Part shown: positions 1 to 64,000 of the stretch, one piece after another
Numbering within the stretch: the stretch's first letter is position 1
Layout of the letters: each line of letters begins with the position of its first letter
Assembly: GCF_014845095.1 (NCBI RefSeq)
Contig: NZ_NKUG01000077.1
Span: forward strand, 1-64,000
Direction of reading: 5' to 3'
Source: Methylobacterium bullatum
GTDB taxonomy: Bacteria; Pseudomonadota; Alphaproteobacteria; Rhizobiales; Beijerinckiaceae
Length of the DNA: 64,000 bases
Position numbers and translations under genes: made by a program
Notes under the pieces: generated by a model
The model's database searches: none
What the model was told of the DNA's origin: nothing
What the model saw: only the letters and a program-made list of their open reading frames with translations

Positions 1-1992
1 CTCCCGCCCCTCGACCTGACCCAGGCGAGCCTCCGCTCCACCGTCATCCTCGATCGGGACCGCCATCTCCTGCGCCCCTTCGCCACCGCCGATGGGCGCT
101 GGCGGCTGCCGGTGACGGGGGCGGATGTCGATCCGCGCATGCTCGCCATGCTGAAGGCCTACGAGGACCGGCGCTTTGCCGACCATCCCGGCATCGACCC
201 CGCCGCGACCCTGCGTGCCGCGTGGCAATGGCTCCGGCACGGCAGAATCGTCTCCGGGGGCTCCACCCTGTCGATGCAGGTGGCTCGCCTCGTGGAGCCG
301 CGGCCCGAACGCTCGCTCAGCGCCAAGCTCCGGCAGATGGTGCGGGCGGTCCAGCTGGAACGCCGGTTGGGGAAGGACGGCGTTCTCGACCTCTACCTCG
401 CGCTCGCGCCCTATGGCGGCCCGGTGGAGGGCTTGCGGGCGGCGAGCTTCGCCTATTTCGGGCGCGAGCCCGCCCGGCTCTCCTTCGCCGAATCCGCCCT
501 CCTCGTCGGCCTGCCCCAGGCGCCCGAGGTGCGCCGGCCGGATCGTTACCCCGCCCGCGCGCGTCAGGCGCGCGACAGGGTCCTCGACATCGCCGCCGCG
601 CGCGGGGTCATCACGTCCGCCGAGGCGAAAACCGCCAAGGCCGAACCGGTGCCGGACCAGCGAAAGCCCTTCCCGATGCTGGCGGCCCATGCGGCGGAAG
701 CGGCTCTGGCGGCCGATCCCGACGCGCGGGTCCAGCGCCTCTCGCTCGACGGGCGATTGCAGGCGAGCCTCGAACGGCTGGCCGCCGAGCGCGCCGCCGC
801 CATGGGGCCGGGCATCTCTGCGGCGATCCTCGCCATCGACAACCGCACCGGCGCGGTGATCGCGCAGGTGGGGAGCGCCGGCTATCTCGATGCCAGCCGC
901 TCCGGCGCCATCGACATGACGGGGGCGATCCGTTCGCCCGGCTCGGCCCTCAAGCCGTTCATCTACGCGCTGGCCTTCGAGAACGGCATCGCCCATCCCG
1001 AGACCCTCCTCGACGACCGGCCGGTGCGCTTCGCCGGCTCCTACGCGCCGGAGAATTTCGATCTCAGCTACCAGGGCACCGTCACGGCGCGGCGCGCGCT
1101 CCAGCTTTCTCTGAACGTGCCGGCGGTGGACCTGCTGGAGGCGGTGGGCGCCGCCCGCTTCATCGCCCGCCTGCGCGGCGCGGGCGCGCGGATCGACCTG
1201 CCGCGCGACACGGCACCCGGCCTGCCGGTGGCTCTGGGCGGCCTCGGCATCACCCTCACCGACCTCGCCCGGCTGTTCTCCGGCCTCGCCCGGGGTGGCT
1301 CGGTGCCCGACCTGATCCGCCGCCTCGACGGGCCGGCCGCATCGCCCCCGCCGGAGTTGCGCGTCACCGAGCCGGTGTCCGCCTGGTACGTCGCCGATAC
1401 CCTGCGCGGGGCGCCCCCGCCGGAGAACGCGCTGCCGAACCGGATCGCGTTCAAGACCGGCACCTCCTACGGTTATCGCGATGCCCTGGCGGTGGGGTTC
1501 GACCGGCGCGTCACCATCGCGGTCTGGGTCGGGCGGCCGGACGGCAACGCCGTGCCGGGTCTCGTCGGCCGCGTGGTCGCGGCGCCGATCCTGTTCGACG
1601 CGTTCTCGCGCTTCGGCGGCGAGCCCGATTCCGTGCCGATGCCCCGCGACGCCCTGGTGACCACCACCGCCGGCCTGCCGCCGCCCCTGCGCCACATCCG
1701 CAAGGACGTGCCCAAGACCCTCTCGGCGGCTCTGGGCTCGGCCCTCAAGATCGCCTACCCGCCGGATGGGGCGCGGATCGATCTCGGCCTCGCCGAGCCA
1801 GGCCCCGCGCCGAGCCTCGCCCTCAAGGCGCTGGGCGGGGTGCCGCCCCTCACCTGGATGGTCAATAGCCTGCCGGTGGCCGAGAGCGCCCGGCGCCAGT
1901 CGGAATGGGCACCGGACGGCGCGGGCTTCGCCAGGATTTCGGTGATGGACGCGTCGGGGGCCAGCGACAGCGTGGTGGTGAGGCTGGAGTGA
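1..1992 (+). CDS. pbpC: Penicillin-binding protein 1C, 5'-truncated by the window edge
   Basis: Bifunctional class A penicillin-binding protein that polymerises and cross-links peptidoglycan in the periplasm. The reading frame is open from base 1 and the first visible residues already match the PbpC N-terminal region (VILDRDRHLLRPF), so the true start lies upstream; the GTG at 112 is internal. The glycosyltransferase 51 domain shows EDRRFADHPGID and GGSTLSMQVARL. The transpeptidase domain shows SPGSALKPF (SxxK serine), SLN and FKTGTSYGY (KTG box). A C-terminal extension after about residue 560 fits the PbpC C-terminal domain. In many Proteobacteria pbpC follows an alpha-2-macroglobulin gene; that part would be outside the window. 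663 residues are visible. Family call is secure. Confidence 0.93.
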   Translation, partial: LPPLDLTQASLRSTVILDRDRHLLRPFATADGRWRLPVTGADVDPRMLAMLKAYEDRRFADHPGIDPAATLRAAWQWLRHGRIVSGGSTLSMQVARLVEPRPERSLSAKLRQMVRAVQLERRLGKDGVLDLYLALAPYGGPVEGLRAASFAYFGREPARLSFAESALLVGLPQAPEVRRPDRYPARARQARDRVLDIAAARGVITSAEAKTAKAEPVPDQRKPFPMLAAHAAEAALAADPDARVQRLSLDGRLQASLERLAAERAAAMGPGISAAILAIDNRTGAVIAQVGSAGYLDASRSGAIDMTGAIRSPGSALKPFIYALAFENGIAHPETLLDDRPVRFAGSYAPENFDLSYQGTVTARRALQLSLNVPAVDLLEAVGAARFIARLRGAGARIDLPRDTAPGLPVALGGLGITLTDLARLFSGLARGGSVPDLIRRLDGPAASPPPELRVTEPVSAWYVADTLRGAPPPENALPNRIAFKTGTSYGYRDALAVGFDRRVTIAVWVGRPDGNAVPGLVGRVVAAPILFDAFSRFGGEPDSVPMPRDALVTTTAGLPPPLRHIRKDVPKTLSAALGSALKIAYPPDGARIDLGLAEPGPAPSLALKALGGVPPLTWMVNSLPVAESARRQSEWAPDGAGFARISVMDASGASDSVVVRLE

Positions 1993-2010
1993 GGGGCCGG
2001 CCCCTTTTCC

Positions 2011-2721
2011 CTAACCGGGCAGGACGACAACCTTCGTCTTCACCGGCGTCCGCGAATACAGGTGGATCATGTCCTGGCTGAGCAGGCCGACACATCCGCT
2101 CGTAATGCCCGAGCCGATCGAGTCGGGCTCGCTCGAGGCGTAGATCGTGTAGAGCGTGTAGGCGCCGTTCTGGTAGAGGTGGAGCGTGCGGGCGCCGAGA
2201 GGGTTGTCGAGGCCGCCCGGCATGCCGCGGGCGTATTTGGCCACCTCGGGCTGGCGCTGGATCATCTCCTTGGGCGGTGTCCAGGTCGCCCATTCGGACT
2301 TGCGGCCGACATAGGCGTCACCGCTCCACAGGAACCCGGCACGGCCGACATTGGCGCCGTAGCGGGTGGCGGCCCCATCCTCCTCGATGCGGTAGACATA
2401 GAAGTTGCCGGGGTCGACGATGATCGTGCCGGGCGCTTCCTTGGTTTCGTAGCGCACCGTCCGGCGATAGTATTTCGGGTCGACCTTCCTGATGTCGGTG
2501 GCCGGGATCGGGAATTTCTCGTCCGGCATCGGACCGTAGATCTTCGCCGCCTCGGCGAGGATCAGGCCGTCGGTCGTCGCGCAACCGGCGAGCCCCAGCG
2601 CGCCGAACCCGGCGGCCGAGCCGGCCAGGAACGAACGGCGGCTGAGACGCCCCGTCCTGCCACCGAGCCGGGCACTCTCGTCCATCCCGCCGGCAGCGGC
2701 CTTCCCAGCGTCCATCGTCAT
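2011..2721 (-). CDS. Tat-exported L,D-transpeptidase (YkuD/ErfK family)
   Basis: Likely makes 3-3 peptidoglycan cross-links or attaches proteins to the cell wall in the periplasm. The N-terminus carries a twin-arginine signal (LSRRSFLAGSA) followed by GLAGCATT, which also resembles a lipobox. The YkuD domain fills the middle and C-terminus, ending in VKTKVVVLPG. The active-site block reads GITSGCVGLLSQD, so the catalytic Cys is present, but the usual His before GC is Ser and the usual Arg after the Cys is replaced (GCVG instead of GCIR). I chose the ATG at 2721; a GTG at 2757 in the same frame is possible. It is convergent with pbpC, which also acts on peptidoglycan. Confidence 0.85.
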   Translation of the reverse strand: MTMDAGKAAAGGMDESARLGGRTGRLSRRSFLAGSAAGFGALGLAGCATTDGLILAEAAKIYGPMPDEKFPIPATDIRKVDPKYYRRTVRYETKEAPGTIIVDPGNFYVYRIEEDGAATRYGANVGRAGFLWSGDAYVGRKSEWATWTPPKEMIQRQPEVAKYARGMPGGLDNPLGARTLHLYQNGAYTLYTIYASSEPDSIGSGITSGCVGLLSQDMIHLYSRTPVKTKVVVLPG

Positions 2722-3005
2722 GATTCCGGACTTTCCTGTCCTGTGGCCCGACGGCACAACGCTCCGGCGAACGAGCTGCCTGCCAAGCTGAGTTAACCGA
2801 CCCCCGACTTGACTGGCAAGCTCGGCACTTCCTCTCTATCCATCCTCTCGAAGCAAGGGGTGGCTCCTGCAACGGCGGCGATCCTCGCGTGCGGCACGTC
2901 ACGCCCAAGGCGCGCGAATTCGTATGTCCTCCGGCTCGGCCAAGCTTCCGAGCGGCCGAGTGATTCGACGGACGAAGGGGCGGCGGACATGAATGAGGAT
3001 CGGAC

Positions 3006-3722
3006 ATGAGCGGCAGCATGGTCCCGGCGACCGATCCCCTCGCCGTCGCGGAAGCGGCCCTGGCCGACGTCGCTTCATCCCTCGAACCGGCGAGCGCACA
3101 ACGCCTGCCGCTGGCCCTCAAGCTCGCCTATACGGCCTTCATGGCGGTGCTCGTGCCCGTCTACTGGAGCTGGTACGGGCCGACCAACTTCCTCTATTTC
3201 TGCGACGTCGCCCTGCTGCTCACCCTGGTGGGCATCTGGCGGGAGAGCCCGCTCCTCGTCTCCATGCCGACGGTGGGCATCCTGGCGCCGCAGATCCTGT
3301 GGGTGGCGGATTTCGTCGCCGAACTCGTGGGCGTGCCGCTCACCGGCATGACCGCCTACATGTTCAAGGCCGAGAACCCGCTGTTCCTGCGCGGGCTCTC
3401 GCTGTTCCACGGCTGGCTGCCGTTCCTGCTCGTCTACCTGGTCTGGCGCCTCGGCTACGACCGGCGCGCCTGGGCGGCGTGGTCCGGCCTCGCCATCGCC
3501 GTGTTGCTGGTGTGCTTCTTCCTGATGCCCGGGCCGCGCCCCGATGCCGGGCTCACGCCCGTGAACATCAACTACGTCTGGGGCATGAGCGACGCCGTCG
3601 CACAGACGATGATGCCGGCCTGGGCCTGGTTCACGAGCCTTCTCGTCGTCATCCCCCTCGTCCTGTGCGGGACGACCCATCTCGTCCTGCGCTGGCTCAT
3701 GCCGGCGCCGGCCAGGCGGTAG
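3006..3722 (+). CDS. Multi-pass membrane protein of unknown function
   Basis: I do not recognise the family. The 238-residue product has a short cytoplasmic-looking N-terminus followed by at least five hydrophobic stretches, for example LAYTAFMAVLVPVYW, FCDVALLLTLVGIW, WLPFLLVYLVW, LAIAVLLVCFFLM and FTSLLVVIPLVLCG. It is rich in Trp and Tyr near predicted membrane borders and has no obvious catalytic motif. The ATG follows GAGGATCGGAC, a plausible ribosome-binding site. It stands alone between the L,D-transpeptidase (divergent) and ssuA (convergent). The roughly 285-base stretch before it holds no gene and probably carries its promoter. Confidence 0.75.
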   Translation: MSGSMVPATDPLAVAEAALADVASSLEPASAQRLPLALKLAYTAFMAVLVPVYWSWYGPTNFLYFCDVALLLTLVGIWRESPLLVSMPTVGILAPQILWVADFVAELVGVPLTGMTAYMFKAENPLFLRGLSLFHGWLPFLLVYLVWRLGYDRRAWAAWSGLAIAVLLVCFFLMPGPRPDAGLTPVNINYVWGMSDAVAQTMMPAWAWFTSLLVVIPLVLCGTTHLVLRWLMPAPARR

Positions 3723-3729
3723 AGCCCCA

Positions 3730-4704
3730 TTAGCTCCCGGATTTCCGCACGGCGTCGGAGACGGTGATGGGCTTGGGCAGCAGACCGAGGCGGTGGAACG
3801 TATCGGCCACCTTCTGCTGATCGGCGATCACGGCCGCGTCCAGCGGAGTCACGCCGTAGGTCAGGCGCTTGAGGGCCACGGTGAGGACCGGCGCCGGGAT
3901 GCCGATGGCGGGGGCCAGTTCGGCGGCCACCGCGTCGGTGTTGTCCTTGGCCCAGGCGTCGATCTCGCCGATCGCGGCGAGGGTGGTATCGAGCGCCTCC
4001 TTGTTCGCGTCGGAGAACCGGCGCGTCGACAGGTAGAACTGCCGGTTCGGCACGATGTCGGTGCCGTTGACGAGGGTCCGCGCGCCGGTGGTCCGCTCGC
4101 CCGAGGCGAGGAAGGGGTCCCAGATCACCCAGGCATCGACGGCGCCGCGCGAGAAGGCCGCGACCGCGTCGCCGGGCGCGAGGAAGACCGGCGTCACCGC
4201 CTCGTAGGGCACGCCGGCCTTGGCCAGGGCCTCGACCAGGAAGTAATGGACGTTCGAGCCCTTGTTCAAGGCGATCTTCTTGCCGCGCAGATCGGCGACG
4301 GTCTTGATCGGGCTGTCCTTGGCGACGAGGATCGCCTCGCCCAACGGAGCCGCCGGCTCGTGGGCGACGTAGAGGAAATCCGGGTTGTTGGCCTGCCCGA
4401 AGATCGGCGGCGCCTCCCCGGCCGAGCCGAGATCGATGGCCCCGGCATTCAACGCCTCCAGCAGCGGTGGCCCCGAGGGAAACTCGGCCCAACTCACCCG
4501 GTAGCCGAGCGGCGCCAGCTTCTTCTCCAGCAGGCCCTTGCCCTTGAGCAGGACCAGCGTGCCGTATTTCTGGTAGCCGATGCGGATGACCTTGTCCTCG
4601 GCGCGCGCCAGCAGCGTACCGAGGATCAGGAACGCGAGGGCGGTGAGGAAGGCGAGGGTCGTCTGCCGAGGCGGGGAGAGGGTGCGCGCGGTGGAACGGG
4701 GCAT
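3730..4704 (-). CDS. ssuA: Aliphatic sulfonate ABC transporter, periplasmic binding protein
   Basis: Captures alkanesulfonates in the periplasm for the SsuBC transporter. The 324-residue protein has an N-terminal signal peptide (LAFLILGTLLARAED) and then the SsuA/TauA-type solute-binding fold, beginning IRIGYQKYGTLVLLKGKG and including WAEFPSGPPLLEALNAGAID, GLGSAGEAPPIF-like segments and KGSNVHYFLVEALAKAG. It lies downstream of ssuD on the same strand, but a 252-base gap with palindromic repeats separates the two. It may therefore be expressed at a different level from ssuECBD. TauA-like substrate preference cannot be excluded, although the linked SsuD and SsuE favour sulfonates. Confidence 0.92.
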   Translation of the reverse strand: MPRSTARTLSPPRQTTLAFLTALAFLILGTLLARAEDKVIRIGYQKYGTLVLLKGKGLLEKKLAPLGYRVSWAEFPSGPPLLEALNAGAIDLGSAGEAPPIFGQANNPDFLYVAHEPAAPLGEAILVAKDSPIKTVADLRGKKIALNKGSNVHYFLVEALAKAGVPYEAVTPVFLAPGDAVAAFSRGAVDAWVIWDPFLASGERTTGARTLVNGTDIVPNRQFYLSTRRFSDANKEALDTTLAAIGEIDAWAKDNTDAVAAELAPAIGIPAPVLTVALKRLTYGVTPLDAAVIADQQKVADTFHRLGLLPKPITVSDAVRKSGS

Positions 4705-4749
4705 GGAATGTCCTCGTACAGCGTTTGGAACAGGTGTCCGGTGAGAGCG

Positions 4750-4950
4750 CCGCCTCTCCCCGCGGGCGGGGAGAACACCGGATGCACCTTGTCGTGCATC
4801 CGGTGAGTGCAGGCGAAGCCGGAACGAGGGTGAGGGGGACTCACCGGAAAAACCTCCTTCGGCGTCAGCCCCTTACCGTCGGCTGCCGCCTCGCCGCGAA
4901 GTCGACGGAGTCGTCGCGGCCCTGTCCCCGCGAGCGGGGAGAGGCGATGC
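4750..4950. repeat. Palindromic repeat cluster between ssuD and ssuA
   Basis: Several perfect inverted repeats sit side by side. Positions 4756-4773 pair CTCCCCGC with GCGGGGAG. Positions 4776-4805 form a 12-bp stem CACCGGATGCAC with a 6-base loop. A second TCCCCGC/GCGGGGA hairpin lies at about 4924-4940. The arrangement resembles the dispersed intergenic palindromes of alphaproteobacterial chromosomes. Placed between two genes of one operon, it could attenuate transcription or stabilise the upstream mRNA. No coding sequence fits here. Confidence 0.6.
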
Positions 4951-4956
4951 TCTCCC

Positions 4957-6120
4957 TCAATGCGCCGCGATGCGGCGGCTGGGGACGATGTCGTTGGCGA
5001 TGACTTCGCCGAACGGGCCGTTGTTGCGGGCGTTGCTCGGGGGAACGCCGGTGGTGGCGCGAAGCGGCAGCTTCGGGAAGACGAGTTCGGCGAAGCGGTA
5101 GGCTTCTTCCAGATGCGGGTAGCCGGAGAGGATGAAGCGATCGATCCCGAGATCGATGTATTCCTTCATCCGGTCCGCCACCTGATCGGCCGAGCCGACG
5201 AGCGCCGTGCCGGCGCCGCCGCGCACGAGGCCGACGCCGGCCCAGAGGTTGGGCGAGACTTCGAGCTTCGAGCGGTCGCCGCCATGCAGCGCCATCATCC
5301 GGCTCTGGCCCACGGAATCCTGGCGCTTGAGAGTGGCCTGCGCCCGCGCGATGGTCTCGTCGTCGAGGCGCGAGATCAGGCTCTCGGCCGCCGCCCAGGC
5401 CTCGCCCTCGGTCTCGCGGACGATGACGTGGAGGCGGATGCCGTAGGAGAAGGTCTTGCCCTTGCGGTCGGCGGCTTCCTTCGCCTTAGCGATCTTCTCG
5501 GCGACGCCCGCCGGAGGCTCGCCCCAGGTCAGGTAGACTTCGCAATGCTCGGCCGCGACTTCGATGCCGGCCGGCGAGGAGCCGCCGAAATACAGCGGCG
5601 GATAGGGCTTCTGGACCGGCGGGAAGATGAGCCGGCCATCCTCCACCTTGAGATGCTTGCCTTCGTAATTTACCGTCTCGCCGGACATCAGCCCGCGCCA
5701 GACATGCAGGAACTCGTCGGTGACGACGTAGCGCTCGTCATGATCGAGGAAGACGCCGTCGCCGCGCAGCTCCACCGGATCGCCGCCGGTGACGACGTTG
5801 ATGAGGAGGCGCCCGTCCGAAATCCGGTCCAGGGTCGCGGCCATGCGCGCGGCCATGGACGGCTCCTGCAGGCCGGGACGCACCGCCACGAGGAAGCGCA
5901 GGCGCTTCGTCAGGGCGGCGAGAGCCGAGGCGATGACCCAGGAATCCTCGCAGGAACGGCCGGTGGGCAGCAGCACGCCGTAATAGCCGAGTTCATCGGC
6001 GGCCTGCGCGATCTGGCGGAGATAGGCCAGCGACACGTCGCGGGCGCCTTCCTGCGCGCCGAGGTAGCGGCCGTCGCCATGGGTGGGAAGGAACCAGAGG
6101 ACGTCGGTCTCTGCGGTCAT
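4957..6120 (-). CDS. ssuD: FMNH2-dependent alkanesulfonate monooxygenase
   Basis: Cleaves alkanesulfonates to aldehyde and sulfite using FMNH2 supplied by SsuE, providing sulfur during sulfate limitation. The 387-residue product is a bacterial luciferase-like monooxygenase: [12 protein letters not shown] at the N-terminus, [16 protein letters not shown] (the active-site Cys region), [19 protein letters not shown] and [17 protein letters not shown] start at the ATG at 6120, which has AGGAG seven bases upstream. An in-frame extension to 6180 would add 20 residues unlike the family. It is downstream of ssuB by 46 bases on the same strand. Confidence 0.96.
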
Positions 6121-6166
6121 GGGATGCTCCTGATGTTGTGCCGGTGGAATCGCGCTCGTCCGGGGA

Positions 6167-7012
6167 TCAGACCGGGGCACGGTCCTTCAGCAGATGGTCG
6201 AGGATACGGCCTTCCAGCCGCGCGAGTTCGGGGTCGCCGCGCCGGCGCGGGCGGGGCACGTCCACGGTCAGGTCGAGGGCGACGCGGCCCTCCTCCACCA
6301 CGAGGATGCGGTCGGCCATGGCCGCCGCCTCGGCGACGTCGTGGGTGACGAGGATGGCGGTGAAGCCCTGGTTGCGCCAGATCCGCTCGATCATGTCCTG
6401 CATGTCGATGCGCGTCAGGGCGTCCAGCGCGCCGAGGGGCTCGTCCAGGGCGAGCAGGCCCGGCCGGCTGACGAGGGCGCGCGCCAGGGCGACGCGCTGG
6501 CGCTGGCCGCCGGATAGGGTCGCCGGCCAGTTGCCGGCCTTGTCGGTGAGGCCGACCTCGGCCAGCACGGCCGCCGCCCGCTCGCGCCGTTCCTGGCGCC
6601 GCCCGGCCCCGCCGAGCCCTACGGCGACGTTGTCGACGACCCTGGCCCAGGGCAGCAGGCGCGGCTCCTGGAACATGATGCGCTTCGTGGCCGAGCGCGC
6701 ACCGGGGTTCTCCAGGTCGATACGCCCGGCGCTCGGCTGTTCGAGCCCGAGGATCAGGCGCAGCAAGGTGCTCTTGCCGCAGCCCGAGCGGCCGACGATG
6801 GCCACGAACTGGCCCGCCGGGATGTGCAGGTCGAGCCCCTCGATCACCTGATGGCCGTCGAAGGATTTCGACAGGCCGCGCAGGGTGACGGCGACCCCCG
6901 TGCCCGTGACGGGCGCGGGGCGCGTGGCCTGGCGGGCCTGGGGCGCGACGGGAACCTCGCGGGGCGGCGCGAGGGCGGCGTCGGGCGCGCGCAGCAGGGT
7001 GGAGGCGGTCAT
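6167..7012 (-). CDS. ssuB: Aliphatic sulfonate ABC transporter, ATP-binding protein
   Basis: Energises sulfonate import through SsuC. The 281-residue protein carries the full ABC set: Walker [11 protein letters not shown]-loop in [10 protein letters not shown], signature [15 protein letters not shown], Walker [13 protein letters not shown] and the switch His in [10 protein letters not shown] Pro/Ala-rich leader of about 45 residues precedes the ABC domain, starting at [13 protein letters not shown]. The neighbours ssuC upstream and ssuD downstream fix the substrate class by context. Confidence 0.95.
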
Positions 7013-7063
7013 GGACGTCGTCCGTGGGGTTGATCGAAGAACGGGGGCATGTCGCGATGCCCC

Positions 7064-7852
7064 TCAGATGTTCCGGTAGGCCGGGTTCCAGGCGAGGAAC
7101 GAACGCTCCAGCAGCCGGGTCAGGGTGTCGGCGATCTTGCCGAGGAGGGCGTAGATGACGATGGCCAGCACCACCACGTCCACCAGCATGAACTCGCGCG
7201 CCTGCATCGCCATGTAGCCGAGGCCGGACGAGGCCGAGATCGTCTCGGCGACGATGAGCGTGAGCCACATAATGCCGAGCGCGTAGCGCAGGCCGACGAA
7301 GATCGATGGCAGCGCCCCGGGCAGCACCACCCGCAGGAACAGGGTGGTGGGCGACATGCCGTAGACCCGGCCCATCTCCACCAGTTGCGGATCCACCGAG
7401 CGGATGCCGTGCAGGGTATTGGCGTAGATCGGGAAGAACACGCCGATGGCCACGAGGAAGAGCTTGGCCTCCTCGTCGATGCCGAACCACAGGATCACCA
7501 GGGGGATCAGCGACAGGTGCGGGATGTTGCGCACCATCTGCAAGGTCGTGTCGGTGAGCTTCTCTGAAAGCTGCGACAGGCCGTTGGCGAGGCCGAGGGC
7601 GAAGCCGATGCTGCCGCCGATGAGGAAGCCGACGGCCGCCCGCAGGAAGCTGATCCAGAGGTTGGTCCAGAGTTCACCGGTCTTGCTCGCCTGCCAGCCC
7701 GCGGCGATCACGTCCGAGGGGGCGGGCATGAAACGGGTGGAGACGAGGCCGGTGGAGGCCGCGGCCTGCCAGCCGGCGATGATCGCCACCGGCACGAGCC
7801 AGGGCGTCAGGCGGCCGAGGATGTCGGAACCGAGGGTTGTCTGCCGTGACAT
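7064..7852 (-). CDS. ssuC: Aliphatic sulfonate ABC transporter, permease
   Basis: Inner-membrane channel subunit of the sulfonate importer, BPD_transp_1 type. Hydrophobic segments include LVPVAIIAGWQAAAS and FLIGGSIGFALGLANG, and the EAA-type cytoplasmic loop is present around ARVYGMSPTTLFLRVVLPGA-like sequence. The C-terminus ends SFLAWNPAYRNI. I prefer the ATG at 7852 (AAGGG eight bases upstream), which begins at the family-like MSRQTTLGSDIL. An ATG at 7915 in frame would add 21 residues with a weaker site. It follows ssuE and precedes ssuB. Confidence 0.92.
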   Translation of the reverse strand: MSRQTTLGSDILGRLTPWLVPVAIIAGWQAAASTGLVSTRFMPAPSDVIAAGWQASKTGELWTNLWISFLRAAVGFLIGGSIGFALGLANGLSQLSEKLTDTTLQMVRNIPHLSLIPLVILWFGIDEEAKLFLVAIGVFFPIYANTLHGIRSVDPQLVEMGRVYGMSPTTLFLRVVLPGALPSIFVGLRYALGIMWLTLIVAETISASSGLGYMAMQAREFMLVDVVVLAIVIYALLGKIADTLTRLLERSFLAWNPAYRNI

Positions 7853-7948
7853 GTGTCCAGCCCTTGCTGACTGAGGCTCTGTAGGAGGCGCCGATCTCGG
7901 CGCCGTCGGGTGCATCGCCCGGCCGGCGCCCCCGGTCGTCCGAGCGGG

Positions 7949-8572
7949 CTATCGGTTCGGAGCGGCGAAGGCGGTGGCCGGCGCGGCCTCGAACGAAGCC
8001 GAGGGCTTCGCCCGTGCGCCGAGCAGCGCGGCGAGCTGGGCCGCAGCATCGGAAACGCGGCCCCGCACGCCCTCGTCGACGAGGACGCCGTCGGAGAAGT
8101 CCGCGTCGCTGCCATAGACCGAGGTCGGGACGGTCTGCGCGCTGAAGAAGCCGAAGAGGGGCCGCAGGGAATGCTCGACGACGAGGGCGTGCCGCGCGCC
8201 CCCGCCGGTGGCCGAGAGCACGACGGGCTTGCCCGCCAGGGCCGCCGGATCGACGAAGTCGAACAGGTGCTTGAACAGGCCGGTATAGGCGCCCTTGTAG
8301 ACCGGCGTTCCGACGATGAGCGCGTCCGCGTTCTCGATCGCCTCCAGGATGCGCCGAGCGGGCAGCGAGAGCTGGTCGCGCGACCAGGCCGCGCCGAGGC
8401 CGGTCCCGGCATCGACCACGTCGAACAGGCGGATGTCGGCGCGCAGCCGCGCGCCGGTCGCCTCGGCCACGGCTTCGACCAGCGCCCGCGTCTTCGAGGG
8501 ACGCTGCAGGTTGGCGCTGAAGCCGACGATGCGCGGAAGCGGGCCTGAGAAAGAGCTGCCTTGAAGGGACAT
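7949..8572 (-). CDS. ssuE: NAD(P)H-dependent FMN reductase
   Basis: Supplies reduced FMN to SsuD. The 207-residue protein has the flavodoxin-like NADPH_dep_FMN_red fold: IVGFSANLQRPSKTRALVE at the N-terminus (phosphate-binding loop), DALIVGTPVYKGAYTGLFKH and KPVVLSATGGGARHALVVEH. The start at 8572 has AGG seven bases upstream; frames extending to 8656 add an Arg-rich leader unlike the family. This is the first gene of the ssuE-ssuC-ssuB-ssuD run, so its upstream region should carry the operon promoter. The C-terminal Ala/Pro-rich tail is unremarkable. Confidence 0.92.
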   Translation of the reverse strand: MSLQGSSFSGPLPRIVGFSANLQRPSKTRALVEAVAEATGARLRADIRLFDVVDAGTGLGAAWSRDQLSLPARRILEAIENADALIVGTPVYKGAYTGLFKHLFDFVDPAALAGKPVVLSATGGGARHALVVEHSLRPLFGFFSAQTVPTSVYGSDADFSDGVLVDEGVRGRVSDAAAQLAALLGARAKPSASFEAAPATAFAAPNR

Positions 8573-8891
8573 CGAGCGCCTACCGATCGGGTACGGGAAT
8601 GCGCCGGGGACTTTGATCCGAACGCGCCGTCCAGTCATGGCGGGCCGTCCGGTCATGGAATGCCCCTCGGCATCGTTACCGAAATGTGATGGCAGCGGCG
8701 ATCCGGGTCAACGAAACGTGCTTTTAAAAGAACGAGGCATGGGAGATCGGTCTTCGGCAAGATGTCCCCGTAGGAGATGAAACTTTCGACTTGGCAATTT
8801 CATGCAGAATCACGGCCCATCGACGGGTCCGCCCTGGAAGAACGCTCCACCTGAACCGGACAGGGTTCGGCAAACCGAACGCCGCGAGGCG
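8573..8891. promoter_or_regulatory. Gene-free region upstream of ssuE, probable ssu promoter
   Basis: About 320 bases between ssuE and the stop of the HD-GYP gene. On the minus strand a TTGACC (8706-8711) is followed after 17 bases by CACATT (8683-8688), a weak sigma-70-like pair for the ssu genes. An AT-rich patch TTTTAAAAG lies at about 8723. No coding frame in it looks real. The promoter call is tentative. Confidence 0.3.
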
Positions 8892-10013
8892 CTAGACCAA
8901 TGCGTCGCCATGGCTCGATTGCAGGACGATGGGCTGGAAGGCCCGCAGGAGCGGCATGTCGAGCTTGCCCGTCATGCCGAGCATGATCGCATGGGCCTCG
9001 GCATGCGGGAGCGGATTGCGATAGGCCCGCCGCTCGGTGAGGGCCGAGTGGATGTCGCAGATCGTCACGAGGCGGACGAGATCCGGAATCGCATCGCCGG
9101 TGAGGCCGGCCGGGTAGCCGCTGCCGTCGAGCATCTCGTGATGATGCCGGACCACGTCGAGCATGGCGGCATCGAACCCCTCCTGCCTGGCGAGCATGTC
9201 GGCACCGGCGGCGGCATGGGTGCGCATGGTCGCCATCTCGGCCGAGGTCAGCGCACCGGGCTTGTTGAGGATGGCCAGAGGAATCTTCGATTTGCCGATA
9301 TCGTGCAGCAACGCGGCTTTCGCGAGGCGCTTCCGGTCGGCCCGGGGAATTTTGAGGTGGAAGCCGAAGGCCGCGGCAAAGCCGGCGACGCTGAGGGAGT
9401 GCTGGTAGAGGAGTTCGTCGTAGCGTCCGATCACCTCGAGCCACGCGCGGATGCCACCCTCGGAAACGGCCTCCAGAATGACGTCGGTTCCCGCATCGGC
9501 CTCCTCCGAGGAGATCGGCCGATCGGCTTGCGCCGCATGGAACAGGTCCGCCACCACGGAGCAGGCGCGGTGCGCCCTGCCTTCCAATGCGGCGGTCTCG
9601 CCGGCGTGACGCGTGCGCAGCTTCTCGCCGGCATCGATGAGGCTGAACAGGAGGGAGAGAATGGTCGGGCGCGGGGTATCGGCCGCCGTGACGCGCAGGG
9701 CCGGATTCGCCCTGTCCGGGATGTGGGCGGGCGCATTCGTGAGAACGAGGCAGGGCACGCGCATCGCCAGGAGACGGACCACCCAGGCCGCCGCTACGCC
9801 GTCACGGGGATCCAGATCGATGACGGCGACGACGGGCAGGATGGCGGGAGCCGACTGGTCCCCGAGAACGCTGCGGCAGGGCATGATGGTGGTGATGGCG
9901 CGCGCCAGCAGTCTCACCCGGTCCGGTCGATCCGATACGATGAGGACGGACTTGTCTTGTGTCACGATCCGATCCGCTTCAGACCGGCAAGGTCTGGGTT
10001 CGTGCCCAAACAC
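8892..10013 (-). CDS. HD-GYP domain protein, predicted cyclic-di-GMP phosphodiesterase
   Basis: Likely hydrolyses cyclic-di-GMP. The N-terminal 120 residues look like a diverged receiver domain (VLIVSDRPDRVRLLARAI, VAVIDLDPRDG). The C-terminal half is a complete HD-GYP domain with HDIGKSKIP, HHHEMLDGSGYPAGLTGD (the GYP signature) and ICDIHSALTERRAYR. The metal ligands I can see are therefore intact. The ATG at 10013 gives 373 residues; a GTG at 9965 would begin at the receiver-like domain (VTQDKSVLIVSD). It is divergent from the Sia module, which encodes a diguanylate cyclase, so a make-and-break pair for the same messenger is likely. Confidence 0.88.
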   Translation of the reverse strand: MFGHEPRPCRSEADRIVTQDKSVLIVSDRPDRVRLLARAITTIMPCRSVLGDQSAPAILPVVAVIDLDPRDGVAAAWVVRLLAMRVPCLVLTNAPAHIPDRANPALRVTAADTPRPTILSLLFSLIDAGEKLRTRHAGETAALEGRAHRACSVVADLFHAAQADRPISSEEADAGTDVILEAVSEGGIRAWLEVIGRYDELLYQHSLSVAGFAAAFGFHLKIPRADRKRLAKAALLHDIGKSKIPLAILNKPGALTSAEMATMRTHAAAGADMLARQEGFDAAMLDVVRHHHEMLDGSGYPAGLTGDAIPDLVRLVTICDIHSALTERRAYRNPLPHAEAHAIMLGMTGKLDMPLLRAFQPIVLQSSHGDALV

Positions 10014-10311
10014 AGGCGCGCTCGCGAGTTTTACAGAAACAAATCCCTATAAATTGTTTCTTTTCGCAGAACGAACCCGATGCCGTCCGATCTATCATCG
10101 ACACCTTGGACCGAGATAGTTCTCCTGTCGGAACCATGGCGCGGGGTCGTCCAATCCTGTCGTCCTGGTTAACCGGATGGAATGGAATTTGCTCGCACTC
10201 CGCCAGATTGCGAGGCGGTAACTCTCTGTAGAGGCCTTTGGGTTAGTGCTGTCGGGCAGTGAAGGTGGGCGCTCACCGTGCGGCACCTTCCGCCATCGGG
10301 AGGAGGATGCT
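10014..10311. promoter_or_regulatory. Divergent intergenic region with an 8-bp dyad and a sigma-54-like element
   Basis: AT-rich compared with its surroundings. Positions 10035-10061 hold a perfect dyad, AGAAACAA, 11 bases, TTGTTTCT, a possible operator. Positions 10178-10193 on the plus strand match the sigma-54 -24/-12 spacing (TGG at 10178, TTGCT ending at 10193) with two mismatches in the -24 box. It lies about 120 bases before siaB. Both are sequence matches only. Confidence 0.35.
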
Positions 10312-10863
10312 GTGCTCGCGCGGGACTTCAAATCCTTCTTCGAGACATCGAAGCGTAACGGTATCATCCTGTCGTTCGGCGGCGACATCTCGGAGAACGT
10401 GCTGTTTTCCCTCGGCGAAGTCCTGAAGCTTCGGATGATCCAGGGTGAGACGGACGCGACCATCGCCAAGCGGGTGTTCTCGATCTTCGTCGAGCAGGCC
10501 CAGAACATCATTCGTTACTCGGCCGACAAGCTCCCCGGGGACAAGGCGTCCTGCGGCATGATCAGTGCGGGGATGATCGTGGTCGGCGTCGAGAACGCGC
10601 GCTTCTTCGTCGTGTGCGGCAACGAGGTTCCCAAGGCCGATGCCGCCGTTCTGCATGAGCGATTGGACCACATTGCCGGCATGTCCAGCGAAGAACTCAA
10701 GCGTTTCTACCGCGAGAAACTGCGCCAGCCCCCCGACGAGGGCAGCCTCGGAGGGAGCATCGGCCTGATCGAGATCGCTCGCCGGTCGAGTGCTCCCGTC
10801 GAGTTCGATTTTCACGATCTCGGCGACGAGCGCAGTCTGTTCTGCCTCAAAGCCTATATCTGA
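10312..10863 (+). CDS. siaB: SiaB-family protein kinase (DUF6272)
   Basis: By homology to the Pseudomonas SiaABCD system, a kinase that phosphorylates SiaC and so switches the diguanylate cyclase SiaD. The 183-residue product contains ILSFGGDISENVLFSLGEVL, VEQAQNIIRYSAD (an N-box-like segment) and a C-terminal LGGSIGLIEIARRS block typical of the family. The start is the GTG at 10312, because AGGAGG lies five bases upstream; a longer frame from 10246 lacks such a site. It is the first gene of siaB-siaC-siaD-siaA, 13 bases before siaC. Confidence 0.82.
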   Translation: MLARDFKSFFETSKRNGIILSFGGDISENVLFSLGEVLKLRMIQGETDATIAKRVFSIFVEQAQNIIRYSADKLPGDKASCGMISAGMIVVGVENARFFVVCGNEVPKADAAVLHERLDHIAGMSSEELKRFYREKLRQPPDEGSLGGSIGLIEIARRSSAPVEFDFHDLGDERSLFCLKAYI

Positions 10864-10876
10864 CGGCGCCCCGGCG

Positions 10877-11272
10877 ATGGACCGCATTCAAATTCCGGCG
10901 ACCGCCCGATCCCCCGAGGTGGATTTCGACTTCGGAGCCGGCCGTTTCAGGCTGAGCGGCGAATCGTATCCGGAGGATGCCGCGGCCTTCTTCGGCCCCC
11001 TGCTCCAGTCCCTGCGGTCCTACCTCGCCCTGTCGGGTCCGGAACCGATCGTGTTCGAGGTCGCCCTCGTCTATTTCAACAGTTCCAGCGCCAAGGGACT
11101 GATGAACCTGTTCATGCCCCTCGAGGCCGCAGCCGGCGAAGGCCGTGGCGTCACCATCCGCTGGCTCTACGCCGAGGGCGACGAGACCATCGCCGAGGCC
11201 GGGGAGGATTTCGCCTCCGACTTTTCCCATGCACGTTTCGATCTCGTCGAGACCTCGCAGGCGGGGAACTGA
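10877..11272 (+). CDS. siaC: SiaC-family regulatory phosphoprotein (DUF1987)
   Basis: Small switch protein that, unphosphorylated, activates SiaD in Pseudomonas. The 131-residue product shows the family landmarks GESYPEDA and YFNSSSAKGLMNLF. The second is the loop carrying the phosphorylated Thr in Pseudomonas SiaC. Here residues 69-71 are all Ser, so phosphorylation would have to be on Ser. I start at the ATG at 10877, 13 bases after siaB; a longer frame from 10790 overlaps siaB and is not family-like. Only five bases separate it from siaD. Confidence 0.85.
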   Translation: MDRIQIPATARSPEVDFDFGAGRFRLSGESYPEDAAAFFGPLLQSLRSYLALSGPEPIVFEVALVYFNSSSAKGLMNLFMPLEAAAGEGRGVTIRWLYAEGDETIAEAGEDFASDFSHARFDLVETSQAGN

Positions 11273-11277
11273 CACGG

Positions 11278-12135
11278 ATGAAGGCCAAGCCCGGGGTCGT
11301 TCCGCCAACCGACCATCCCCCCGTCGTCGGCGACGCGTTCAGTCTGTACGATACCGAGGAAGCGGTCCTGGGGAAGACCGATGGGATGCTGGCGGGGCTC
11401 GCGCAGGTCGCGGGCGGCGTCCAGCAACTCGCCGAAGCCTACCGGCGCAGTTATCGCGAGCAGCGCCGCCTCGTGAGGATGAGCGACCGGATGCAGCTCG
11501 ACCTGCAGAAGGCGAATCACCGCCTCGCCGAGCAGCAACGCGACCTACAGGCCCTCAACGAGGCGCTGTCCGGCGAGATCGAGCATCGGACCCGGCTCGA
11601 AGCGAAGCTGAGGCATCTGGCCGATACCGACGACCTCACCGGCGCGGTGAGCCGTCGCCGTTTCATGGAGATCAGCCAGCGTGAATGGCTGCGATACGAG
11701 CGCGACCGGATTCCCGCCTGCCTCCTCATGGCGGATCTCGACCGGTTCAAGCGCCTCAACGACGAGTTCGGCCACGCCGCCGGAGACGCTGCCCTCGCCA
11801 GCTTCGTCGAGACCTGCCGGAGGCGCCTGCGCAAGGTGGACGTGATCGGCCGCATGGGCGGCGAGGAATTCGCGATTCTGCTCACCGAGATCGGGGCCGA
11901 TGCCGGGCTCACGGTGGCCGAAGACATCTGCCGCCTCGTCGGGGAAACCGGCGTGGCGTGGCCCGGAGGACCGCTGGCGCTCTCCGTCAGCATCGGCATC
12001 GCCGCCATCGAGGGAACCGAGACCTTCGAGCAGACTCTGGGCCGGGCCGATGCTGCGCTCTATGCGGCCAAACATGCCGGACGGGGCTGTGTCCGCCCGT
12101 CCCGCGGCCCGTCCGCGGACGGACCGCCGCCATGA
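11278..12135 (+). CDS. siaD: SiaD-type diguanylate cyclase (GGDEF domain)
   Basis: Makes cyclic-di-GMP. Residues about 40-115 form a charged heptad-like coiled coil (LQKANHRLAEQQRDLQALNE). The GGDEF domain begins at ADTDDLTGAVSRRRFMEI and has the active-site motif GGEEF at residues 194-198. An RxxD inhibitory site (RKVD, residues 185-188) lies five residues before it, so product inhibition is likely. There is no transmembrane segment, as in Pseudomonas SiaD. Its stop overlaps the start of siaA by ATGA, indicating translational coupling. It is expected to need SiaC for activity. Confidence 0.9.
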   Translation: MKAKPGVVPPTDHPPVVGDAFSLYDTEEAVLGKTDGMLAGLAQVAGGVQQLAEAYRRSYREQRRLVRMSDRMQLDLQKANHRLAEQQRDLQALNEALSGEIEHRTRLEAKLRHLADTDDLTGAVSRRRFMEISQREWLRYERDRIPACLLMADLDRFKRLNDEFGHAAGDAALASFVETCRRRLRKVDVIGRMGGEEFAILLTEIGADAGLTVAEDICRLVGETGVAWPGGPLALSVSIGIAAIEGTETFEQTLGRADAALYAAKHAGRGCVRPSRGPSADGPPP

Positions 12136-13823
12136 CGTTCGATCCTGCGGCCGAGGGGGCAACGCCCGCCGTCGCCTCCCCCACCCGCAAGCGCTCCTTG
12201 AGGGGAGGCGGTCCCCTGCGCGGCGACGACTTCCTGGAACTGGCCGGTTTCACCGACGTATCGACATCCGCGCCCGGTACGATGCGGCCGGGCGCCCTGC
12301 GCGGTTCGGCCCGCGGGCGCGACCTCGACAGTCTGGCGCACACCCTGTTCCTGCGGATCTACCCGGTGATCGCCATCGTGGTGCTGGCGACGCAGGTCGG
12401 CATCGCCTGGGTGAACTACAACGACAGTCTCAGGCTCTATACCGAACGGGCGAACCTTCTCGTCGCCCTCACCGCCCAGGCCATCGCCCGACCCGATTGG
12501 AGCGAGCGGCCGGACGTCTACACGACCCAGGTCCAGGCCCTGACCCTCGATCCGGCGTTCCGCTTCGTCCGTGCCTGGAACGCGGAGGGCGGCCTGGTGA
12601 TGTCCATCGGCGAGATGCCGGGGGGACGCGGCATCGAGCTCATCCGGGCCTCCACCGCCATCACCCTGGCGGGCCAGGCGAAGCCCGTGGGAAGCCTGAC
12701 GCTGGGACTTTCCACCGAAGCCCTGCGCGCCAATGCGGAGAAGCAGGCGCTCCTGGCGGTCGGGGCAAGCCTGGTGCTGATGCTCGCCTTCGTGCTGACC
12801 CTGCATGCCAACGTGCGCAAGCACGTCCTCGCCCCCCTGAAGCGCCTGCTGCTCGCCATGCGCGAGGTCGAGCACAAGCGCTGGTCGACGGTGGCGTTCG
12901 ACGGCGCCATACGGGCCAGCAACGAGATCGACGTGATCTCCTCGGCCTTCAACCGCATGGTGGAGGGCCTGCGCGCCGGCGACGAGGCGAAGCAGCTCCT
13001 CTCCGACCTCGAACTCGCCCATGCCAAGCTCGCCGACGCCAACCACCAGGTCATGGAGAGCATCGGCTACGCCCGTCGCATCCAGACCTCCGTCCTGCCC
13101 GACCGGATGGCGCTGGCCGGTGCGGGCCTCGATGTCGCCGTGCTGTGGGAGCCGCTGCATCAGGTCGGCGGCGACTATTTCTGGCTGGAACGCCTCGGTG
13201 ACGTCAGCATCATCGTCGTGGCCGATTGCACCGGCCACGGCGTACCGGGCGCGTTCATCACGCTCATCGTCGCCACCGCCCTCGACCGCGTGCTGCACGA
13301 GCGCGGCCTTCGCTCGCCGGCCGAGATCCTGACGGTCCTCGACGAGATGGTCCGCGCCCAGCTGCGCCAGGACGGGCGCGGTTCGGATTCCGATGACGGG
13401 CTCGATTGCGGCCTGTGCATCTGGGACCCGGAGGCACGGCGCCTGACCTTCGCCGGCGCCGGCCTGTCGCTCACCACCGTCACGGATGCGGGGGTGACCC
13501 GGATCAGGGGGGCCAAGCGGGGACTCGGTTATCCGCGCCAGGGGAGCGAGAGCTTCAGCACCGGGAACGTCATCCTGGATGTGGCGCCGGGCGACACCTT
13601 CTACCTGATGACCGACGGCATCACCGACCAGATGGGTATTCACGGTACGCAGCGGCGATTGCTCGGGTATCGCGGTGTCGCGGATATCCTCCTGCGCACC
13701 CGCGGGGAGGAACTCGGCCGGCAGATCGGGACACTGGAAACCGAGCTCGCCGCCTATCGCGGCTCCGAGACACCCCGGGACGACATGACCCTGGTCGCGT
13801 TCCGCCCTAAACGACAGACGTGA
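12132..13823 (+). CDS. siaA: SiaA-type membrane-bound PP2C/SpoIIE phosphatase with HAMP domain
   Basis: Predicted sensor phosphatase that dephosphorylates SiaC. The 563-residue protein has a cytoplasmic leader, a first membrane helix (YPVIAIVVLATQVGIAWV, about residues 77-95), a periplasmic domain of about 140 residues, a second helix (LLAVGASLVLMLAFVLTL), a HAMP region and a C-terminal SpoIIE/PP2C domain with GGDYFWLERLGD, VADCTGHGVPGAFITL and FYLMTDGITDQMG. The metal-binding Asp residues are present. In Pseudomonas siaA is the first gene of the operon; here it is last and coupled to siaD. Confidence 0.87.
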   Translation: MTFDPAAEGATPAVASPTRKRSLRGGGPLRGDDFLELAGFTDVSTSAPGTMRPGALRGSARGRDLDSLAHTLFLRIYPVIAIVVLATQVGIAWVNYNDSLRLYTERANLLVALTAQAIARPDWSERPDVYTTQVQALTLDPAFRFVRAWNAEGGLVMSIGEMPGGRGIELIRASTAITLAGQAKPVGSLTLGLSTEALRANAEKQALLAVGASLVLMLAFVLTLHANVRKHVLAPLKRLLLAMREVEHKRWSTVAFDGAIRASNEIDVISSAFNRMVEGLRAGDEAKQLLSDLELAHAKLADANHQVMESIGYARRIQTSVLPDRMALAGAGLDVAVLWEPLHQVGGDYFWLERLGDVSIIVVADCTGHGVPGAFITLIVATALDRVLHERGLRSPAEILTVLDEMVRAQLRQDGRGSDSDDGLDCGLCIWDPEARRLTFAGAGLSLTTVTDAGVTRIRGAKRGLGYPRQGSESFSTGNVILDVAPGDTFYLMTDGITDQMGIHGTQRRLLGYRGVADILLRTRGEELGRQIGTLETELAAYRGSETPRDDMTLVAFRPKRQT

Positions 13824-14036
13824 CCCACCACTCCGTGACCGAAACGATCGTCGCCCGGTGCGCTGGCACACGCTAAGCCCCACGACAATTCGGCACTATC
13901 CACGCCTGCCATTCGAGAGATCGCATCGCAACGCCTCAACCTTGCCGTCATGATGGACGAAGAGAGCTGGTATTCGGGGCGCGGTCTTCGTTTGCCTCTG
14001 CTGCGTTTCTACACATTCGAAAAGTCGAGATCGATC

Positions 14037-14300
14037 ATGACACGCTTCCTTGCCGCGTCCGTCTGTCTGGGCCTGCTTGTCGCCATGCCCGTCCAGGCGC
14101 AGCCCTCCACCACGGCGCAGCAGCCGGCCCCCAAGCGCATGACCACCGCCATGGGTGTGACGAAGCCGCCGACCTCCACCTTCAACCGGGCCTCGACCGA
14201 AGGCGACATGCTCAAGGCGCAGAAGGTCTCCGCCGCCCGCGACAAGGCCTGGGACCGGAAGATGCGGACAACGATGGGTTCGATCTGCCTCGGCTGCTGA
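14037..14300 (+). CDS. Small secreted protein of unknown function
   Basis: The 87-residue product begins with a clear signal peptide (MTRFLAASVCLGLLVAM, cleavage likely after VQAQ). The mature part is Pro/Thr-rich at first, then charged (AARDKAWDRKMR) and ends SICLGC with two cysteines near the C-terminus. I chose the ATG at 14037; an upstream frame from 13950 has no signal peptide. I do not recognise the family. About 210 bases without a gene separate it from siaA, so it is probably an independent unit. Confidence 0.65.
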   Translation: MTRFLAASVCLGLLVAMPVQAQPSTTAQQPAPKRMTTAMGVTKPPTSTFNRASTEGDMLKAQKVSAARDKAWDRKMRTTMGSICLGC

Positions 14301-14325
14301 GATCCGAGCCCGCGAGGCTCGGTCG

Positions 14326-15264
14326 ATGATCCGGTTCGAGGGCGTCTACCGTCGCTTTGCCGGCGCGGATCGACCGGCCGTCGATGGGATCGACCTCGAC
14401 ATCGCGGAAGGCACGACCTGCGTCCTCATCGGCCCTTCCGGCTGTGGCAAATCCACCACCCTGCGCATGGTCAACCGGCTCGTGGAACCGGATGCCGGGC
14501 GCATTCTCCTCGACGGACGCGACGTGGCGGGGGTCGATCCGGTGCGGCTGCGCCGCGGCATCGGCTATGTCCTGCAGGGCATCGGCCTGTTCCCCCACCG
14601 GACCGTCGCCGAGAACGTCGCCACCGTGCCAAAGCTGTCGGGCTGGTCCCGCGCCCGGATCGCGGATCGCGTGGACGAGATGCTCGCCCTCGTCGGCCTC
14701 GATCCGCGGGACTACCGCGACCGGAGGCCGGACGAACTCTCCGGCGGTCAGCGCCAGCGTGTCGGCGTCGCCCGCGCTCTGGCGGCGGACCCAGCCGTCC
14801 TCCTCATGGACGAACCCTTCGGAGCCGTGGATCCGGTAGCGCGTAGCCGGCTACAAAGCGAGATCGGCGAGATACTTCGCCGGCTCAATAAGACCGTCAT
14901 CATCGTCACCCACGATATCGACGAGGCGATGCGGATGGGGGATCACGTCGTGCTGATGCGCGAGGGCCGGATCGTCCAGGCCGACACGCCAGACCGCCTC
15001 CTGGTCGCTCCCGCCGACGCCTTCGTGGAGAGCTTCGTCGGCGAGGACCGTGCTCTGCGGCGTCTCGCGCTGACGCAAGCGGGTGTCGTCGCGGTTCCCG
15101 GTGAGGCCGCGGATGCGCCGTCCGTCACGGCCGAGACATCGCTGAAGGACGCCCTGGCGCTGCTTCTCTCCACTGGCGCCGATCACCTAGCGGTGACGGG
15201 GAACGGTGCCCCCGCCATTCTGACTCTCACCGCGATCCGGGAAGCCGCATCGCGGCGGACCTGA
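14326..15264 (+). CDS. OpuCA/ProV-like ABC transporter ATP-binding protein, partner genes absent
   Basis: Resembles the ATPase of glycine betaine/choline/carnitine (quaternary amine) importers. The 312-residue protein has Walker A GPSGCGKSTTLRMVNRL, signature [15 protein letters not shown], Walker B VLLMDEPFGAVDP and the switch IIVTHDIDEAMRMGD, followed by a C-terminal region of about 70 residues resembling a single degenerate CBS-like segment. ATPases of this class normally sit with permease and binding-protein genes, but none is adjacent. The downstream gene is convergent and unrelated. Whether it serves a distant permease cannot be told from here. Confidence 0.85.
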   Translation: MIRFEGVYRRFAGADRPAVDGIDLDIAEGTTCVLIGPSGCGKSTTLRMVNRLVEPDAGRILLDGRDVAGVDPVRLRRGIGYVLQGIGLFPHRTVAENVATVPKLSGWSRARIADRVDEMLALVGLDPRDYRDRRPDELSGGQRQRVGVARALAADPAVLLMDEPFGAVDPVARSRLQSEIGEILRRLNKTVIIVTHDIDEAMRMGDHVVLMREGRIVQADTPDRLLVAPADAFVESFVGEDRALRRLALTQAGVVAVPGEAADAPSVTAETSLKDALALLLSTGADHLAVTGNGAPAILTLTAIREAASRRT

Positions 15265-15309
15265 TCGCGCGTTCGTCAAGGCCGAGCGCATTGAGGGAGG
15301 ATACCCCCC

Positions 15310-18300
15310 TCACTCCGCCGCGTCGGAGACCCGGAACGTCTCGATTCCCTGCCGCTCCGGGTTGATGGCCGCCAGCGCGCGCTTGGCCGTCTCCAGCGGA
15401 TGCTCGGCTTCGATCCGCACCGAGGTCAGGTCCGGGCTCTTATAGACGGTGACGATGGTGTCCATCACCTCGGTGAGCGTGGTGCGCTTGTCTTCCGGGG
15501 CGGCGATGAGGAGTTGCAGCCCCCAGGCCTGATAGAGGTCCACCAGGGCCTGCGAGTTGCGCACGTCGAGTTTGGAGAAGGCCTCGTCGAGGAGGCAGAG
15601 GCCCAGACCGGGATTCTCGTCGCCGGGCCGGTCGCCGGGGTAATAGGCCGAGGCGAGCGAGGCGGCGATGGCCACGTAGAACGGCGCCTGCGCCTCGCCG
15701 CCCGAGCCGCGCAGGGCCCGGTTCGACATGGTGGTGCGGTTGCCCGCCTTGTCGCGCATGCCGATCTCGTAGACGAAATAGTTGCGGTAATCGGCGAGCC
15801 GCGCCGCGCTCTCGTCCCCGGCGATCAGGGCGGTGATCTCCTCGATGGCGGCGGCGAGCGGCCCCGAAGGCGCTTCCTCGCCTTCCCCCGGCAGAATCGC
15901 CTGCGCCGCGTCGGCCGAGCGAGCCACCTCTGTGGCGAGGGCATGCACGGCGGCGTAGCGGCGGTCGACGGTCGCCTCGAACGCGTAGGTCTGGCCGGTG
16001 AAGGTCTGGGTGGAGAGGCGTTCGTTCAGGGCGTCGAGGCGGGTGCGGACCCGCTCGAACTTGTCGGCGAGGCGCGTCAGCAGGTCCTCAGTCATGAGGC
16101 GGCGCATCTCGCCCTCTGCCCGCACCGCCTGGTCGCGATAGCGCCGCAACTCGTGGCCCGCCACCTCGTCATGGGCGCGGGCGACCCAAGAGAAACCGAA
16201 GGAGGCCGGGGCGTCGCCGTTGCCGAGCGGGTTCTCGATCCGCCATTGCACGCAATATTCGGCGAGATCGCGCTCGGCGGCACGGCCTTGCGTGCGCGCC
16301 GTCTCCATCGCCTCGCGGGCGGCGCCGCGCGCCGCATTGGCCAAAGCCGCCAGTTCCTTGGATTCGAGACCTGCGGCGTCGGCCCGGGCCTTCGCCACCG
16401 CCAGCGGATCGAACCCGGCCGGCCGGACGAGTCGGATGCGGACGGAATCACCGGCGATCCAGCGCGCATGGGCGCTGCGCCTCGCCTGGAGCGCGCCCCG
16501 TATCGCCTCCCGCGCGGTGGCGACCTTCGCCTTCAGCCCCGCTTCCTCGCCGAGCAGCGCGTCGCGCTTGGGCTCCAGAACCTGAACCAGTTCCGTGAGA
16601 TAGGCCGAGCGCTCCTTGGCGAGTTCCTTGATCTCGGCCTCCAGCGCGCCGGTATCCGCCTTCTCCACGGCCTCACGCTCGGTGGTGAGGCTGCGCCGGC
16701 GCCCTTCCATGGCGTCGGCCTCCTGGCGCAGGGAGACGATGTCGAGATTCGCTTCCGCGAGGCGGACCCGCAGCATGGCGGCGATGCGGGCGGCCTCGCG
16801 CAGCACGCCCGCCTCACCGCGCAGGCGCCGCGCCTCGGCCACCGCGCGCTCCAGGTTCTGCCGTCCCTCCGCCGTGGGGCCGCGGCTGCCCCGCGTCATC
16901 ATCAATTGGACCGGCCGCACCACGGAATAGGCCATGCCCGAGGTGGAGCGGCCGCTCGGCGCCACGGCGCGGCTCATATGGGCGAGGGCCGCGTCGTTCG
17001 GGGCGAGATCGTAGCCCCCGAGACGCGCGGCGAGGAAGGCCTGGGCGTGAGGATCGCGGGTCTCGATCAGCGAGATCGGCCCCTCGTCGTCGCGCCCGCC
17101 CCGGCGCCGCGCGGTGTCGGTGGTCTTGACCAGCAGGCAGCGGTAGAACTGGCTCTTGCGGGCTTCGAGATGGGCGAAGGCTTCGTTGAGCCTGTCCGGC
17201 TCCACCACCAGGGCCTCGCGGGCGCCGCCGAGCAGGCCCTCCAGGGCCGGCCCCCATTTCGGATCGGTGATCTCGGCGAGCTCGCAGATCGGCGTGGCCT
17301 CGATCCCCAGCCGGGCCAGCTCGTCGCGAAAGCCCGCCGTGTCGGAGGAGAGGCGGGCGCCGCCCGTCCGCCCGGTGCCGATCTCGGCCGAGAGGGCCTG
17401 CGCCTCCTTCTCCTGGGCCCGGGCGCGCAGGGCCATATCCTCGGCGGCGGTGTCGAGGGGGGTGGCGATGTCGGGCAGGGCCGCGAGCATCTCGATCAAC
17501 CCGCCGAGGGGGCCGTCGAGGCGCAGGGATTCCTCCGGGGGCGCCTCACGGCGCAGGCCGGAGCGCGAGCACGCGGCCACGATCCGGGCGGCGTCGGGAT
17601 CGATCCGCTGAATCTCGGAGAACAGGGTGTTGAGCTTGCCCGCCTCCTGCACCATCCCAACGAGGTCGGCGACGCGGGCGGAGAGGTCGCGCTTGTCGCG
17701 CGCCAGCATGGCGAGGCCGGCATTGGAGGCGGCGAGCCGCCCCTCCCCCTGGCTCCCGGCGAGCATCGCCTTCTTGCCGGCGATTTCCCCGTCGATCTCG
17801 CGCACGAACCCCTGGCTGGTGGCCACACTCTCGCGGGCGATGCGCAGGCGCTCGGCTACCTCGCCGAGCCTGGAGCGGGCGGTCGCGTAATCGAGGATGC
17901 GCCGGCGCAGATCGGCGCCAGCGGCGCGCAGATCGTCGAGGGTGGCCGAGAGGCTGGCCTCGGCCCAGGTCTCGTAGCGCTTCAGGATGCGCCCGAGATG
18001 CGTGAGCCGGCGCTCCAACTCCTCGATCGTCTCCAGCAGGCGGCGCCAGTTCTCCACCGACTGGCGGATGCGGGCGACGTCCAGGGGCTCCGGTTCGAGC
18101 ACGAAGGAGCGCACGAAGGCGGAGGAATCGAAGATCGGCTTGAACGCCACGGCGTTGGAGAAGGTGCGCAGGAAATGCCGTGGCTCCGGACTCGACGCCC
18201 CCTCGCGCATCAGCGCCAGCAATTCGGCGGTGAAGCGCTCGCCCGACGAGCGGAATTCCTCGAACCGGTCGGCCTGGATGCGCAGGTTCTTGGCGATCTC

Positions 18301-18849
18301 CGGCCAGGGCGCGACGAAGCTGCCCTCCGCGGTCTCGCGGACGTAATCGGCGATCTCGAAGCGATGGCCGACCGCGATGAAGCGCGACAGCGTGGTCTCG
18401 CGGCTGTCCTCGGCACGGGCCGCCAAAGCGAGGCCCACCGAGACGACGCGGCCGGTGGTCTCGTTCTCGAAGACCAGAACGATCAGGGTCTCGCAGGCCT
18501 CGCGGGTCGGGCGTCCGCCCTCGGCCGGGTCGCTGATCCAGCCGAGGCAGTAATCGCGGACCGTGCGGGCGCTGCGCCCCGAGGCGGAGGCGTTGAGGGC
18601 GAGGCGGCTGGCATTGTTGCCGGCCAGCACCGTTCCAACGGCATCGAAGATCGTCGATTTGCCGGCGCCCGTCGGCCCCACCAGGGCAGCCGCCCCCCGG
18701 ATGCGGATCTGCTCGCGCCGGATCAGGTACCAGTTGGAGAGGACGATGTCGGTGAGGCGGTACACCGGTCGGGCGGCTCCCTGCGGGGCGTGTCGGTCGC
18801 CCGGCATGGACGCCGTCGGCTCGCGATGCAAGTCGGGTCGCAGCGTCAC
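15310..18849 (-). CDS. jetC: JetC/MksB-like SMC ATPase of a Wadjet-type complex
   Basis: Large condensin-like ATPase of about 1179 residues. An N-terminal head has Walker A GPTGAGKSTIFDAVG (residues about 58-72). Long charged helical stretches follow, predicted as coiled coil with a hinge-like middle. The C-terminal head shows NRALRGSGGEAQAPFYV (signature) and LCLLDEAFSKLDVRNSQAL (Walker B and D-loop). Wadjet JetC and MksB load on DNA and extrude loops. It is last in the order jetA, small gene, jetB, jetC. The start is uncertain: a perfect AGGAGGTGA contains the GTG at 18849, and a CTG at 18843 has better spacing. Confidence 0.85.
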   Translation of the reverse strand: MTLRPDLHREPTASMPGDRHAPQGAARPVYRLTDIVLSNWYLIRREQIRIRGAAALVGPTGAGKSTIFDAVGTVLAGNNASRLALNASASGRSARTVRDYCLGWISDPAEGGRPTREACETLIVLVFENETTGRVVSVGLALAARAEDSRETTLSRFIAVGHRFEIADYVRETAEGSFVAPWPEIAKNLRIQADRFEEFRSSGERFTAELLALMREGASSPEPRHFLRTFSNAVAFKPIFDSSAFVRSFVLEPEPLDVARIRQSVENWRRLLETIEELERRLTHLGRILKRYETWAEASLSATLDDLRAAGADLRRRILDYATARSRLGEVAERLRIARESVATSQGFVREIDGEIAGKKAMLAGSQGEGRLAASNAGLAMLARDKRDLSARVADLVGMVQEAGKLNTLFSEIQRIDPDAARIVAACSRSGLRREAPPEESLRLDGPLGGLIEMLAALPDIATPLDTAAEDMALRARAQEKEAQALSAEIGTGRTGGARLSSDTAGFRDELARLGIEATPICELAEITDPKWGPALEGLLGGAREALVVEPDRLNEAFAHLEARKSQFYRCLLVKTTDTARRRGGRDDEGPISLIETRDPHAQAFLAARLGGYDLAPNDAALAHMSRAVAPSGRSTSGMAYSVVRPVQLMMTRGSRGPTAEGRQNLERAVAEARRLRGEAGVLREAARIAAMLRVRLAEANLDIVSLRQEADAMEGRRRSLTTEREAVEKADTGALEAEIKELAKERSAYLTELVQVLEPKRDALLGEEAGLKAKVATAREAIRGALQARRSAHARWIAGDSVRIRLVRPAGFDPLAVAKARADAAGLESKELAALANAARGAAREAMETARTQGRAAERDLAEYCVQWRIENPLGNGDAPASFGFSWVARAHDEVAGHELRRYRDQAVRAEGEMRRLMTEDLLTRLADKFERVRTRLDALNERLSTQTFTGQTYAFEATVDRRYAAVHALATEVARSADAAQAILPGEGEEAPSGPLAAAIEEITALIAGDESAARLADYRNYFVYEIGMRDKAGNRTTMSNRALRGSGGEAQAPFYVAIAASLASAYYPGDRPGDENPGLGLCLLDEAFSKLDVRNSQALVDLYQAWGLQLLIAAPEDKRTTLTEVMDTIVTVYKSPDLTSVRIEAEHPLETAKRALAAINPERQGIETFRVSDAAE

Positions 18850-18976
18850 CTCCTATAGGGGCGGGACGGTCCGTCCCCGCGCACCGGAATGTTTTCATGT
18901 GAAATCTTTTATTAAGCAGCCCCGATCCCGACCGAAGGCCGACATCGGCGCGTTCGCCGGCCCCGGTGACCCGCTT

Positions 18977-19645
18977 TCAGCCGTCGTCGTCGAGGCGCGC
19001 CGCGGCCCAGGCGCGGACCTGTTCCATCCAGGCATCGGGCGAGAGCACGGCGATGCCCGGTAGAAGCATCAGCGGCGTGATCTTCTCGGCCTTGTCGCGC
19101 TCCCCCAGGCGCAGGGCGCCCTTGCGGGCGAAGAGGCGGAGGATTTCGGTGAGGCGCGCCTCCTCCGGCGCCTCGCTCCGGGCGGCGGTGCGGATCGATT
19201 CGGCGATGTCGTCGGTGGTGCATTCGACCACGCCGTCGGTGGTGACGCGGTGCGCGCGCAGCCCCTCCTCGTAGGCGAGACGCAGGGCGAGAAGGACGAG
19301 GGTCTCGTCCTTGCGCAGGCGTTCGGCCTGGCCGTCGTGGCGCACACCGTCCGGGGGCACGCGCAGGAACACCATCTGGTCGCGGGGCGAAACCTCGACC
19401 CCGTATCCGAGGCAGGCGAAGTAGCTCTTGAAGAAGGGCGCGTAGTGCCGGGCAAGCTCGTAGGAGCGCCCGATGCCGGGGGTGTCGGAATAGATGCATT
19501 GGCTCTTGAGCAGCACCTGGAGCGCCCGCGTCAGATCCTCCCCGGAGGGCGCGCGCGTCCCCGGAGGCGGAGGCTCGTCGCCGTCGACGATGGCGCGGAA
19601 GGCCTCGATCATCCCGACAATCCATGAAGCGTTGAGGCGGAACAC
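18977..19645 (-). CDS. jetB: JetB/MksE-like winged-helix subunit (DUF4194-like)
   Basis: Predicted kite-type subunit bridging JetA and JetC. The 222-residue product has an early GEDLTRALQVLLKSQCIYSD segment and then ELARHYAPFFKSYFACLGY and VFLRVPPDGVRHD, followed by DETLVLLALRLAYEEGLRA. These correspond to the conserved parts of MukE/MksE-like proteins. A GTG at 19645 is the longest plausible start; the ATG at 19612 is an alternative 11 residues shorter. It is 127 bases before jetC and 58 bases after the 88-residue gene. The subunit assignment rests partly on position in the operon. Confidence 0.78.
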   Translation of the reverse strand: MFRLNASWIVGMIEAFRAIVDGDEPPPPGTRAPSGEDLTRALQVLLKSQCIYSDTPGIGRSYELARHYAPFFKSYFACLGYGVEVSPRDQMVFLRVPPDGVRHDGQAERLRKDETLVLLALRLAYEEGLRAHRVTTDGVVECTTDDIAESIRTAARSEAPEEARLTEILRLFARKGALRLGERDKAEKITPLMLLPGIAVLSPDAWMEQVRAWAAARLDDDG

Positions 19646-19703
19646 CCGTCCCGCCGTGGCGCCTCGTTACCCGGATCGCGGTCCTTTCACAAAGGCCCGG
19701 CGT

Positions 19704-19970
19704 TCATGCCGCCTGCTGGGTCGCCTTGAACAGCGAGAGGCATTGGGTGTCGCGGTGCATGCTCAGGATCGAGGCGCGGTCGATGGACGGATTCTCGGCG
19801 AGCACGCGCTGGACCTCCGCCACGACCCGGTCGTAGCGGGAGGGGTCGAAGTTCCGTTCCAGCGGACTGACGGCGATATAGGTCTCGACCACGAGCACGC
19901 GCTCGGATCTCTCCTTGCCCACCTCGACCGCGATCCAGGCGGACTTGATCAAGCATTTCCCGGATGTCAT
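19704..19970 (-). CDS. 88-residue protein of unknown function inside the jet operon
   Basis: I do not recognise this family. The product is soluble with no signal peptide or membrane helix. It reads as a mixed beta strand region (AWIAVEVG, ERVLVVETYIAV) and then a helical part (RYDRVVAEVQRVLAENP), ending in DTQCLSLFKATQQ. The ATG at 19970 has GGGAG about nine bases upstream. It lies between jetA (151-base gap) and jetB (58-base gap) on the same strand, a position not usual in Wadjet loci. It might be an accessory or regulatory subunit, or an unrelated insertion. Confidence 0.55.
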   Translation of the reverse strand: MTSGKCLIKSAWIAVEVGKERSERVLVVETYIAVSPLERNFDPSRYDRVVAEVQRVLAENPSIDRASILSMHRDTQCLSLFKATQQAA

Positions 19971-20121
19971 CGGCGTATCTCCCGGTATTCCCGCATCTTC
20001 GGCGGGCCTTCGGCAAGCATGATCCCCCTTCCAACGTCTGCCAAGTCCGGAAACATCAATGTGATCAGGCGGCGGTCCAAGATCGTCACCGATTGTGACC
20101 CGATGCGGAGTTCGTCCCCGC

Positions 20122-21534
20122 TCAGGCGCCGCGTGGGCGAACCGATGCCGGGCGGAACGCCGGGTTTCGGCGCTCCACCAGGAAGTCCGGGCAGTCGAGC
20201 CAGCCGTTGGAGACGCGGCCCGCGACCCGCGAGAGGCGGTAGCGCGTGGTCAGGATGCCGTCGAACAGCACGTCGATCTCGCGCAGGCGCTGGAACACCA
20301 CGAACTCGTCCACATCCGCCACCACGATCTCGGAACCCCGGACGGCGGGGCTCGCCCCGAGCTTGCGCTCGACGAAGGCGATGACGCGCTCCGGCGTCAC
20401 CATCACCCGCTGGCGGAAGGCGTCCTTGGCCAGGATGAAGGCCTCGATGGCAGGGTCGAGATGGATCTCCGGCAGCGGCTCGGACAGGATCGCCGCGCGC
20501 CGCATGCGGGGGGTGTAGAGATGCGGCTCGCCGATGGGCGGACGCAGGAGCGAGACCTCGGCGAAGGGACCGGTCTCCGACCATTCGGCGGCGCCCACCG
20601 CCCGCAACGCCGCGGCGGTACGCTCGATCCGGTCGGAATCGCGATGGTCGGTGTAGCGCAGGGCCGCCGCGATCCGGCGCTCAAGGCGTGCCACGATGTC
20701 GGCCACGGCGTCGAGATGCCGGTCGAGCCCCTCGAAGATCGAGAGGATTTCGGCGAGATCCGCCCGTACCGCCCGCTCGGCCAGGGACAGGTCCTGTGCC
20801 CTCCCTTCGCGCAGCCCCGCTTCGGCGAGAGCCCGCAGGGTGAGGTCGTCGCGCAGGGCGCGGCCCGCCTCGCGGACGATGCCGGAGCGGAAGCGGAACG
20901 GGTTCAGGCGCGTGTGCAGGGTGCGGTAGTCGCTGACGAGATGGCGCGCGACGAACTCCTCGAAATAGAGGCGGAACGCGACGCCCTGGTCTTCCTCGCG
21001 CAGGATCCGCTCCTCGATCTTGCGCATCGAGCCGGCGAGGCTGCGCAGATGTCCGAGGAAGGCGCGCGAGGCCTTGGCCGCATTGACCAGGGCCTCCGAA
21101 CGTTCGGCCGGGTTGGCCACCGCGCTCTCCAGGCTACCCAGTACCTCCAGTACCGCGCCGCCATAGGAGCGGGTCTCGCCTCGGTCGAGACGGGCGAGTT
21201 CCTCGATGACGAGGCGGGCATCCGGATCGAAATCGACCACCGGCACGTAGCGCTCGCGCCGTTCCACCAGCCAGCCGGCGTCGAGAAGCCGCCGGTAGAC
21301 CGCCGAGCGTCGCTCCACCGGATCGACCGGCGTGGCCTCGTCGTCGGCGATCTCGCCCTGGGACCAGTCGGCGGAGAAATCACCGATGGAGGCGAGCAGC
21401 TCGCTCTTGCGCAGGGGTTCGGTGGTCTCGGCGAACACCCTGGCATGCAGATGCAGCAGCAGCGCCGCGTTGAAGGCCCGGCTCGGCGAGGCGAGCGGCT
21501 TGAACAGATCGTCGGGGAGGCGGGTGAACAGCAT
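20122..21534 (-). CDS. jetA: JetA family protein (DUF5716-like kleisin)
   Basis: Predicted MukF/MksF-like kleisin of a Wadjet-type complex. The 470-residue protein begins MLFTRLPDDLFKPLASPSRA and LLHLHARVFAE, the typical JetA N-terminus with a winged-helix-like region (RRSAVYRRLLDAGWLVERRE). A long helical middle follows (FLGHLRSLAGSMRKIEERIL, RTLHTRLNPFRFRSGIVREA). The C-terminal region includes EVSLLRPPIGEPHLYTPRM. It starts the operon, 137 bases downstream of a small secreted-protein gene on the same strand. Together with jetB and jetC it forms a near-complete set; JetD, the TOPRIM-type nuclease, is not in the window. Confidence 0.83.
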   Translation of the reverse strand: MLFTRLPDDLFKPLASPSRAFNAALLLHLHARVFAETTEPLRKSELLASIGDFSADWSQGEIADDEATPVDPVERRSAVYRRLLDAGWLVERRERYVPVVDFDPDARLVIEELARLDRGETRSYGGAVLEVLGSLESAVANPAERSEALVNAAKASRAFLGHLRSLAGSMRKIEERILREEDQGVAFRLYFEEFVARHLVSDYRTLHTRLNPFRFRSGIVREAGRALRDDLTLRALAEAGLREGRAQDLSLAERAVRADLAEILSIFEGLDRHLDAVADIVARLERRIAAALRYTDHRDSDRIERTAAALRAVGAAEWSETGPFAEVSLLRPPIGEPHLYTPRMRRAAILSEPLPEIHLDPAIEAFILAKDAFRQRVMVTPERVIAFVERKLGASPAVRGSEIVVADVDEFVVFQRLREIDVLFDGILTTRYRLSRVAGRVSNGWLDCPDFLVERRNPAFRPASVRPRGA

Positions 21535-21671
21535 GGCGGCGCTGGTGAGGACAGCCAGTGCAACAGGCCGGAGTCAATCGACCGGCCGTAACGGCCTGTG
21601 TGCCGAGCGCACCCTACCCTTGCAGCATCGGCCCGTCTGAAAACCAGGTTCCGGCCATTCGGGCCGACGTA

Positions 21672-22007
21672 CTACAGCCCGCGGCAGCGCGTCCGGATGA
21701 TGCCGGAGAAATCCTTCTCCGAGGTCTGCACCTCGGCGAGCTTGGCGGCGCGCTCGGCCCCCGACAGGCAGCGACCGTAGACGCTGGCGACCCGGCGCAT
21801 GGTCTCCACGTGGCGGCGCCAGACCCGGCAGCGGTTGGCATCGTCGCCATCCGCCTGCTCGAGCTGGTCGATGGCCTGACGCTGCATCGAGTTGGCCACG
21901 AGCACGTCGCGGGCGCAGGTCACGTCGGCCCGCGCCGGCGTGAGCGACAGGACGAGCCCCGCCATCGCGGCCGCCGCCCACTTCGCCTTCACGTCCATCG
22001 GGATCAT
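21672..22007 (-). CDS. Small secreted protein coupled to ptsN
   Basis: The 111-residue product has a signal peptide (AAAAMAGLVLSLTPARA) followed by a helical, Cys-containing mature part (DVTCARDVLVANSM, CRVWRRHVETMRR, RCLSGAERAAKL, IIRTRCRGL). Four cysteines suggest two disulfides. Its ATG at 22007 overlaps the ptsN stop as ATGA, so it is translated with ptsN; an ATG three codons later is the alternative. I know no function. Confidence 0.65.
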   Translation of the reverse strand: MIPMDVKAKWAAAAMAGLVLSLTPARADVTCARDVLVANSMQRQAIDQLEQADGDDANRCRVWRRHVETMRRVASVYGRCLSGAERAAKLAEVQTSEKDFSGIIRTRCRGL

Positions 22008-22471
22008 GCCGCCTCGGATTTCGTAGGCTGCGTCAGGAGCGCGTAGAGTGCGCTGGCGTCCCTCGCGGCCCGGATCCGGTCGAGAACGCCCGGTTCGCGC
22101 AGGAGCCGCGCCACCTGGGCCAGCGCCTTGAGATGCTCCGCGCCCGCGCCCTCCGGGGCGAGGAGGAGAAAGGCGATGTCGATCGGCTGACCGTCGAGGG
22201 ATTCGAAATCCACCGGCTTCTCCAGCCGTGCCACGAGGCCGAACAGCCGGTCGAGGCCCGGAAGCTTGCCATGGGGAATGGCGACGCCGTCGCCGATGCC
22301 CGTGGAGCCGAGGCGCTCGCGCTGCAGGAGAGTCTCGAACACCTCACGCTCGTCCAGAGCGGGAAGCTGGCGCACCGCATGGGTGCTCAATTCCTGGAGG
22401 ATCTGCTTCTTCGCGCGAGCGCGCAGAGAGGTCACCACGGAATCCGGACTCAGGAATTCCAGAATCGGCAT
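22004..22471 (-). CDS. ptsN: Nitrogen-regulatory PTS protein EIIA-Ntr
   Basis: Phosphocarrier of the nitrogen PTS that links carbon/nitrogen status to potassium transport and other targets in Proteobacteria. The 155-residue product shows REVFETLLQRERLGSTGIGD and GVAIPHGKLPGLD, with the phosphorylated His in IPHG. I start at the ATG at 22471 (MPILEFLSPD), the family-like N-terminus; an ATG at 22489 adds six residues. It lies downstream of rpoN and hpf, the classical order. A kup-type potassium transporter is also in the window. Confidence 0.93.
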   Translation of the reverse strand: MPILEFLSPDSVVTSLRARAKKQILQELSTHAVRQLPALDEREVFETLLQRERLGSTGIGDGVAIPHGKLPGLDRLFGLVARLEKPVDFESLDGQPIDIAFLLLAPEGAGAEHLKALAQVARLLREPGVLDRIRAARDASALYALLTQPTKSEAA

Positions 22472-22594
22472 AAAGGACCATCGCCCCATCGGCGGCGACC
22501 CACCGGCCCCCGCTCGTCTACATTAGCGCTGCGGATGCGTGGTCCCCACGCATCCCGAGGCGGCCGATGGTCGGCACGCGGCCGGCAGAGCGCG

Positions 22595-23206
22595 TTAAGC
22601 TGCCGCCTCCGGCGGATCCACCCAACCGATCGCTCCGTCACTGCGGCGGTATACGACGTTGATGCGGCCGGTACCAGCGTGAACGAACACGATGACCGGT
22701 GCCCCCGTGAGATCGAGGGCGGTGACCGCCTCGCTCACCGAGTGGCGCTTGAGCGCCCTGGTGCTCTCGGCGACCACGGGCGGATGCGCCTCCTCGTCCT
22801 CGGCGAGATCGTCGTCGATCACATCCTCTTCCGCGTCGCTCGGCGCGGCGAAGACGGCGTAGGCCGCCTGGACGGTGGCGCCCTCATGCAGGGCGGCGCC
22901 ATGATCCTTGAGCCGGTGCTTGTAGCGCCTCAGGCGCTTCTCGAGCTTGTCCGCCGTCTGCTCGAAGCTCGAATGCGCGTCGTGCGAAGCGGCGGACGCT
23001 TCGAGCGTCAGGCCCGAGACGAGGTGAAGCACACAATCGGTACGGTAGGCCGTCCCATCCCGTCGAAGCGTCACATGGCCGGAACAGGTGCCGTTCATGT
23101 GGCTGTCGAGATATTTCGACAAGGTGGCGGCCATTCGCTCTTCGACACGCCCGCGAAGGGCTTCGCCGAGGTCCAGGCCGTGGCCTGTGACGCGCAATGA
23201 CCCCAT
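22595..23206 (-). CDS. hpf: Ribosome hibernation promoting factor, long form
   Basis: Binds the 30S decoding centre and dimerises ribosomes in stationary phase. The 203-residue protein has the N-terminal RaiA/Hpf domain (SLRVTGHGLDLGEALRGRVE, RLRRYKHRLKDHG), an acidic linker (AEEDVIDDDLAEDEEA) and the C-terminal dimerisation domain (STRALKRHSVSEAVTALDL, GRINVVYRRSDGAIGWVDP). The ATG at 23206 has GGAGG immediately upstream, so the frame to 23239 is not used. It sits between rpoN and ptsN. Confidence 0.95.
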   Translation of the reverse strand: MGSLRVTGHGLDLGEALRGRVEERMAATLSKYLDSHMNGTCSGHVTLRRDGTAYRTDCVLHLVSGLTLEASAASHDAHSSFEQTADKLEKRLRRYKHRLKDHGAALHEGATVQAAYAVFAAPSDAEEDVIDDDLAEDEEAHPPVVAESTRALKRHSVSEAVTALDLTGAPVIVFVHAGTGRINVVYRRSDGAIGWVDPPEAAA

Positions 23207-23362
23207 GTATCCTCCGGTTTTGTTGCGTTCGGGAGGCAAGTAAAGGAGCCCCGGGAGGAGAAGTCAACGGAATGGCGAACCGGCATTGCACGGGAGGTGA
23301 CAGGCGGGAGAGCCTGAAGCTTGCCCCGGCGGGCAGACGTCATCCGCAGAACGCGGCAGCCC

Positions 23363-24910
23363 TCAGCGGGCGTAGGCGAAATGCTCGCGGCGGCGCTCGA
23401 TGGACGAGGGGATGCGCAGGGATTCCCGATATTTCGCCACGGTGCGGCGGGCGATGTCGATGCCCTCGTCGCGGAGCTTCTGCACCAGGGCGTCGTCCGA
23501 GAGCACGTCGCCGGTCGCCTCGCCGTCCACGAGCTGCTTGATGCGGTGGCGCACCGCCTCGGAGGAATGCGAAGCCGTGCCCGCCGCCCCCGGAATGGCG
23601 GCGGTGAAGAAGTATTTCATCTCCAGGGTGCCCCGGCTGGTGCCGATGGATTTGTTGGAGGTGACCCGCGACACGGTGGATTCGTGCATGCCGATGGCCT
23701 CGGCGACCGTCTTGAGGTTGAGGGGGCGCAGATGCGCCACGCCGTTCACGAAGAAGGCGTCCTGCTGGCGGACGATCTCCGAGGCGACCTTGAGGATGGT
23801 GCGCGCCCGCTGCTCCAGGCTGCGGGTGAGCCAGTTGGCGGTCTGCAGGCATTCGGACAGGAACGCCTTGTCGCCCTCGGCCGCCGCCCCGCGCGAGACG
23901 CGGGCATAGTAGCTCTGGTTCACCAGAACGCGCGGCAGCGCCTCGGCATTGAGCTCCACCAGCCAGGAGCCGTCGGAGGCCGCCCGGACGAACACGTCGG
24001 GGATCAGCACCTCCACGGCGCGCGAGCCGAAGGCCCGCCCGGGCTTCGGGTCGAGGCGGCGCAGTTCGGCCAGCATGTCGACGAGATCCTCGTCGTCGAC
24101 GCCGCAGAGCCGGCGCAGGCTCGGGAAGTCGCGCTTGGCCACGAGGTCGAGGCGGGAGACCAGGGCCTGCATCGCCGGATCGAACCGGTCACGCTCGCGC
24201 AGCTGCAGGCTCAGACATTCGGCGAGATCGCGGGCGGCGATACCCGGCGGGTCGAAGGTCTGGATCAGCTTGAGCACCCGCGCCACGGAATCGAGGCTGG
24301 CGCCGAGGCGCTCGGCCACCTCGTCGATGGACTCGCGCATGTAGCCGGCATCGTCCACCGCATCGATGAGGAAGCCGGCGATCAGCCTGTCGCCGGCATC
24401 GCGGGTGGCGAGGTCGAGTTGCGCGCTGAGATGCTCGCGCAGGGAGACTTCCGAGGTCAGGGTCGCCTCGAAATCCGGCGCCTCGCCGTCGAAGCTGCCG
24501 CCGGTATTGCCGTAGGGCGCCGGAGTCAGGGTGAGCATGTCGCCCGAGGCAGCCTCGCGGGCATGGCTCGGATTCTCATCGGAGAAGACGTTGTCGAGAC
24601 GGGTGTCGAGGACGCTTTCCATCTCGGCGCTGCTGGCCGTGAGTTCGGTCGACATCCAGTTGTCGGGCTCGGCCGAGTCGAACTCGCCATCCCCGTCGCC
24701 CGCGGCCTCCGGGGCCACCTCGCCGTTCGCGCGTTCACCGTCCGGCTCGCCCTCGACGCGCTCCAGGAGCGGATTGCGCTCCAGTTCGGCATCCACATAG
24801 GTGGCGAGATCGATCTGGGAGAGCTGAAGGAGCTTGATCGCCTGGAGAAGCTGTGGCGTCATCACCAGGGCTTGGCCCTGACGCATTTCCAGTCGCTGCA
24901 GCAAGCTCAT
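23363..24910 (-). CDS. rpoN: RNA polymerase sigma-54 factor
   Basis: Directs RNA polymerase to -24/-12 promoters under enhancer-binding activators. The 515-residue protein begins with region I (MRQGQALVMTPQLLQAIKLL), has an acidic region II (EVAPEAAGDGDGEFDSAEPD), the core-binding domain (PPGIAARDLAECLSLQLRE) and a C-terminal DNA-binding region with the RpoN box ARRTVAKYRE at about residue 488. It is flanked by lptB upstream and hpf/ptsN downstream, the conserved order in Proteobacteria. A candidate sigma-54 site lies before siaB. Confidence 0.97.
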   Translation of the reverse strand: MSLLQRLEMRQGQALVMTPQLLQAIKLLQLSQIDLATYVDAELERNPLLERVEGEPDGERANGEVAPEAAGDGDGEFDSAEPDNWMSTELTASSAEMESVLDTRLDNVFSDENPSHAREAASGDMLTLTPAPYGNTGGSFDGEAPDFEATLTSEVSLREHLSAQLDLATRDAGDRLIAGFLIDAVDDAGYMRESIDEVAERLGASLDSVARVLKLIQTFDPPGIAARDLAECLSLQLRERDRFDPAMQALVSRLDLVAKRDFPSLRRLCGVDDEDLVDMLAELRRLDPKPGRAFGSRAVEVLIPDVFVRAASDGSWLVELNAEALPRVLVNQSYYARVSRGAAAEGDKAFLSECLQTANWLTRSLEQRARTILKVASEIVRQQDAFFVNGVAHLRPLNLKTVAEAIGMHESTVSRVTSNKSIGTSRGTLEMKYFFTAAIPGAAGTASHSSEAVRHRIKQLVDGEATGDVLSDDALVQKLRDEGIDIARRTVAKYRESLRIPSSIERRREHFAYAR

Positions 24911-25415
24911 GGTGTTGCCCCGACGCCTTCAGGTGAGCCCAGCCGAAGGCGCGCACAGAACCCTACGCCGCTCGGCATGAATGTTGCTTCTTTTTATCTT
25001 CGCCTAGGTCTATCGCCATCTTGCGTCGCCGTCAAAGCGCGATGCGCGCGATTTCCACCGCGATGCTGCGGCGCACCATCGGGCTCGGCGCAGCCGGGGT
25101 TGGACGGATGCAGCTCATGCTCGCGCAACTGTCTCGTACCAAAGAGAAATTAAATTCCTCCTCCGCTGGCATGCGCGGACGACCAGCCTAAAGACATGCA
25201 CAAAACGCATGCATCTTTTGGTCGCCATGTAATGTGGCGAGAAATTGGGCAGCAGAGGATGTGGGCAGCACGGGCGGGCGCGTGATTCGCGGATGCGGAT
25301 CGGGCCGGTGGCCTAAACAGGTTTCGCAGAAGTGGCCTCCGGTTCTGCGATAAAAACCTGCGAGACATCAAAGAGCTAAGCAGCGTGAAGCGTTGGCGCG
25401 CCAACGCGAACCTGC
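24911..25415. other. 505-base gene-free region between lptB and rpoN
   Basis: Lower GC than its neighbours and without a convincing gene. A bipartite hairpin at 25318-25360 pairs CAGGTTT with AAACCTG and CGCAGAA with TTCTGCG around an 11-base loop. A T-run-like patch (TTTTTATC) lies at about 24990. It should include the rpoN promoter and the end of the lpt mRNA. An 84-codon frame at 25150-25404 has no support. Confidence 0.5.
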
Positions 25416-26309
25416 TTAGAGCCGAAACCCCTCGCCGAGATAGAGGCGCCGTGCATCCTCGTTGGCGACGATCTCCTCCGGCGTGCCCTCGGTGAGGATA
25501 CGGCCGGAATGGGCGATATAGGCGCGGTCGATGAGGCCGAGGGTCTCCCGGACGTTGTGATCGGTGATGAGCACGCCGATGCCGCGCTGCTTCAGGTGCT
25601 TCACCAGATCTTGGATGTCGCCCACCGCGATGGGGTCGATGCCGGCGAAGGGTTCGTCGAGGAGCATGAAGCTCGGCGATGTCGCCAGGGCACGGGCGAT
25701 CTCGCAGCGACGCCGCTCGCCGCCCGACAGCGCGATCGAAGGCGCCTTGCGCAGACGCGCGATGTCGAATTCCTCAAGCAGCGAATCGAGCTTGCGCTCG
25801 CGCTCCTTGCGGCTGGGCTCCACCACTTCGAGCACGGCGCGGATGTTGTCCTCCACGGACAGGCCGCGGAAGATCGAGGCTTCCTGCGGCAGGTAGCCGA
25901 TGCCGAGGCGCGCACGCTGATACATCGGCAGGTGGGTGATCGGCAGTCCATCGAGACTGATCGAGCCGCGATCCGCCGAGACGAGGCCGGTGATCATGTA
26001 GAAGATCGTGGTCTTGCCCGCGCCGTTGGGGCCGAGCAGGCCCACGGCCTCGCCGTTGCGCACGGTCAATCCGGCCTCGTGCACCACCGTGCGCGCGCCG
26101 TAGCTCTTGCGCAGCCCTTCCACGTGGAGAATGCCCGGACCGCCGCCACTCTCGGACAGGCCAGCCTCACCGCCCGCCGCCCGCCCCTTGCCGCGGCGAA
26201 AGAGGCGCGACAGGAGGGAGGGCGCGCGCACGGCTCCTGCAGGAGCCGCATCGGCGATCCGGGAGCTGATCGGGTCTGGCGCAGGGGCCACCGGCAGGGC
26301 GGAGGTCAA
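25416..26309 (-). CDS. lptB: LPS export ABC transporter ATP-binding protein LptB
   Basis: ATPase that powers LPS extraction from the inner membrane with LptF, LptG and LptC. It has Walker [17 protein letters not shown], signature [15 protein letters not shown], Walker [14 protein letters not shown] and switch [10 protein letters not shown]. About 65 extra residues rich in Pro, Ala and Arg precede the ABC domain. The best-fitting start is a TTG at 26309 that overlaps the lptA stop (TTGA), after which the frame runs without break. A later start is possible because the extension is not typical. Order lptC-lptA-lptB with overlaps. Confidence 0.92.
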
Positions 26310-27046
26310 TTGGCCTGCGCTCTCGGCTTTGCGGCCGGCTTCTCCGCGCCGGCCTCGGAAGGTTTCGGCGCGGGCTTGCCCGCGGCACTCGCCGGCTGGG
26401 CGCACCCCTTGGCCCCACCCTTGGCGGCCTCTTCCTTCTGCGGCACGAACATCGCCGAGACGCGGCCGCCGGCCACCGGGTCCATGTTCGCCCGGCCGGT
26501 ATTCATGTCGTAGACGAGGCGACTGCCCCGGGTGACGTTCTGGCACTGGCTCAACACGACGTTGCCGGTGAGCACGATGCGCTTGGCCTCCTGGTCGAAC
26601 ACGGCGTTGTCGCCGGTGGCGACCTGGTCGTTCTGCACCACGGTGACGGGGCCGGCGCATTCCACCTTCTGGATGCCGTTCTCCGCCATGCCGGCCGGCG
26701 ATTTGGCACCATCGGCGGCAGGCGCGGGCGCCCCCGGCTTGGCATCCTTGCCGCGCTTGTAATGCACCGTCATCCTCGAGCAGCGGATGGTGCTGTCGCC
26801 CTGCACAGCCACGACGTTGCCGGCGAAGATCGCCTTGTTCTCGCGGTCGAACACGTCGAGCCGGTCCGCGTCGATCTTGACCGGTTCCTTGCCCCCGCTG
26901 GCGCCGAAAGTGCTCCCCGGCGCGGTCGGCTTGGTCGCCTTCGCGGCGGGCGCCGGAGACGTGCCGGACGGAATCTGCGCCATCGCGCTCCCTGCCGCGA
27001 GGAGGCTGCAGAGGGCGAGGGTGGAGATCAGCGCGGAACGGCTCAT
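26306..27046 (-). CDS. lptA: Periplasmic LPS transport protein LptA (OstA-like)
   Basis: Bridges LPS from LptC to the outer-membrane LptDE. The 246-residue protein has a signal peptide ([15 protein letters not shown]) and the OstA domain: [60 protein letters not shown] and [16 protein letters not shown]. Ala/Pro-rich linkers lie between the signal and domain, inside the domain and at the C-terminus ([18 protein letters not shown]). The start overlaps the lptC stop as ATGA. Confidence 0.93.
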
Positions 27047-27807
27047 CGGCGTGCCTCCCCATCCTGCGGCTCGGCGGCGGAGGTGAGGATGCGCGGCGAT
27101 TTCACATCGGGCTTGATCTCGGATCCGGCGTTCTCGGCTTTGTCCGATCCGTGGAACACCGCATGGACATTGCCGACGAAGGAGATGACGCGACCGTTAT
27201 CGACCATGTCGAGACCGTCGGAGGCCACCGTCCCTGTGGGAAGCGTCACGGCGACGGCCTGGTCGGACTTCACCGTCCCGGCCTTGAAGTCGATGGCGGC
27301 GGTCAGGAGGCGGATGTCCTCGCCCTTGTCGGTCCACAACTTGATGTCGCGTTCGAGGGACAGGGTCTCGCGTGCCGAATCGAACAGACCCGAGGCGGCC
27401 TCCATATGGGCGAGCCCGCCCGAATCGTCGGTGACGAGATGGCCCTTCATGGCCTGGAGTTCGATCAGCGTGGGCTTGCGCACGTCCTGGAAGGCGGCCG
27501 TGGCGATGACCTCGTAGCCCCGGTTGTCCTTCCGGAAACCGGAGAGGCGCGGGTTCTCCATCTTCACCTTGGTCCCCGACAGGGTGACCGGCCCCATGGT
27601 GACGGCCGGCAGGGCGCTGCCGAACGGGTTGAACAGCGTCACCACGGCGAGGGCGACGACCGCGGCTCCGGCCGAGAGGGGAATGAGACGACGCAGGTAG
27701 CGCACCTGCGTGCTGTGGTTGCGAGCCCGCGCATGGGCACGGTGACGGCGCGCATCCGCGCCCGATCCCGTCGTCCCTGTCGCGTCGATGGCGTCGACCC
27801 CGTGCAT
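27043..27807 (-). CDS. lptC: LPS export protein LptC
   Basis: Membrane-anchored periplasmic partner of LptA. The product from the ATG at 27807 is 254 residues: an Arg/His-rich cytoplasmic leader ([12 protein letters not shown]), one membrane helix ([19 protein letters not shown]) and an LptC/YrbK-type domain ([57 protein letters not shown]). A frame from 27879 adds 24 unlikely residues. It is first of lptC-lptA-lptB, all translationally coupled. About 280 bases without a gene lie upstream, before the rnd stop. Confidence 0.88.
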
Positions 27808-28089
27808 GGTGATGATCCGAGCCGCTCCGCCTGACCGATCCGATGGGACACCGGCAGGTTGCGCCCCGCAACATGCCACGTCTCGCCCATGATGTACTGA
27901 ACCGTGGGAACCCGCTTACCCCATGGTCCAGCGCCGGATGCGCGCGGCCGATGGCGAAGTTGTGGCCGTACCGGAACCTTATGACCGGAGCATTGAGGAA
28001 TCATCAACCGGACGGGATCGCAGCGACACGATCGATGTGCGCCGCCGCACCGTCCCCCGCGTGCCCGCCTGCGGCATGCGCGTGCCCGA

Positions 28090-28716
28090 TCAGGTGTGGG
28101 CGAAGATGTCGGTCTCGGCCCAGCCTTCGAGATCGAGGAGGGAGCGGGTGGGCAGGAACTCGAAACAGCGCCGCGCGAGATCCGTGCGTCCCTCACGGTC
28201 GAGCATCGCATCGAGGCGGGCGCGCGCCGCATGCAGATGCAGCACGTCGGAGGCGGCATAGTCCACCTGCGCCTGGCTCAGCGATTCGGCGCCCCAATCG
28301 GAGGATTGCTGCTGCTTCGACAGGTCGACGCCCACGAGTTCGCGGACCACGTCCTTGAGGCCGTGCCGGTCGGTATAGGTGCGGGCGAGCTTGGAGGCGA
28401 CCTTGGTGCAATAGACCGGCCCCGGCATCACGCCGAAGGCCTTGTACAGCACGGCGAGGTCGAAACGGGCGAAATGGAAGATCTTGGTCACCGACAGATC
28501 GGCCAGCACACCCTTGAGCATGTCGGGCGGACTCGATCCGGGGACGATCTGCACCACGTCGGCACTGCCGTCGCCGCGCGAGATCTGGACGACGCAGAGA
28601 CGGTCCCGATGCGGATTGAGACCCAGCGTCTCGGTGTCGATGGCGATGGCGGTGCCCGGCACGTAATCGGCCGGGAGATCACCGCGATGGACGCGGATGA
28701 TGGGCTGGGGAGGCAT
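28090..28716 (-). CDS. RNase D-like 3'-5' exonuclease (short form)
   Basis: DEDDy-type exonuclease of 208 residues, probably acting on structured RNA ends. Exo I is IAIDTETLGLNPHRDRLCVV, Exo II is KIFHFARFDLAVLYKAFG and Exo III is QAQVDYAASDVLHLH (the YxxxD form). The HRDC domains of full-length RNase D are missing, as in a common alphaproteobacterial short family. I start at the ATG at 28716 (MPPQPIIRVH); the longer frame to 28791 adds an unlikely leader. It stands between lptC and a helix-hairpin-helix gene on the same strand. Confidence 0.88.
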   Translation of the reverse strand: MPPQPIIRVHRGDLPADYVPGTAIAIDTETLGLNPHRDRLCVVQISRGDGSADVVQIVPGSSPPDMLKGVLADLSVTKIFHFARFDLAVLYKAFGVMPGPVYCTKVASKLARTYTDRHGLKDVVRELVGVDLSKQQQSSDWGAESLSQAQVDYAASDVLHLHAARARLDAMLDREGRTDLARRCFEFLPTRSLLDLEGWAETDIFAHT

Positions 28717-28823
28717 CTGGCTTGTGTCTTCCGGCGGGAACCGAGGTCTCCGGCCGCGTAACACCGTGCCCCCCGGCGAACAACCCGGCACCGGACCGGC
28801 GCCGGGTTGCCCGAGCGGAAGGG

Positions 28824-29219
28824 TTACTTCTGCTTGGCGATGACTTTGTCCTTGATCCCGTCATAGACGCCCTGGGTGAGGATCTTCTTCGACACGAGCT
28901 GATCCTTGCCGTGATAGGGGCGGCCCTTGACGATCGCGGCCGAGCGCGCCGCACCGATGCCGGGCAGAGCCTCGAGTTCGGCGGGCGAGGCGCTGTTCAG
29001 ATCGATGAGATCGGTCTTGGCCGCCGGCGCGACGGGAGCGGCGGGCTTGTCCGCCGTCGGCTTGGCCGGGGCGGCCGGAGCCGTGGGCGCCTTCGGTGCG
29101 ACGGTGGGAGGAGTGGAGGTCGAGGGGCTCGGCGCCTGGGCGAGGGCGGGAGCCGCCGCGAGGCAGCCCAGCACGGCCAGGGTGCGGAGCAGAGATGTAG
29201 TCATGCGAGATGAAGTCAC
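28824..29219 (-). CDS. Secreted helix-hairpin-helix protein (ComEA-like)
   Basis: The product has a signal peptide (LLRTLAVLGCLAAAPALAQ), then an Ala/Pro/Lys-rich linker (TAPAAPAKPTADKPAAP) and a C-terminal helix-hairpin-helix domain: DLNSASPAELEALPGIGAAR and KDQLVSKKILTQGVYDGIKD. The domain resembles the DNA-binding part of ComEA. I favour the GTG at 29219, which has GGGAG six bases upstream; the ATG at 29204 is five residues shorter. There are no other competence genes nearby, so a role in DNA uptake is only a possibility. Confidence 0.8.
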   Translation of the reverse strand: MTSSRMTTSLLRTLAVLGCLAAAPALAQAPSPSTSTPPTVAPKAPTAPAAPAKPTADKPAAPVAPAAKTDLIDLNSASPAELEALPGIGAARSAAIVKGRPYHGKDQLVSKKILTQGVYDGIKDKVIAKQK

Positions 29220-29530
29220 GGCAATCTCCCGAGATGCGGCGGCGCAGTCTTCGTTGAGGCGTCTCCGTATTCGCAGGTAGGACACGACGGTTGAACCGGC
29301 GCTTAACGAGACTTCACGGCCTCGCGAGCCCCGCCGCGAACCGGGGCCGGCTGCCCCTTCGCGGATCGATCCGCCATTTTCGGAAGTCCGGCCTCGGGCG
29401 GCTCTAGCCAGGCGGCCGATCTGCCGCTATACAGCCGCCATCGAATCTCCGTTTGAACACGGTGCCGAGGTTGCCTCTTCCCTCGCGGGGCGGCGCCCGT
29501 GCACCCTTTTTGTCGTAGCAGGACTACCCC
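29220..29530. promoter_or_regulatory. Divergent gene-free region before rpmF
   Basis: 311 bases between the ComEA-like gene and rpmF that must hold both promoters. I see no gene. The end has TTTTTGTCGTAGCAGGACTACCCC just before the rpmF start, in which the AGGA provides the ribosome-binding site. No clear -35/-10 pair stands out. Confidence 0.35.
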
Positions 29531-29719
29531 ATGGCCGTTCCGAAGCGAAAGACCTCCCCCTCGCGGCGCGGCATGCGCCGGTCCGCCGACGCCCTCAAGG
29601 CCCCGACCTATGTCGCCGACAAGGATTCGGGCGAGCTGCGTCGTCCCCACCACATCGATCTGAAGACCGGCATGTATCGCGGTCGCCAGGTCCTCAAGGT
29701 GAAGTCGGCCGAGGCCTGA
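29531..29719 (+). CDS. rpmF: 50S ribosomal protein L32
   Basis: Complete 62-residue L32. It begins [20 protein letters not shown], the canonical N-terminus, and ends with [19 protein letters not shown]. This is the Cys-less version, typical of Alphaproteobacteria, with none of the zinc-binding CxxC pairs found elsewhere. A strong intrinsic terminator follows 56 bases after the stop. The acyl-phosphate gene plsX often follows rpmF in other bacteria, but not here. Confidence 0.97.
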
Positions 29720-29774
29720 TCCTACGCTTCGTCGACGGTCCCGCCAGGGACCGGAACGAGACGATGTCTGCGAG

Positions 29775-29797
29775 AACCGCCTTCGGGCGGTTTTTTG
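29775..29797 (+). terminator. Intrinsic terminator after rpmF
   Basis: A perfect 7-bp stem AACCGCC/GGCGGTT closed by a TTCG tetraloop and followed by a run of six T residues. It ends the rpmF transcript. Confidence 0.9.
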
Positions 29798-29816
29798 CGT
29801 TATCCGCCTCGACGGA

Positions 29817-30092
29817 TCAGGCGCGGCGCCTGTTCGTCCCGATCCGCGTGGTCTCGGCGTAACGAGCCGTGGCCGAGCGCATGCGCTCTGTCCGAGAGGC
29901 GCGCATCGTCGGCTCGCAACTGACGAGAAGTTGGGTCAGGAACTCTGCGTTCGGCCTGCCATAGGCGTCACTCGCCTTGCGGGCCACCGTTTCACCGCCA
30001 TCGACGACCACGAGCGTCCGCGCCGTGTCGCGGTCCCCCTCGGGGACGCCGCGTCCCGTTATGGTACGCTTTCCCGTGCCGGTTTGTGCCAC
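29817..30092 (-). CDS. Small basic protein of unknown function
   Basis: A 91-codon frame. The second half (SDAYGRPNAEFLTQLLVSCE and then an Arg-rich TERMRSATARYAETTRIG) resembles small Rhizobiales proteins that carry an RPNAxFLxQL segment, though I cannot name a function. There is no signal peptide or membrane helix. It is convergent with rpmF and lies beyond the terminator. The start is uncertain: the longest ATG is at 30092 and the N-terminal 40 residues are less protein-like. Confidence 0.5.
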   Translation of the reverse strand: MAQTGTGKRTITGRGVPEGDRDTARTLVVVDGGETVARKASDAYGRPNAEFLTQLLVSCEPTMRASRTERMRSATARYAETTRIGTNRRRA

Positions 30093-30206
30093 CCGCTGCC
30101 CTTCCGCCTGTTACTGGCGGAAAAGCGCAATGGGTGGGCCGATGTTAACGGTTCGTCAGCACTCTCTCAGGACGCGGTCGGAGGACCCGTCGCCGATGTC
30201 GCCGGC

Positions 30207-30821
30207 CTACTTCTTGGCGAGGTCTTCCAGGCGATTGCGCATTTCCGCCATCTGCCGCTTCAACTCGTCGAGGTCGCTATCGGGCGCGGCCACCGGGGTC
30301 GCAGGCTGGGACGGCGTCGGCCCGGGCGCGGAGGACTTCATGCCGGAGAGCGGCCCGGTGCCGAAGGTCGTGAACATCTTCATGGCATCGCCGAAGAAGC
30401 TCATGTTGGCCCGCACCTGCTCCTCCATGGCACTCTGGAACACCTTGGGAGCGAAGCTCTGGTTCATCTTCTCGCGCAGGCCGTCCTGGTCTCGGGCGAA
30501 ATTGGCCATGGAGAATTCGAGAAAGCTCGGCACCATCGTCCGCATGCTGTCGCCGTAGAAGCGGATGAGCTGGCGCAGGAAGGCCACCGGCAGCAGATTG
30601 TCGTCGCCGGCCTTGTTCTCCTGCTCGAAGATGATCTGCGTGAGCACGGAGCGGGTGATGTCGTCGCCCGAGCGGGCGTCGTAGACGAGGAAATCCTCGC
30701 CGTTCTGGACCATCGTCGAGAGGTCCTCGAGCGTGACGTAGGTCGAGGTTCCGGTATGATACAGTCGCCGGTTCGCGTATTTCTTGATGACGGTCTGCTG
30801 AGACTTACCGTTGTCCGCCAT
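30207..30821 (-). CDS. phaR: Polyhydroxyalkanoate synthesis regulator PhaR
   Basis: DNA- and PHB-binding regulator that represses phasin and related genes until granules form. The 204-residue protein has the N-terminal PHB/PHA accumulation DNA-binding domain (QTVIKKYANRRLYHTGTSTY, VTLEDLSTMVQNGEDFLV, TRSVLTQIIFEQENK) and the PHB-binding middle (LLPVAFLRQLIRFYGDSM). It ends in a Pro-rich stretch and a short coiled coil (LKRQMAEMRNRLEDLAK). I start at the ATG at 30821 (MADNGKSQQ); longer frames exist but are atypical. It is divergent from phaA-phaB. Confidence 0.93.
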   Translation of the reverse strand: MADNGKSQQTVIKKYANRRLYHTGTSTYVTLEDLSTMVQNGEDFLVYDARSGDDITRSVLTQIIFEQENKAGDDNLLPVAFLRQLIRFYGDSMRTMVPSFLEFSMANFARDQDGLREKMNQSFAPKVFQSAMEEQVRANMSFFGDAMKMFTTFGTGPLSGMKSSAPGPTPSQPATPVAAPDSDLDELKRQMAEMRNRLEDLAKK

Positions 30822-31147
30822 CCTCGTGGCCTTTCCCGACACGTTCATTCCAGCGCCCAATCCCTTCGAGGCCCGATGCGCCGTCCGGGTATCATTCGTA
30901 TTTGCGCGTGAGCAGACCTTAAGGCTTTCGCCCGCTGACGAAAACAGCAATTTGACCCCGATCCCCGCAGAATAGTGCCACACGCCGCGCGGCGCCTCCG
31001 GTGACAAACGCCGGCCGGTCACTCGCCGACCTTCCGCACGCGCTTGACTTCACCCTGCCCAGCGCTTTCATCGCCTGAGTTGGCCTCAAGCGCGCATGCC
31101 CATCAGAGGGCTTCAACGTCGCGCCGGCCCTCAAGAGGAGAACGTCA
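30822..31147. promoter_or_regulatory. phaR-phaA divergent regulatory region
   Basis: 326 bases without a gene. On the plus strand TTGACT (31044-31049) and TTCATC (31067-31072) stand 17 bases apart, a plausible phaA promoter. Directly before phaA, AAGAGGAGAACGTCA gives a strong ribosome-binding site. I found no CTGC-N3/4-GCAG PhaR-type site here. Confidence 0.4.
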
Positions 31148-32329
31148 ATGGCAGCGGAAGACATCGTCATCGTCGGAGCGGCGCGGACCGCAGTGGGTTC
31201 GTTCGGAGGTGCCTTCAACACCGTCCCGGCCCATGAACTCGGCGCCGTCGCCATCAAGGCCGCCCTGGAGCGTGCCGGCGTCTCTCCCGACGACGTGGAC
31301 GAAGTGATCTTCGGTCAGGTCCTCACCGCCGGCGCCGGCCAGAACCCGGCCCGCCAGGCCGCCATCAAGGCCGGTATCCCGGAGAAGGCCACCGCCTGGG
31401 GCGTCAATCAGGTCTGCGGCTCGGGCCTGCGCACGGTCGCTCTCGGCATGCAGCAGATCGCCAATGGCGACGCCACGGTCATCGTGGCCGGCGGCCAGGA
31501 ATCGATGTCGCTCTCCCCCCACGCGCAGTACCTGCGCGGCGGCCAGAAGATGGGTGACGTGAAGCTCGTCGACACCATGATCAAGGACGGCCTCTGGGAC
31601 GCCTTCAACGGCTACCACATGGGCACGACCGCCGAGAACGTGGCCCAGGCCTTCCAGCTCACCCGCGAGCAGCAGGACGAGTTCGCGACGAAGTCGCAGA
31701 ACAAGGCCGAGGCCGCCCGCAAGGAAGGCCGCTTCAAGGACGAGATCGTCCCCGTCACCGTTCCGGGCCGCAAGGGCGACACCATCGTCGACACCGACGA
31801 GTACATCCGTGACGGCGCCACCATCGAGGCGATGGCCAAGCTCAAGCCCGCCTTCTCGAAGGACGGCACCGTGACGGCCGCCAACGCGTCCGGCCTCAAC
31901 GACGGCGCTGCCGCCATCGTGCTCATGTCGGCCTCGGAAGCCGAGCGCCGGGGCATCACGCCGCTGGCCCGGATCGTGTCCTGGGCCACCGCCGGCGTCG
32001 ATCCGAAGGTGATGGGCACGGGCCCGATCCCGGCCTCGCGCAAGGCGCTGGACAAGGCCGGCTGGAAGCCCTCCGACCTCGACCTGATCGAGGCCAACGA
32101 GGCCTTCGCCGCCCAGGCGCTGGCCGTGAACAAGGACATGGGTTGGGACACCGACAAGGTGAACGTCAATGGCGGCGCCATCGCCATCGGCCACCCGATC
32201 GGCGCGTCCGGCGCCCGCGTCCTCGTCACACTGCTGCACGAGCTCAAGCGTCGTGACGGCAAGAAGGGCCTCGCCACCCTCTGCATCGGCGGCGGCATGG
32301 GCGTCGCCATGTGCATCGAGCGCGTCTGA
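31148..32329 (+). CDS. phaA: Acetyl-CoA C-acetyltransferase (beta-ketothiolase)
   Basis: Condenses two acetyl-CoA to acetoacetyl-CoA, first step of PHB synthesis and, in methylotrophs, entry to the ethylmalonyl-CoA pathway. The 393-residue thiolase has the acyl-enzyme Cys in [14 protein letters not shown], the His in [20 protein letters not shown] and the second Cys near the C-terminus in [15 protein letters not shown]. Ribosome-binding site AGGAG lies a few bases before the ATG. It is followed by phaB after 226 bases. Confidence 0.97.
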
Positions 32330-32555
32330 AGCCCCATCGGGCTCGATTGAATACAGTATAATTTCTGCGCTCGTGACAGATCTTCAAGGATGCCCGCAAA
32401 CATTGGGGACATCGTCTTGGAGAATTCTTGAGGACGCAGCAAATTTAAATGGCATGGGCGGGCGGAGCCGATTGAGCTAAGCCCGCCCGCGCCGAGAATC
32501 TGCAAGAAATTGCATGACGCACGCCATCGAACATCAAAGAAAATTGGAGGAAGCC

Positions 32556-33284
32556 ATGGCTCAGGAACGCATTGCCCTCGTCACGGGTGGAACGCGCGGC
32601 ATCGGTGCCGCGATCTCGACGGGTCTCAAGGCCAAGGGCTACAAGGTCGCCGCCAATTACGGCGGTAACGACGAGGCGGCCAACGCCTTCAAGGCCGAGA
32701 CCGGCATCCCGGTCTTCAAGTTCGACGTCGGCGATGCCGCCGCCTGCGAGGCCGGCATCAAGGCCGTCGAGGCCGAACTCGGCCCGATCGACATCCTGGT
32801 GAACAATGCCGGCATCACCCGCGACGGCGCGTTCCACAAGATGACCTTCGAGAAGTGGCAAGCGGTCATCAAGACCAACCTCGACTCGATGTTCACGGTC
32901 ACCCGCCCGGTGATCGAGGGAATGCGCGCCCGCAACTTCGGCCGCATCATCCTGATCTCGTCGATCAACGGCCAGAAGGGCCAGGCCGGCCAGACCAACT
33001 ACTCGGCCGCCAAGGCCGGCGTGATCGGTTTCGCCAAGGCGCTGGCCCAGGAGAGCGCCTCGAAGGGCATCACCGTCAACGTGATCGCGCCGGGCTACAT
33101 CGCCACCGACATGGTGATGGCGGTGCCGGAGGACATCCGCAACAAGATCATCTCGACGATTCCCGTGGGACGCCTCGGCGAGGCCGCCGAGATCGCCCGC
33201 GCGGTGGAATACCTCGCGGCGGAAGATTCGGGCTTCATCACCGGTTCGACCCTGACGATCAACGGCGCCCAGTACATCGCCTGA
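32556..33284 (+). CDS. phaB: Acetoacetyl-CoA reductase
   Basis: NADPH-dependent reduction of acetoacetyl-CoA to (R)-3-hydroxybutyryl-CoA. The 242-residue short-chain dehydrogenase has the cofactor loop VTGGTRGIGAAI, NNAGITRDGAFHKM, the catalytic Ser in IILISSINGQKGQAGQ, and Tyr/Lys in TNYSAAKAGVIGF. The start is the ATG at 32556 with GGAGG five bases upstream, not the one at 32514. It forms the PHB pathway with phaA; the PHB synthase phaC is not in the window. A strong terminator follows. Confidence 0.97.
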   Translation: MAQERIALVTGGTRGIGAAISTGLKAKGYKVAANYGGNDEAANAFKAETGIPVFKFDVGDAAACEAGIKAVEAELGPIDILVNNAGITRDGAFHKMTFEKWQAVIKTNLDSMFTVTRPVIEGMRARNFGRIILISSINGQKGQAGQTNYSAAKAGVIGFAKALAQESASKGITVNVIAPGYIATDMVMAVPEDIRNKIISTIPVGRLGEAAEIARAVEYLAAEDSGFITGSTLTINGAQYIA

Positions 33285-33306
33285 CGCCGCCTCGCGTCAT
33301 CGACGG

Positions 33307-33344
33307 GAAGAAGGCCTGCCCCGGCGACGGGGCAGGCCTTCTTC
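33307..33344. terminator. Bidirectional terminator between phaB and the isomerase gene
   Basis: A perfect 17-bp inverted repeat (GAAGAAGGCCTGCCCCG) around a GCGA tetraloop, with CGTTTTC following on the plus strand. It lies between two convergent genes and can serve both. Confidence 0.85.
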
Positions 33345-33380
33345 GTTTTCGCAGAGCGTCCTGATTCAGTGAGCCGAACG

Positions 33381-34289
33381 TCAGGGAGCCTTGGGCGCCG
33401 CGGCGGGCGTGGCCGCATCGGTGCGCTCGATCTTGGCGCTCTCACGCAGCTTCAGGATGAGATCCTGTTGCGACTTGCGGGTGAGGTACTGGTCCACCTG
33501 CTCCTTCATCTCGGCGAAGGTCGGCACCGGCTTGGTGCGCCGCTCCTCGACCTTGATCACGTGCCAGCCGAACTGCGTCTTGATCGGGTCGGAGACCTGG
33601 CCGACCGGGAGCTTGAACGCGGCCTCCGCAAAGGGGGCGACCATCCTCTCCTTGGTGAACCAGCCGAGATCGCCGCCCTCGGTCTTCGAGCCGGGATCCT
33701 TCGAGACCTCCGCAGCGATCTTGGAGAAGTCCTCGCCGCCCTTGATCCGGGCCGAAATCTTCTTGGCCTCCTCCTCGTTGTCCACGAGGATGTGGCGGGC
33801 ATGGGCCTCCTCCTCCGGCTTCATCGTGGTGAGGGTCTGGTCGTAGAGGGCTTTGGCGGCCTCCGGCGTCACCGCCTTCTTCGCCTCGCGCTCCAGATAC
33901 TCGTCGAGGAGGAGCTTGCTCTTGAAGTAAGCGAGCTTGCGCTGGAACTCGGGCGAGTCGCCGACCTTGGCCGCCTCTGCCGCCTGCGCGCCGACCTTGA
34001 GGTCGACCATGTAGTCGATGAGCAGGTTCTTCTTCTGGGCCTCGTCGACGCCGGGCAGCGAGAGCGCCGGGTCCTCGGCGGCGATGGCGAGGTCGCCCGC
34101 GGTGACCGGCGAGCCGTTCACTTTGGCCACAACCGTCTCGGGCGGCAGCGCCGCGGCGGCCGGGGCGGGAGCCGCAGCCGGGGCAGGCGTCTGCGCCAGG
34201 GCCCGCAGCGGCAAGGCCACGGAGGCGAAGGGCAGCGCAACGGCCAGCGCCAGGGCGCCCGAGCGCCGGAGAAGGAGAGGCGACGTCAT
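33381..34289 (-). CDS. Parvulin-type peptidyl-prolyl isomerase, exported
   Basis: Periplasmic folding factor of the PrsA/SurA-like class. The 302-residue product has a signal peptide (LALAVALPFASVALPLRALA), an Ala/Pro linker, a SurA-like helical N-domain (DLAIAAEDPALSLPGVDEAQ) and one parvulin domain: HARHILVDNEEEAKKISARI, GSKTEGGDLGWFTKERMVAP, AFKLPVGQVSDPIKTQFGWH and VIKVEERR. It ends in an Ala/Pro tail. The ATG at 34289 matches a normal signal peptide; a frame to 34463 would bury it. Convergent with phaB; secA lies downstream on the other strand, as in several alphaproteobacteria. Confidence 0.92.
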   Translation of the reverse strand: MTSPLLLRRSGALALAVALPFASVALPLRALAQTPAPAAAPAPAAAALPPETVVAKVNGSPVTAGDLAIAAEDPALSLPGVDEAQKKNLLIDYMVDLKVGAQAAEAAKVGDSPEFQRKLAYFKSKLLLDEYLEREAKKAVTPEAAKALYDQTLTTMKPEEEAHARHILVDNEEEAKKISARIKGGEDFSKIAAEVSKDPGSKTEGGDLGWFTKERMVAPFAEAAFKLPVGQVSDPIKTQFGWHVIKVEERRTKPVPTFAEMKEQVDQYLTRKSQQDLILKLRESAKIERTDAATPAAAPKAP

Positions 34290-34521
34290 CAATGGGTATT
34301 CCTCGAACAGGTGGATGCCGCGTCCACGAAGCTCTGTCCGGCCAGGTTGGAGACGTGGCAACAGCGAGCGGCGGGACGCCGTAGGCATCTGTGGGCGAGA
34401 AGTGGCGCGGGCAAGGGCGGAAGACAAGCGCATATGGGGTTTCGGGCGAATCCGTCCGATCACGATAAAGCGGTCTTAAGCCCGCATGCGCCATCCTTTC
34501 CGGGTTTCGTGGGAGAGCGGC

Positions 34522-34866
34522 ATGCGGACCAGCGTCATCATCACCGCCGCTTGCCTCATTCTGTCCGCCTCGATCACGACGGCGCAGGCCCGCTTCAAGG
34601 GCGGACGCTCCATCTCCGTCTCCCGCCCGGCTCCCTCCGTCACTCCCGCCCGATCGGCCGCCCTGGGTGCCGGAATCGGCGCGTCACGGCCCGTCCGCGC
34701 CATTGCGGGTGCGCCAGAGAATGATGCCACAGCGGGACACTCCGTGACCTTGCGCCCGGTCCTCCCGGTCCCCGCGCCGGCGGCGAAGGAGATCCGCACG
34801 GCCGCGTCATGGTGCGCCGACAAGCGCATCGTCGGCACCGGCGCCGGTTTCTGCGAGATCAACTGA
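34522..34866 (+). CDS. Small secreted protein of unknown function
   Basis: The 114-residue product has a signal peptide (SVIITAACLILSASITTAQA), a Gly/Pro/Ser/Ala-rich low-complexity middle (GGRSISVSRPAPSVTPARSA) and a C-terminus with two cysteines (AASWCADKRIVGTGAGFCEI). The ATG at 34522 follows GGGAGAGCGGC. I do not recognise a family. It is divergent from the isomerase gene. Confidence 0.65.
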   Translation: MRTSVIITAACLILSASITTAQARFKGGRSISVSRPAPSVTPARSAALGAGIGASRPVRAIAGAPENDATAGHSVTLRPVLPVPAPAAKEIRTAASWCADKRIVGTGAGFCEIN

Positions 34867-34921
34867 CGCCTGTATGTCCAGCGGCCGGCAGGAAGCTTGA
34901 CAGCCCGCGACCGAAGATTTC

Positions 34922-35746
34922 TTGAGATCGCGCAGCAGGGCGTCGGGCCGCGTCAGCCTTCGCCAGTCGTGGGGATACCGGTCCTTGTCTCTCCTCTCTC
35001 ATCTTTCCGCGGCGCGGCCGGATCGCCGTCGGCCGCTTCGTATCGCCCTGGTGGGCTGGGGAGCCATCGCGCGCCGCGTGACACACCTTCTCGACGCTCG
35101 GGGCAGGGACGTCGTCCTGGCCGGGGTCGAGCCCGACATGGTGATCGAAGCGGCCGGACGGGCGGCGGTCGAGCCCTGGGGCCTCGTGGCGCTCCGGTAC
35201 GCCGAGAGCTTCGCCGTCTCGTCGACCAGCGCCTTCTGCGAGGCCGGTCTTCTCGACAGGCTCGTCGCCGCCGCGGAGGCGCATGGAAGCCAGATCCTCG
35301 TACCCACCGGCGCACTCGCCGCGGTCGACGCCCTCGCGGCGGCCTCGATCCTGCCGTTGGACTCGGTGACGCATCGCATCGTCAAGCCGCCCGTGGCCTG
35401 GATCGGTACCCCGGCGGAAGAATGGATCGATCTCGATGGCCTGACGGAGGCCACGACCTTCTTCGAAGGGACGGCACGGGAGGCAGCCCGGCTGTTCCCG
35501 GCCAACGCCAATGTCGCGGTCATCACGGCGCTCGCCGGCATCGGCCTCGACAGGACGCGGATCGCCCTGGTGGCGGATCCCCGCGCCACCGGCAATGGAC
35601 ATCGCCTCCAGGCGACGGGCGCTTTCGGGACCCTCGACATGAGCATCGAGAATCAGGCCCTGCCGGCCAATCCGAAATCCTCGGAGCTCACGGCCCTGGC
35701 TCTGGTCCGCATCATCGAGAACCAAAGAGCCGCTTTGGCGCTTTAG
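34922..35746 (+). CDS. Aspartate dehydrogenase-like (NadX family) protein with shortened Rossmann fold
   Basis: NadX-type L-aspartate dehydrogenases oxidise aspartate to iminoaspartate for NAD synthesis. The conserved family parts are here: IALVGWGAIARRV (dinucleotide loop), PDMVIEAAGRAAVEPWG, LVPTGALAAVDALAAASI, HRIVKPPVAWIGTPAEEW and RLFPANANVAVITALAGIGL. About 30-40 residues that normally separate the loop from the PDxVxEAAG segment are absent, apparently by in-frame loss, which would remove the second strand of the NAD fold. Start uncertain: TTG at 34922 or TTG at 34985. It may be a weak or altered enzyme. Confidence 0.75.
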   Translation: MRSRSRASGRVSLRQSWGYRSLSLLSHLSAARPDRRRPLRIALVGWGAIARRVTHLLDARGRDVVLAGVEPDMVIEAAGRAAVEPWGLVALRYAESFAVSSTSAFCEAGLLDRLVAAAEAHGSQILVPTGALAAVDALAAASILPLDSVTHRIVKPPVAWIGTPAEEWIDLDGLTEATTFFEGTAREAARLFPANANVAVITALAGIGLDRTRIALVADPRATGNGHRLQATGAFGTLDMSIENQALPANPKSSELTALALVRIIENQRAALAL

Positions 35747-35904
35747 CAGTTCGACTGCCGTTCAAAGGCGACGACGGCGGACGCGGCCCCCTTGGCTTTC
35801 GGAGTTGAAGGCAGTCCGCCCTTTCGGATGCGTCCTACAATATTTACCTCTATAAGCCCGGCCAACTCACGCCTTCTGATATTTCGATCGACCGCAGGTT
35901 CACG

Positions 35905-38802
<2,898 letters not shown>

Positions 38803-38860
38803 AACGCAGCCATCCGGCCGGACCTGCATCCGGCCGTGGGCCATTCGAGGGGAGATCCGA

Positions 38861-39700
38861 ATGCGGCAGACGACCTTCGGGCCGACTGGGCGGCCCGTCT
38901 CCGTCATCGGCCAGGGCACGTGGTATCTGGACGAGGCACACCGCCCGGACGCCGTCGCCGCCCTGCAGCGGGGCCTCGATCGCGGGATGAGCCATATCGA
39001 CACCGCCGAGATGTATGGCGAGGCCGAACTCGTGGTGGCGGAGGCGATCGCGGGGCGACGCGACGAGGTATTCCTCGTCTCGAAGGTGCTGCCGAACCAT
39101 GCCTCGGCACGCTCCGTCATCACCGCCTGCGAGCGTTCGCTGGCGCGCCTGAAGACGGACCGGCTCGACAGCTATCTCCTGCACTGGCGGGGCGGGATTC
39201 CGCTCGAGGAAACCATCGGTGCCTTCGAGGGCCTGGTCCGGCAGGGCAAGCTCCTCTCCTGGGGCGTCAGTAATTTCGACGTCCCCGATCTCGAAGACGC
39301 TCTCGCCGTAGCCGGCGAGGGCCGCATCGCCTGCAATCAGGTGCTGTATCATCTCGGGGAAAGGGCGATCGAACACGCCGTCCTTCCCTGGTGCGCGGCG
39401 CATGGCGTCGCATTGGTCGCCTACAGCCCCTTCGGCCATGACGACTTCCCCGAGCCGGACTCGGCCGGCGGACGCGTGCTCGGAGAGATTGCCGCCGAGA
39501 CGGGAGCGACGCAGCGGCAGGTCGCCCTCGCGGCGCTGACGCGGTCGCCCTCCGTCCTCGCGATCCCGAAAGCCGCGCGAATCGCGCATGTGGAGGAGAA
39601 CGCCGCCGCCGGCGAGCTGACGCTGACCGATGGTCAATGGCAGCGCCTCGACGATGCCTTTCCGCACGGGACCAAACCCGCGCACCTACCGATGCTCTGA
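38861..39700 (+). CDS. Aldo/keto reductase
   Basis: NADPH-dependent oxidoreductase of 279 residues; substrate unknown. The catalytic tetrad is visible: Asp and Tyr in SHIDTAEMYGEAE, Lys in VFLVSKVLPNHAS and His in DSYLLHWRGGIPLE. Cofactor-binding segments occur near VAYSPFGHDDFPE and PSVLAIPKAARIAHVEENA. The sequence resembles the YajO/2,5-diketo-D-gluconate reductase type. GGGGAG lies eight bases before the ATG. It follows secA by 58 bases and may be co-transcribed. Confidence 0.9.
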   Translation: MRQTTFGPTGRPVSVIGQGTWYLDEAHRPDAVAALQRGLDRGMSHIDTAEMYGEAELVVAEAIAGRRDEVFLVSKVLPNHASARSVITACERSLARLKTDRLDSYLLHWRGGIPLEETIGAFEGLVRQGKLLSWGVSNFDVPDLEDALAVAGEGRIACNQVLYHLGERAIEHAVLPWCAAHGVALVAYSPFGHDDFPEPDSAGGRVLGEIAAETGATQRQVALAALTRSPSVLAIPKAARIAHVEENAAAGELTLTDGQWQRLDDAFPHGTKPAHLPML

Positions 39701-39860
39701 GGCACGGATCGGGTTCGCCCTGGCCGGAGAGAGAAAAGCCGGGCGTGACCCTCAAGCCACAGCATCGGGAAGATGAGCGAACCTCCCGGACCGTATCCGA
39801 AAAGAAACCACATTTCCCGCCGAGCTAGACCGTCCAGGAAACGGACGGGAGCGAGACGGC

Positions 39861-40739
39861 ATGGGGTATCCCCGATCGGCGACGACGGGACTCTACGGGG
39901 TCCTGCTGATGACGACGATGGGCCTCGGTGCCTGCAATTCCCCCACCACGACCGGCTCCCTCGGCGGCCCGGGCCTTGCGGCCAAACCCATGGCGGTGAG
40001 CGACCAAGAGCGCGACTGTCTCGGCCGCGCCATGTATTTCGAATCGAACCGCAGCGATTCCGAAGGCCTGCTCGCCGTCGGCACGGTGGTGATGAACCGC
40101 CTCGAAGCCGCCGCCTTCCCGAACGGCGGTATCTGCGCCGTCGTCGGCCAGCCCCGACAGTTCGCCACCGGCGTGCTCACCAAGCCCATGGCGGAGAAGG
40201 ACCTGACCAAGGTCGCGGACGCGGCCGACGCGGTCCTGGCCGGCCAGCGCCACCCGAAGGTCGGCCGCGCCATGTACTTCCACACGGCGGGCCGCACGTT
40301 CCACTACAACAACATGCATTACGTGGCGGTGGCCGGCGGCAACGCCTTCTACGAGAAGCGCAAGCCCGGCGCCGTGGAGCAGGCCCGGCCGCCGGCCGCC
40401 CTGGCCTATGCAGCGGCCCCGACGCCGACCGCCTCGGAGGCGGCTCCGGCCGCACCGGTCCAGGCCATCGCGAATCCTGCTCCCGCCGGTGTTCCGGCGA
40501 CACCTGTGGCAGCCGCCGTACCGGAAGTGACCGGCCGCCAGCCCGTCGCCGCCTCCCACGCCGCCGTGAGCCAGGGCGCGCATTCCAAAACCTCACCGAA
40601 GCCGGCAGCGGAAACCCAGGTCGCTCATGGCAACGGCCCGGCTGCCAAAGGCCGGGCTACGAAGAGCCCGGCGACGCTGGCGGCCCTTGCCCCCGAGGCG
40701 CCACCGCCGCCGCCCGTCATCAACCTGCCGAGGCCGTGA
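39861..40739 (+). CDS. Cell wall hydrolase (SleB/hydrolase_2 family), probable lipoprotein
   Basis: Likely peptidoglycan hydrolase acting in the envelope. The 292-residue protein has a hydrophobic leader ending in a lipobox-like LGAC, then the SleB-type domain: CLGRAMYFESNRSDSEGLLA (with the catalytic Glu), VGTVVMNRLEAAAFPNGGIC and HPKVGRAMYFHTAGRTFHYN. An Ala/Pro-rich tail of about 120 residues follows (ATPVAAAVPEVTGRQ). It is convergent with kup and a short 10-base gap separates the two stops. Confidence 0.85.
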   Translation: MGYPRSATTGLYGVLLMTTMGLGACNSPTTTGSLGGPGLAAKPMAVSDQERDCLGRAMYFESNRSDSEGLLAVGTVVMNRLEAAAFPNGGICAVVGQPRQFATGVLTKPMAEKDLTKVADAADAVLAGQRHPKVGRAMYFHTAGRTFHYNNMHYVAVAGGNAFYEKRKPGAVEQARPPAALAYAAAPTPTASEAAPAAPVQAIANPAPAGVPATPVAAAVPEVTGRQPVAASHAAVSQGAHSKTSPKPAAETQVAHGNGPAAKGRATKSPATLAALAPEAPPPPPVINLPRP

Positions 40740-40749
40740 CCCGGCCAGT

Positions 40750-42702
40750 TCAGACGGTGACCTGAGTCCCCACTTCCACGACACGGCCGGTGGGGATCTG
40801 GAAGAAGTCGGTGGCGTCGTTGGCGTTCTTGGCGAGCGTGATGAAGATCCGGTCTTGCCAGAGCGGCATACCGGAATGCGCGGCGGGGCGGATCGAACGG
40901 CGCGACAGGAAGAACGACGTCGCCATGATGTCGAACTTGAAGCCCTGCTTCTTCAGGAGCGTCAGCGTCCGCGGGATGTTGGGCTGCTCCATGTAGCCGA
41001 ACTTCATCACGATCTTCGAGAAGTGCGGGCCGATCGGCTCCATGCGGATACGGTCCGCCTCGCTTGCACGGGGGGTGTCCACGGTCTCGACCGTGAGAAT
41101 CACGTTCTTCTCGTGCAGCACCTTGTTGTGCTTGAGGTTGTGCAGCAGGGCCGCCGGGGCGATGGACGGGTCGCTGGTGAGGAACACCGCCGTGCCGCGC
41201 ACGTGATGGGGTGGGCTCTTCTCCAGCATGCCCACGAGTTCGAGTAGCGGCACGTCTGTCTTGCGGGTCTTGTTGAACAGGATGTTCACGCCCCGCACCC
41301 AGGTCCACATCACGATGATGAGCATCCCGGCCAGCACGAGGGGCACGTAGCCGCCCTCGAACACCTTGAGCAGATTCGAGAGCAGGAACAGGAACTCGAT
41401 GACGATGAACGGCATGATCGCGGCGGCGGCGGCGATCGGCGACCATTTCCACGACTTCCAGAGCACGATGAAGCCCATGCTCGCGGTCAGCAGCATCGTT
41501 CCCGTCACGGCGATGCCGTAGGCGGAGGCCAGGGCCGAGGACGACCGGAACAGGATCGCCAGGACCACGACCCCGATCAGCAACAGGATGTTCACCTGCG
41601 GCAGGAAGATCTGGCCGGAATGCGATTCCGAGGTGTGGCGGATCTCGAGGCGCGGAAGCAGGCCGAGCTGGATAGCCTGGCGCGACAGGGAGAACGCCCC
41701 GGTGATGACGGCCTGGCTCGCGGTGACGGTGGCGATGGTCGCCAGGATCACCATGGGCAGAAGGCCCCATTCGGGGACGAGCTGGTAGAACGGATCCGTC
41801 GTGTCGGGCACGTTGAGGACCAGCGCCGTCTGGCCGAGATAGTTCAGGGTCAGGCACGGGGCCACGAGGCCGAGCCACGCCACCTGGATCGGCCGGCGTC
41901 CGAAATGCCCGAGATCGGCGAACAGCGCCTCGGCGCCGGTCACCGCGAGGAAGACCGCGCCCAGCGCCACCAGGGCCCCGGTGCCGTGGCCGAGGAGGTA
42001 GTGCACCGCGTACCAGGGATTGAACGCCTGGAAGACCTCCGGCCGCGAGACGATGTGCGGCAGGGCCGCGAGCCCCAGCGCCAGGAACCAGACCACCATG
42101 ATCGGGCCGAAGAAGGCCGCCACCTTGCTGGTGCCCCGGCTCTGGACCATGAACAGGGCGAAGATGATCGCCACCGTGATCGGCAGCACGTAATGCTCGA
42201 AGGCCGGGGTTACGAGCTTCAGGCCCTCCACGGCCGAGAGTACGGAGATGGCCGGCGTGATGACGGCGTCGCCGTAGAACAGAGAGGCGCCGAGCAGCCC
42301 GAGCATGAACACGATGCGCGACCCGCCCAGCGCCTTGCGGGCCAGGGCCATCAGCGAGAGGATTCCGCCCTCGCCGTTGTTGTCCATGCGCAGCAGGATG
42401 ACGACGTATTTGATCGTGACGATCAGCAGGAGTGCCCAGAGGATCAGCGACGTCGTGCCGAGGACTTCCTCGGTCAGCAGGATGCCGTCCGCCCGCGCCG
42501 GGCCGAGCGCCTCACGGAAGGCGTAGAGCGGGCTGGTGCCGATGTCTCCGTAGACGACGCCGACGGAGCCGACGACCAGCGTCCAGAAGTTCGTCTTCCC
42601 ATGCCCGTGATTGCCCGACCCATGCTCGCCCGACCCCGTCTCGGGATGGGCCGCGGGGCCTGGCTGAGCGCCGGGGACGCTCGGGATGGAGGTTTGCGTC
42701 AT
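40750..42702 (-). CDS. kup: Low-affinity potassium transporter Kup
   Basis: H+/K+ symporter of the KUP/HAK/KT family, 650 residues. It shows the family N-terminus [35 protein letters not shown], around 12 membrane segments, [18 protein letters not shown] and a cytoplasmic C-terminal domain with [11 protein letters not shown]-like sequence and [20 protein letters not shown] His/Gly-rich N-terminal leader precedes the first helix. EIIA-Ntr (ptsN here) controls potassium transporters in other Proteobacteria, so a regulatory link is possible. Confidence 0.95.
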
Positions 42703-43030
42703 GCGCTGCGATCAGGCTTCTGCGACGGGGAAAGGAATCGAATGGGGAGGCTCGGATTTTTTGGAGCGTGACGTAGCGACGGAGACGGGCGAGCCGTGAG
42801 CGCTCCTCTGTCCCGCCTCACACGGACACGTCGCGGCCGAACCGGCGGCCGGCCCCTGAGGTACCGGTGCACGACGGCTCCCAGCGCGAAGCATGCCAAA
42901 GTCGTATCATGCGGGTGTGACGCCGAGAACGACGATCCCGTGATGTCCGGGAAGGCTTCCCCGGGAAGGCGAGCGAAGTCGCCCCGCGTGCCGGAGCAGC
43001 GCGGGGCGACGGGCGTCACGACGGACGGGC
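42703..43030. other. Gene-free region between kup and ispG with an 11-bp hairpin
   Basis: 328 bases. At 42978-43010 an 11-bp stem GTCGCCCCGCG/CGCGGGGCGAC encloses an 11-base loop, positioned directly after the ispG stop. It lacks a T-run, so it may be a terminator that needs Rho or an mRNA-stabilising stem. The remainder must hold the kup promoter. I see no gene. Confidence 0.45.
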
Positions 43031-44353
43031 TCACTCGGCGGCGGTGCGGGCGCCCTGGCCGAAACGGCGCTCGATATAGTCGATCACCACCGTCTCGAAA
43101 TCCTTGGCCAGCGTGGCGCCGCGCAGGGTCATTGCCTTCTTGCCGTCGATGAAGACCGGTGCGGTGGGGGTCTCGCCGGTGCCGGGCAGCGAGATGCCGA
43201 TATCGGCATGCTTCGATTCGCCGGGTCCGTTGACGATGCAGCCCATCACCGCAACGTTCAGGCCCTCGACTCCCGGATAGGTCTTCTTCCATTCCGGCAT
43301 CGAGGTGACGATCCAGTTCTGGATGTCGCGGGCGAGTTCCTGGAACGTGGTCGAGGTGGTGCGGCCGCAGCCGGGACAGGCGGCCACCATCGGCACGAAG
43401 GTACGGAAGCCCATGGTCTGCAGGAGTTCCTGCGAGGCCTTGACCTCCACGGTGCGGTCGCCGCCGGGCATCGGGGTCAGCGAATAGCGGATCGTGTCGC
43501 CGATGCCTTCCTGGAGCAGCACGCCGATGGCTGCCGAGGCCGCGACCAGACCCTTCGAGCCCATGCCGGCCTCGGTGAGGCCGAGGTGGATCGCGTAGTC
43601 CGAGCGCCTGGCGACCTCGCGGTAGACCGCGATCAGATCCTGCACCGCCGAGACCTTGGCCGAGAGGATGATCCGGTTCTTGGGAAGGCCGAGTTCCTCG
43701 GCGCGCTGGGCCGAGGACAGGGCCGAGCGCACCATGGCCTCGCGCATCACGGCGCGGGCATCGATGGGACGCGCGGACCGGGCGTTCTCGTCCATCAGGT
43801 GGGTGAGCAGGGCCTCGTCCAGCGAGCCCCAATTGGCGCCGATGCGGATGGTCTTGCCGTAGCGGATCGCCTGCTCGACGATGGTCGAGAACTGCGTGTC
43901 CTTCTTCTCCTTGAAGCCGACATTGCCCGGATTGATCCGGTACTTGGCCAGGGCCTCGGCGCAGGCCGGGTGATCGGAGAGAAGCTTGTGGCCGATATAA
44001 TGGAAGTCGCCCACCAGGGGCACATGGACGCCGATGCGGGCCAGACGGTCGCGGATCTTCGGGACCGCGGCGGCCGCCTCGTCGCGGTCGACGGTGATGC
44101 GCACGAGTTCGGAGCCGGCCCGCGACAGGGCGGCGACCTGCGCCACGGTGGCATCGATGTCGGCCGTGTCGGTGTTGGTCATCGACTGGACGACGACCGG
44201 GGCGCCTCCGCCGACGGTGACGGCCCCCTCGCCCTCACCCACCGTGACCCCCACCGTGCGGTGACGCGGCGTCGGACCGGCGATCTCCGGGCCGGTAATC
44301 GAAATGCCGGGGCCGAACGGATCGGCGGAAGTGGCTTCCATCATGGCGTCCAT
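43031..44353 (-). CDS. ispG: 4-hydroxy-3-methylbut-2-en-1-yl diphosphate synthase
   Basis: Penultimate enzyme of the MEP isoprenoid pathway, a 4Fe-4S protein that reduces MEcPP to HMBPP. The 440-residue protein shows [53 protein letters not shown], and the cluster ligands [17 protein letters not shown] and [17 protein letters not shown]. Two ATGs nine bases apart (44353 and 44344) could start it. It ends just before a hairpin. Confidence 0.97.
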
Positions 44354-44774
44354 CGCTGACCTTGCTTATGGCCTGGCCTGCCCTGCCCTGAAGCGAGCGC
44401 CCGGCCATGGTCGTCTGGTATCGAATCCTGCCGATCCTTTGCGAAGATCGGGTGAAGGGTCCGGTTATCTAGACCCCTGCCGGTTAGCTGAGATGGCGCG
44501 CCGCATGCGTCAAGCCCGCTTACCGCATGGTGAAACCAGGGGGCAGGACGGACCACGCGCAACACGTTGGCTCAGCGTCGGCTGACATGTCTTATCCCAT
44601 GGGCGATGTCGAGGGAATTGGCGCAGTGCGACATGTCCGCCACAGGAACGGCCCAAGCGGAACCGATCCATGCAGCCACCGTTTTGCTGCCCTGCGACCT
44701 TTGATGCTGCAATGCAGTATGCCCATGCGCACTTTATCGATGCGTCTGTGCAATTCTGCCACGTGGAGCTGACG
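44354..44774. promoter_or_regulatory. Divergent region between ispG and the patatin gene
   Basis: 421 bases without a convincing gene. CTGCAATGCAG at 44707-44717 matches the CTGC-N3-GCAG form described for Rhodobacter/Paracoccus PhaR sites. It lies about 60 bases before the patatin start. One short match of this kind could occur by chance. Confidence 0.35.
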
Positions 44775-45884
44775 ATGCTCGATTCCCAACAGCCTGCCCC
44801 GGTCGATTCGCCCTCTACCGATAGGGAAGTGGCGCCGCCGCGCCCCGCCTCGCGCCCGCCCGTCAGCCTGGCCGGTCCGAATGCCGAGAAGACCGTCGCG
44901 CTGGCCCTGCAGGGCGGCGGCGCCCACGGCGCCTTCACCTGGGGCGTGCTCGATGCCCTGATCGAGGATGGCCGCCTCGCCTTCGAGGCCGTCACCGGTG
45001 CCAGTGCCGGGGCGATGAACGCGGTCGTGATGGTCGATGGCTGGATCGCCGGAGGGCCGGAGGGCGCCCGCGCCGCCCTCGACCGGTTCTGGCGCGAGGC
45101 GAGCCTCGACGGTGACCTGTGGCCGGCCCAGCGCGGCGTGTTCGACCGGCTCTTCGACTTCTGGAACGAGAACCCGGTTCTGGACTTCTGGACGCGGGCG
45201 CTCAGGACCAGCCCCTACGTCTCCAACCCGCTCAACGTGAACCCGCTGCGCAAGGCCCTGGCCAAGCACGTGGATTTCGAACGTCTCCGGACGGCGGAGA
45301 CCGCCGGGATCTATGTTTCGGCCACCAATGTCTGGACCGGCAAGCTCGCCGTCTTCGAGCGGGATTCCCTCAGCATCGACCATCTGATGGCCTCGGCCTG
45401 CCTGCCGACGGTGTTCCAGGCGGTGGAGATCGACGGCGTGCCCTATTGGGACGGTGGCTATCTCGGCAACCCGCCGATCTACCCGCTCTTCCACGGTGCC
45501 CGGACCCGCGACGTGGTGCTGGTTCAGATCAATCCGGTGGAACGCCGCGAGACCCCTCGCTCGCGCGAGGAGATCCAGGACCGGCTCAACGAGATCACCT
45601 TCAACGCCAACCTGATGCGGGAACTGCGCGCCATCGATTTCGTCGACGGGCTGATCGAGGACGGCGTGCTCGGCCGCAACGACTACCATCGCATGCTGGT
45701 CCATCGCATCGATGGGACTGGGGCCCTCGACGATTACAAGGCCTCCTCGCGGATGGATGCCCGGATGCGCGTGTTCGAAGGGCTGCGCGACAAGGGCCGC
45801 GCGGCGGCGCAGGCTTGGCTCGCCGAGCATTACGAGGGCATCGGACGAACCTGCACGCTCAATCTCAAGGCGACCTATCAATAG
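44775..45884 (+). CDS. Patatin-like phospholipase family protein
   Basis: Predicted serine lipid acyl hydrolase of 369 residues. The patatin motifs are complete: oxyanion loop ALQGGGAHGAFTWG, nucleophile VTGASAGAMNAV (GASAG) and the dyad Asp in YWDGGYLGNPPIY. A Pro/Ser-rich N-terminal leader has no signal peptide, so it is probably cytoplasmic or granule-associated. I start at the ATG at 44775 (GTGGAG six bases upstream); an in-frame ATG at 44670 is less likely. The ECF sigma gene follows after 48 bases. Substrate cannot be told from sequence. Confidence 0.88.
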   Translation: MLDSQQPAPVDSPSTDREVAPPRPASRPPVSLAGPNAEKTVALALQGGGAHGAFTWGVLDALIEDGRLAFEAVTGASAGAMNAVVMVDGWIAGGPEGARAALDRFWREASLDGDLWPAQRGVFDRLFDFWNENPVLDFWTRALRTSPYVSNPLNVNPLRKALAKHVDFERLRTAETAGIYVSATNVWTGKLAVFERDSLSIDHLMASACLPTVFQAVEIDGVPYWDGGYLGNPPIYPLFHGARTRDVVLVQINPVERRETPRSREEIQDRLNEITFNANLMRELRAIDFVDGLIEDGVLGRNDYHRMLVHRIDGTGALDDYKASSRMDARMRVFEGLRDKGRAAAQAWLAEHYEGIGRTCTLNLKATYQ

Positions 45885-45932
45885 GGTTCCGGCCGGCCGG
45901 ATTAGTCGGCCGGGCTCGCGCGTTAACTGAGC

Positions 45933-46574
45933 ATGACGGCCGAACCCACCCAGACCGCCTCCGCTTCCTCCATCGTCGACCTGCTGGTCCCGCTGCGACG
46001 CTATGCGCGTTCGCTGACGCGCGACGCACTGAAGGCCGACGACCTCGTCCACGATACCCTCGTCCGCGCGCTGGAATCCGGTCTCTCCGTGAGGCCGAAC
46101 ACCAACCTGCGGACCTGGATGATGACGGTGCTGCACAACGTCTTCATCGACGACCAGCGCCGCAAGCGGGTGGAAGCCCGCCATGCCGAAGCCCTCGTCC
46201 AGATGGGCGACGAGAGCGTGCCGCCCGCGCAGGAGGGACAGGTGCGTCTCGCCCAGATCCGTCAGGCCTTCCTGACCCTGCCGGAGGAGCAGCGCGCCGC
46301 GCTCCACCTCGTGACCCTCGAAGGCATGGCCTATGCGGATGCCGCGGCCGTGCTCGGAATTCCCATCGGCACGCTGATGTCCCGCCTCGGTCGCGGTCGC
46401 GCCGCCCTGCGCGCCTTCGAGGAAGGCCAGACCGGCCGCGGCCGCTCCGAATCCTCGCCGGGTTCGGGGACGGCCAGACCCGAACGACCGCATCTGCGCC
46501 TCGTCAGCGACTGGAACGGCCAGGATTCCCGGCAGGACGTCCGGCTCGCGTCGAAAGCCATTGGCGGCTCGTAA
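45933..46574 (+). CDS. ECF-type RNA polymerase sigma factor
   Basis: Extracytoplasmic-function sigma factor of 213 residues. Region 2 is seen as LVPLRRYARSLTRDALKADD, LVHDTLVRALE and LRTWMMTVLHNVFIDDQRRK. Region 4 is AFLTLPEEQRAALHLVTLEG, YADAAAVLGIPIGTLMSRLG and RGRAALRAFEEG. A Ser/Arg-rich C-terminal extension of about 40 residues is unusual. A membrane anti-sigma gene follows after 47 bases, so the factor is probably held inactive until an envelope signal. It is not the EcfG/PhyR/NepR type by context. Confidence 0.9.
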   Translation: MTAEPTQTASASSIVDLLVPLRRYARSLTRDALKADDLVHDTLVRALESGLSVRPNTNLRTWMMTVLHNVFIDDQRRKRVEARHAEALVQMGDESVPPAQEGQVRLAQIRQAFLTLPEEQRAALHLVTLEGMAYADAAAVLGIPIGTLMSRLGRGRAALRAFEEGQTGRGRSESSPGSGTARPERPHLRLVSDWNGQDSRQDVRLASKAIGGS

Positions 46575-46621
46575 CCGCACAGAATTCGAGGGTACTCGGC
46601 TCCTCCGAGTACCAGGACTGT

Positions 46622-47437
46622 ATGGAAGCATCGCCGTTTCCGATCGTTGAACTGGATACGACCGTCATGATCGACCCGATCACCGACAGTGACCTCGCCG
46701 CCTTCGTCGACGGCCAACTCGACGTCATGCGCCGGCTCGAGGTGGAAGCTCATCTCGCCCGCACGCCGGAGGCGGCGGCGCGGGTGATGGCCGAGATGCA
46801 TGACAGGGACGCCCTGCGCCAGGCCTTCGCGCAACTGCCGGGACCGGGACCGGAGCGCAACCGCGCGGCGGCCCGCCGCCTCGACCGGTCCATGGCCTGG
46901 CGGCGCGTGGGCGAGCGGCTCAAGCGGGCGGCGGTGATCGTGCTTCTCGTGGGTGCCGGCTGGATCGCGCATTCGGACACCGGCGTGTTCGGCGTGCCCG
47001 ACACCTTCGCCGCCCCGGTGGATCCGGCCCTGGTCGCCGATGCGCGCCAGGCGAGAGAGGTAGCCCAGATCCGCGCCCGCCTCGGCTCGCCCGCCTCGCC
47101 GAGCTACGACAAGGCCGGCATCTCCGGTGCCACCGGCATCGTCCTGCCGGACCTGCCGGGGGATTGGTCCGTGCGCGACGTCCAGATCGTGCCCGCGCGT
47201 CACGGGGCCGGGGTCGAGGTCATGATCGACGCCCCCGATCTCGGCGAGATCTCCCTGTTCGCGGCACGGGGCACCAACGAGGCGGCCTTCACCGGAGAGG
47301 TGACGAGCCCGGGCGACGGCGAGACCGTCTACTGGACGGCGGGTCGCTCGGTCTATGCGCTCAGCGGCAACGGCCACCAGGATGCGCTGCAAGAGGCGGC
47401 GCGGCGCCTCGCCTCGATCGATCCCGCCAAGCGCTGA
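46622..47437 (+). CDS. Probable membrane anti-sigma factor
   Basis: The 271-residue product has a cytoplasmic anti-sigma-like N-domain (TDSDLAAFVDGQLDVMRRLE, VEAHLARTPEAAARVMAEM), one membrane helix (AAVIVLLVGAGWIAHS, about residues 108-123) and a periplasmic domain ending at the C-terminus with DALQEAARRLASID. It lacks the His-x3-Cys-x2-Cys zinc motif of the ZAS group, so it belongs to a non-zinc anti-sigma family. Alternative start: ATG at 46667. The assignment rests on topology and on the ECF gene directly upstream. Confidence 0.75.
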   Translation: MEASPFPIVELDTTVMIDPITDSDLAAFVDGQLDVMRRLEVEAHLARTPEAAARVMAEMHDRDALRQAFAQLPGPGPERNRAAARRLDRSMAWRRVGERLKRAAVIVLLVGAGWIAHSDTGVFGVPDTFAAPVDPALVADARQAREVAQIRARLGSPASPSYDKAGISGATGIVLPDLPGDWSVRDVQIVPARHGAGVEVMIDAPDLGEISLFAARGTNEAAFTGEVTSPGDGETVYWTAGRSVYALSGNGHQDALQEAARRLASIDPAKR

Positions 47438-47476
47438 TCCGCCGGATGGCGCGGCCCGGCCGTCGCGCGTCGGATC

Positions 47477-48490
47477 TCAGCCGATCATCGACGGAACTCG
47501 GTCGTTCGCGATGAGCGTGCGCGCCTCGGCCGCATCCACATCCATCCTGGCGATCAACGCCTCGGCGCCGGAGAAACGTTCCTCGCCGCGGATGTAGCCG
47601 AGGAACTCCACGGCGATGGTCCGGCCGTAGAGATCGCCCGAGAAACCGAACAGGTTGACCTCGAGCAAGGGCGCGCCGTCGTCGAAGGTCGGACGACGGC
47701 CATAGCTCGCCACGCCGTCCCGCACCGTTCCATCGGGCAACCCGATGCGGACGGCATAGATGCCGTGAGAGAGGGCACAATCGGGCAAAGCCACATTCGC
47801 CGTGGGATAGCCCAGCGTCCGACCGCGCTTGTCGCCGTGCCGGACTTCTCCGCAGACAAACCAGCGGTAGCCGAGAAGCCGGTTCGCGCGAACGACGTCG
47901 CCCTGTCGCAGTGCTTCCCGGATCGCGCTCGACGAGACGGGAGCCTCGCCCTCCCCGATCGAGACCGGGGGGATGATCCGGCATGCCAGGGAGGCTTCGG
48001 CGCAGAGCCGGGCCAGCACCTCCGGCGTTCCCTCGCGTCCCCGCCCGAAATGGAAGTCGTGGCCGATCACGACGCCGGTGAGGCCGAGATCGCGCACGAG
48101 CAGGCCGTGGACGAACTCGGCGGCAGTGGTCCCCGCCATGAGAGCGTCGAAACGGCGCACGATCAGGCCGTCGAGGCCGAGGCGGGCGAAGACGATTTCC
48201 TTGGCAGCCGATCCCGTCAACCGGAACATCGGCAGGTCGGGGGCGAAATAGGCGCGCGGATGCGGTTCGAAGGTCAGCATCACCGCCGGCACGCCGCGCC
48301 GGTCGGCCTCCTCGCGGACGGCTTCCACGAGAGCGCCGTGGCCCCGGTGAACGCCATCGAAATTGCCGATCGCCGCGATGGCGCCGGCAAGGGCCGCCGG
48401 CACCGCTTCGTCCTCGCGGCAGATCGTGAAGGGCCGCCCCGACGGGGAGGCGGCTCCGGGGCGCACGGAAGGATCGTCGGCTGGCGCCAT
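47477..48490 (-). CDS. ribF: Bifunctional riboflavin kinase / FAD synthetase
   Basis: Phosphorylates riboflavin to FMN and adenylates it to FAD. The N-terminal nucleotidyltransferase half shows IAAIGNFDGVHRGHGALVE, VMLTFEPHPRAYFAPDLPMF, VIGHDFHFGRGREGTPEVL and PVSSSAIREALRQGDV. The C-terminal flavokinase half shows GDKRGRTLGYPTANVALP and EVNLFGFSGDLYGRTI. I use the ATG at 48490 (337 residues); a TTG at 48499 is close by. Flavin supply is relevant to the SsuD/SsuE system in the same window. Confidence 0.95.
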   Translation of the reverse strand: MAPADDPSVRPGAASPSGRPFTICREDEAVPAALAGAIAAIGNFDGVHRGHGALVEAVREEADRRGVPAVMLTFEPHPRAYFAPDLPMFRLTGSAAKEIVFARLGLDGLIVRRFDALMAGTTAAEFVHGLLVRDLGLTGVVIGHDFHFGRGREGTPEVLARLCAEASLACRIIPPVSIGEGEAPVSSSAIREALRQGDVVRANRLLGYRWFVCGEVRHGDKRGRTLGYPTANVALPDCALSHGIYAVRIGLPDGTVRDGVASYGRRPTFDDGAPLLEVNLFGFSGDLYGRTIAVEFLGYIRGEERFSGAEALIARMDVDAAEARTLIANDRVPSMIG

Positions 48491-48767
48491 CGGGTTCAAA
48501 TGGTCTCGAAGAAGCTGCGGCCGAAGCGGCGACCGTGGGGGATTCCGCGCGGGAACCTGTCGAAAAGCCGGAGGGGGGTCAAGGGAAGCGGCCGCCCGAT
48601 CGACGGAGGATGCGCGATCCCTTGCGCAGTTAACCGCTTCGCAATGCTGGGCGAGGTACTTTCACGAACGAGAGGCGGCGCGAGGCGGCGCTTCCCCCAA
48701 TTTTTTGCCACTTTCTCCGGTTCGCGGCATGCCGCACCGGCCCTGCACCGACGGAGCACCCCGACCC

Positions 48768-49151
48768 ATGGCCCTCGATCTCGGCATGCCGATCCTCGTC
48801 GTGGACGATTATCAGACGATGGTCCGCATCATCCGCAACCTGCTCAAGCAGCTCGGCTTCGAAGAGGTCGACGATGCCTCTGACGGAACCGCCGCCCTCG
48901 CCCGGCTGAAGAACCGCAAATACGGCCTCGTGATTTCCGATTGGAACATGGAGCCCATGACCGGTTACGAGTTGCTGCGCCACGTGCGTGCCGACGAGGC
49001 CCTGCGCACCACGCCGTTCATCATGGTCACCGCCGAATCGAAGACCGAGAACGTGATCGCGGCCAAGAAGGCCGGCGTGAACAACTACATCGTCAAGCCC
49101 TTCAATGCGGCGACGCTGAAAAGCAAGATCGAGGCTGTTTGCGGCGCTTGA
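48768..49151 (+). CDS. cheY: CheY-like single-domain response regulator
   Basis: Stand-alone receiver of 127 residues: acidic pocket in ILVVDDYQTMVRII, phospho-acceptor Asp in LVISDWNMEPMTGYELL, switch Thr in FIMVTAESKTENVI and Lys in NYIVKPFNAATLKSKIEAV. These match the CheY group that binds the flagellar switch. The ATG at 48768 begins MALDLGMPILVV; longer upstream frames lack this character. A CheZ gene follows after 55 bases, which supports a chemotaxis role. No cheA, cheW or receptor genes are nearby. Confidence 0.9.
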   Translation: MALDLGMPILVVDDYQTMVRIIRNLLKQLGFEEVDDASDGTAALARLKNRKYGLVISDWNMEPMTGYELLRHVRADEALRTTPFIMVTAESKTENVIAAKKAGVNNYIVKPFNAATLKSKIEAVCGA

Positions 49152-49206
49152 GCCGCAGACCCGATCTCTTTCTTCGGCGACTCACAGCATCGTGGAGCAA
49201 CAAGCG

Positions 49207-49746
49207 ATGGCCATGGCGGAAAAGTCACGGAAGGCCAGCCCTGACCCGGCATCGACGCGACCGTCGCTGATCCGGGAGCTGGTCGAGATCGCCGACTACA
49301 TCGCGCATGTCCGCAGGGAGATCGCGGCCCTGCGGGCAAACGAGCTCACCCGTGACCGTCTGCCGATGGCGCATGAGGAGCTCGGCAGCGTCGTCGAGGC
49401 GACGGCGGGGGCGACGAACTCCATCATGAATGCGGCCGAGGAAATCCTCAGCCTGCCCAACGACAAGAACTACCGCGCCGCCGTCGAGGCACGGATGAAC
49501 GACATCTTCGAGGCGTGCACGTTCCAGGACATCACGGGCCAGCGGATCGCCAAGGTGAGCGAATCCCTGCGCCAGCTCGAAAGCCGCCTCACGCGTTTTG
49601 CCGCCGCGGTGAAGGCGAAGGATGAGGGTGGCGTCGACCCGGCCGAGGTGGAGCGCCGGGTGCGAGCCGAGCTCCTCCTCCTCAACGGACCACAGATCAA
49701 AGGGCCCGCCACCGCCCAGGACGAGATCGACGCCCTGTTCTCCTGA
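49207..49746 (+). CDS. cheZ: CheZ-like protein phosphatase
   Basis: Dephosphorylates CheY-P. The 179-residue helical protein has the CheZ core motif FEACTFQDITGQRI, in which Asp108 and Gln112 correspond to Escherichia Asp143 and Gln147. It also has a C-terminal TAQDEIDALFS resembling the CheY-binding tail. Helical hairpin residues (LIRELVEIADYIAHVRREIA) precede it. The ATG at 49207 has GGAG ten bases upstream; a GTG at 49192 or an ATG at 49213 is possible. CheZ is unusual in alphaproteobacterial chemotaxis, which often lacks it. Confidence 0.87.
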   Translation: MAMAEKSRKASPDPASTRPSLIRELVEIADYIAHVRREIAALRANELTRDRLPMAHEELGSVVEATAGATNSIMNAAEEILSLPNDKNYRAAVEARMNDIFEACTFQDITGQRIAKVSESLRQLESRLTRFAAAVKAKDEGGVDPAEVERRVRAELLLLNGPQIKGPATAQDEIDALFS

Positions 49747-49804
49747 TCGGCGGGTCTCGCCGCTTGGGGCCGATGAGATCCGGGGCCGATGAGATCCGGG
49801 AACG

Positions 49805-50719
49805 CTACCAGATCAGCCGCTCGATGACGGCATCCGGGCGAACATCCTGCCGAGCAAGCCATTCGGACACCTCGCCGAGCGTGTCGTGCTCGGCGAGAAC
49901 GCCGAGTTCCTCTGCGTGGATGCCTCGCGCCACCAGAAGGTTCGGGATGCCGTAGGCCGCCGCCCCTGCGATGTCAGTGCGCAGGGCGTCGCCGACGGCG
50001 AGGACGCGGGCGACGTCCGGCGCGGAGCCACCGTCGAGCTCCGCCGCCATGGCGAGCGCCGCCTCGTAGACGGGGCGGTACGGCTTGCCGGCATAGGTCA
50101 CCGCGCCGCCGATCTCCGCATAGGCCTGCGCGATCAGACCGGCGCAGGGGATGAGCTTCTTCTCGCGCTCGACCACCAGATCGGGATTGGCGCAGATCAT
50201 CGGCACGTCCCGCGCCCGGAACCCGGCCAGCGTCTCACGGTAATCCTCCGCCGTCTCGGTCGTGTCGTCGAACAGGCCGGTGCAGACCACGCGATCCGCC
50301 TCCCCGGCCGCCACGAGGTGGATGTCGAGGCCATCGAAGATCGTGGCATCGCGTTCCGGCCCGAGATGGTGGATGCGCTCGCCCGGATGCTCGGCGATCA
50401 GCCGCCGCGTCAAGTCGCCGGAGGTGAGGATGGCATCGTAGGCCTCCCGCGGCACGCCGTAGCCGTCGAGGATGGTCCGGACGCCGGCCCAGGGGCGGGG
50501 CGCGTTAGAGACGAGGATGACGCGCCGCCGGCGACCGTCCTCGGGCAGGGTGCGGAATCGGATCAGCGCCTCGCCCGCCCCCGCATGGGCCCGCGTCCCG
50601 TCATGCAGGACACCCCAGACGTCGCACAGGATGAGGTCGTAGCGCTCGGCGACGGCGGAAAGCCCGCCCAGAATCGGAACCGCAGCCGAGGATGCGGCGC
50701 GCGCGATCGTTTCGCTCAT
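49805..50719 (-). CDS. HAD superfamily class IIA hydrolase (TIGR01459 type)
   Basis: Phosphatase-like protein of 304 residues with unknown natural substrate. Motif I is LILCDVWGVLHDGTRAHAGA with the nucleophile Asp. Motif II Ser/Thr is in RVILVSNAPRPWAGV, the class-IIA cap lies between, and motif IV is around RVLAVGDALRTDIAGAAAYG with the metal Asp residues. The family is mainly alphaproteobacterial. It is convergent with cheY-cheZ and downstream of the TipF-like gene on the same strand, but no functional link is evident. Confidence 0.88.
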   Translation of the reverse strand: MSETIARAASSAAVPILGGLSAVAERYDLILCDVWGVLHDGTRAHAGAGEALIRFRTLPEDGRRRRVILVSNAPRPWAGVRTILDGYGVPREAYDAILTSGDLTRRLIAEHPGERIHHLGPERDATIFDGLDIHLVAAGEADRVVCTGLFDDTTETAEDYRETLAGFRARDVPMICANPDLVVEREKKLIPCAGLIAQAYAEIGGAVTYAGKPYRPVYEAALAMAAELDGGSAPDVARVLAVGDALRTDIAGAAAYGIPNLLVARGIHAEELGVLAEHDTLGEVSEWLARQDVRPDAVIERLIW

Positions 50720-50836
50720 GAATCTGGCCTGACTGGCAAGGTATCGGGGGCATCGAGAATGGCTGACCGGTTAGGCCGCCCACGCCCTGAAATCAACGCA
50801 GCGCTATCGACGCGCCGGGGTCCGGGCGAGTCTGCC

Positions 50837-52339
50837 TCAGCCGGCGCGGCGCAGGAAATCGCGGAACGGCCGACGCTGCGGCGGCGGTTCCGGATCGTCG
50901 CCGCCGGGTTCTCGGGACGGAGGCGGCGCCGGGGATGGCGCGGCCTGTGGCGGAGCGGCGGCGAGAACTTCGGCCCGCACGGCCCGCGCCGGAGCGAAGA
51001 CGGTGCCTTGCGCCAGCGGCACGTCGAGATCGATGAGATCCGGCACGTCGCTCTCGCGTTCCACCGACTCCGCGACGAGCCGGATGCCGGCCCGGGACAG
51101 GGAGGCGACGAGATCGTCGAGGGCGATATCGGGCATGGCCTGGCGGGAATCGGGACGCAGCAGGAGATCGGCGGGGACCTTGACCTGGCTGACGCCCCGG
51201 TCGGCCAGGGCCAGCGGATCGAGGCGCAGGTCCACGGGACGGTCCAGGGCGAAGCCGACACGACCGCGCAGTTCCGCCAGCGCGCCCGCCTGCTCGGCGT
51301 CTAGGCTGCGCCAGCTCGACTGGGGCAGCGCGATCACGAGGCGTCCCGACAGGCCGGGCTCGCCGACGAGCAGCCGAGGCAGCGTGCGCAGGAAGCCGGG
51401 CTCGAACAGGGAATGCGGCGACAGGGCGTAGGTCACCGCGGCCTGACTGCCGCGCCCGCTGAGATGGCGTGCCACGGTGGCGACCAGGGGAAGCATGCGT
51501 CGATCGAGCTCGGTCGTCCGCCCATGGCGTTCGAGGACCGGCAGGAACAGTTCCGGCTTGAGGATGTCGGCGCCGAGGCGCAGGCGCGCCAGTGCCTCGT
51601 AGGACACGACCTTGCGCTGGGGCAGGGAGACGATGGGCTGGAGATGGACCTCGAGCCCGTCGCCGTCGAAGGCCGCGACCATGACCGCATCGTGGCTCCG
51701 GTCCGGCCGCGCCCGGTCCGTGACGGGCTCGGACCGCTCGAGCGGCGGCCAGGCTCGGGGCACCCAGGGGGTCCCGCCCATCTCGTTGCGGAATGCCGGG
51801 GAAGGCGGCGGGACGACGGGGGCATCGAGGACGGCCTGACGGGAGGCCGGCCGGACGACCGGGGTCGGGGCGGGAGCCGCCGGCGGCGGCGCCTTGAGGC
51901 GGGCGATCTCACCATCCTGCGTGGCGACCACGGCGGCGAGTTCGCGGACGATGCCGCTGAGCAGGCCGATTTCCGCCGTGACTTCCTCGACGGCGGCCTC
52001 CACCGCGGTATTCCCAGCCTGCTTGCCCTGTGCCGGTGCCGGTTCGGCCTCGTCGGCGCGGGCGCGCTCGATCCGCATCTGCTGGTCGGCGATGAGGCGG
52101 GCCACGGTCTCCAGGCGCACGAGGCGTTGCGAGAGAATGTCGAATTCCCCCGAGAGCTTCTCGCAGCGCTGGTCGAGCTGACGCGCCCGGCGCGCGGCCA
52201 GGATGGCGACGAAGCCGCCCATGGCCGCCAATCCGAAGGCGCCGCCGATAGGGGAGATCACTGCGAGCGGCGCCAGGACCACGAACCCGATGAGACTCAG
52301 GAGCCACGGGACCGTGCGTCGGCCGACGATCCGGGCCAT
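50837..52339 (-). CDS. Membrane-anchored degenerate EAL-domain protein (TipF-like)
   Basis: A 500-residue protein with two hydrophobic segments (residues about 11-30 and 32-49), a coiled-coil region (about 52-150), a Pro-rich linker and a C-terminal EAL domain. The EAL triplet itself is present (SYEALARLR, 248-250), as is LVAESVE, but other catalytic positions are lost. The Asn strand reads TYALSPHS, the EITE position reads IALPQ and the DDFG motif reads LDRPVD. It is therefore probably a cyclic-di-GMP receptor or scaffold, like Caulobacter TipF in flagellar assembly, rather than a phosphodiesterase. Confidence 0.82.
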   Translation of the reverse strand: MARIVGRRTVPWLLSLIGFVVLAPLAVISPIGGAFGLAAMGGFVAILAARRARQLDQRCEKLSGEFDILSQRLVRLETVARLIADQQMRIERARADEAEPAPAQGKQAGNTAVEAAVEEVTAEIGLLSGIVRELAAVVATQDGEIARLKAPPPAAPAPTPVVRPASRQAVLDAPVVPPPSPAFRNEMGGTPWVPRAWPPLERSEPVTDRARPDRSHDAVMVAAFDGDGLEVHLQPIVSLPQRKVVSYEALARLRLGADILKPELFLPVLERHGRTTELDRRMLPLVATVARHLSGRGSQAAVTYALSPHSLFEPGFLRTLPRLLVGEPGLSGRLVIALPQSSWRSLDAEQAGALAELRGRVGFALDRPVDLRLDPLALADRGVSQVKVPADLLLRPDSRQAMPDIALDDLVASLSRAGIRLVAESVERESDVPDLIDLDVPLAQGTVFAPARAVRAEVLAAAPPQAAPSPAPPPSREPGGDDPEPPPQRRPFRDFLRRAG

Positions 52340-52622
52340 CGGAATACTCTTACCCTCACGACGATCGAGCGGAGATGCAGGGTCCCGGCCACGGATTCCG
52401 CAAGTCGGGACAGGCTCCGGTTGTCGCCGAGACGACGAGGTCCCACAAGATGGGCGCAGGCTGAGTGAACCGGTTTTTTGCCATGTGTTGCATGAGCTTC
52501 CAAGCTTGGCTTCAGCCAGTCTGGCATCGGCGCGGAGGCCGCCGGGGCCATTGCCCCTCGCGGCGGGAGGAGATTTGGCTCTACATGGGTGCGGGACATG
52601 ACCCAGCGACGGGAGCGGGTGG

Positions 52623-52844
52623 ATGGACGCGAGACGGGTGGACCTGCTGATGCAGGTGGACGGCATGACCTGCGACGGGTGCGCCGAGGCCGTGCGCAAG
52701 GCGATCCTCCGGATCGATCCGGAGGCGCATATCGCCGTCGACCGCGATCATGGGCGGGTGGCGATCACCACCGATGCCCAGTCCCTGACGATCGCCGAGG
52801 CCCTGGACCAGGCCGGCTACACGGCAACGGCGATGTCGGGCTGA
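52623..52844 (+). CDS. Heavy-metal-associated (HMA) domain protein
   Basis: A 73-residue CopZ-like metallochaperone. The metal site is GMTCDGCAEAVRKAI, typical of copper(I) binding, and the ferredoxin-like fold continues through HGRVAITTDAQSLTIAEALD to the end. GGGTGG before the ATG is a reasonable ribosome-binding site. It stands alone between the TipF-like gene (divergent) and ftfL. No copper ATPase is near, so its partner is unknown. Confidence 0.85.
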   Translation: MDARRVDLLMQVDGMTCDGCAEAVRKAILRIDPEAHIAVDRDHGRVAITTDAQSLTIAEALDQAGYTATAMSG

Positions 52845-53077
52845 CGCCGGCCCCATCCACCGTTGCGGGCGATCCATGCGCGATTCCGTGCTTTCAAATG
52901 AAATTTTGCAGACGCGTTGAAAAATTCCGACGCGCTTTTGCTTGCTCCATCGCTCACAGTGATGACAACGGTGAAGCATGGTGCCCGCGGCGCCGATGCC
53001 CGACGCCCCGAACACACGACGTTCCACAATAAACGCCCGCGCGACACGCCATCGCGACGACAGACCGGGAGAGACTT

Positions 53078-54751
53078 ATGCCCTCAGACATCGAGATCGC
53101 CCGCGCGGCAACCCTGAAGCCGATCACGCAGGTGGCCGAGACGATCGGCATTCCGGACGAGGCGCTGCATCATTACGGCCGGCACATCGCCAAGATCGAC
53201 CACGCCTTCATCAAGTCGCTGGAATCGAAGCCCGAGGGCAAGCTCGTCCTCGTCACCGCCATCAGCCCGACCCCGGCCGGCGAGGGCAAGACCACCACGA
53301 CGGTGGGTCTCGGCGACGCGCTGAACCGCATCGGCAAGAAGACGGTGATGTGTCTGCGCGAGCCCTCGCTCGGCCCGTGCTTCGGGATGAAGGGGGGTGC
53401 CGCCGGCGGCGGCAAGGCCCAGGTCGTGCCGATGGAGCAGATCAACCTGCACTTCACCGGCGATTTCCACGCCATCACTTCGGCGCACAGCCTCGCCGCC
53501 GCCCTCATCGACAACCACGTCTACTGGGCCAACGAGCTCAACATCGACGTGCGCCGCATCCATTGGCGCCGGGTCGTCGACATGAACGACCGCGCCCTGC
53601 GGTCGATCACCCAGTCGCTGGGTGGCGTCGCCAACGGCTTCCCGCGCGAGGACGGGTTCGACATCACCGTGGCCTCGGAAGTCATGGCGGTGTTCTGCCT
53701 CGCCCGTGACCTCGACGACCTCGAGGCCCGCCTCGGCCGCATCGTCATCGCCGAGACCCGCGACCGCAAGCCGGTGACGCTCGCCGACGTGAAGGCCACG
53801 GGTGCGATGACCGTGCTCCTCAAGGACGCGCTGCAGCCGAACCTCGTCCAGACCCTGGAGGGCAACCCCGCCCTGATCCATGGCGGCCCCTTCGCCAATA
53901 TCGCCCATGGCTGCAACTCGGTGATCGCCACCCGCGCCGGCCTCAAGCTCGGCGACTACGTGGTCACCGAAGCCGGCTTCGGCGCGGATCTCGGCGCCGA
54001 GAAGTTCATCGACATCAAGTGCCGGCAGGCGGGGCTGAAGCCCTCGGCGGTGGTCATCGTCGCCACGGTGCGCGCCCTCAAGATGCATGGCGGCGTCTCC
54101 AAGAAGGAACTCGGCTCCGAGAACCTCGACGCCCTGGAGAAGGGCTTCGCCAACCTCGCCCGCCACGTGGAGAACGTGCGCGGCTTCGGCCTGCCCGTGG
54201 TCATCGGCGTCAACCACTTCTATGCCGACACCGATGCCGAGCACGCCAAGCTGAAGGAGCTGTGCCGCGACAAGCTCCAGGTCGAGGCCATCACCTGCAA
54301 GCATTGGGCGGAAGGCGGAGCCGGCGCCGAGGAGCTGGCGCAGGCCGTGGTCAAGCTGGCCGAGGGCGAGCAGAAGCCGCTGACCTTCGCCTACGAGACC
54401 GAGACCAAGCTCACCGACAAGGTCAAGACCATCGCCACCAAGCTCTACGGCGCGGGCGACATCCAGGTGGAATCCAAGGCCGCCACCAAGCTCGCCCAGT
54501 TCGAGAAGGACGGCTACGGCAACCTGCCGGTCTGCATGGCCAAGACACAGTACTCGTTCTCCACCGACCCGAACCTGATGGGCGCGCCCTCGGGCCACAC
54601 CATCTCGGTGCGCGACGTGCGGCTCTCGGCCGGCGCCGGCTTCGTCGTGGTGATCTGCGGTGAGATCATGACCATGCCCGGCCTGCCCAAGGTCCCCGCC
54701 TCGGAGGGCATCCATCTCGATGCCGACGGGCAGATCGAAGGCCTGTTCTAG
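53078..54751 (+). CDS. ftfL: Formate-tetrahydrofolate ligase
   Basis: ATP-dependent activation of formate to 10-formyl-THF; in methylotrophic Methylobacterium it channels formate into assimilation through the serine cycle. The 557-residue protein has the ATP loop [69 protein letters not shown] and [19 protein letters not shown]. Length matches the family. GGGAG lies six bases before the ATG. A GC-rich terminator-like hairpin follows directly. The homologue is called fhs in other bacteria. Confidence 0.97.
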
Positions 54752-54765
54752 CCGGACGCCAGCGG

Positions 54766-54787
54766 CCCCTCCCCTGTCGGGGAGGGG
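54766..54787 (+). terminator. GC-rich hairpin after ftfL
   Basis: Perfect 9-bp stem CCCCTCCCC/GGGGAGGGG with a TGTC loop, 15 bases after the ftfL stop. It has no T-run, so termination may be weak or Rho-assisted. The same motif may belong to a dispersed repeat. Confidence 0.6.
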
Positions 54788-54863
54788 TGCCTGCCCGGCC
54801 TCGCGTGATCCCTCGCCCCGGTTGTGATAGCCGGGTCGGCATGCAGTCCCGCCGGCCCCGCTC

Positions 54864-55550
54864 ATGATTCCCTGGCTCGTCCTCGACACCGCACCGATCC
54901 CCGGGGATGCGGGCCAGTTGCGGCTGCTTCAGCGCGGCACCGAATTCTCGATCCAGCTCGGACATAACGAGCTGATGAACAGCCGCCTCAGCGGCTCGGA
55001 GAAGGCGCTGGCGACCCTCGCGGCGGAGCGGGTCGGAGGCCGCGCGGGGGCGCGTTTCCTCATCGGCGGTCTCGGCATGGGCTTCACCCTGCGGGCGGCA
55101 CTCGATGCCCTGCGGCCCGACGCCGAACTCGTCGTGGCGGAACTGGTGCCGAACGTGGTGGATTGGGTGCGCGGGCCGCTCCGGGATCTGTCGGCCGATG
55201 CGCTGTCGGACCAGCGGGTGACGTTGCGGATCGGCGACGTGGTCGCCGCGATCCGCGCGGACAGTTCGGCGTACGACGCCATCCTGCTCGACGTCGACAA
55301 CGGCCCCGACGGCCTCACCCGGCCCGAAAACGACAGGCTCTACAACGAGATGGGTCTGGCTGCCGCCATGGCGGCTTTGCGGGTGGGTGGGGTGCTGGCG
55401 GTGTGGTCCGCCCATCCCGACAGGCACTTCACCCAGCGCCTGCGCCGGGGCGGGTTTTCCGTGGAGGAGGTGCCGGTGCGGGCCAATGTCACGAGCGGCG
55501 CCCGCCACACGATCTGGCTCGCTTCGAAGTCCGGCCGCGCCCGGCGCTGA
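54864..55550 (+). CDS. Spermidine synthase-like methyltransferase-fold protein
   Basis: A 228-residue Rossmann-type protein related to spermidine synthases. The cofactor loop is RFLIGGLGMGFTLRAAL, the acidic strand end AELVVAELVPNVVDW, and the DxD-like region AILLDVDNGPDGLTRPEN. The Tyr-Asp pair typical of polyamine synthases is not obvious, so it may be a related aminopropyltransferase-like or methyltransferase protein. It follows ftfL after a hairpin and is probably a separate unit. Confidence 0.78.
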   Translation: MIPWLVLDTAPIPGDAGQLRLLQRGTEFSIQLGHNELMNSRLSGSEKALATLAAERVGGRAGARFLIGGLGMGFTLRAALDALRPDAELVVAELVPNVVDWVRGPLRDLSADALSDQRVTLRIGDVVAAIRADSSAYDAILLDVDNGPDGLTRPENDRLYNEMGLAAAMAALRVGGVLAVWSAHPDRHFTQRLRRGGFSVEEVPVRANVTSGARHTIWLASKSGRARR

Positions 55551-55565
55551 AGCCAGAGGAGCGTG

Positions 55566-55784
55566 TCAGGCCGAGTGTCGACCGCGCTCCAGGCGTCGGT
55601 TGAGGCGGGTTACGCCATAGATTTCAGCGAGTTGGCGTCGGGCCGCCTTCACCGGCGCGTCGTCGCGCTCGGTGCGGGCCGCCGCGATGACGCGCAGCGT
55701 ATGCGCCACGCAAAGCTCCAGACGGACCGTGGCTGCACCGTCCGGCGGTCGCCGATCCTGGACCGGATTCTCGGCAATGGTCAT
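55566..55784 (-). CDS. Small protein of unknown function
   Basis: A 72-residue product (MTIAENPVQDRRPPDG at its start) whose remainder is helical and charged (VRLELCVAHTLRVIAAARTE, AARRQLAEIYGVTRLNRRLE). The ATG at 55784 has GAGGGGG eight bases upstream, a good ribosome-binding site. The longer frame to 55976 lacks one. It has no signal peptide and no recognised domain. It is convergent with the spermidine synthase-like gene. Confidence 0.5.
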   Translation of the reverse strand: MTIAENPVQDRRPPDGAATVRLELCVAHTLRVIAAARTERDDAPVKAARRQLAEIYGVTRLNRRLERGRHSA

Positions 55785-55905
55785 GCGGCAAGCCCCCTCG
55801 ATCATGACGAACGGGACCGGGTCTAACTGCGCCATGCGGCGGCCATTGGGTGGAGACTGGGCCACACGGTGACAGCTTGGCCATGGCGCCGACGCGTGGC
55901 GGTGC

Positions 55906-56199
55906 TCAGTCGCGCGTGCTGCCCTCGTTGAACTTGTCGCGGCAGACATATCCGACGAAGCATTTGGCCACGTCACGGGTGAGTTCGTAGGCGGGCTTGG
56001 GCGCTTCCGGCAGGGGGCAGAAGCCGCCGTCGCGGACGATCCTGTCGTAGGTGATCGGCCCCGTGGTCATCACGATGGCGCCGACGCGGTTCACCAGGGC
56101 GGCGGCGTCGGCGCAGAGCATGGCGGGGGTCGCGGGCCGCTCCTGTGCCGAAACAGTGAGCGGAGCCAGGACGATACAGGCGGCGAGCGCGGATCTCAT
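55906..56199 (-). CDS. Small secreted protein of unknown function
   Basis: 97 residues with a signal peptide (RSALAACIVLAPLTVSAQ). The mature part has four Cys (MLCADAAALVNR, GGFCPLPEAP, AKCFVGYVCRDKF), enough for two disulfides. The phrase VRDGGFCPLPEA and the tail EGSTRD give no family name that I know. The ATG at 56199 or at 56214 (five residues longer) may be the start. Confidence 0.6.
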   Translation of the reverse strand: MRSALAACIVLAPLTVSAQERPATPAMLCADAAALVNRVGAIVMTTGPITYDRIVRDGGFCPLPEAPKPAYELTRDVAKCFVGYVCRDKFNEGSTRD

Positions 56200-56321
56200 G
56201 GCACAGGATCTCATGGCGGAGCGATCGTTTCGAGCGGGGTGCCGGGCGGATGCGCCGCCCGGTGGGAGCGGAGGATAGCGCCGGGCGGCACCGCCGCCAA
56301 TCCGCCGGGTGACGCCCTCTC

Positions 56322-56912
56322 TCACGCCGCCCGTTTCAGCGGCTCGGCCGCGGCGGCCACCGCCAGGGTGAAGTCCAGCGCCTCGTCGAGCCCCTCCCGC
56401 CAGAGGGAGATCGGCGTCGGACGGGCCAGGACGAGAGCCCCCTCCGCATCGCCATCGGCCAGGGTCACGACGGCGCCGAGCTTCGTGGCGAGTCCGCGCA
56501 TGGGTCCGTTCCGGCTGAGACAACGGACATGCAGGTCGCGGACGCCGCGGTTGCGCGCCGCCGAGACGATCCGCCGGAAGAGGGCGTGGCCGAGGCCGTT
56601 GCGGCGGAAACCGCGCTCCACGGCGAAGGCCGCCTCCGCGTCGCGGCCGAGGCTCAGCCCCGGCACGGGGCCGGTGAGCGGGCGCAATTCGCCGAGCGCT
56701 CGCAGCGTCCCCTCGACGAAGCCGCCGAAGACCAGCCCCTCGACCGTGAGGGCGCGGGCCGCATACGCGACGGCCGCCGCATCGCTCAGGGCGGCCATGA
56801 AGCGGTTGGCTCTGGTATCGGGGTCGAGCCGCAGGAAATAGGCCTCGACCATGGCACGGTCGCTGGGCCAGAGGCGCCGGACATTCGGTCCGGTCGGAAT
56901 CGTGTCGGGCAT
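56322..56912 (-). CDS. GNAT-family N-acetyltransferase
   Basis: 196-residue GNAT domain protein. It begins VRRLWPSDRAMVEAYFLRLD, a segment seen in the acetyltransferase domain of protein acetyltransferases of the Pat class. The acetyl-CoA loop is FRRNGLGHALFRRIVSAAR (RxxGxG/A). The substrate is unknown. The ATG at 56912 has only a distant GGAG; a longer frame to 57110 is not supported. It is divergent from zapE. Confidence 0.82.
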   Translation of the reverse strand: MPDTIPTGPNVRRLWPSDRAMVEAYFLRLDPDTRANRFMAALSDAAAVAYAARALTVEGLVFGGFVEGTLRALGELRPLTGPVPGLSLGRDAEAAFAVERGFRRNGLGHALFRRIVSAARNRGVRDLHVRCLSRNGPMRGLATKLGAVVTLADGDAEGALVLARPTPISLWREGLDEALDFTLAVAAAAEPLKRAA

Positions 56913-57160
56913 CGTGGTGCCGTACTCCAGAATGACAACGCGCAGGCTGCGCGGGCTCCGGGCGTAACCTCCCTCGAGGAGGCCACCAGATGGCATCGGC
57001 CTCGGTTTTGTGCAACGCAACAAAACGTCATCCCGCCGGCGCGCCACGCTTGATCCCCCCGGCGACGCGCGGCAGACCGGTCTTCGGGCCTGTCGCCGGA
57101 CCGGTTCCATCTACGTGCGCGCGGCCATCGCGCCGTCTCGTATCCGAGGTCGCCATCGTC

Positions 57161-58390
57161 GTGAGTCCCCCCTCAGGTTCCGCCCCGTCCGCCGGTTCGC
57201 AGGGCGGCGATTCTCCTCCCGGTCCGGTCGCGGCACGCTACGACATGCTGGTCTCGTCCGGCGCCATCGAGCGCGACCCGGCCCAGATCCATCTGGTGCA
57301 GGCCCTCGACAGGCTGGTCCAGGATCTCGACCGGCGCAGACGGGCGAAGAAGGGCAGCGCGCTCGGCTGGCTGTTCGGGCGCAGCGGTGACGGAGAAGGC
57401 CCGCCCAAGGGTCTCTACATCTGGGGCTCCGTCGGGCGCGGCAAGACCATGCTGATGGACCTGTTCCACGAGGCGGCGCCGGGCAAGAAACGCCGCGTCC
57501 ATTTCCACGGCTTCCTGTCGGATGCCCATGAGCGCATCCATGCCCACCGGCAGGCACTCAAGGCGGGCACGGCCAAGGGTGACGACCCGATCCCGGTGGT
57601 GGCGGACGCCCTGGCCGACGAGGCGACGCTGCTCTGCTTCGACGAGTTCACGGTCACCGACATCGCCGATGCGATGATCCTCGGCCGGCTGTTCGGGGCG
57701 CTGTTCAAGCGCGGCGTCACCGTGGTGGCGACCTCCAACGTCGAGCCGGACCGGCTCTACGAGGGCGGACTGAACCGCGCGCTGTTCCTGCCCTTCGTCG
57801 CGGAGCTGAAGAACCGGGTCGAGATCCTGCGCCTCGATTCCCGCACGGATTTCCGCCTGGAGAAGCTCGGCGGTGCCTCGGTCTATCACGTGCCCGCCGA
57901 CGAGGCGGCCGAGGCCGCCCTCACTCAGGCCTTCAAGGGCCTCACCGGCAAGGCGAGGGGCAAGCCGGCCACGATCCGGGTGAAGGGCCGCGAGGTGGCC
58001 GTGCCGGAGGAGGCCGCCGGCGTCGCCCGGTTCGGCTTCGCCGATCTCTGCGCCCAGCCGCTCGGCGCCTCCGACTACATGGCCATCGCCCAGTCGTTCC
58101 AGACGGTGATCGTCTCGGGAATCCCGGTGATGGGCGAGGCGAACCGCAACGAGGCCAAGCGCTTCATCACCCTCGTCGATACGTTCTACGACGCCCACGT
58201 GAAGCTCATCGCCTCGGCGGCGGCCGAGCCGACCGGTCTCTACACGGCGACCGAGGGCCGCGAGGCGTTCGAATTCGATCGCACGGTCTCGCGCCTCATC
58301 GAGATGCGCTCGTCGGAATACCTCGCCTTGCCCCATGGGCGGGGGGATTCCGAGGCGAGCGGGTCCAGCTCCGGTCTCGTGGAGACCTGA
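57161..58390 (+). CDS. zapE: AFG1/ZapE-family ATPase
   Basis: Cell-division-associated AAA-like ATPase; in Escherichia it stabilises Z-rings. The product from the GTG at 57161 is 409 residues: Walker A WGSVGRGKTMLMDLFHEA, VHFHGFLSDAHERIHAHRQ, Walker B ATLLCFDEFTVTDIADAMIL, sensor VVATSNVEPDRLYEGGL and FADLCAQPLGASDYMAIAQ. GAGG precedes the GTG by about 11 bases. A frame from 56990 extends upstream but begins outside the family. No partner is adjacent. Confidence 0.9.
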   Translation: MSPPSGSAPSAGSQGGDSPPGPVAARYDMLVSSGAIERDPAQIHLVQALDRLVQDLDRRRRAKKGSALGWLFGRSGDGEGPPKGLYIWGSVGRGKTMLMDLFHEAAPGKKRRVHFHGFLSDAHERIHAHRQALKAGTAKGDDPIPVVADALADEATLLCFDEFTVTDIADAMILGRLFGALFKRGVTVVATSNVEPDRLYEGGLNRALFLPFVAELKNRVEILRLDSRTDFRLEKLGGASVYHVPADEAAEAALTQAFKGLTGKARGKPATIRVKGREVAVPEEAAGVARFGFADLCAQPLGASDYMAIAQSFQTVIVSGIPVMGEANRNEAKRFITLVDTFYDAHVKLIASAAAEPTGLYTATEGREAFEFDRTVSRLIEMRSSEYLALPHGRGDSEASGSSSGLVET

Positions 58391-59033
58391 TCGCCCGTTT
58401 GCGGTGGTTCTGAAAGGCTTTGCCTCCTCCTGAGGGGCCGTGTAGCGGCTTTGAGGGAGGGCTCCTTAGGATCGCGCGACGACTGGAGGCCTCCTTCGAG
58501 GCCCGCTGACGCGGGCACCTCAGGATGAGGTGGTCCGCCGGGATGATCCACCTTGGCATGAGCATCTGAGCGGACCGACCGATCGGGCAATGTGACCGCA
58601 GCGATATCGGCGTGATTCGAAAGGTTTGGCCCTCAGCCGGAGCGATGTCGGCAGGGGCGGCATAGACAACGAGCGACCGTCGAAAGCGTCGCACGGTCCC
58701 GATGCGCGCCGTGCGCAACAGCACATCGAATCCGCGGCCGAGCTTCGCGAAAGCGGCGCCCGTGGCTGCCGGCCGTTGCACTGCAGCACCCCGACCGTTT
58801 AATTGGATTCATTATGAGGTACGGGGCGTGGGCGCTTCGTGCACTGCGACGGCTCCCTGTCGAGGGGCGCCGGATCCGCTGCCGCACCTCAAAGACGTTT
58901 CGATGCGGGACGGCGACCATGTCGCGCGCGCCCCGCGCCTGACTGACGACCTCCGAGGTATTCGCGAGCCCGACGGATTGGTGGCCAGCCGATCTCGTCC
59001 GGTCCGTGGCCTGAGCGATGACAGGATACACCG
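58391..59033. other. 643-base gene-free region containing a palindromic repeat
   Basis: I see no supportable gene. The first part (58423-58533) holds a repeat element described separately. The rest is moderately GC-rich. An AT-rich patch TTTAATTGGATTCATTATGAG at about 58797 is a candidate for part of the iorA promoter. Short frames here look like noise. Confidence 0.5.
58423..58533. repeat. Dispersed palindromic repeat, copy 1
   Basis: An imperfect long inverted repeat with core elements CTGGAGGCCTCCTTCGAGGC and CACCTCAGGATGAGGT, beginning CCTCCTGAGGGGCC. A related copy lies at 61928-62042. This kind of element is common between genes in Rhizobiales chromosomes. The 3' end is closely shared with the second copy while the 5' half is more diverged. 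Confidence 0.8.
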
Positions 59034-59509
59034 ATGATCAAACTCACCGTGAACGGGGCTGAACGCAGCTTCGACGGCGATCCCGATATGCCGCTGCTGT
59101 GGTTCCTGCGCGACGAAGTCGGCCTCACCGGCACCAAGTTCGGCTGCGGCCAGGCCCTCTGCGGCGCCTGCACCATCCATCTCGGCGGCACCGCCGTGCG
59201 CGGCTGCGTCACCCCCATCTCCGCGGCCGAGGGCCAGGAGGTGGTGACCATCGAGGGGCTTTCCCCCGACGGCAACCACCCGGTCCAGGCGGCGTGGCGC
59301 GACCTCAACGTCTCGCAATGCGGCTACTGCCAGTGCGGGCAGATGATGCAGGCGGCCTCCCTCCTCAAGGAGACCCCGAAGCCCAGCGACGACCAGATCG
59401 ACGAGGCCATGAGCGGCAACCTCTGCCGCTGTGGCACCTATCCGCGCATCCGCGCCGCGATCCACCAGGCCGCCGGAAACGCGCCGGCCGCCAACAAGGG
59501 AGAGCGCCT

Positions 59510-59513
<4 letters not shown>
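59034..59513 (+). CDS. 2Fe-2S subunit of a molybdenum hydroxylase (IorA type)
   Basis: Small electron-transfer subunit of 159 residues, similar to isoquinoline 1-oxidoreductase and aldehyde oxidase alpha subunits. The plant-type cluster is [20 protein letters not shown] with a final Cys in AVRGCV. The second, all-helical cluster has [16 protein letters not shown] and [19 protein letters not shown]. The stop overlaps the GTG of the large subunit. No FAD subunit is present, as in IorAB-type enzymes. The likely physiological substrate is unknown. Confidence 0.92.
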
Positions 59514-61858
<2,345 letters not shown>

Positions 61859-61927
61859 ACACAAAGACCCTTCGGCCCGAAGACTTGGGCCGGAGGGTCA
61901 CATCGTTCGACACGTGATCCAGTCCTC

Positions 61928-62042
61928 CACCTCATCCTGAGGTGCCGCGAAGCGGCCTCGAAGGAGGGGTCCAGCGCCGACTGCGCGAACTGGAGGCCTC
62001 CTTCGAGGCCTCCGCTGCGCTCCGGCGCCTCAGGATGAGGTA
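61928..62042. repeat. Dispersed palindromic repeat, copy 2
   Basis: Begins CACCTCATCCTGAGGTGCCG and ends GGCGCCTCAGGATGAGGTAC, so the two ends are inverted copies of each other, with CTCGAAGGAGGGGTCCAG and CTGGAGGCCTCCTTCGAGGC inside. It can fold into a long cruciform or stem-loop. It lies between convergent genes (the IorB type and the CDF exporter), so it could also terminate both. Confidence 0.85.
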
Positions 62043-62078
62043 CCGAATGGGAATGAGGCCGGCGAGGGTGCCGTCCTT

Positions 62079-62852
62079 CTATCTCACAGCCAAGACCCGC
62101 GCCTCCCGGCCTTCCTCCCGATACTCGCCCCAGGCCTGTTTCAGGATCTGGATCGAGGAGGTGAGGAAGATGCCGGCCATGAGGGCGGCGACCGCGAGGT
62201 CCGGCCAGGCCGACGTGGTGCCCCAGACGGCGAGCGCCGCGCCCATCACCACGATGTTGCCGATGGCGTCGTTGCGCGAGCACAGCCAGACGGAGCGGAC
62301 GTTGGCGTCGCCGTCCTTGTAGCGCATCAGCAGCAGGACCGAGGCGACGTTGGCGGCGAGCGCCAGCAGGCCGATGCCGCCCATCCATTCCGCGCTCGGC
62401 ACGCCGAGGACGAGGGTCTGGTAGAGCGTCGAGCCGAAGACCCAGACCGCCATCAGGCTGAGGCTCACCCCCTTGGCCAGGGCCGCCAACGAGCGGGTGC
62501 GCAGGCTCGCGCCGATGACCGCGAGGCTGAGGCCGTAGGTGACGGTGTCGGCCAGGAAATCGAGGGCGTCCGCCTTCAGCGCCTGCGATCCGGCCGCCTG
62601 GCCCGCCGCCATCTCTGTGACGAACATCGCGCCGTTGAGGGCGATGACGAGCCACAGCACCCGCTTGTAGCGCGGATCGACCCCGTCGAAGACCGGAACG
62701 CCGCCGCCGCAGCCGCAGGATTCCTCGTGCGCCGAGGCTGTCGGAGCGTGCGGCGCGACGGCATGGTGATGCCCGTCGCCGGGTGCATGAGCATGCGCGT
62801 GTGTGTGGATGGCGGTCTGGTTCTGGCTCGTGCCGCAGCAGGATTCGGCCAT
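62079..62852 (-). CDS. Cation diffusion facilitator metal exporter
   Basis: Inner-membrane metal/proton antiporter of 257 residues. The N-terminus is unusually metal-binding: ESCCGTSQ, a His-rich HTHAHAHAPGDGHHH and EESCGCGGG. Six membrane segments follow. The transport-site motif in TM2 is DALDFLADTVTYG (Asp-x3-Asp) and in TM5 it is NDAIGNIVV (Asp-x3-Asn). These differ from the His-x3-Asp pairs of classical zinc exporters, so zinc cannot be assumed. There is no long cytoplasmic C-terminal domain. It is divergent from a MerR-type gene with an operator in between. Confidence 0.9.
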   Translation of the reverse strand: MAESCCGTSQNQTAIHTHAHAHAPGDGHHHAVAPHAPTASAHEESCGCGGGVPVFDGVDPRYKRVLWLVIALNGAMFVTEMAAGQAAGSQALKADALDFLADTVTYGLSLAVIGASLRTRSLAALAKGVSLSLMAVWVFGSTLYQTLVLGVPSAEWMGGIGLLALAANVASVLLLMRYKDGDANVRSVWLCSRNDAIGNIVVMGAALAVWGTTSAWPDLAVAALMAGIFLTSSIQILKQAWGEYREEGREARVLAVR

Positions 62853-62882
62853 GGCTGTCTCCTCGTTTCGTCGTTAGACAGG

Positions 62883-62913
62883 AGCCTACAAGCTCTAGCG
62901 ACTAGAGGATCAA
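62883..62913 (-). promoter_or_regulatory. MerR-type promoter/operator of the CDF gene
   Basis: On the minus strand, TTGATC (62908-62913) and TAGGCT (62883-62888) are exactly 19 bases apart. The spacer contains the perfect dyad CTCTAG-TCG-CTAGAG (62893-62907). A 19-base spacer with a central dyad is the hallmark of promoters activated by MerR-type metal regulators. Confidence 0.75.
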
Positions 62914-62920
62914 GCGGAAA

Positions 62921-63367
62921 ATGACGTTCTCGATCGGAATCCTGTCGCGCCGCGCCGGGGTGAAGGTGCCGACGATCCGCTATTACGAGCAGGTCGGGCT
63001 GATGCCCTCGCCCCCGCGCACCGACGGGCAGCAGCGCCGTTATGGCGACGCCGAGGTGGCGCGGCTCAACTTCATCCGGCACGCGCGCGAGCTCGGCTTC
63101 GAGGTCGATGCGATTCGCGAACTTCTCGCCATGAGCGCGCAGCCGGAGGAATCCTGCGCCGAGGTGGACCGCCTGGCGCGACGCCACCTGGCGGAGGTGG
63201 AGCAGCGCATTGCCCGGCTGGTCTCCCTGCGCACGGAATTGCAGCGCATGGTGACGGAATGCGGCCACGGGCGGGTGGGCGAGCGCCGGGTCATCCAGGT
63301 TCTGGCGGATCACGGCGAATGCGACCACGACCATGGCGGTGCGCGGCCGGGATTCGCCGAGGCGTAA
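62921..63367 (+). CDS. MerR-family metal-responsive regulator
   Basis: 148-residue activator of the CDF gene. The winged-helix domain is IGILSRRAGVKVPTIRYYEQ with GLMPSPPRTDGQQRRYGDAE, followed by the dimerisation helix. Metal ligands probably include Cys in EESCAEVDRL, ECGHGRVG and HGECDHDHG, an arrangement like ZntR/CadR/PbrR regulators. The ATG at 62921 is only a few bases from the operator, so leader mRNA is short. It likely controls its own promoter as well as the divergent exporter. Confidence 0.9.
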   Translation: MTFSIGILSRRAGVKVPTIRYYEQVGLMPSPPRTDGQQRRYGDAEVARLNFIRHARELGFEVDAIRELLAMSAQPEESCAEVDRLARRHLAEVEQRIARLVSLRTELQRMVTECGHGRVGERRVIQVLADHGECDHDHGGARPGFAEA

Positions 63368-63441
63368 ACTTCGCCGCTCCGGCGGAGCCGAAGAGGCGGG
63401 CGGCGGGTTGTCCCGTCACAGCCCCCCGTTGAGGATGCCCC

Positions 63442-63837
63442 ATGTTTCAGAGACCCCGTTCCTTCGCCGCCGTACTGGCCGCCGGATTCGCCGCCAGCCT
63501 CGTGGCCGGCCCGGTCCTCGCCTCCCCGTGTTCGGAGGAGATCGCGCGCCTCGAAGCGAAGGTGAAGGAGGAGGCGACCGGCGCCATCTCGGCCTCGACC
63601 TCGGGCAAGGCGGCGGCCGGCGCGCGGGAAGGCCAGGGAGAGACCGGGCAGGCAGGCAACGCCTCGACCCCGGCCGCTCCGCCGGAGAAATCCGCCGAGG
63701 CCGGCAAGGGCTCCGATGCGGCGATGCAGGCCAAGGTCGCCCTGGACGAGGCCCGCACCGCCGACGGCAAGGGCGACGCCCAGGCCTGTAACGCCGCGCT
63801 GCAGCGCGCCAAGAGCCAGCTTGCCACGGCTCCGTGA
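63442..63837 (+). CDS. Small secreted protein of unknown function
   Basis: 131 residues with a signal peptide (FAAVLAAGFAASLVAGPVLA). The mature chain is Ala/Gly/Glu/Lys-rich, with helical segments SPCSEEIARLEAKVKEEATG and AAMQAKVALDEARTADGKGD and one Cys near each end (SPCSEE and AQACNAAL). I do not recognise the family. It is 74 bases after the MerR-type gene, and no link to metals is evident. Confidence 0.65.
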   Translation: MFQRPRSFAAVLAAGFAASLVAGPVLASPCSEEIARLEAKVKEEATGAISASTSGKAAAGAREGQGETGQAGNASTPAAPPEKSAEAGKGSDAAMQAKVALDEARTADGKGDAQACNAALQRAKSQLATAP

Positions 63838-64000
63838 GCGCGGGCGCACCGGCCGGGGGAGCCCGGCACGGTGCCTGTGGCCCGCAGGATGGCCCGTTGC
63901 GCGATGGCGCGGCGGGTCGTGGGGATGTCCCGGCAAAGCGTGAAAAGAGAAGTTTCTTCTTTTGAGGCCGTCTCGGACATCCGCCTCGACCGGCGTCGTA

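What the first reader, a model, noticed from the sequence alone, without database searches (positions are those of the whole stretch)
15310..21534. JetABC (Wadjet/MksBEF-like) operon with no JetD nuclease and one extra gene
JetA, JetB and JetC homologues occur in one operon on the minus strand. Wadjet systems known for plasmid restriction carry JetD, a TOPRIM-type nuclease (family knowledge). None of the neighbouring reading frames within 6 kb of either end resembles JetD. An 88-codon gene lies between jetA and jetB. Either JetD is encoded elsewhere, the small protein replaces a function, or this is a chromosome-organising condensin rather than a defence system. Its place directly downstream of the conserved rpoN-hpf-ptsN block argues against a mobile island.
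Basis: partly seen in the sequence, partly recalled or inferred. Interest (0 to 1): 0.75.

Follow-up and report, generated by a model that had tools for sequence, protein, structure and literature searches.

The report
Nuclease-less Wadjet complex replacing SMC condensin
In most Methylobacterium species a three-part DNA motor borrowed from an anti-plasmid defence system, stripped of its DNA-cutting part, appears to have taken over the job of the standard chromosome-folding machine, whose gene has been lost.

Summary
In detail: jetA, jetB and jetC (Wadjet type I profiles) lie at 15310-21534, and no JetD-family gene is found nearby, in the own genome or in any of 89 genus genomes. The 88-codon gene is not part of the system: it occurs in 87 of 89 genus genomes, including all 12 without jet genes, and mostly far from them. 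Unexpectedly, the jet genes look like a housekeeping condensin. All three occur in the same 77 of 89 genus genomes, persist in nine genomes where they are no longer linked (one with a frameshifted jetA), and are under purifying selection. The standard condensin gene smc was found in 7 of 8 tested genus genomes without jet and in 40 of 40 genomes of other families, but in 0 of 51 with jet. In M. bullatum (99.6% identical to the window) the conserved smc site, mutY-dciA-dsbA-[smc]-atpI-atpB, lacks smc. Best reading: a Wadjet that lost its nuclease has replaced SMC. Trees indicate at least four JetD losses. Untested: scpA/scpB, and function. Limited scoring is the main caveat. Precedent: P. aeruginosa MksBEF.

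The parts
20122..21534 (-). jetA (kleisin-like subunit), 470 aa
   Evidence: PF18982 225.7 bits; PADLOC JetA1 766 bits
18977..19612 (-). jetB (KITE-like, DUF4194); start chosen at ATG 19612 because homologues begin there; longest ORF starts at GTG 19645
   Evidence: DUF4194 69.4 bits; PADLOC JetB1 395 bits; N-termini of relatives
15310..18849 (-). jetC (SMC-like ATPase), 1179 codons as ORF; conserved part begins near 18765
   Evidence: PADLOC JetC1 1800 bits, SbcC_Walker_B 71.9 bits; alignment A1
18652..18678 (-). JetC Walker A (GPTGAGKST)
   Evidence: alignment A1
15529..15801 (-). JetC signature / Walker B region
   Evidence: PF13558 residues 1017-1107 of the 1179-aa ORF
19704..19970 (-). 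orf88, genus-wide small protein; bystander between jetA and jetB, not a jet component
   Evidence: 87 of 89 genus genomes, mostly unlinked to jet
21672..24910 (-). context: 111-aa ORF, ptsN (22004-22489), hpf (22595-23239), rpoN (23363-24910)
14326..15264 (+). context: ABC transporter ATPase gene downstream of jetC on the other strand
   Evidence: ABC_tran 119.8 bits

Best explanation
jetA-jetB-jetC encode a type I Wadjet-like SMC motor that has lost the JetD nuclease and now works as a housekeeping condensin: the JetC ATPase dimers, closed by the JetA kleisin and JetB, would load on the chromosome and extrude loops so that sister chromosomes separate. In the Methylobacterium lineages that carry it, it has replaced Smc. 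Shown here: the subunits and intact motifs, absence of JetD-family genes, co-occurrence of the three genes across the genus, their retention when unlinked, purifying selection, non-detection of smc in jet-carrying genomes, and an smc-free syntenic site in the same species. Inferred: loop extrusion on the chromosome, a role in segregation, and the order of events (JetD lost before or at acquisition, then smc lost).
For: All three jet genes in the same 77 of 89 genus genomes and absent from the same 12. JetD_C in 0 of 89 genus genomes, 3 of 149 relatives overall. SMC_prok_B: 40 of 40 other-family genomes, 7 of 8 jet-negative and 0 of 51 jet-positive genus genomes. M. bullatum mbul2 (L232): methylase-mutY-dciA-dsbA-207 bp-atpI-atpB-atpE without smc, while M. 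aquaticum (L233) and the jet-negative genomes G036, G020, G015 and G024 have smc at that point in the same order; G012, G041 and G054 agree as far as their contigs reach. Tblastn of a Methylobacterium Smc against 72,556 plasmid records matches 54, of which one is Methylobacterium, M. aquaticum. The window is 99.58% identical to the M. bullatum jet locus over 19.5 kb. Jet genes unlinked but retained in nine genomes (G073, G071, G028, G033, G025, G061, G081, G077, G078). JetC uninterrupted in 70 of 77. dN/dS 0.046-0.10 against the two nearest relatives, rpoN 0.056-0.057. JetA and JetC distances agree (Mantel r 0.94, n=26; 0.97 for 8 genomes with unlinked genes). Jet-negative genomes are one clade on the orf88 tree (100/99, 12 of 45 rows).
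Against: One search scored only the 6 best first-look candidates per genome, and it missed (or there is none in) one jet-negative genome, G039; of the seven jet-negative genus genomes with a match, four exceed the curated cut-off and three (G024, G041, G054) have it in pieces below it. A very divergent Smc could escape. The empty site is seen in one record only, a 2.83-Mb piece of that genome; a 400-kb stretch of G008 guessed to hold it did not. scpA/scpB were not searched. The jet/smc exchange is one split in the genus, so the many genomes count as about one event. G077 jetA is split by a frameshift, G007 jetC has an internal TGA and G083 has frameshifts in jetB and jetC; in G083 a flanking gene is broken too, so assembly noise is likely there, but the other two are unexplained. 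The nearest jet sets without JetD outside the genus sit on plasmids, where a chromosomal role is not obvious. No experiment.
Confidence: 0.75

Rival explanations
1. JetABC is a second, accessory condensin beside a normal or divergent Smc-ScpAB that the search missed, as MksBEF is in Pseudomonas aeruginosa.
For: P. aeruginosa has both SMC and MksBEF (PMC7485682, start of abstract in listing); one search scored few candidates per genome and has one jet-negative miss (G039).
Against: 0 of 51 jet-positive against 7 of 8 jet-negative genus genomes and 40 of 40 other-family genomes; the smc site of M. bullatum is empty; no Smc hit in its 2.83-Mb record.
Confidence: 0.12
2. JetABC is still an anti-plasmid system that recruits a different nuclease encoded elsewhere.
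For: Subunits are of Wadjet type I; nearest relatives outside the genus that also lack JetD sit on large plasmids.
Against: No JetD_C gene in the genus; besides the jet genes no gene cluster recurs in more than 10 of 23 fetched jet-positive loci; present in most species of a genus and retained when scattered, which I would not expect of a defence system; smc not found.
Confidence: 0.08
3. A decaying remnant of a Wadjet system with no function.
For: Operon opened by inserts in nine fetched loci; frameshifts or stops in G077, G083, G007.
Against: JetC uninterrupted in 70 of 77 genomes; dN/dS 0.046-0.10 against near relatives, like rpoN; all three genes kept together in presence and absence.
Confidence: 0.02
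4. The 88-codon protein substitutes for JetD or modifies the complex.
For: Lies between jetA and jetB in the window and in near relatives.
Against: In 87 of 89 genus genomes incl. all 12 without jet; elsewhere in most; no match in two jet-positive genomes, G047 and G059; no nuclease family above a cut-off, though weak sub-threshold matches to a type II restriction model (E 0.031) and NucS_C (E 0.14) were listed.
Confidence: 0.02

Closest known systems
Wadjet type I (JetABCD / MksBEFG / EptABCD)
   Same: JetA, JetB, JetC all match type I profiles; order A-B-C; JetC closest by sequence to solved JetC chains
   Different: JetD nuclease not found anywhere in the genus sample; genus-wide, sometimes unlinked genes; smc not found
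MksBEF of Pseudomonas aeruginosa
   Same: [quoted passage not shown] PMC7083940 passages)
   Different: P. aeruginosa keeps SMC as well; sequence relation between the two was not tested here
MukBEF of enterobacteria
   Same: A condensin unlike Smc that apparently replaced Smc-ScpAB in a lineage; a defence past has been suggested (PMC10586767)
   Different: JetC matched no MukB chain in the PDB search at E 1e-5 (85); Methylobacterium subunits remain recognisably Jet
Smc-ScpAB
   Same: Proposed role
   Different: JetC scores 32.9 bits on SMC_prok_B against a cut-off of 567: not an Smc orthologue
JetABC without JetD in gammaproteobacteria (Marinobacterium, Neptuniibacter, Nitrincola and others) and in Acholeplasmatales
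   Same: Same three-gene set, no JetD in the locus, recurring chromosomal neighbours
   Different: Separate branches of the tree, so separate losses; JetD absence known only for the locus; whether they keep smc was not tested

Membership tests
Wadjet type I defence system | JetA, JetB and JetC of type I | tested here: met
Wadjet type I defence system | JetD nuclease in the operon or genome | tested here: not met
   PF09983 and PF11795 0 matches in own genome; PF09983 in 0 of 89 genus genomes
Wadjet type I defence system | restricts small circular plasmids | not testable with these tools
   needs transformation assays
MksBEF-like condensin (JetABC without nuclease) | three subunits, no MksG/JetD | tested here: met
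MksBEF-like condensin (JetABC without nuclease) | acts in chromosome organisation | not testable with these tools
   genomic pattern only
MksBEF-like condensin (JetABC without nuclease) | sequence kinship with P. aeruginosa MksBEF | not tested
   no such sequence was at hand
Smc-ScpAB | Smc equivalog score | tested here: not met
   JetC 32.9 bits, cut-off 567 (5); no Smc match in 51 jet-positive genomes
Smc-ScpAB | ScpA and ScpB | not tested
MukBEF | MukB similarity | tested here: inconclusive
   PDB search at E 1e-5 returned only JetC chains; no dedicated MukB comparison was run

The most novel reading that the evidence does not exclude
Wadjet is a recurrent source of chromosomal condensins. 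Loss of the JetD nuclease turned it at least four times into a chromosome motor, and in Methylobacterium it has gone all the way: Smc is gone and JetABC is the only condensin. That would be a still recognisable case of the route from defence to housekeeping that has been proposed for MukBEF.
Probability: 0.55. Interest if true: 0.9.

Novelty: new variant of a known kind. Interest (0 to 1): 0.8.

Why it matters
How SMC complexes can be both chromosome organisers and weapons against plasmids is an open paradox, and a defence ancestry of MukBEF and MksBEF has only been proposed (PMC10586767). Methylobacterium offers one genus in which one clade has Smc and the rest have JetABC without nuclease. 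The exchange can therefore be dated, the old site inspected, and the two condensins swapped in tractable, harmless methylotrophs. It would also warn annotators: tools that count JetA/B/C as Wadjet would label a housekeeping complex as immunity.

Tried and rejected
JetD elsewhere: rejected. Small protein as a JetD stand-in: rejected; its AlphaFold model was too poor to use (mean pLDDT 52) and no fold search was run. Loss of the published JetD contact motif (IFDR at the JetB N-terminus, PMC10586767 section 7) as a marker: inconclusive, because JetB proteins with a JetD neighbour do not show it clearly either. Neighbours as evidence against a mobile island: the rpoN neighbourhood is seen only in the window's near relatives among the loci fetched, so it proves little either way. 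JetC in the family: 22 of 298 genomes, 21 of them this genus and one, G350, not; class: 6 of 385, four outside the genus. Empty smc site in a second jet-positive genome: guessed from gene order in M. bullatum, 400 kb of G008 read, neither smc nor its neighbours found (the database was checked in 97), so this neither supports nor opposes. The JetC tree used 80 rows; I left out nine loci by name (L098, L107, L109, L111, L112, L129, L156, L175, L195), 17 further named Methylobacterium loci, and any row below 700 bits. The JetA tree used 37 chosen rows. The orf88 tree used the 45 of 87 genomes for which I held the sequence. JetD absence for loci outside the genus is at locus level, except the two plasmids L113 and L114, searched whole. 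Literature: (Methylobacteri + MksB) found no paper; some searches showed listings (in part capped: 20 of 250, 15 of 57, 10 of 300, 10 of 44 papers in 61, 71, 72, 84) with nothing in title or abstract start on Smc loss or JetABC in Methylobacterium. The three papers that hold both 'Wadjet' and 'Methylobacterium' mention the genus for other reasons (passages, 98-100). I saw passages of six papers and one section of one, none whole. The founding MksBEF paper (PMC3179180) is not held, so it could mention this and I would not know.
Full report
WHAT IS THERE. The window lies in a Methylobacterium genome (contig C305 of 329). Its jet region is 99.58% identical over 19,455 aligned bases to the record of Methylobacterium bullatum isolate mbul2, so I take it to be that species. 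jetA (20122-21534), jetB (18977-19612) and jetC (15310-18849) lie on the minus strand and match type I Wadjet profiles far better than anything else. JetC keeps Walker A, signature and Walker B, and its only sequence matches among solved structures at E 1e-5 are JetC chains.

NO JetD. PF09983 (JetD_C) and PF11795 (DUF3322) give no match in the own genome. In 149 relatives PF09983 is found in 3, all of other families (G089, G123, G137), and in 0 of 89 genus genomes. G123 and G137 carry JetABC with JetD beside it and so serve as positive controls.

THE SMALL GENE. orf88 is real but independent: 87 of 89 genus genomes have it, including all 12 that lack jet genes, and 0 of the 60 genomes outside the genus. 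Counted by hand, of the 75 jet-positive genomes with orf88 it lies between jetA and jetB in 19 (in one, G060, a contig ends there), within 5 kb of jetA in six more, and elsewhere, over 20 kb away or on another contig, in 50. Two jet-positive genomes (G047, G059) have no match to it.

A GENUS-WIDE GENE SET. jetA, jetB and jetC each occur in 77 of 89 genus genomes, the same 77, and are missing together from the same 12. JetC is one uninterrupted match in 70 of the 77. The other seven are five in which it is in pieces or partial (G011, G029, G043, G060, G074), one with an internal TGA (G007) and one with a frameshift (G083). For jetA, G077 is split by a frameshift, and 16 further matches contain one TGA; in the four of these read (G033, G023, G082, G078) the frame is open over the whole domain, so the TGA is probably the natural stop. 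In nine fetched loci the operon has been opened by inserted stretches of about 1.9 to 6.2 kb (L066-L069, L071-L073, L075, L082). In nine genomes the parts are no longer linked: G073 (one contig; jetA at 2.46 Mb, jetB-jetC at 4.96 Mb), G071 and G028 (jetA apart from jetBC), and G033, G025, G061, G081, G077, G078 (jetC apart from jetAB, contig lengths in 23, 26, 57). In G077 and G078 contigs end nearby, so a distance of roughly 15 kb is not excluded there. On the small orf88 tree G073, G071 and G028 group together, as do G033, G025 and G061 (80), so these are fewer than nine events. Yet the genes persist, and JetA and JetC pairwise distances agree (Mantel r 0.94 for 26 genomes; 0.97 for eight with unlinked genes; 0 of 2000 permutations reach either). 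dN/dS is 0.046-0.10 against the two nearest relatives, rpoN 0.056-0.057 (78); at larger distances the ratios rise to 0.37 as dS saturates, and mean little.

SMC IS MISSING WHERE JET IS PRESENT. The SMC_prok_B profile (TIGR02168) was searched in 99 genomes. It was found in 40 of 40 genomes of other families and in 7 of the 8 jet-negative genus genomes in that set, but in 0 of 51 jet-positive genus genomes, the own genome included. Of the seven, four exceed the curated cut-off and three (G024, G041, G054) have the gene in pieces below it. The miss among jet-negative genomes is G039. The search scored only six first-look candidates per genome, which could hide a divergent gene; but the same setting found Smc in 47 of 48 jet-negative or other-family genomes (G123, which has JetABCD, is among these).

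THE EMPTY SITE. In jet-negative Methylobacterium smc stands between a dsbA-like gene and atpI: mutY, dciA, dsbA, smc, atpI, atpB are found in this order in G036, G020, G015, G024 and M. aquaticum (L221, L222, L224, L225, L233), and G012, G041 and G054 agree as far as their contigs reach. Genomes of other families also have smc close to dsbA and mutY (L226, L227, L228), two of them beside the ATP synthase genes. In M. bullatum mbul2, which carries jetABC, the same genes follow in the same order (L232: methylase, mutY, dciA, dsbA, 207 bp, atpI, atpB, atpE, then the two b subunits), with no smc between them (identities by Pfam). Tblastn of a Methylobacterium Smc against the plasmid records matches 54, of which one is Methylobacterium, M. 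aquaticum. The M. bullatum record is a 2.83-Mb piece labelled 'plasmid 1', so it is not the whole genome. An attempt to find the site in G008 failed.

ONE EXCHANGE WITHIN THE GENUS. On the orf88 tree the 12 jet-negative genomes form one side of a branch (support 100/99; 45 rows, 84 columns). So the exchange of smc for jet is one event, or few, and the many genomes are not independent evidence. JetC relatives are otherwise rare: outside the genus only G350 among 298 family genomes and four genomes of 385 in the class sample. This suggests acquisition by transfer rather than descent from the family ancestor; that is inference.

WHERE IT CAME FROM. The closest sets outside the genus are on the 1.32-Mb plasmid pRlX5 of Rhizobium leguminosarum TP16 (JetA 46%, JetB 48%, JetC 39% identity) and in an Aurantimonadaceae metagenome bin. 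Neither locus shows JetD, and pRlX5 has none in its whole length. Near neighbours with JetD include Telmatospirillum, Plastoroseomonas and Sphingomonas. On the JetC tree (80 rows, 51 without JetD in the locus; quick method) the presence of JetD changes five times; on the JetA tree (37 rows) also five, of which well-supported branches force four. Groups without JetD are Methylobacterium with the Rhizobium and Aurantimonadaceae rows, Salipiger (two rows), 26 gammaproteobacterial rows (Marinobacterium, Neptuniibacter, Nitrincola and others), and eight Acholeplasmatales or Erysipelotrichaceae rows; a single Bacilli locus (L171) is doubtful. In the JetA tree Telmatospirillum, with JetD, falls between Methylobacterium and the Rhizobium row (94/91), so those two may be separate losses. 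In 6 of 9 loci of the Acholeplasmatales set a small gene follows jetC; the two that I scanned are SepF. Many long branches are present, so the deep order is unsure.

HOW IT LIKELY WORKS. By analogy with Wadjet, MukBEF and Smc (established knowledge, not tested here), JetC dimers would hydrolyse ATP to extrude DNA loops, with JetA closing the ring and JetB bound to it. Without JetD, reaching the end of a small circle would not lead to cutting, and on the chromosome the motor would fold and separate sister DNA. The review PMC10586767 (passages and section 7) proposes that P. [quoted passage not shown] What is new here, as far as my searches reach, is that such a complex appears to have displaced Smc itself in Methylobacterium.

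LIMITS. No ScpA/ScpB search, no exhaustive Smc search, one empty site, about one genus-level event, and no experiment. These keep my confidence at 0.75.

Noticed in passing
window 19704-19970 and L035-L064, L089-L097: orf88: an 88-codon family found in 87 of 89 genus genomes and 0 of 60 outside the genus, with a strongly conserved core (33 invariant columns of 88 in 15 sequences), no Pfam family above cut-off, and changing neighbourhoods.
   Followed up: partly
L066-L069, L071-L073, L075, L082: Unrelated stretches of about 1.9-6.2 kb inserted between jetA, jetB and jetC, some with genes on the opposite strand.
   Followed up: partly
L132-L188 (gammaproteobacterial loci): JetABC without JetD in the locus in Marinobacterium, Neptuniibacter, Nitrincola, Amphritea, Neptunomonas and others, with recurring neighbours; whether smc is kept was not tested.
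   Followed up: partly
L168 10231-10551, L170 10234-10557: In two scanned Acholeplasmatales bins the gene right after jetC is SepF (Pfam), a cell division protein, with no JetD in between.
   Followed up: partly
L233 (M. aquaticum pMaq22A_1p): A 1.57-Mb replicon recorded as a plasmid with a relaxase carries mutY, smc and F0 ATP synthase genes, so it behaves like a second chromosome.
   Followed up: no
L118, L232 (NZ_LR743510.1): The 2.83-Mb linear record named plasmid 1 of M. bullatum holds ATP synthase genes, mutY and jetABC; probably a piece of the chromosome.
   Followed up: no
L225 (G024) 9430-12875: smc of the jet-negative, one-contig genome G024 reads as two open frames; either a frameshift or an assembly error.
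   Followed up: no
genome G039: Jet-negative genome in which the Smc search also found nothing; it branches first among the jet-negative rows as drawn on the orf88 tree (support 89/65). Missed gene or true absence is open.
   Followed up: no
L099 9445-10215 (G123): A second, interrupted JetD-like stretch (no JetA, JetB or JetC match in that fetched locus) in the genome that has a full JetABCD elsewhere.
   Followed up: no
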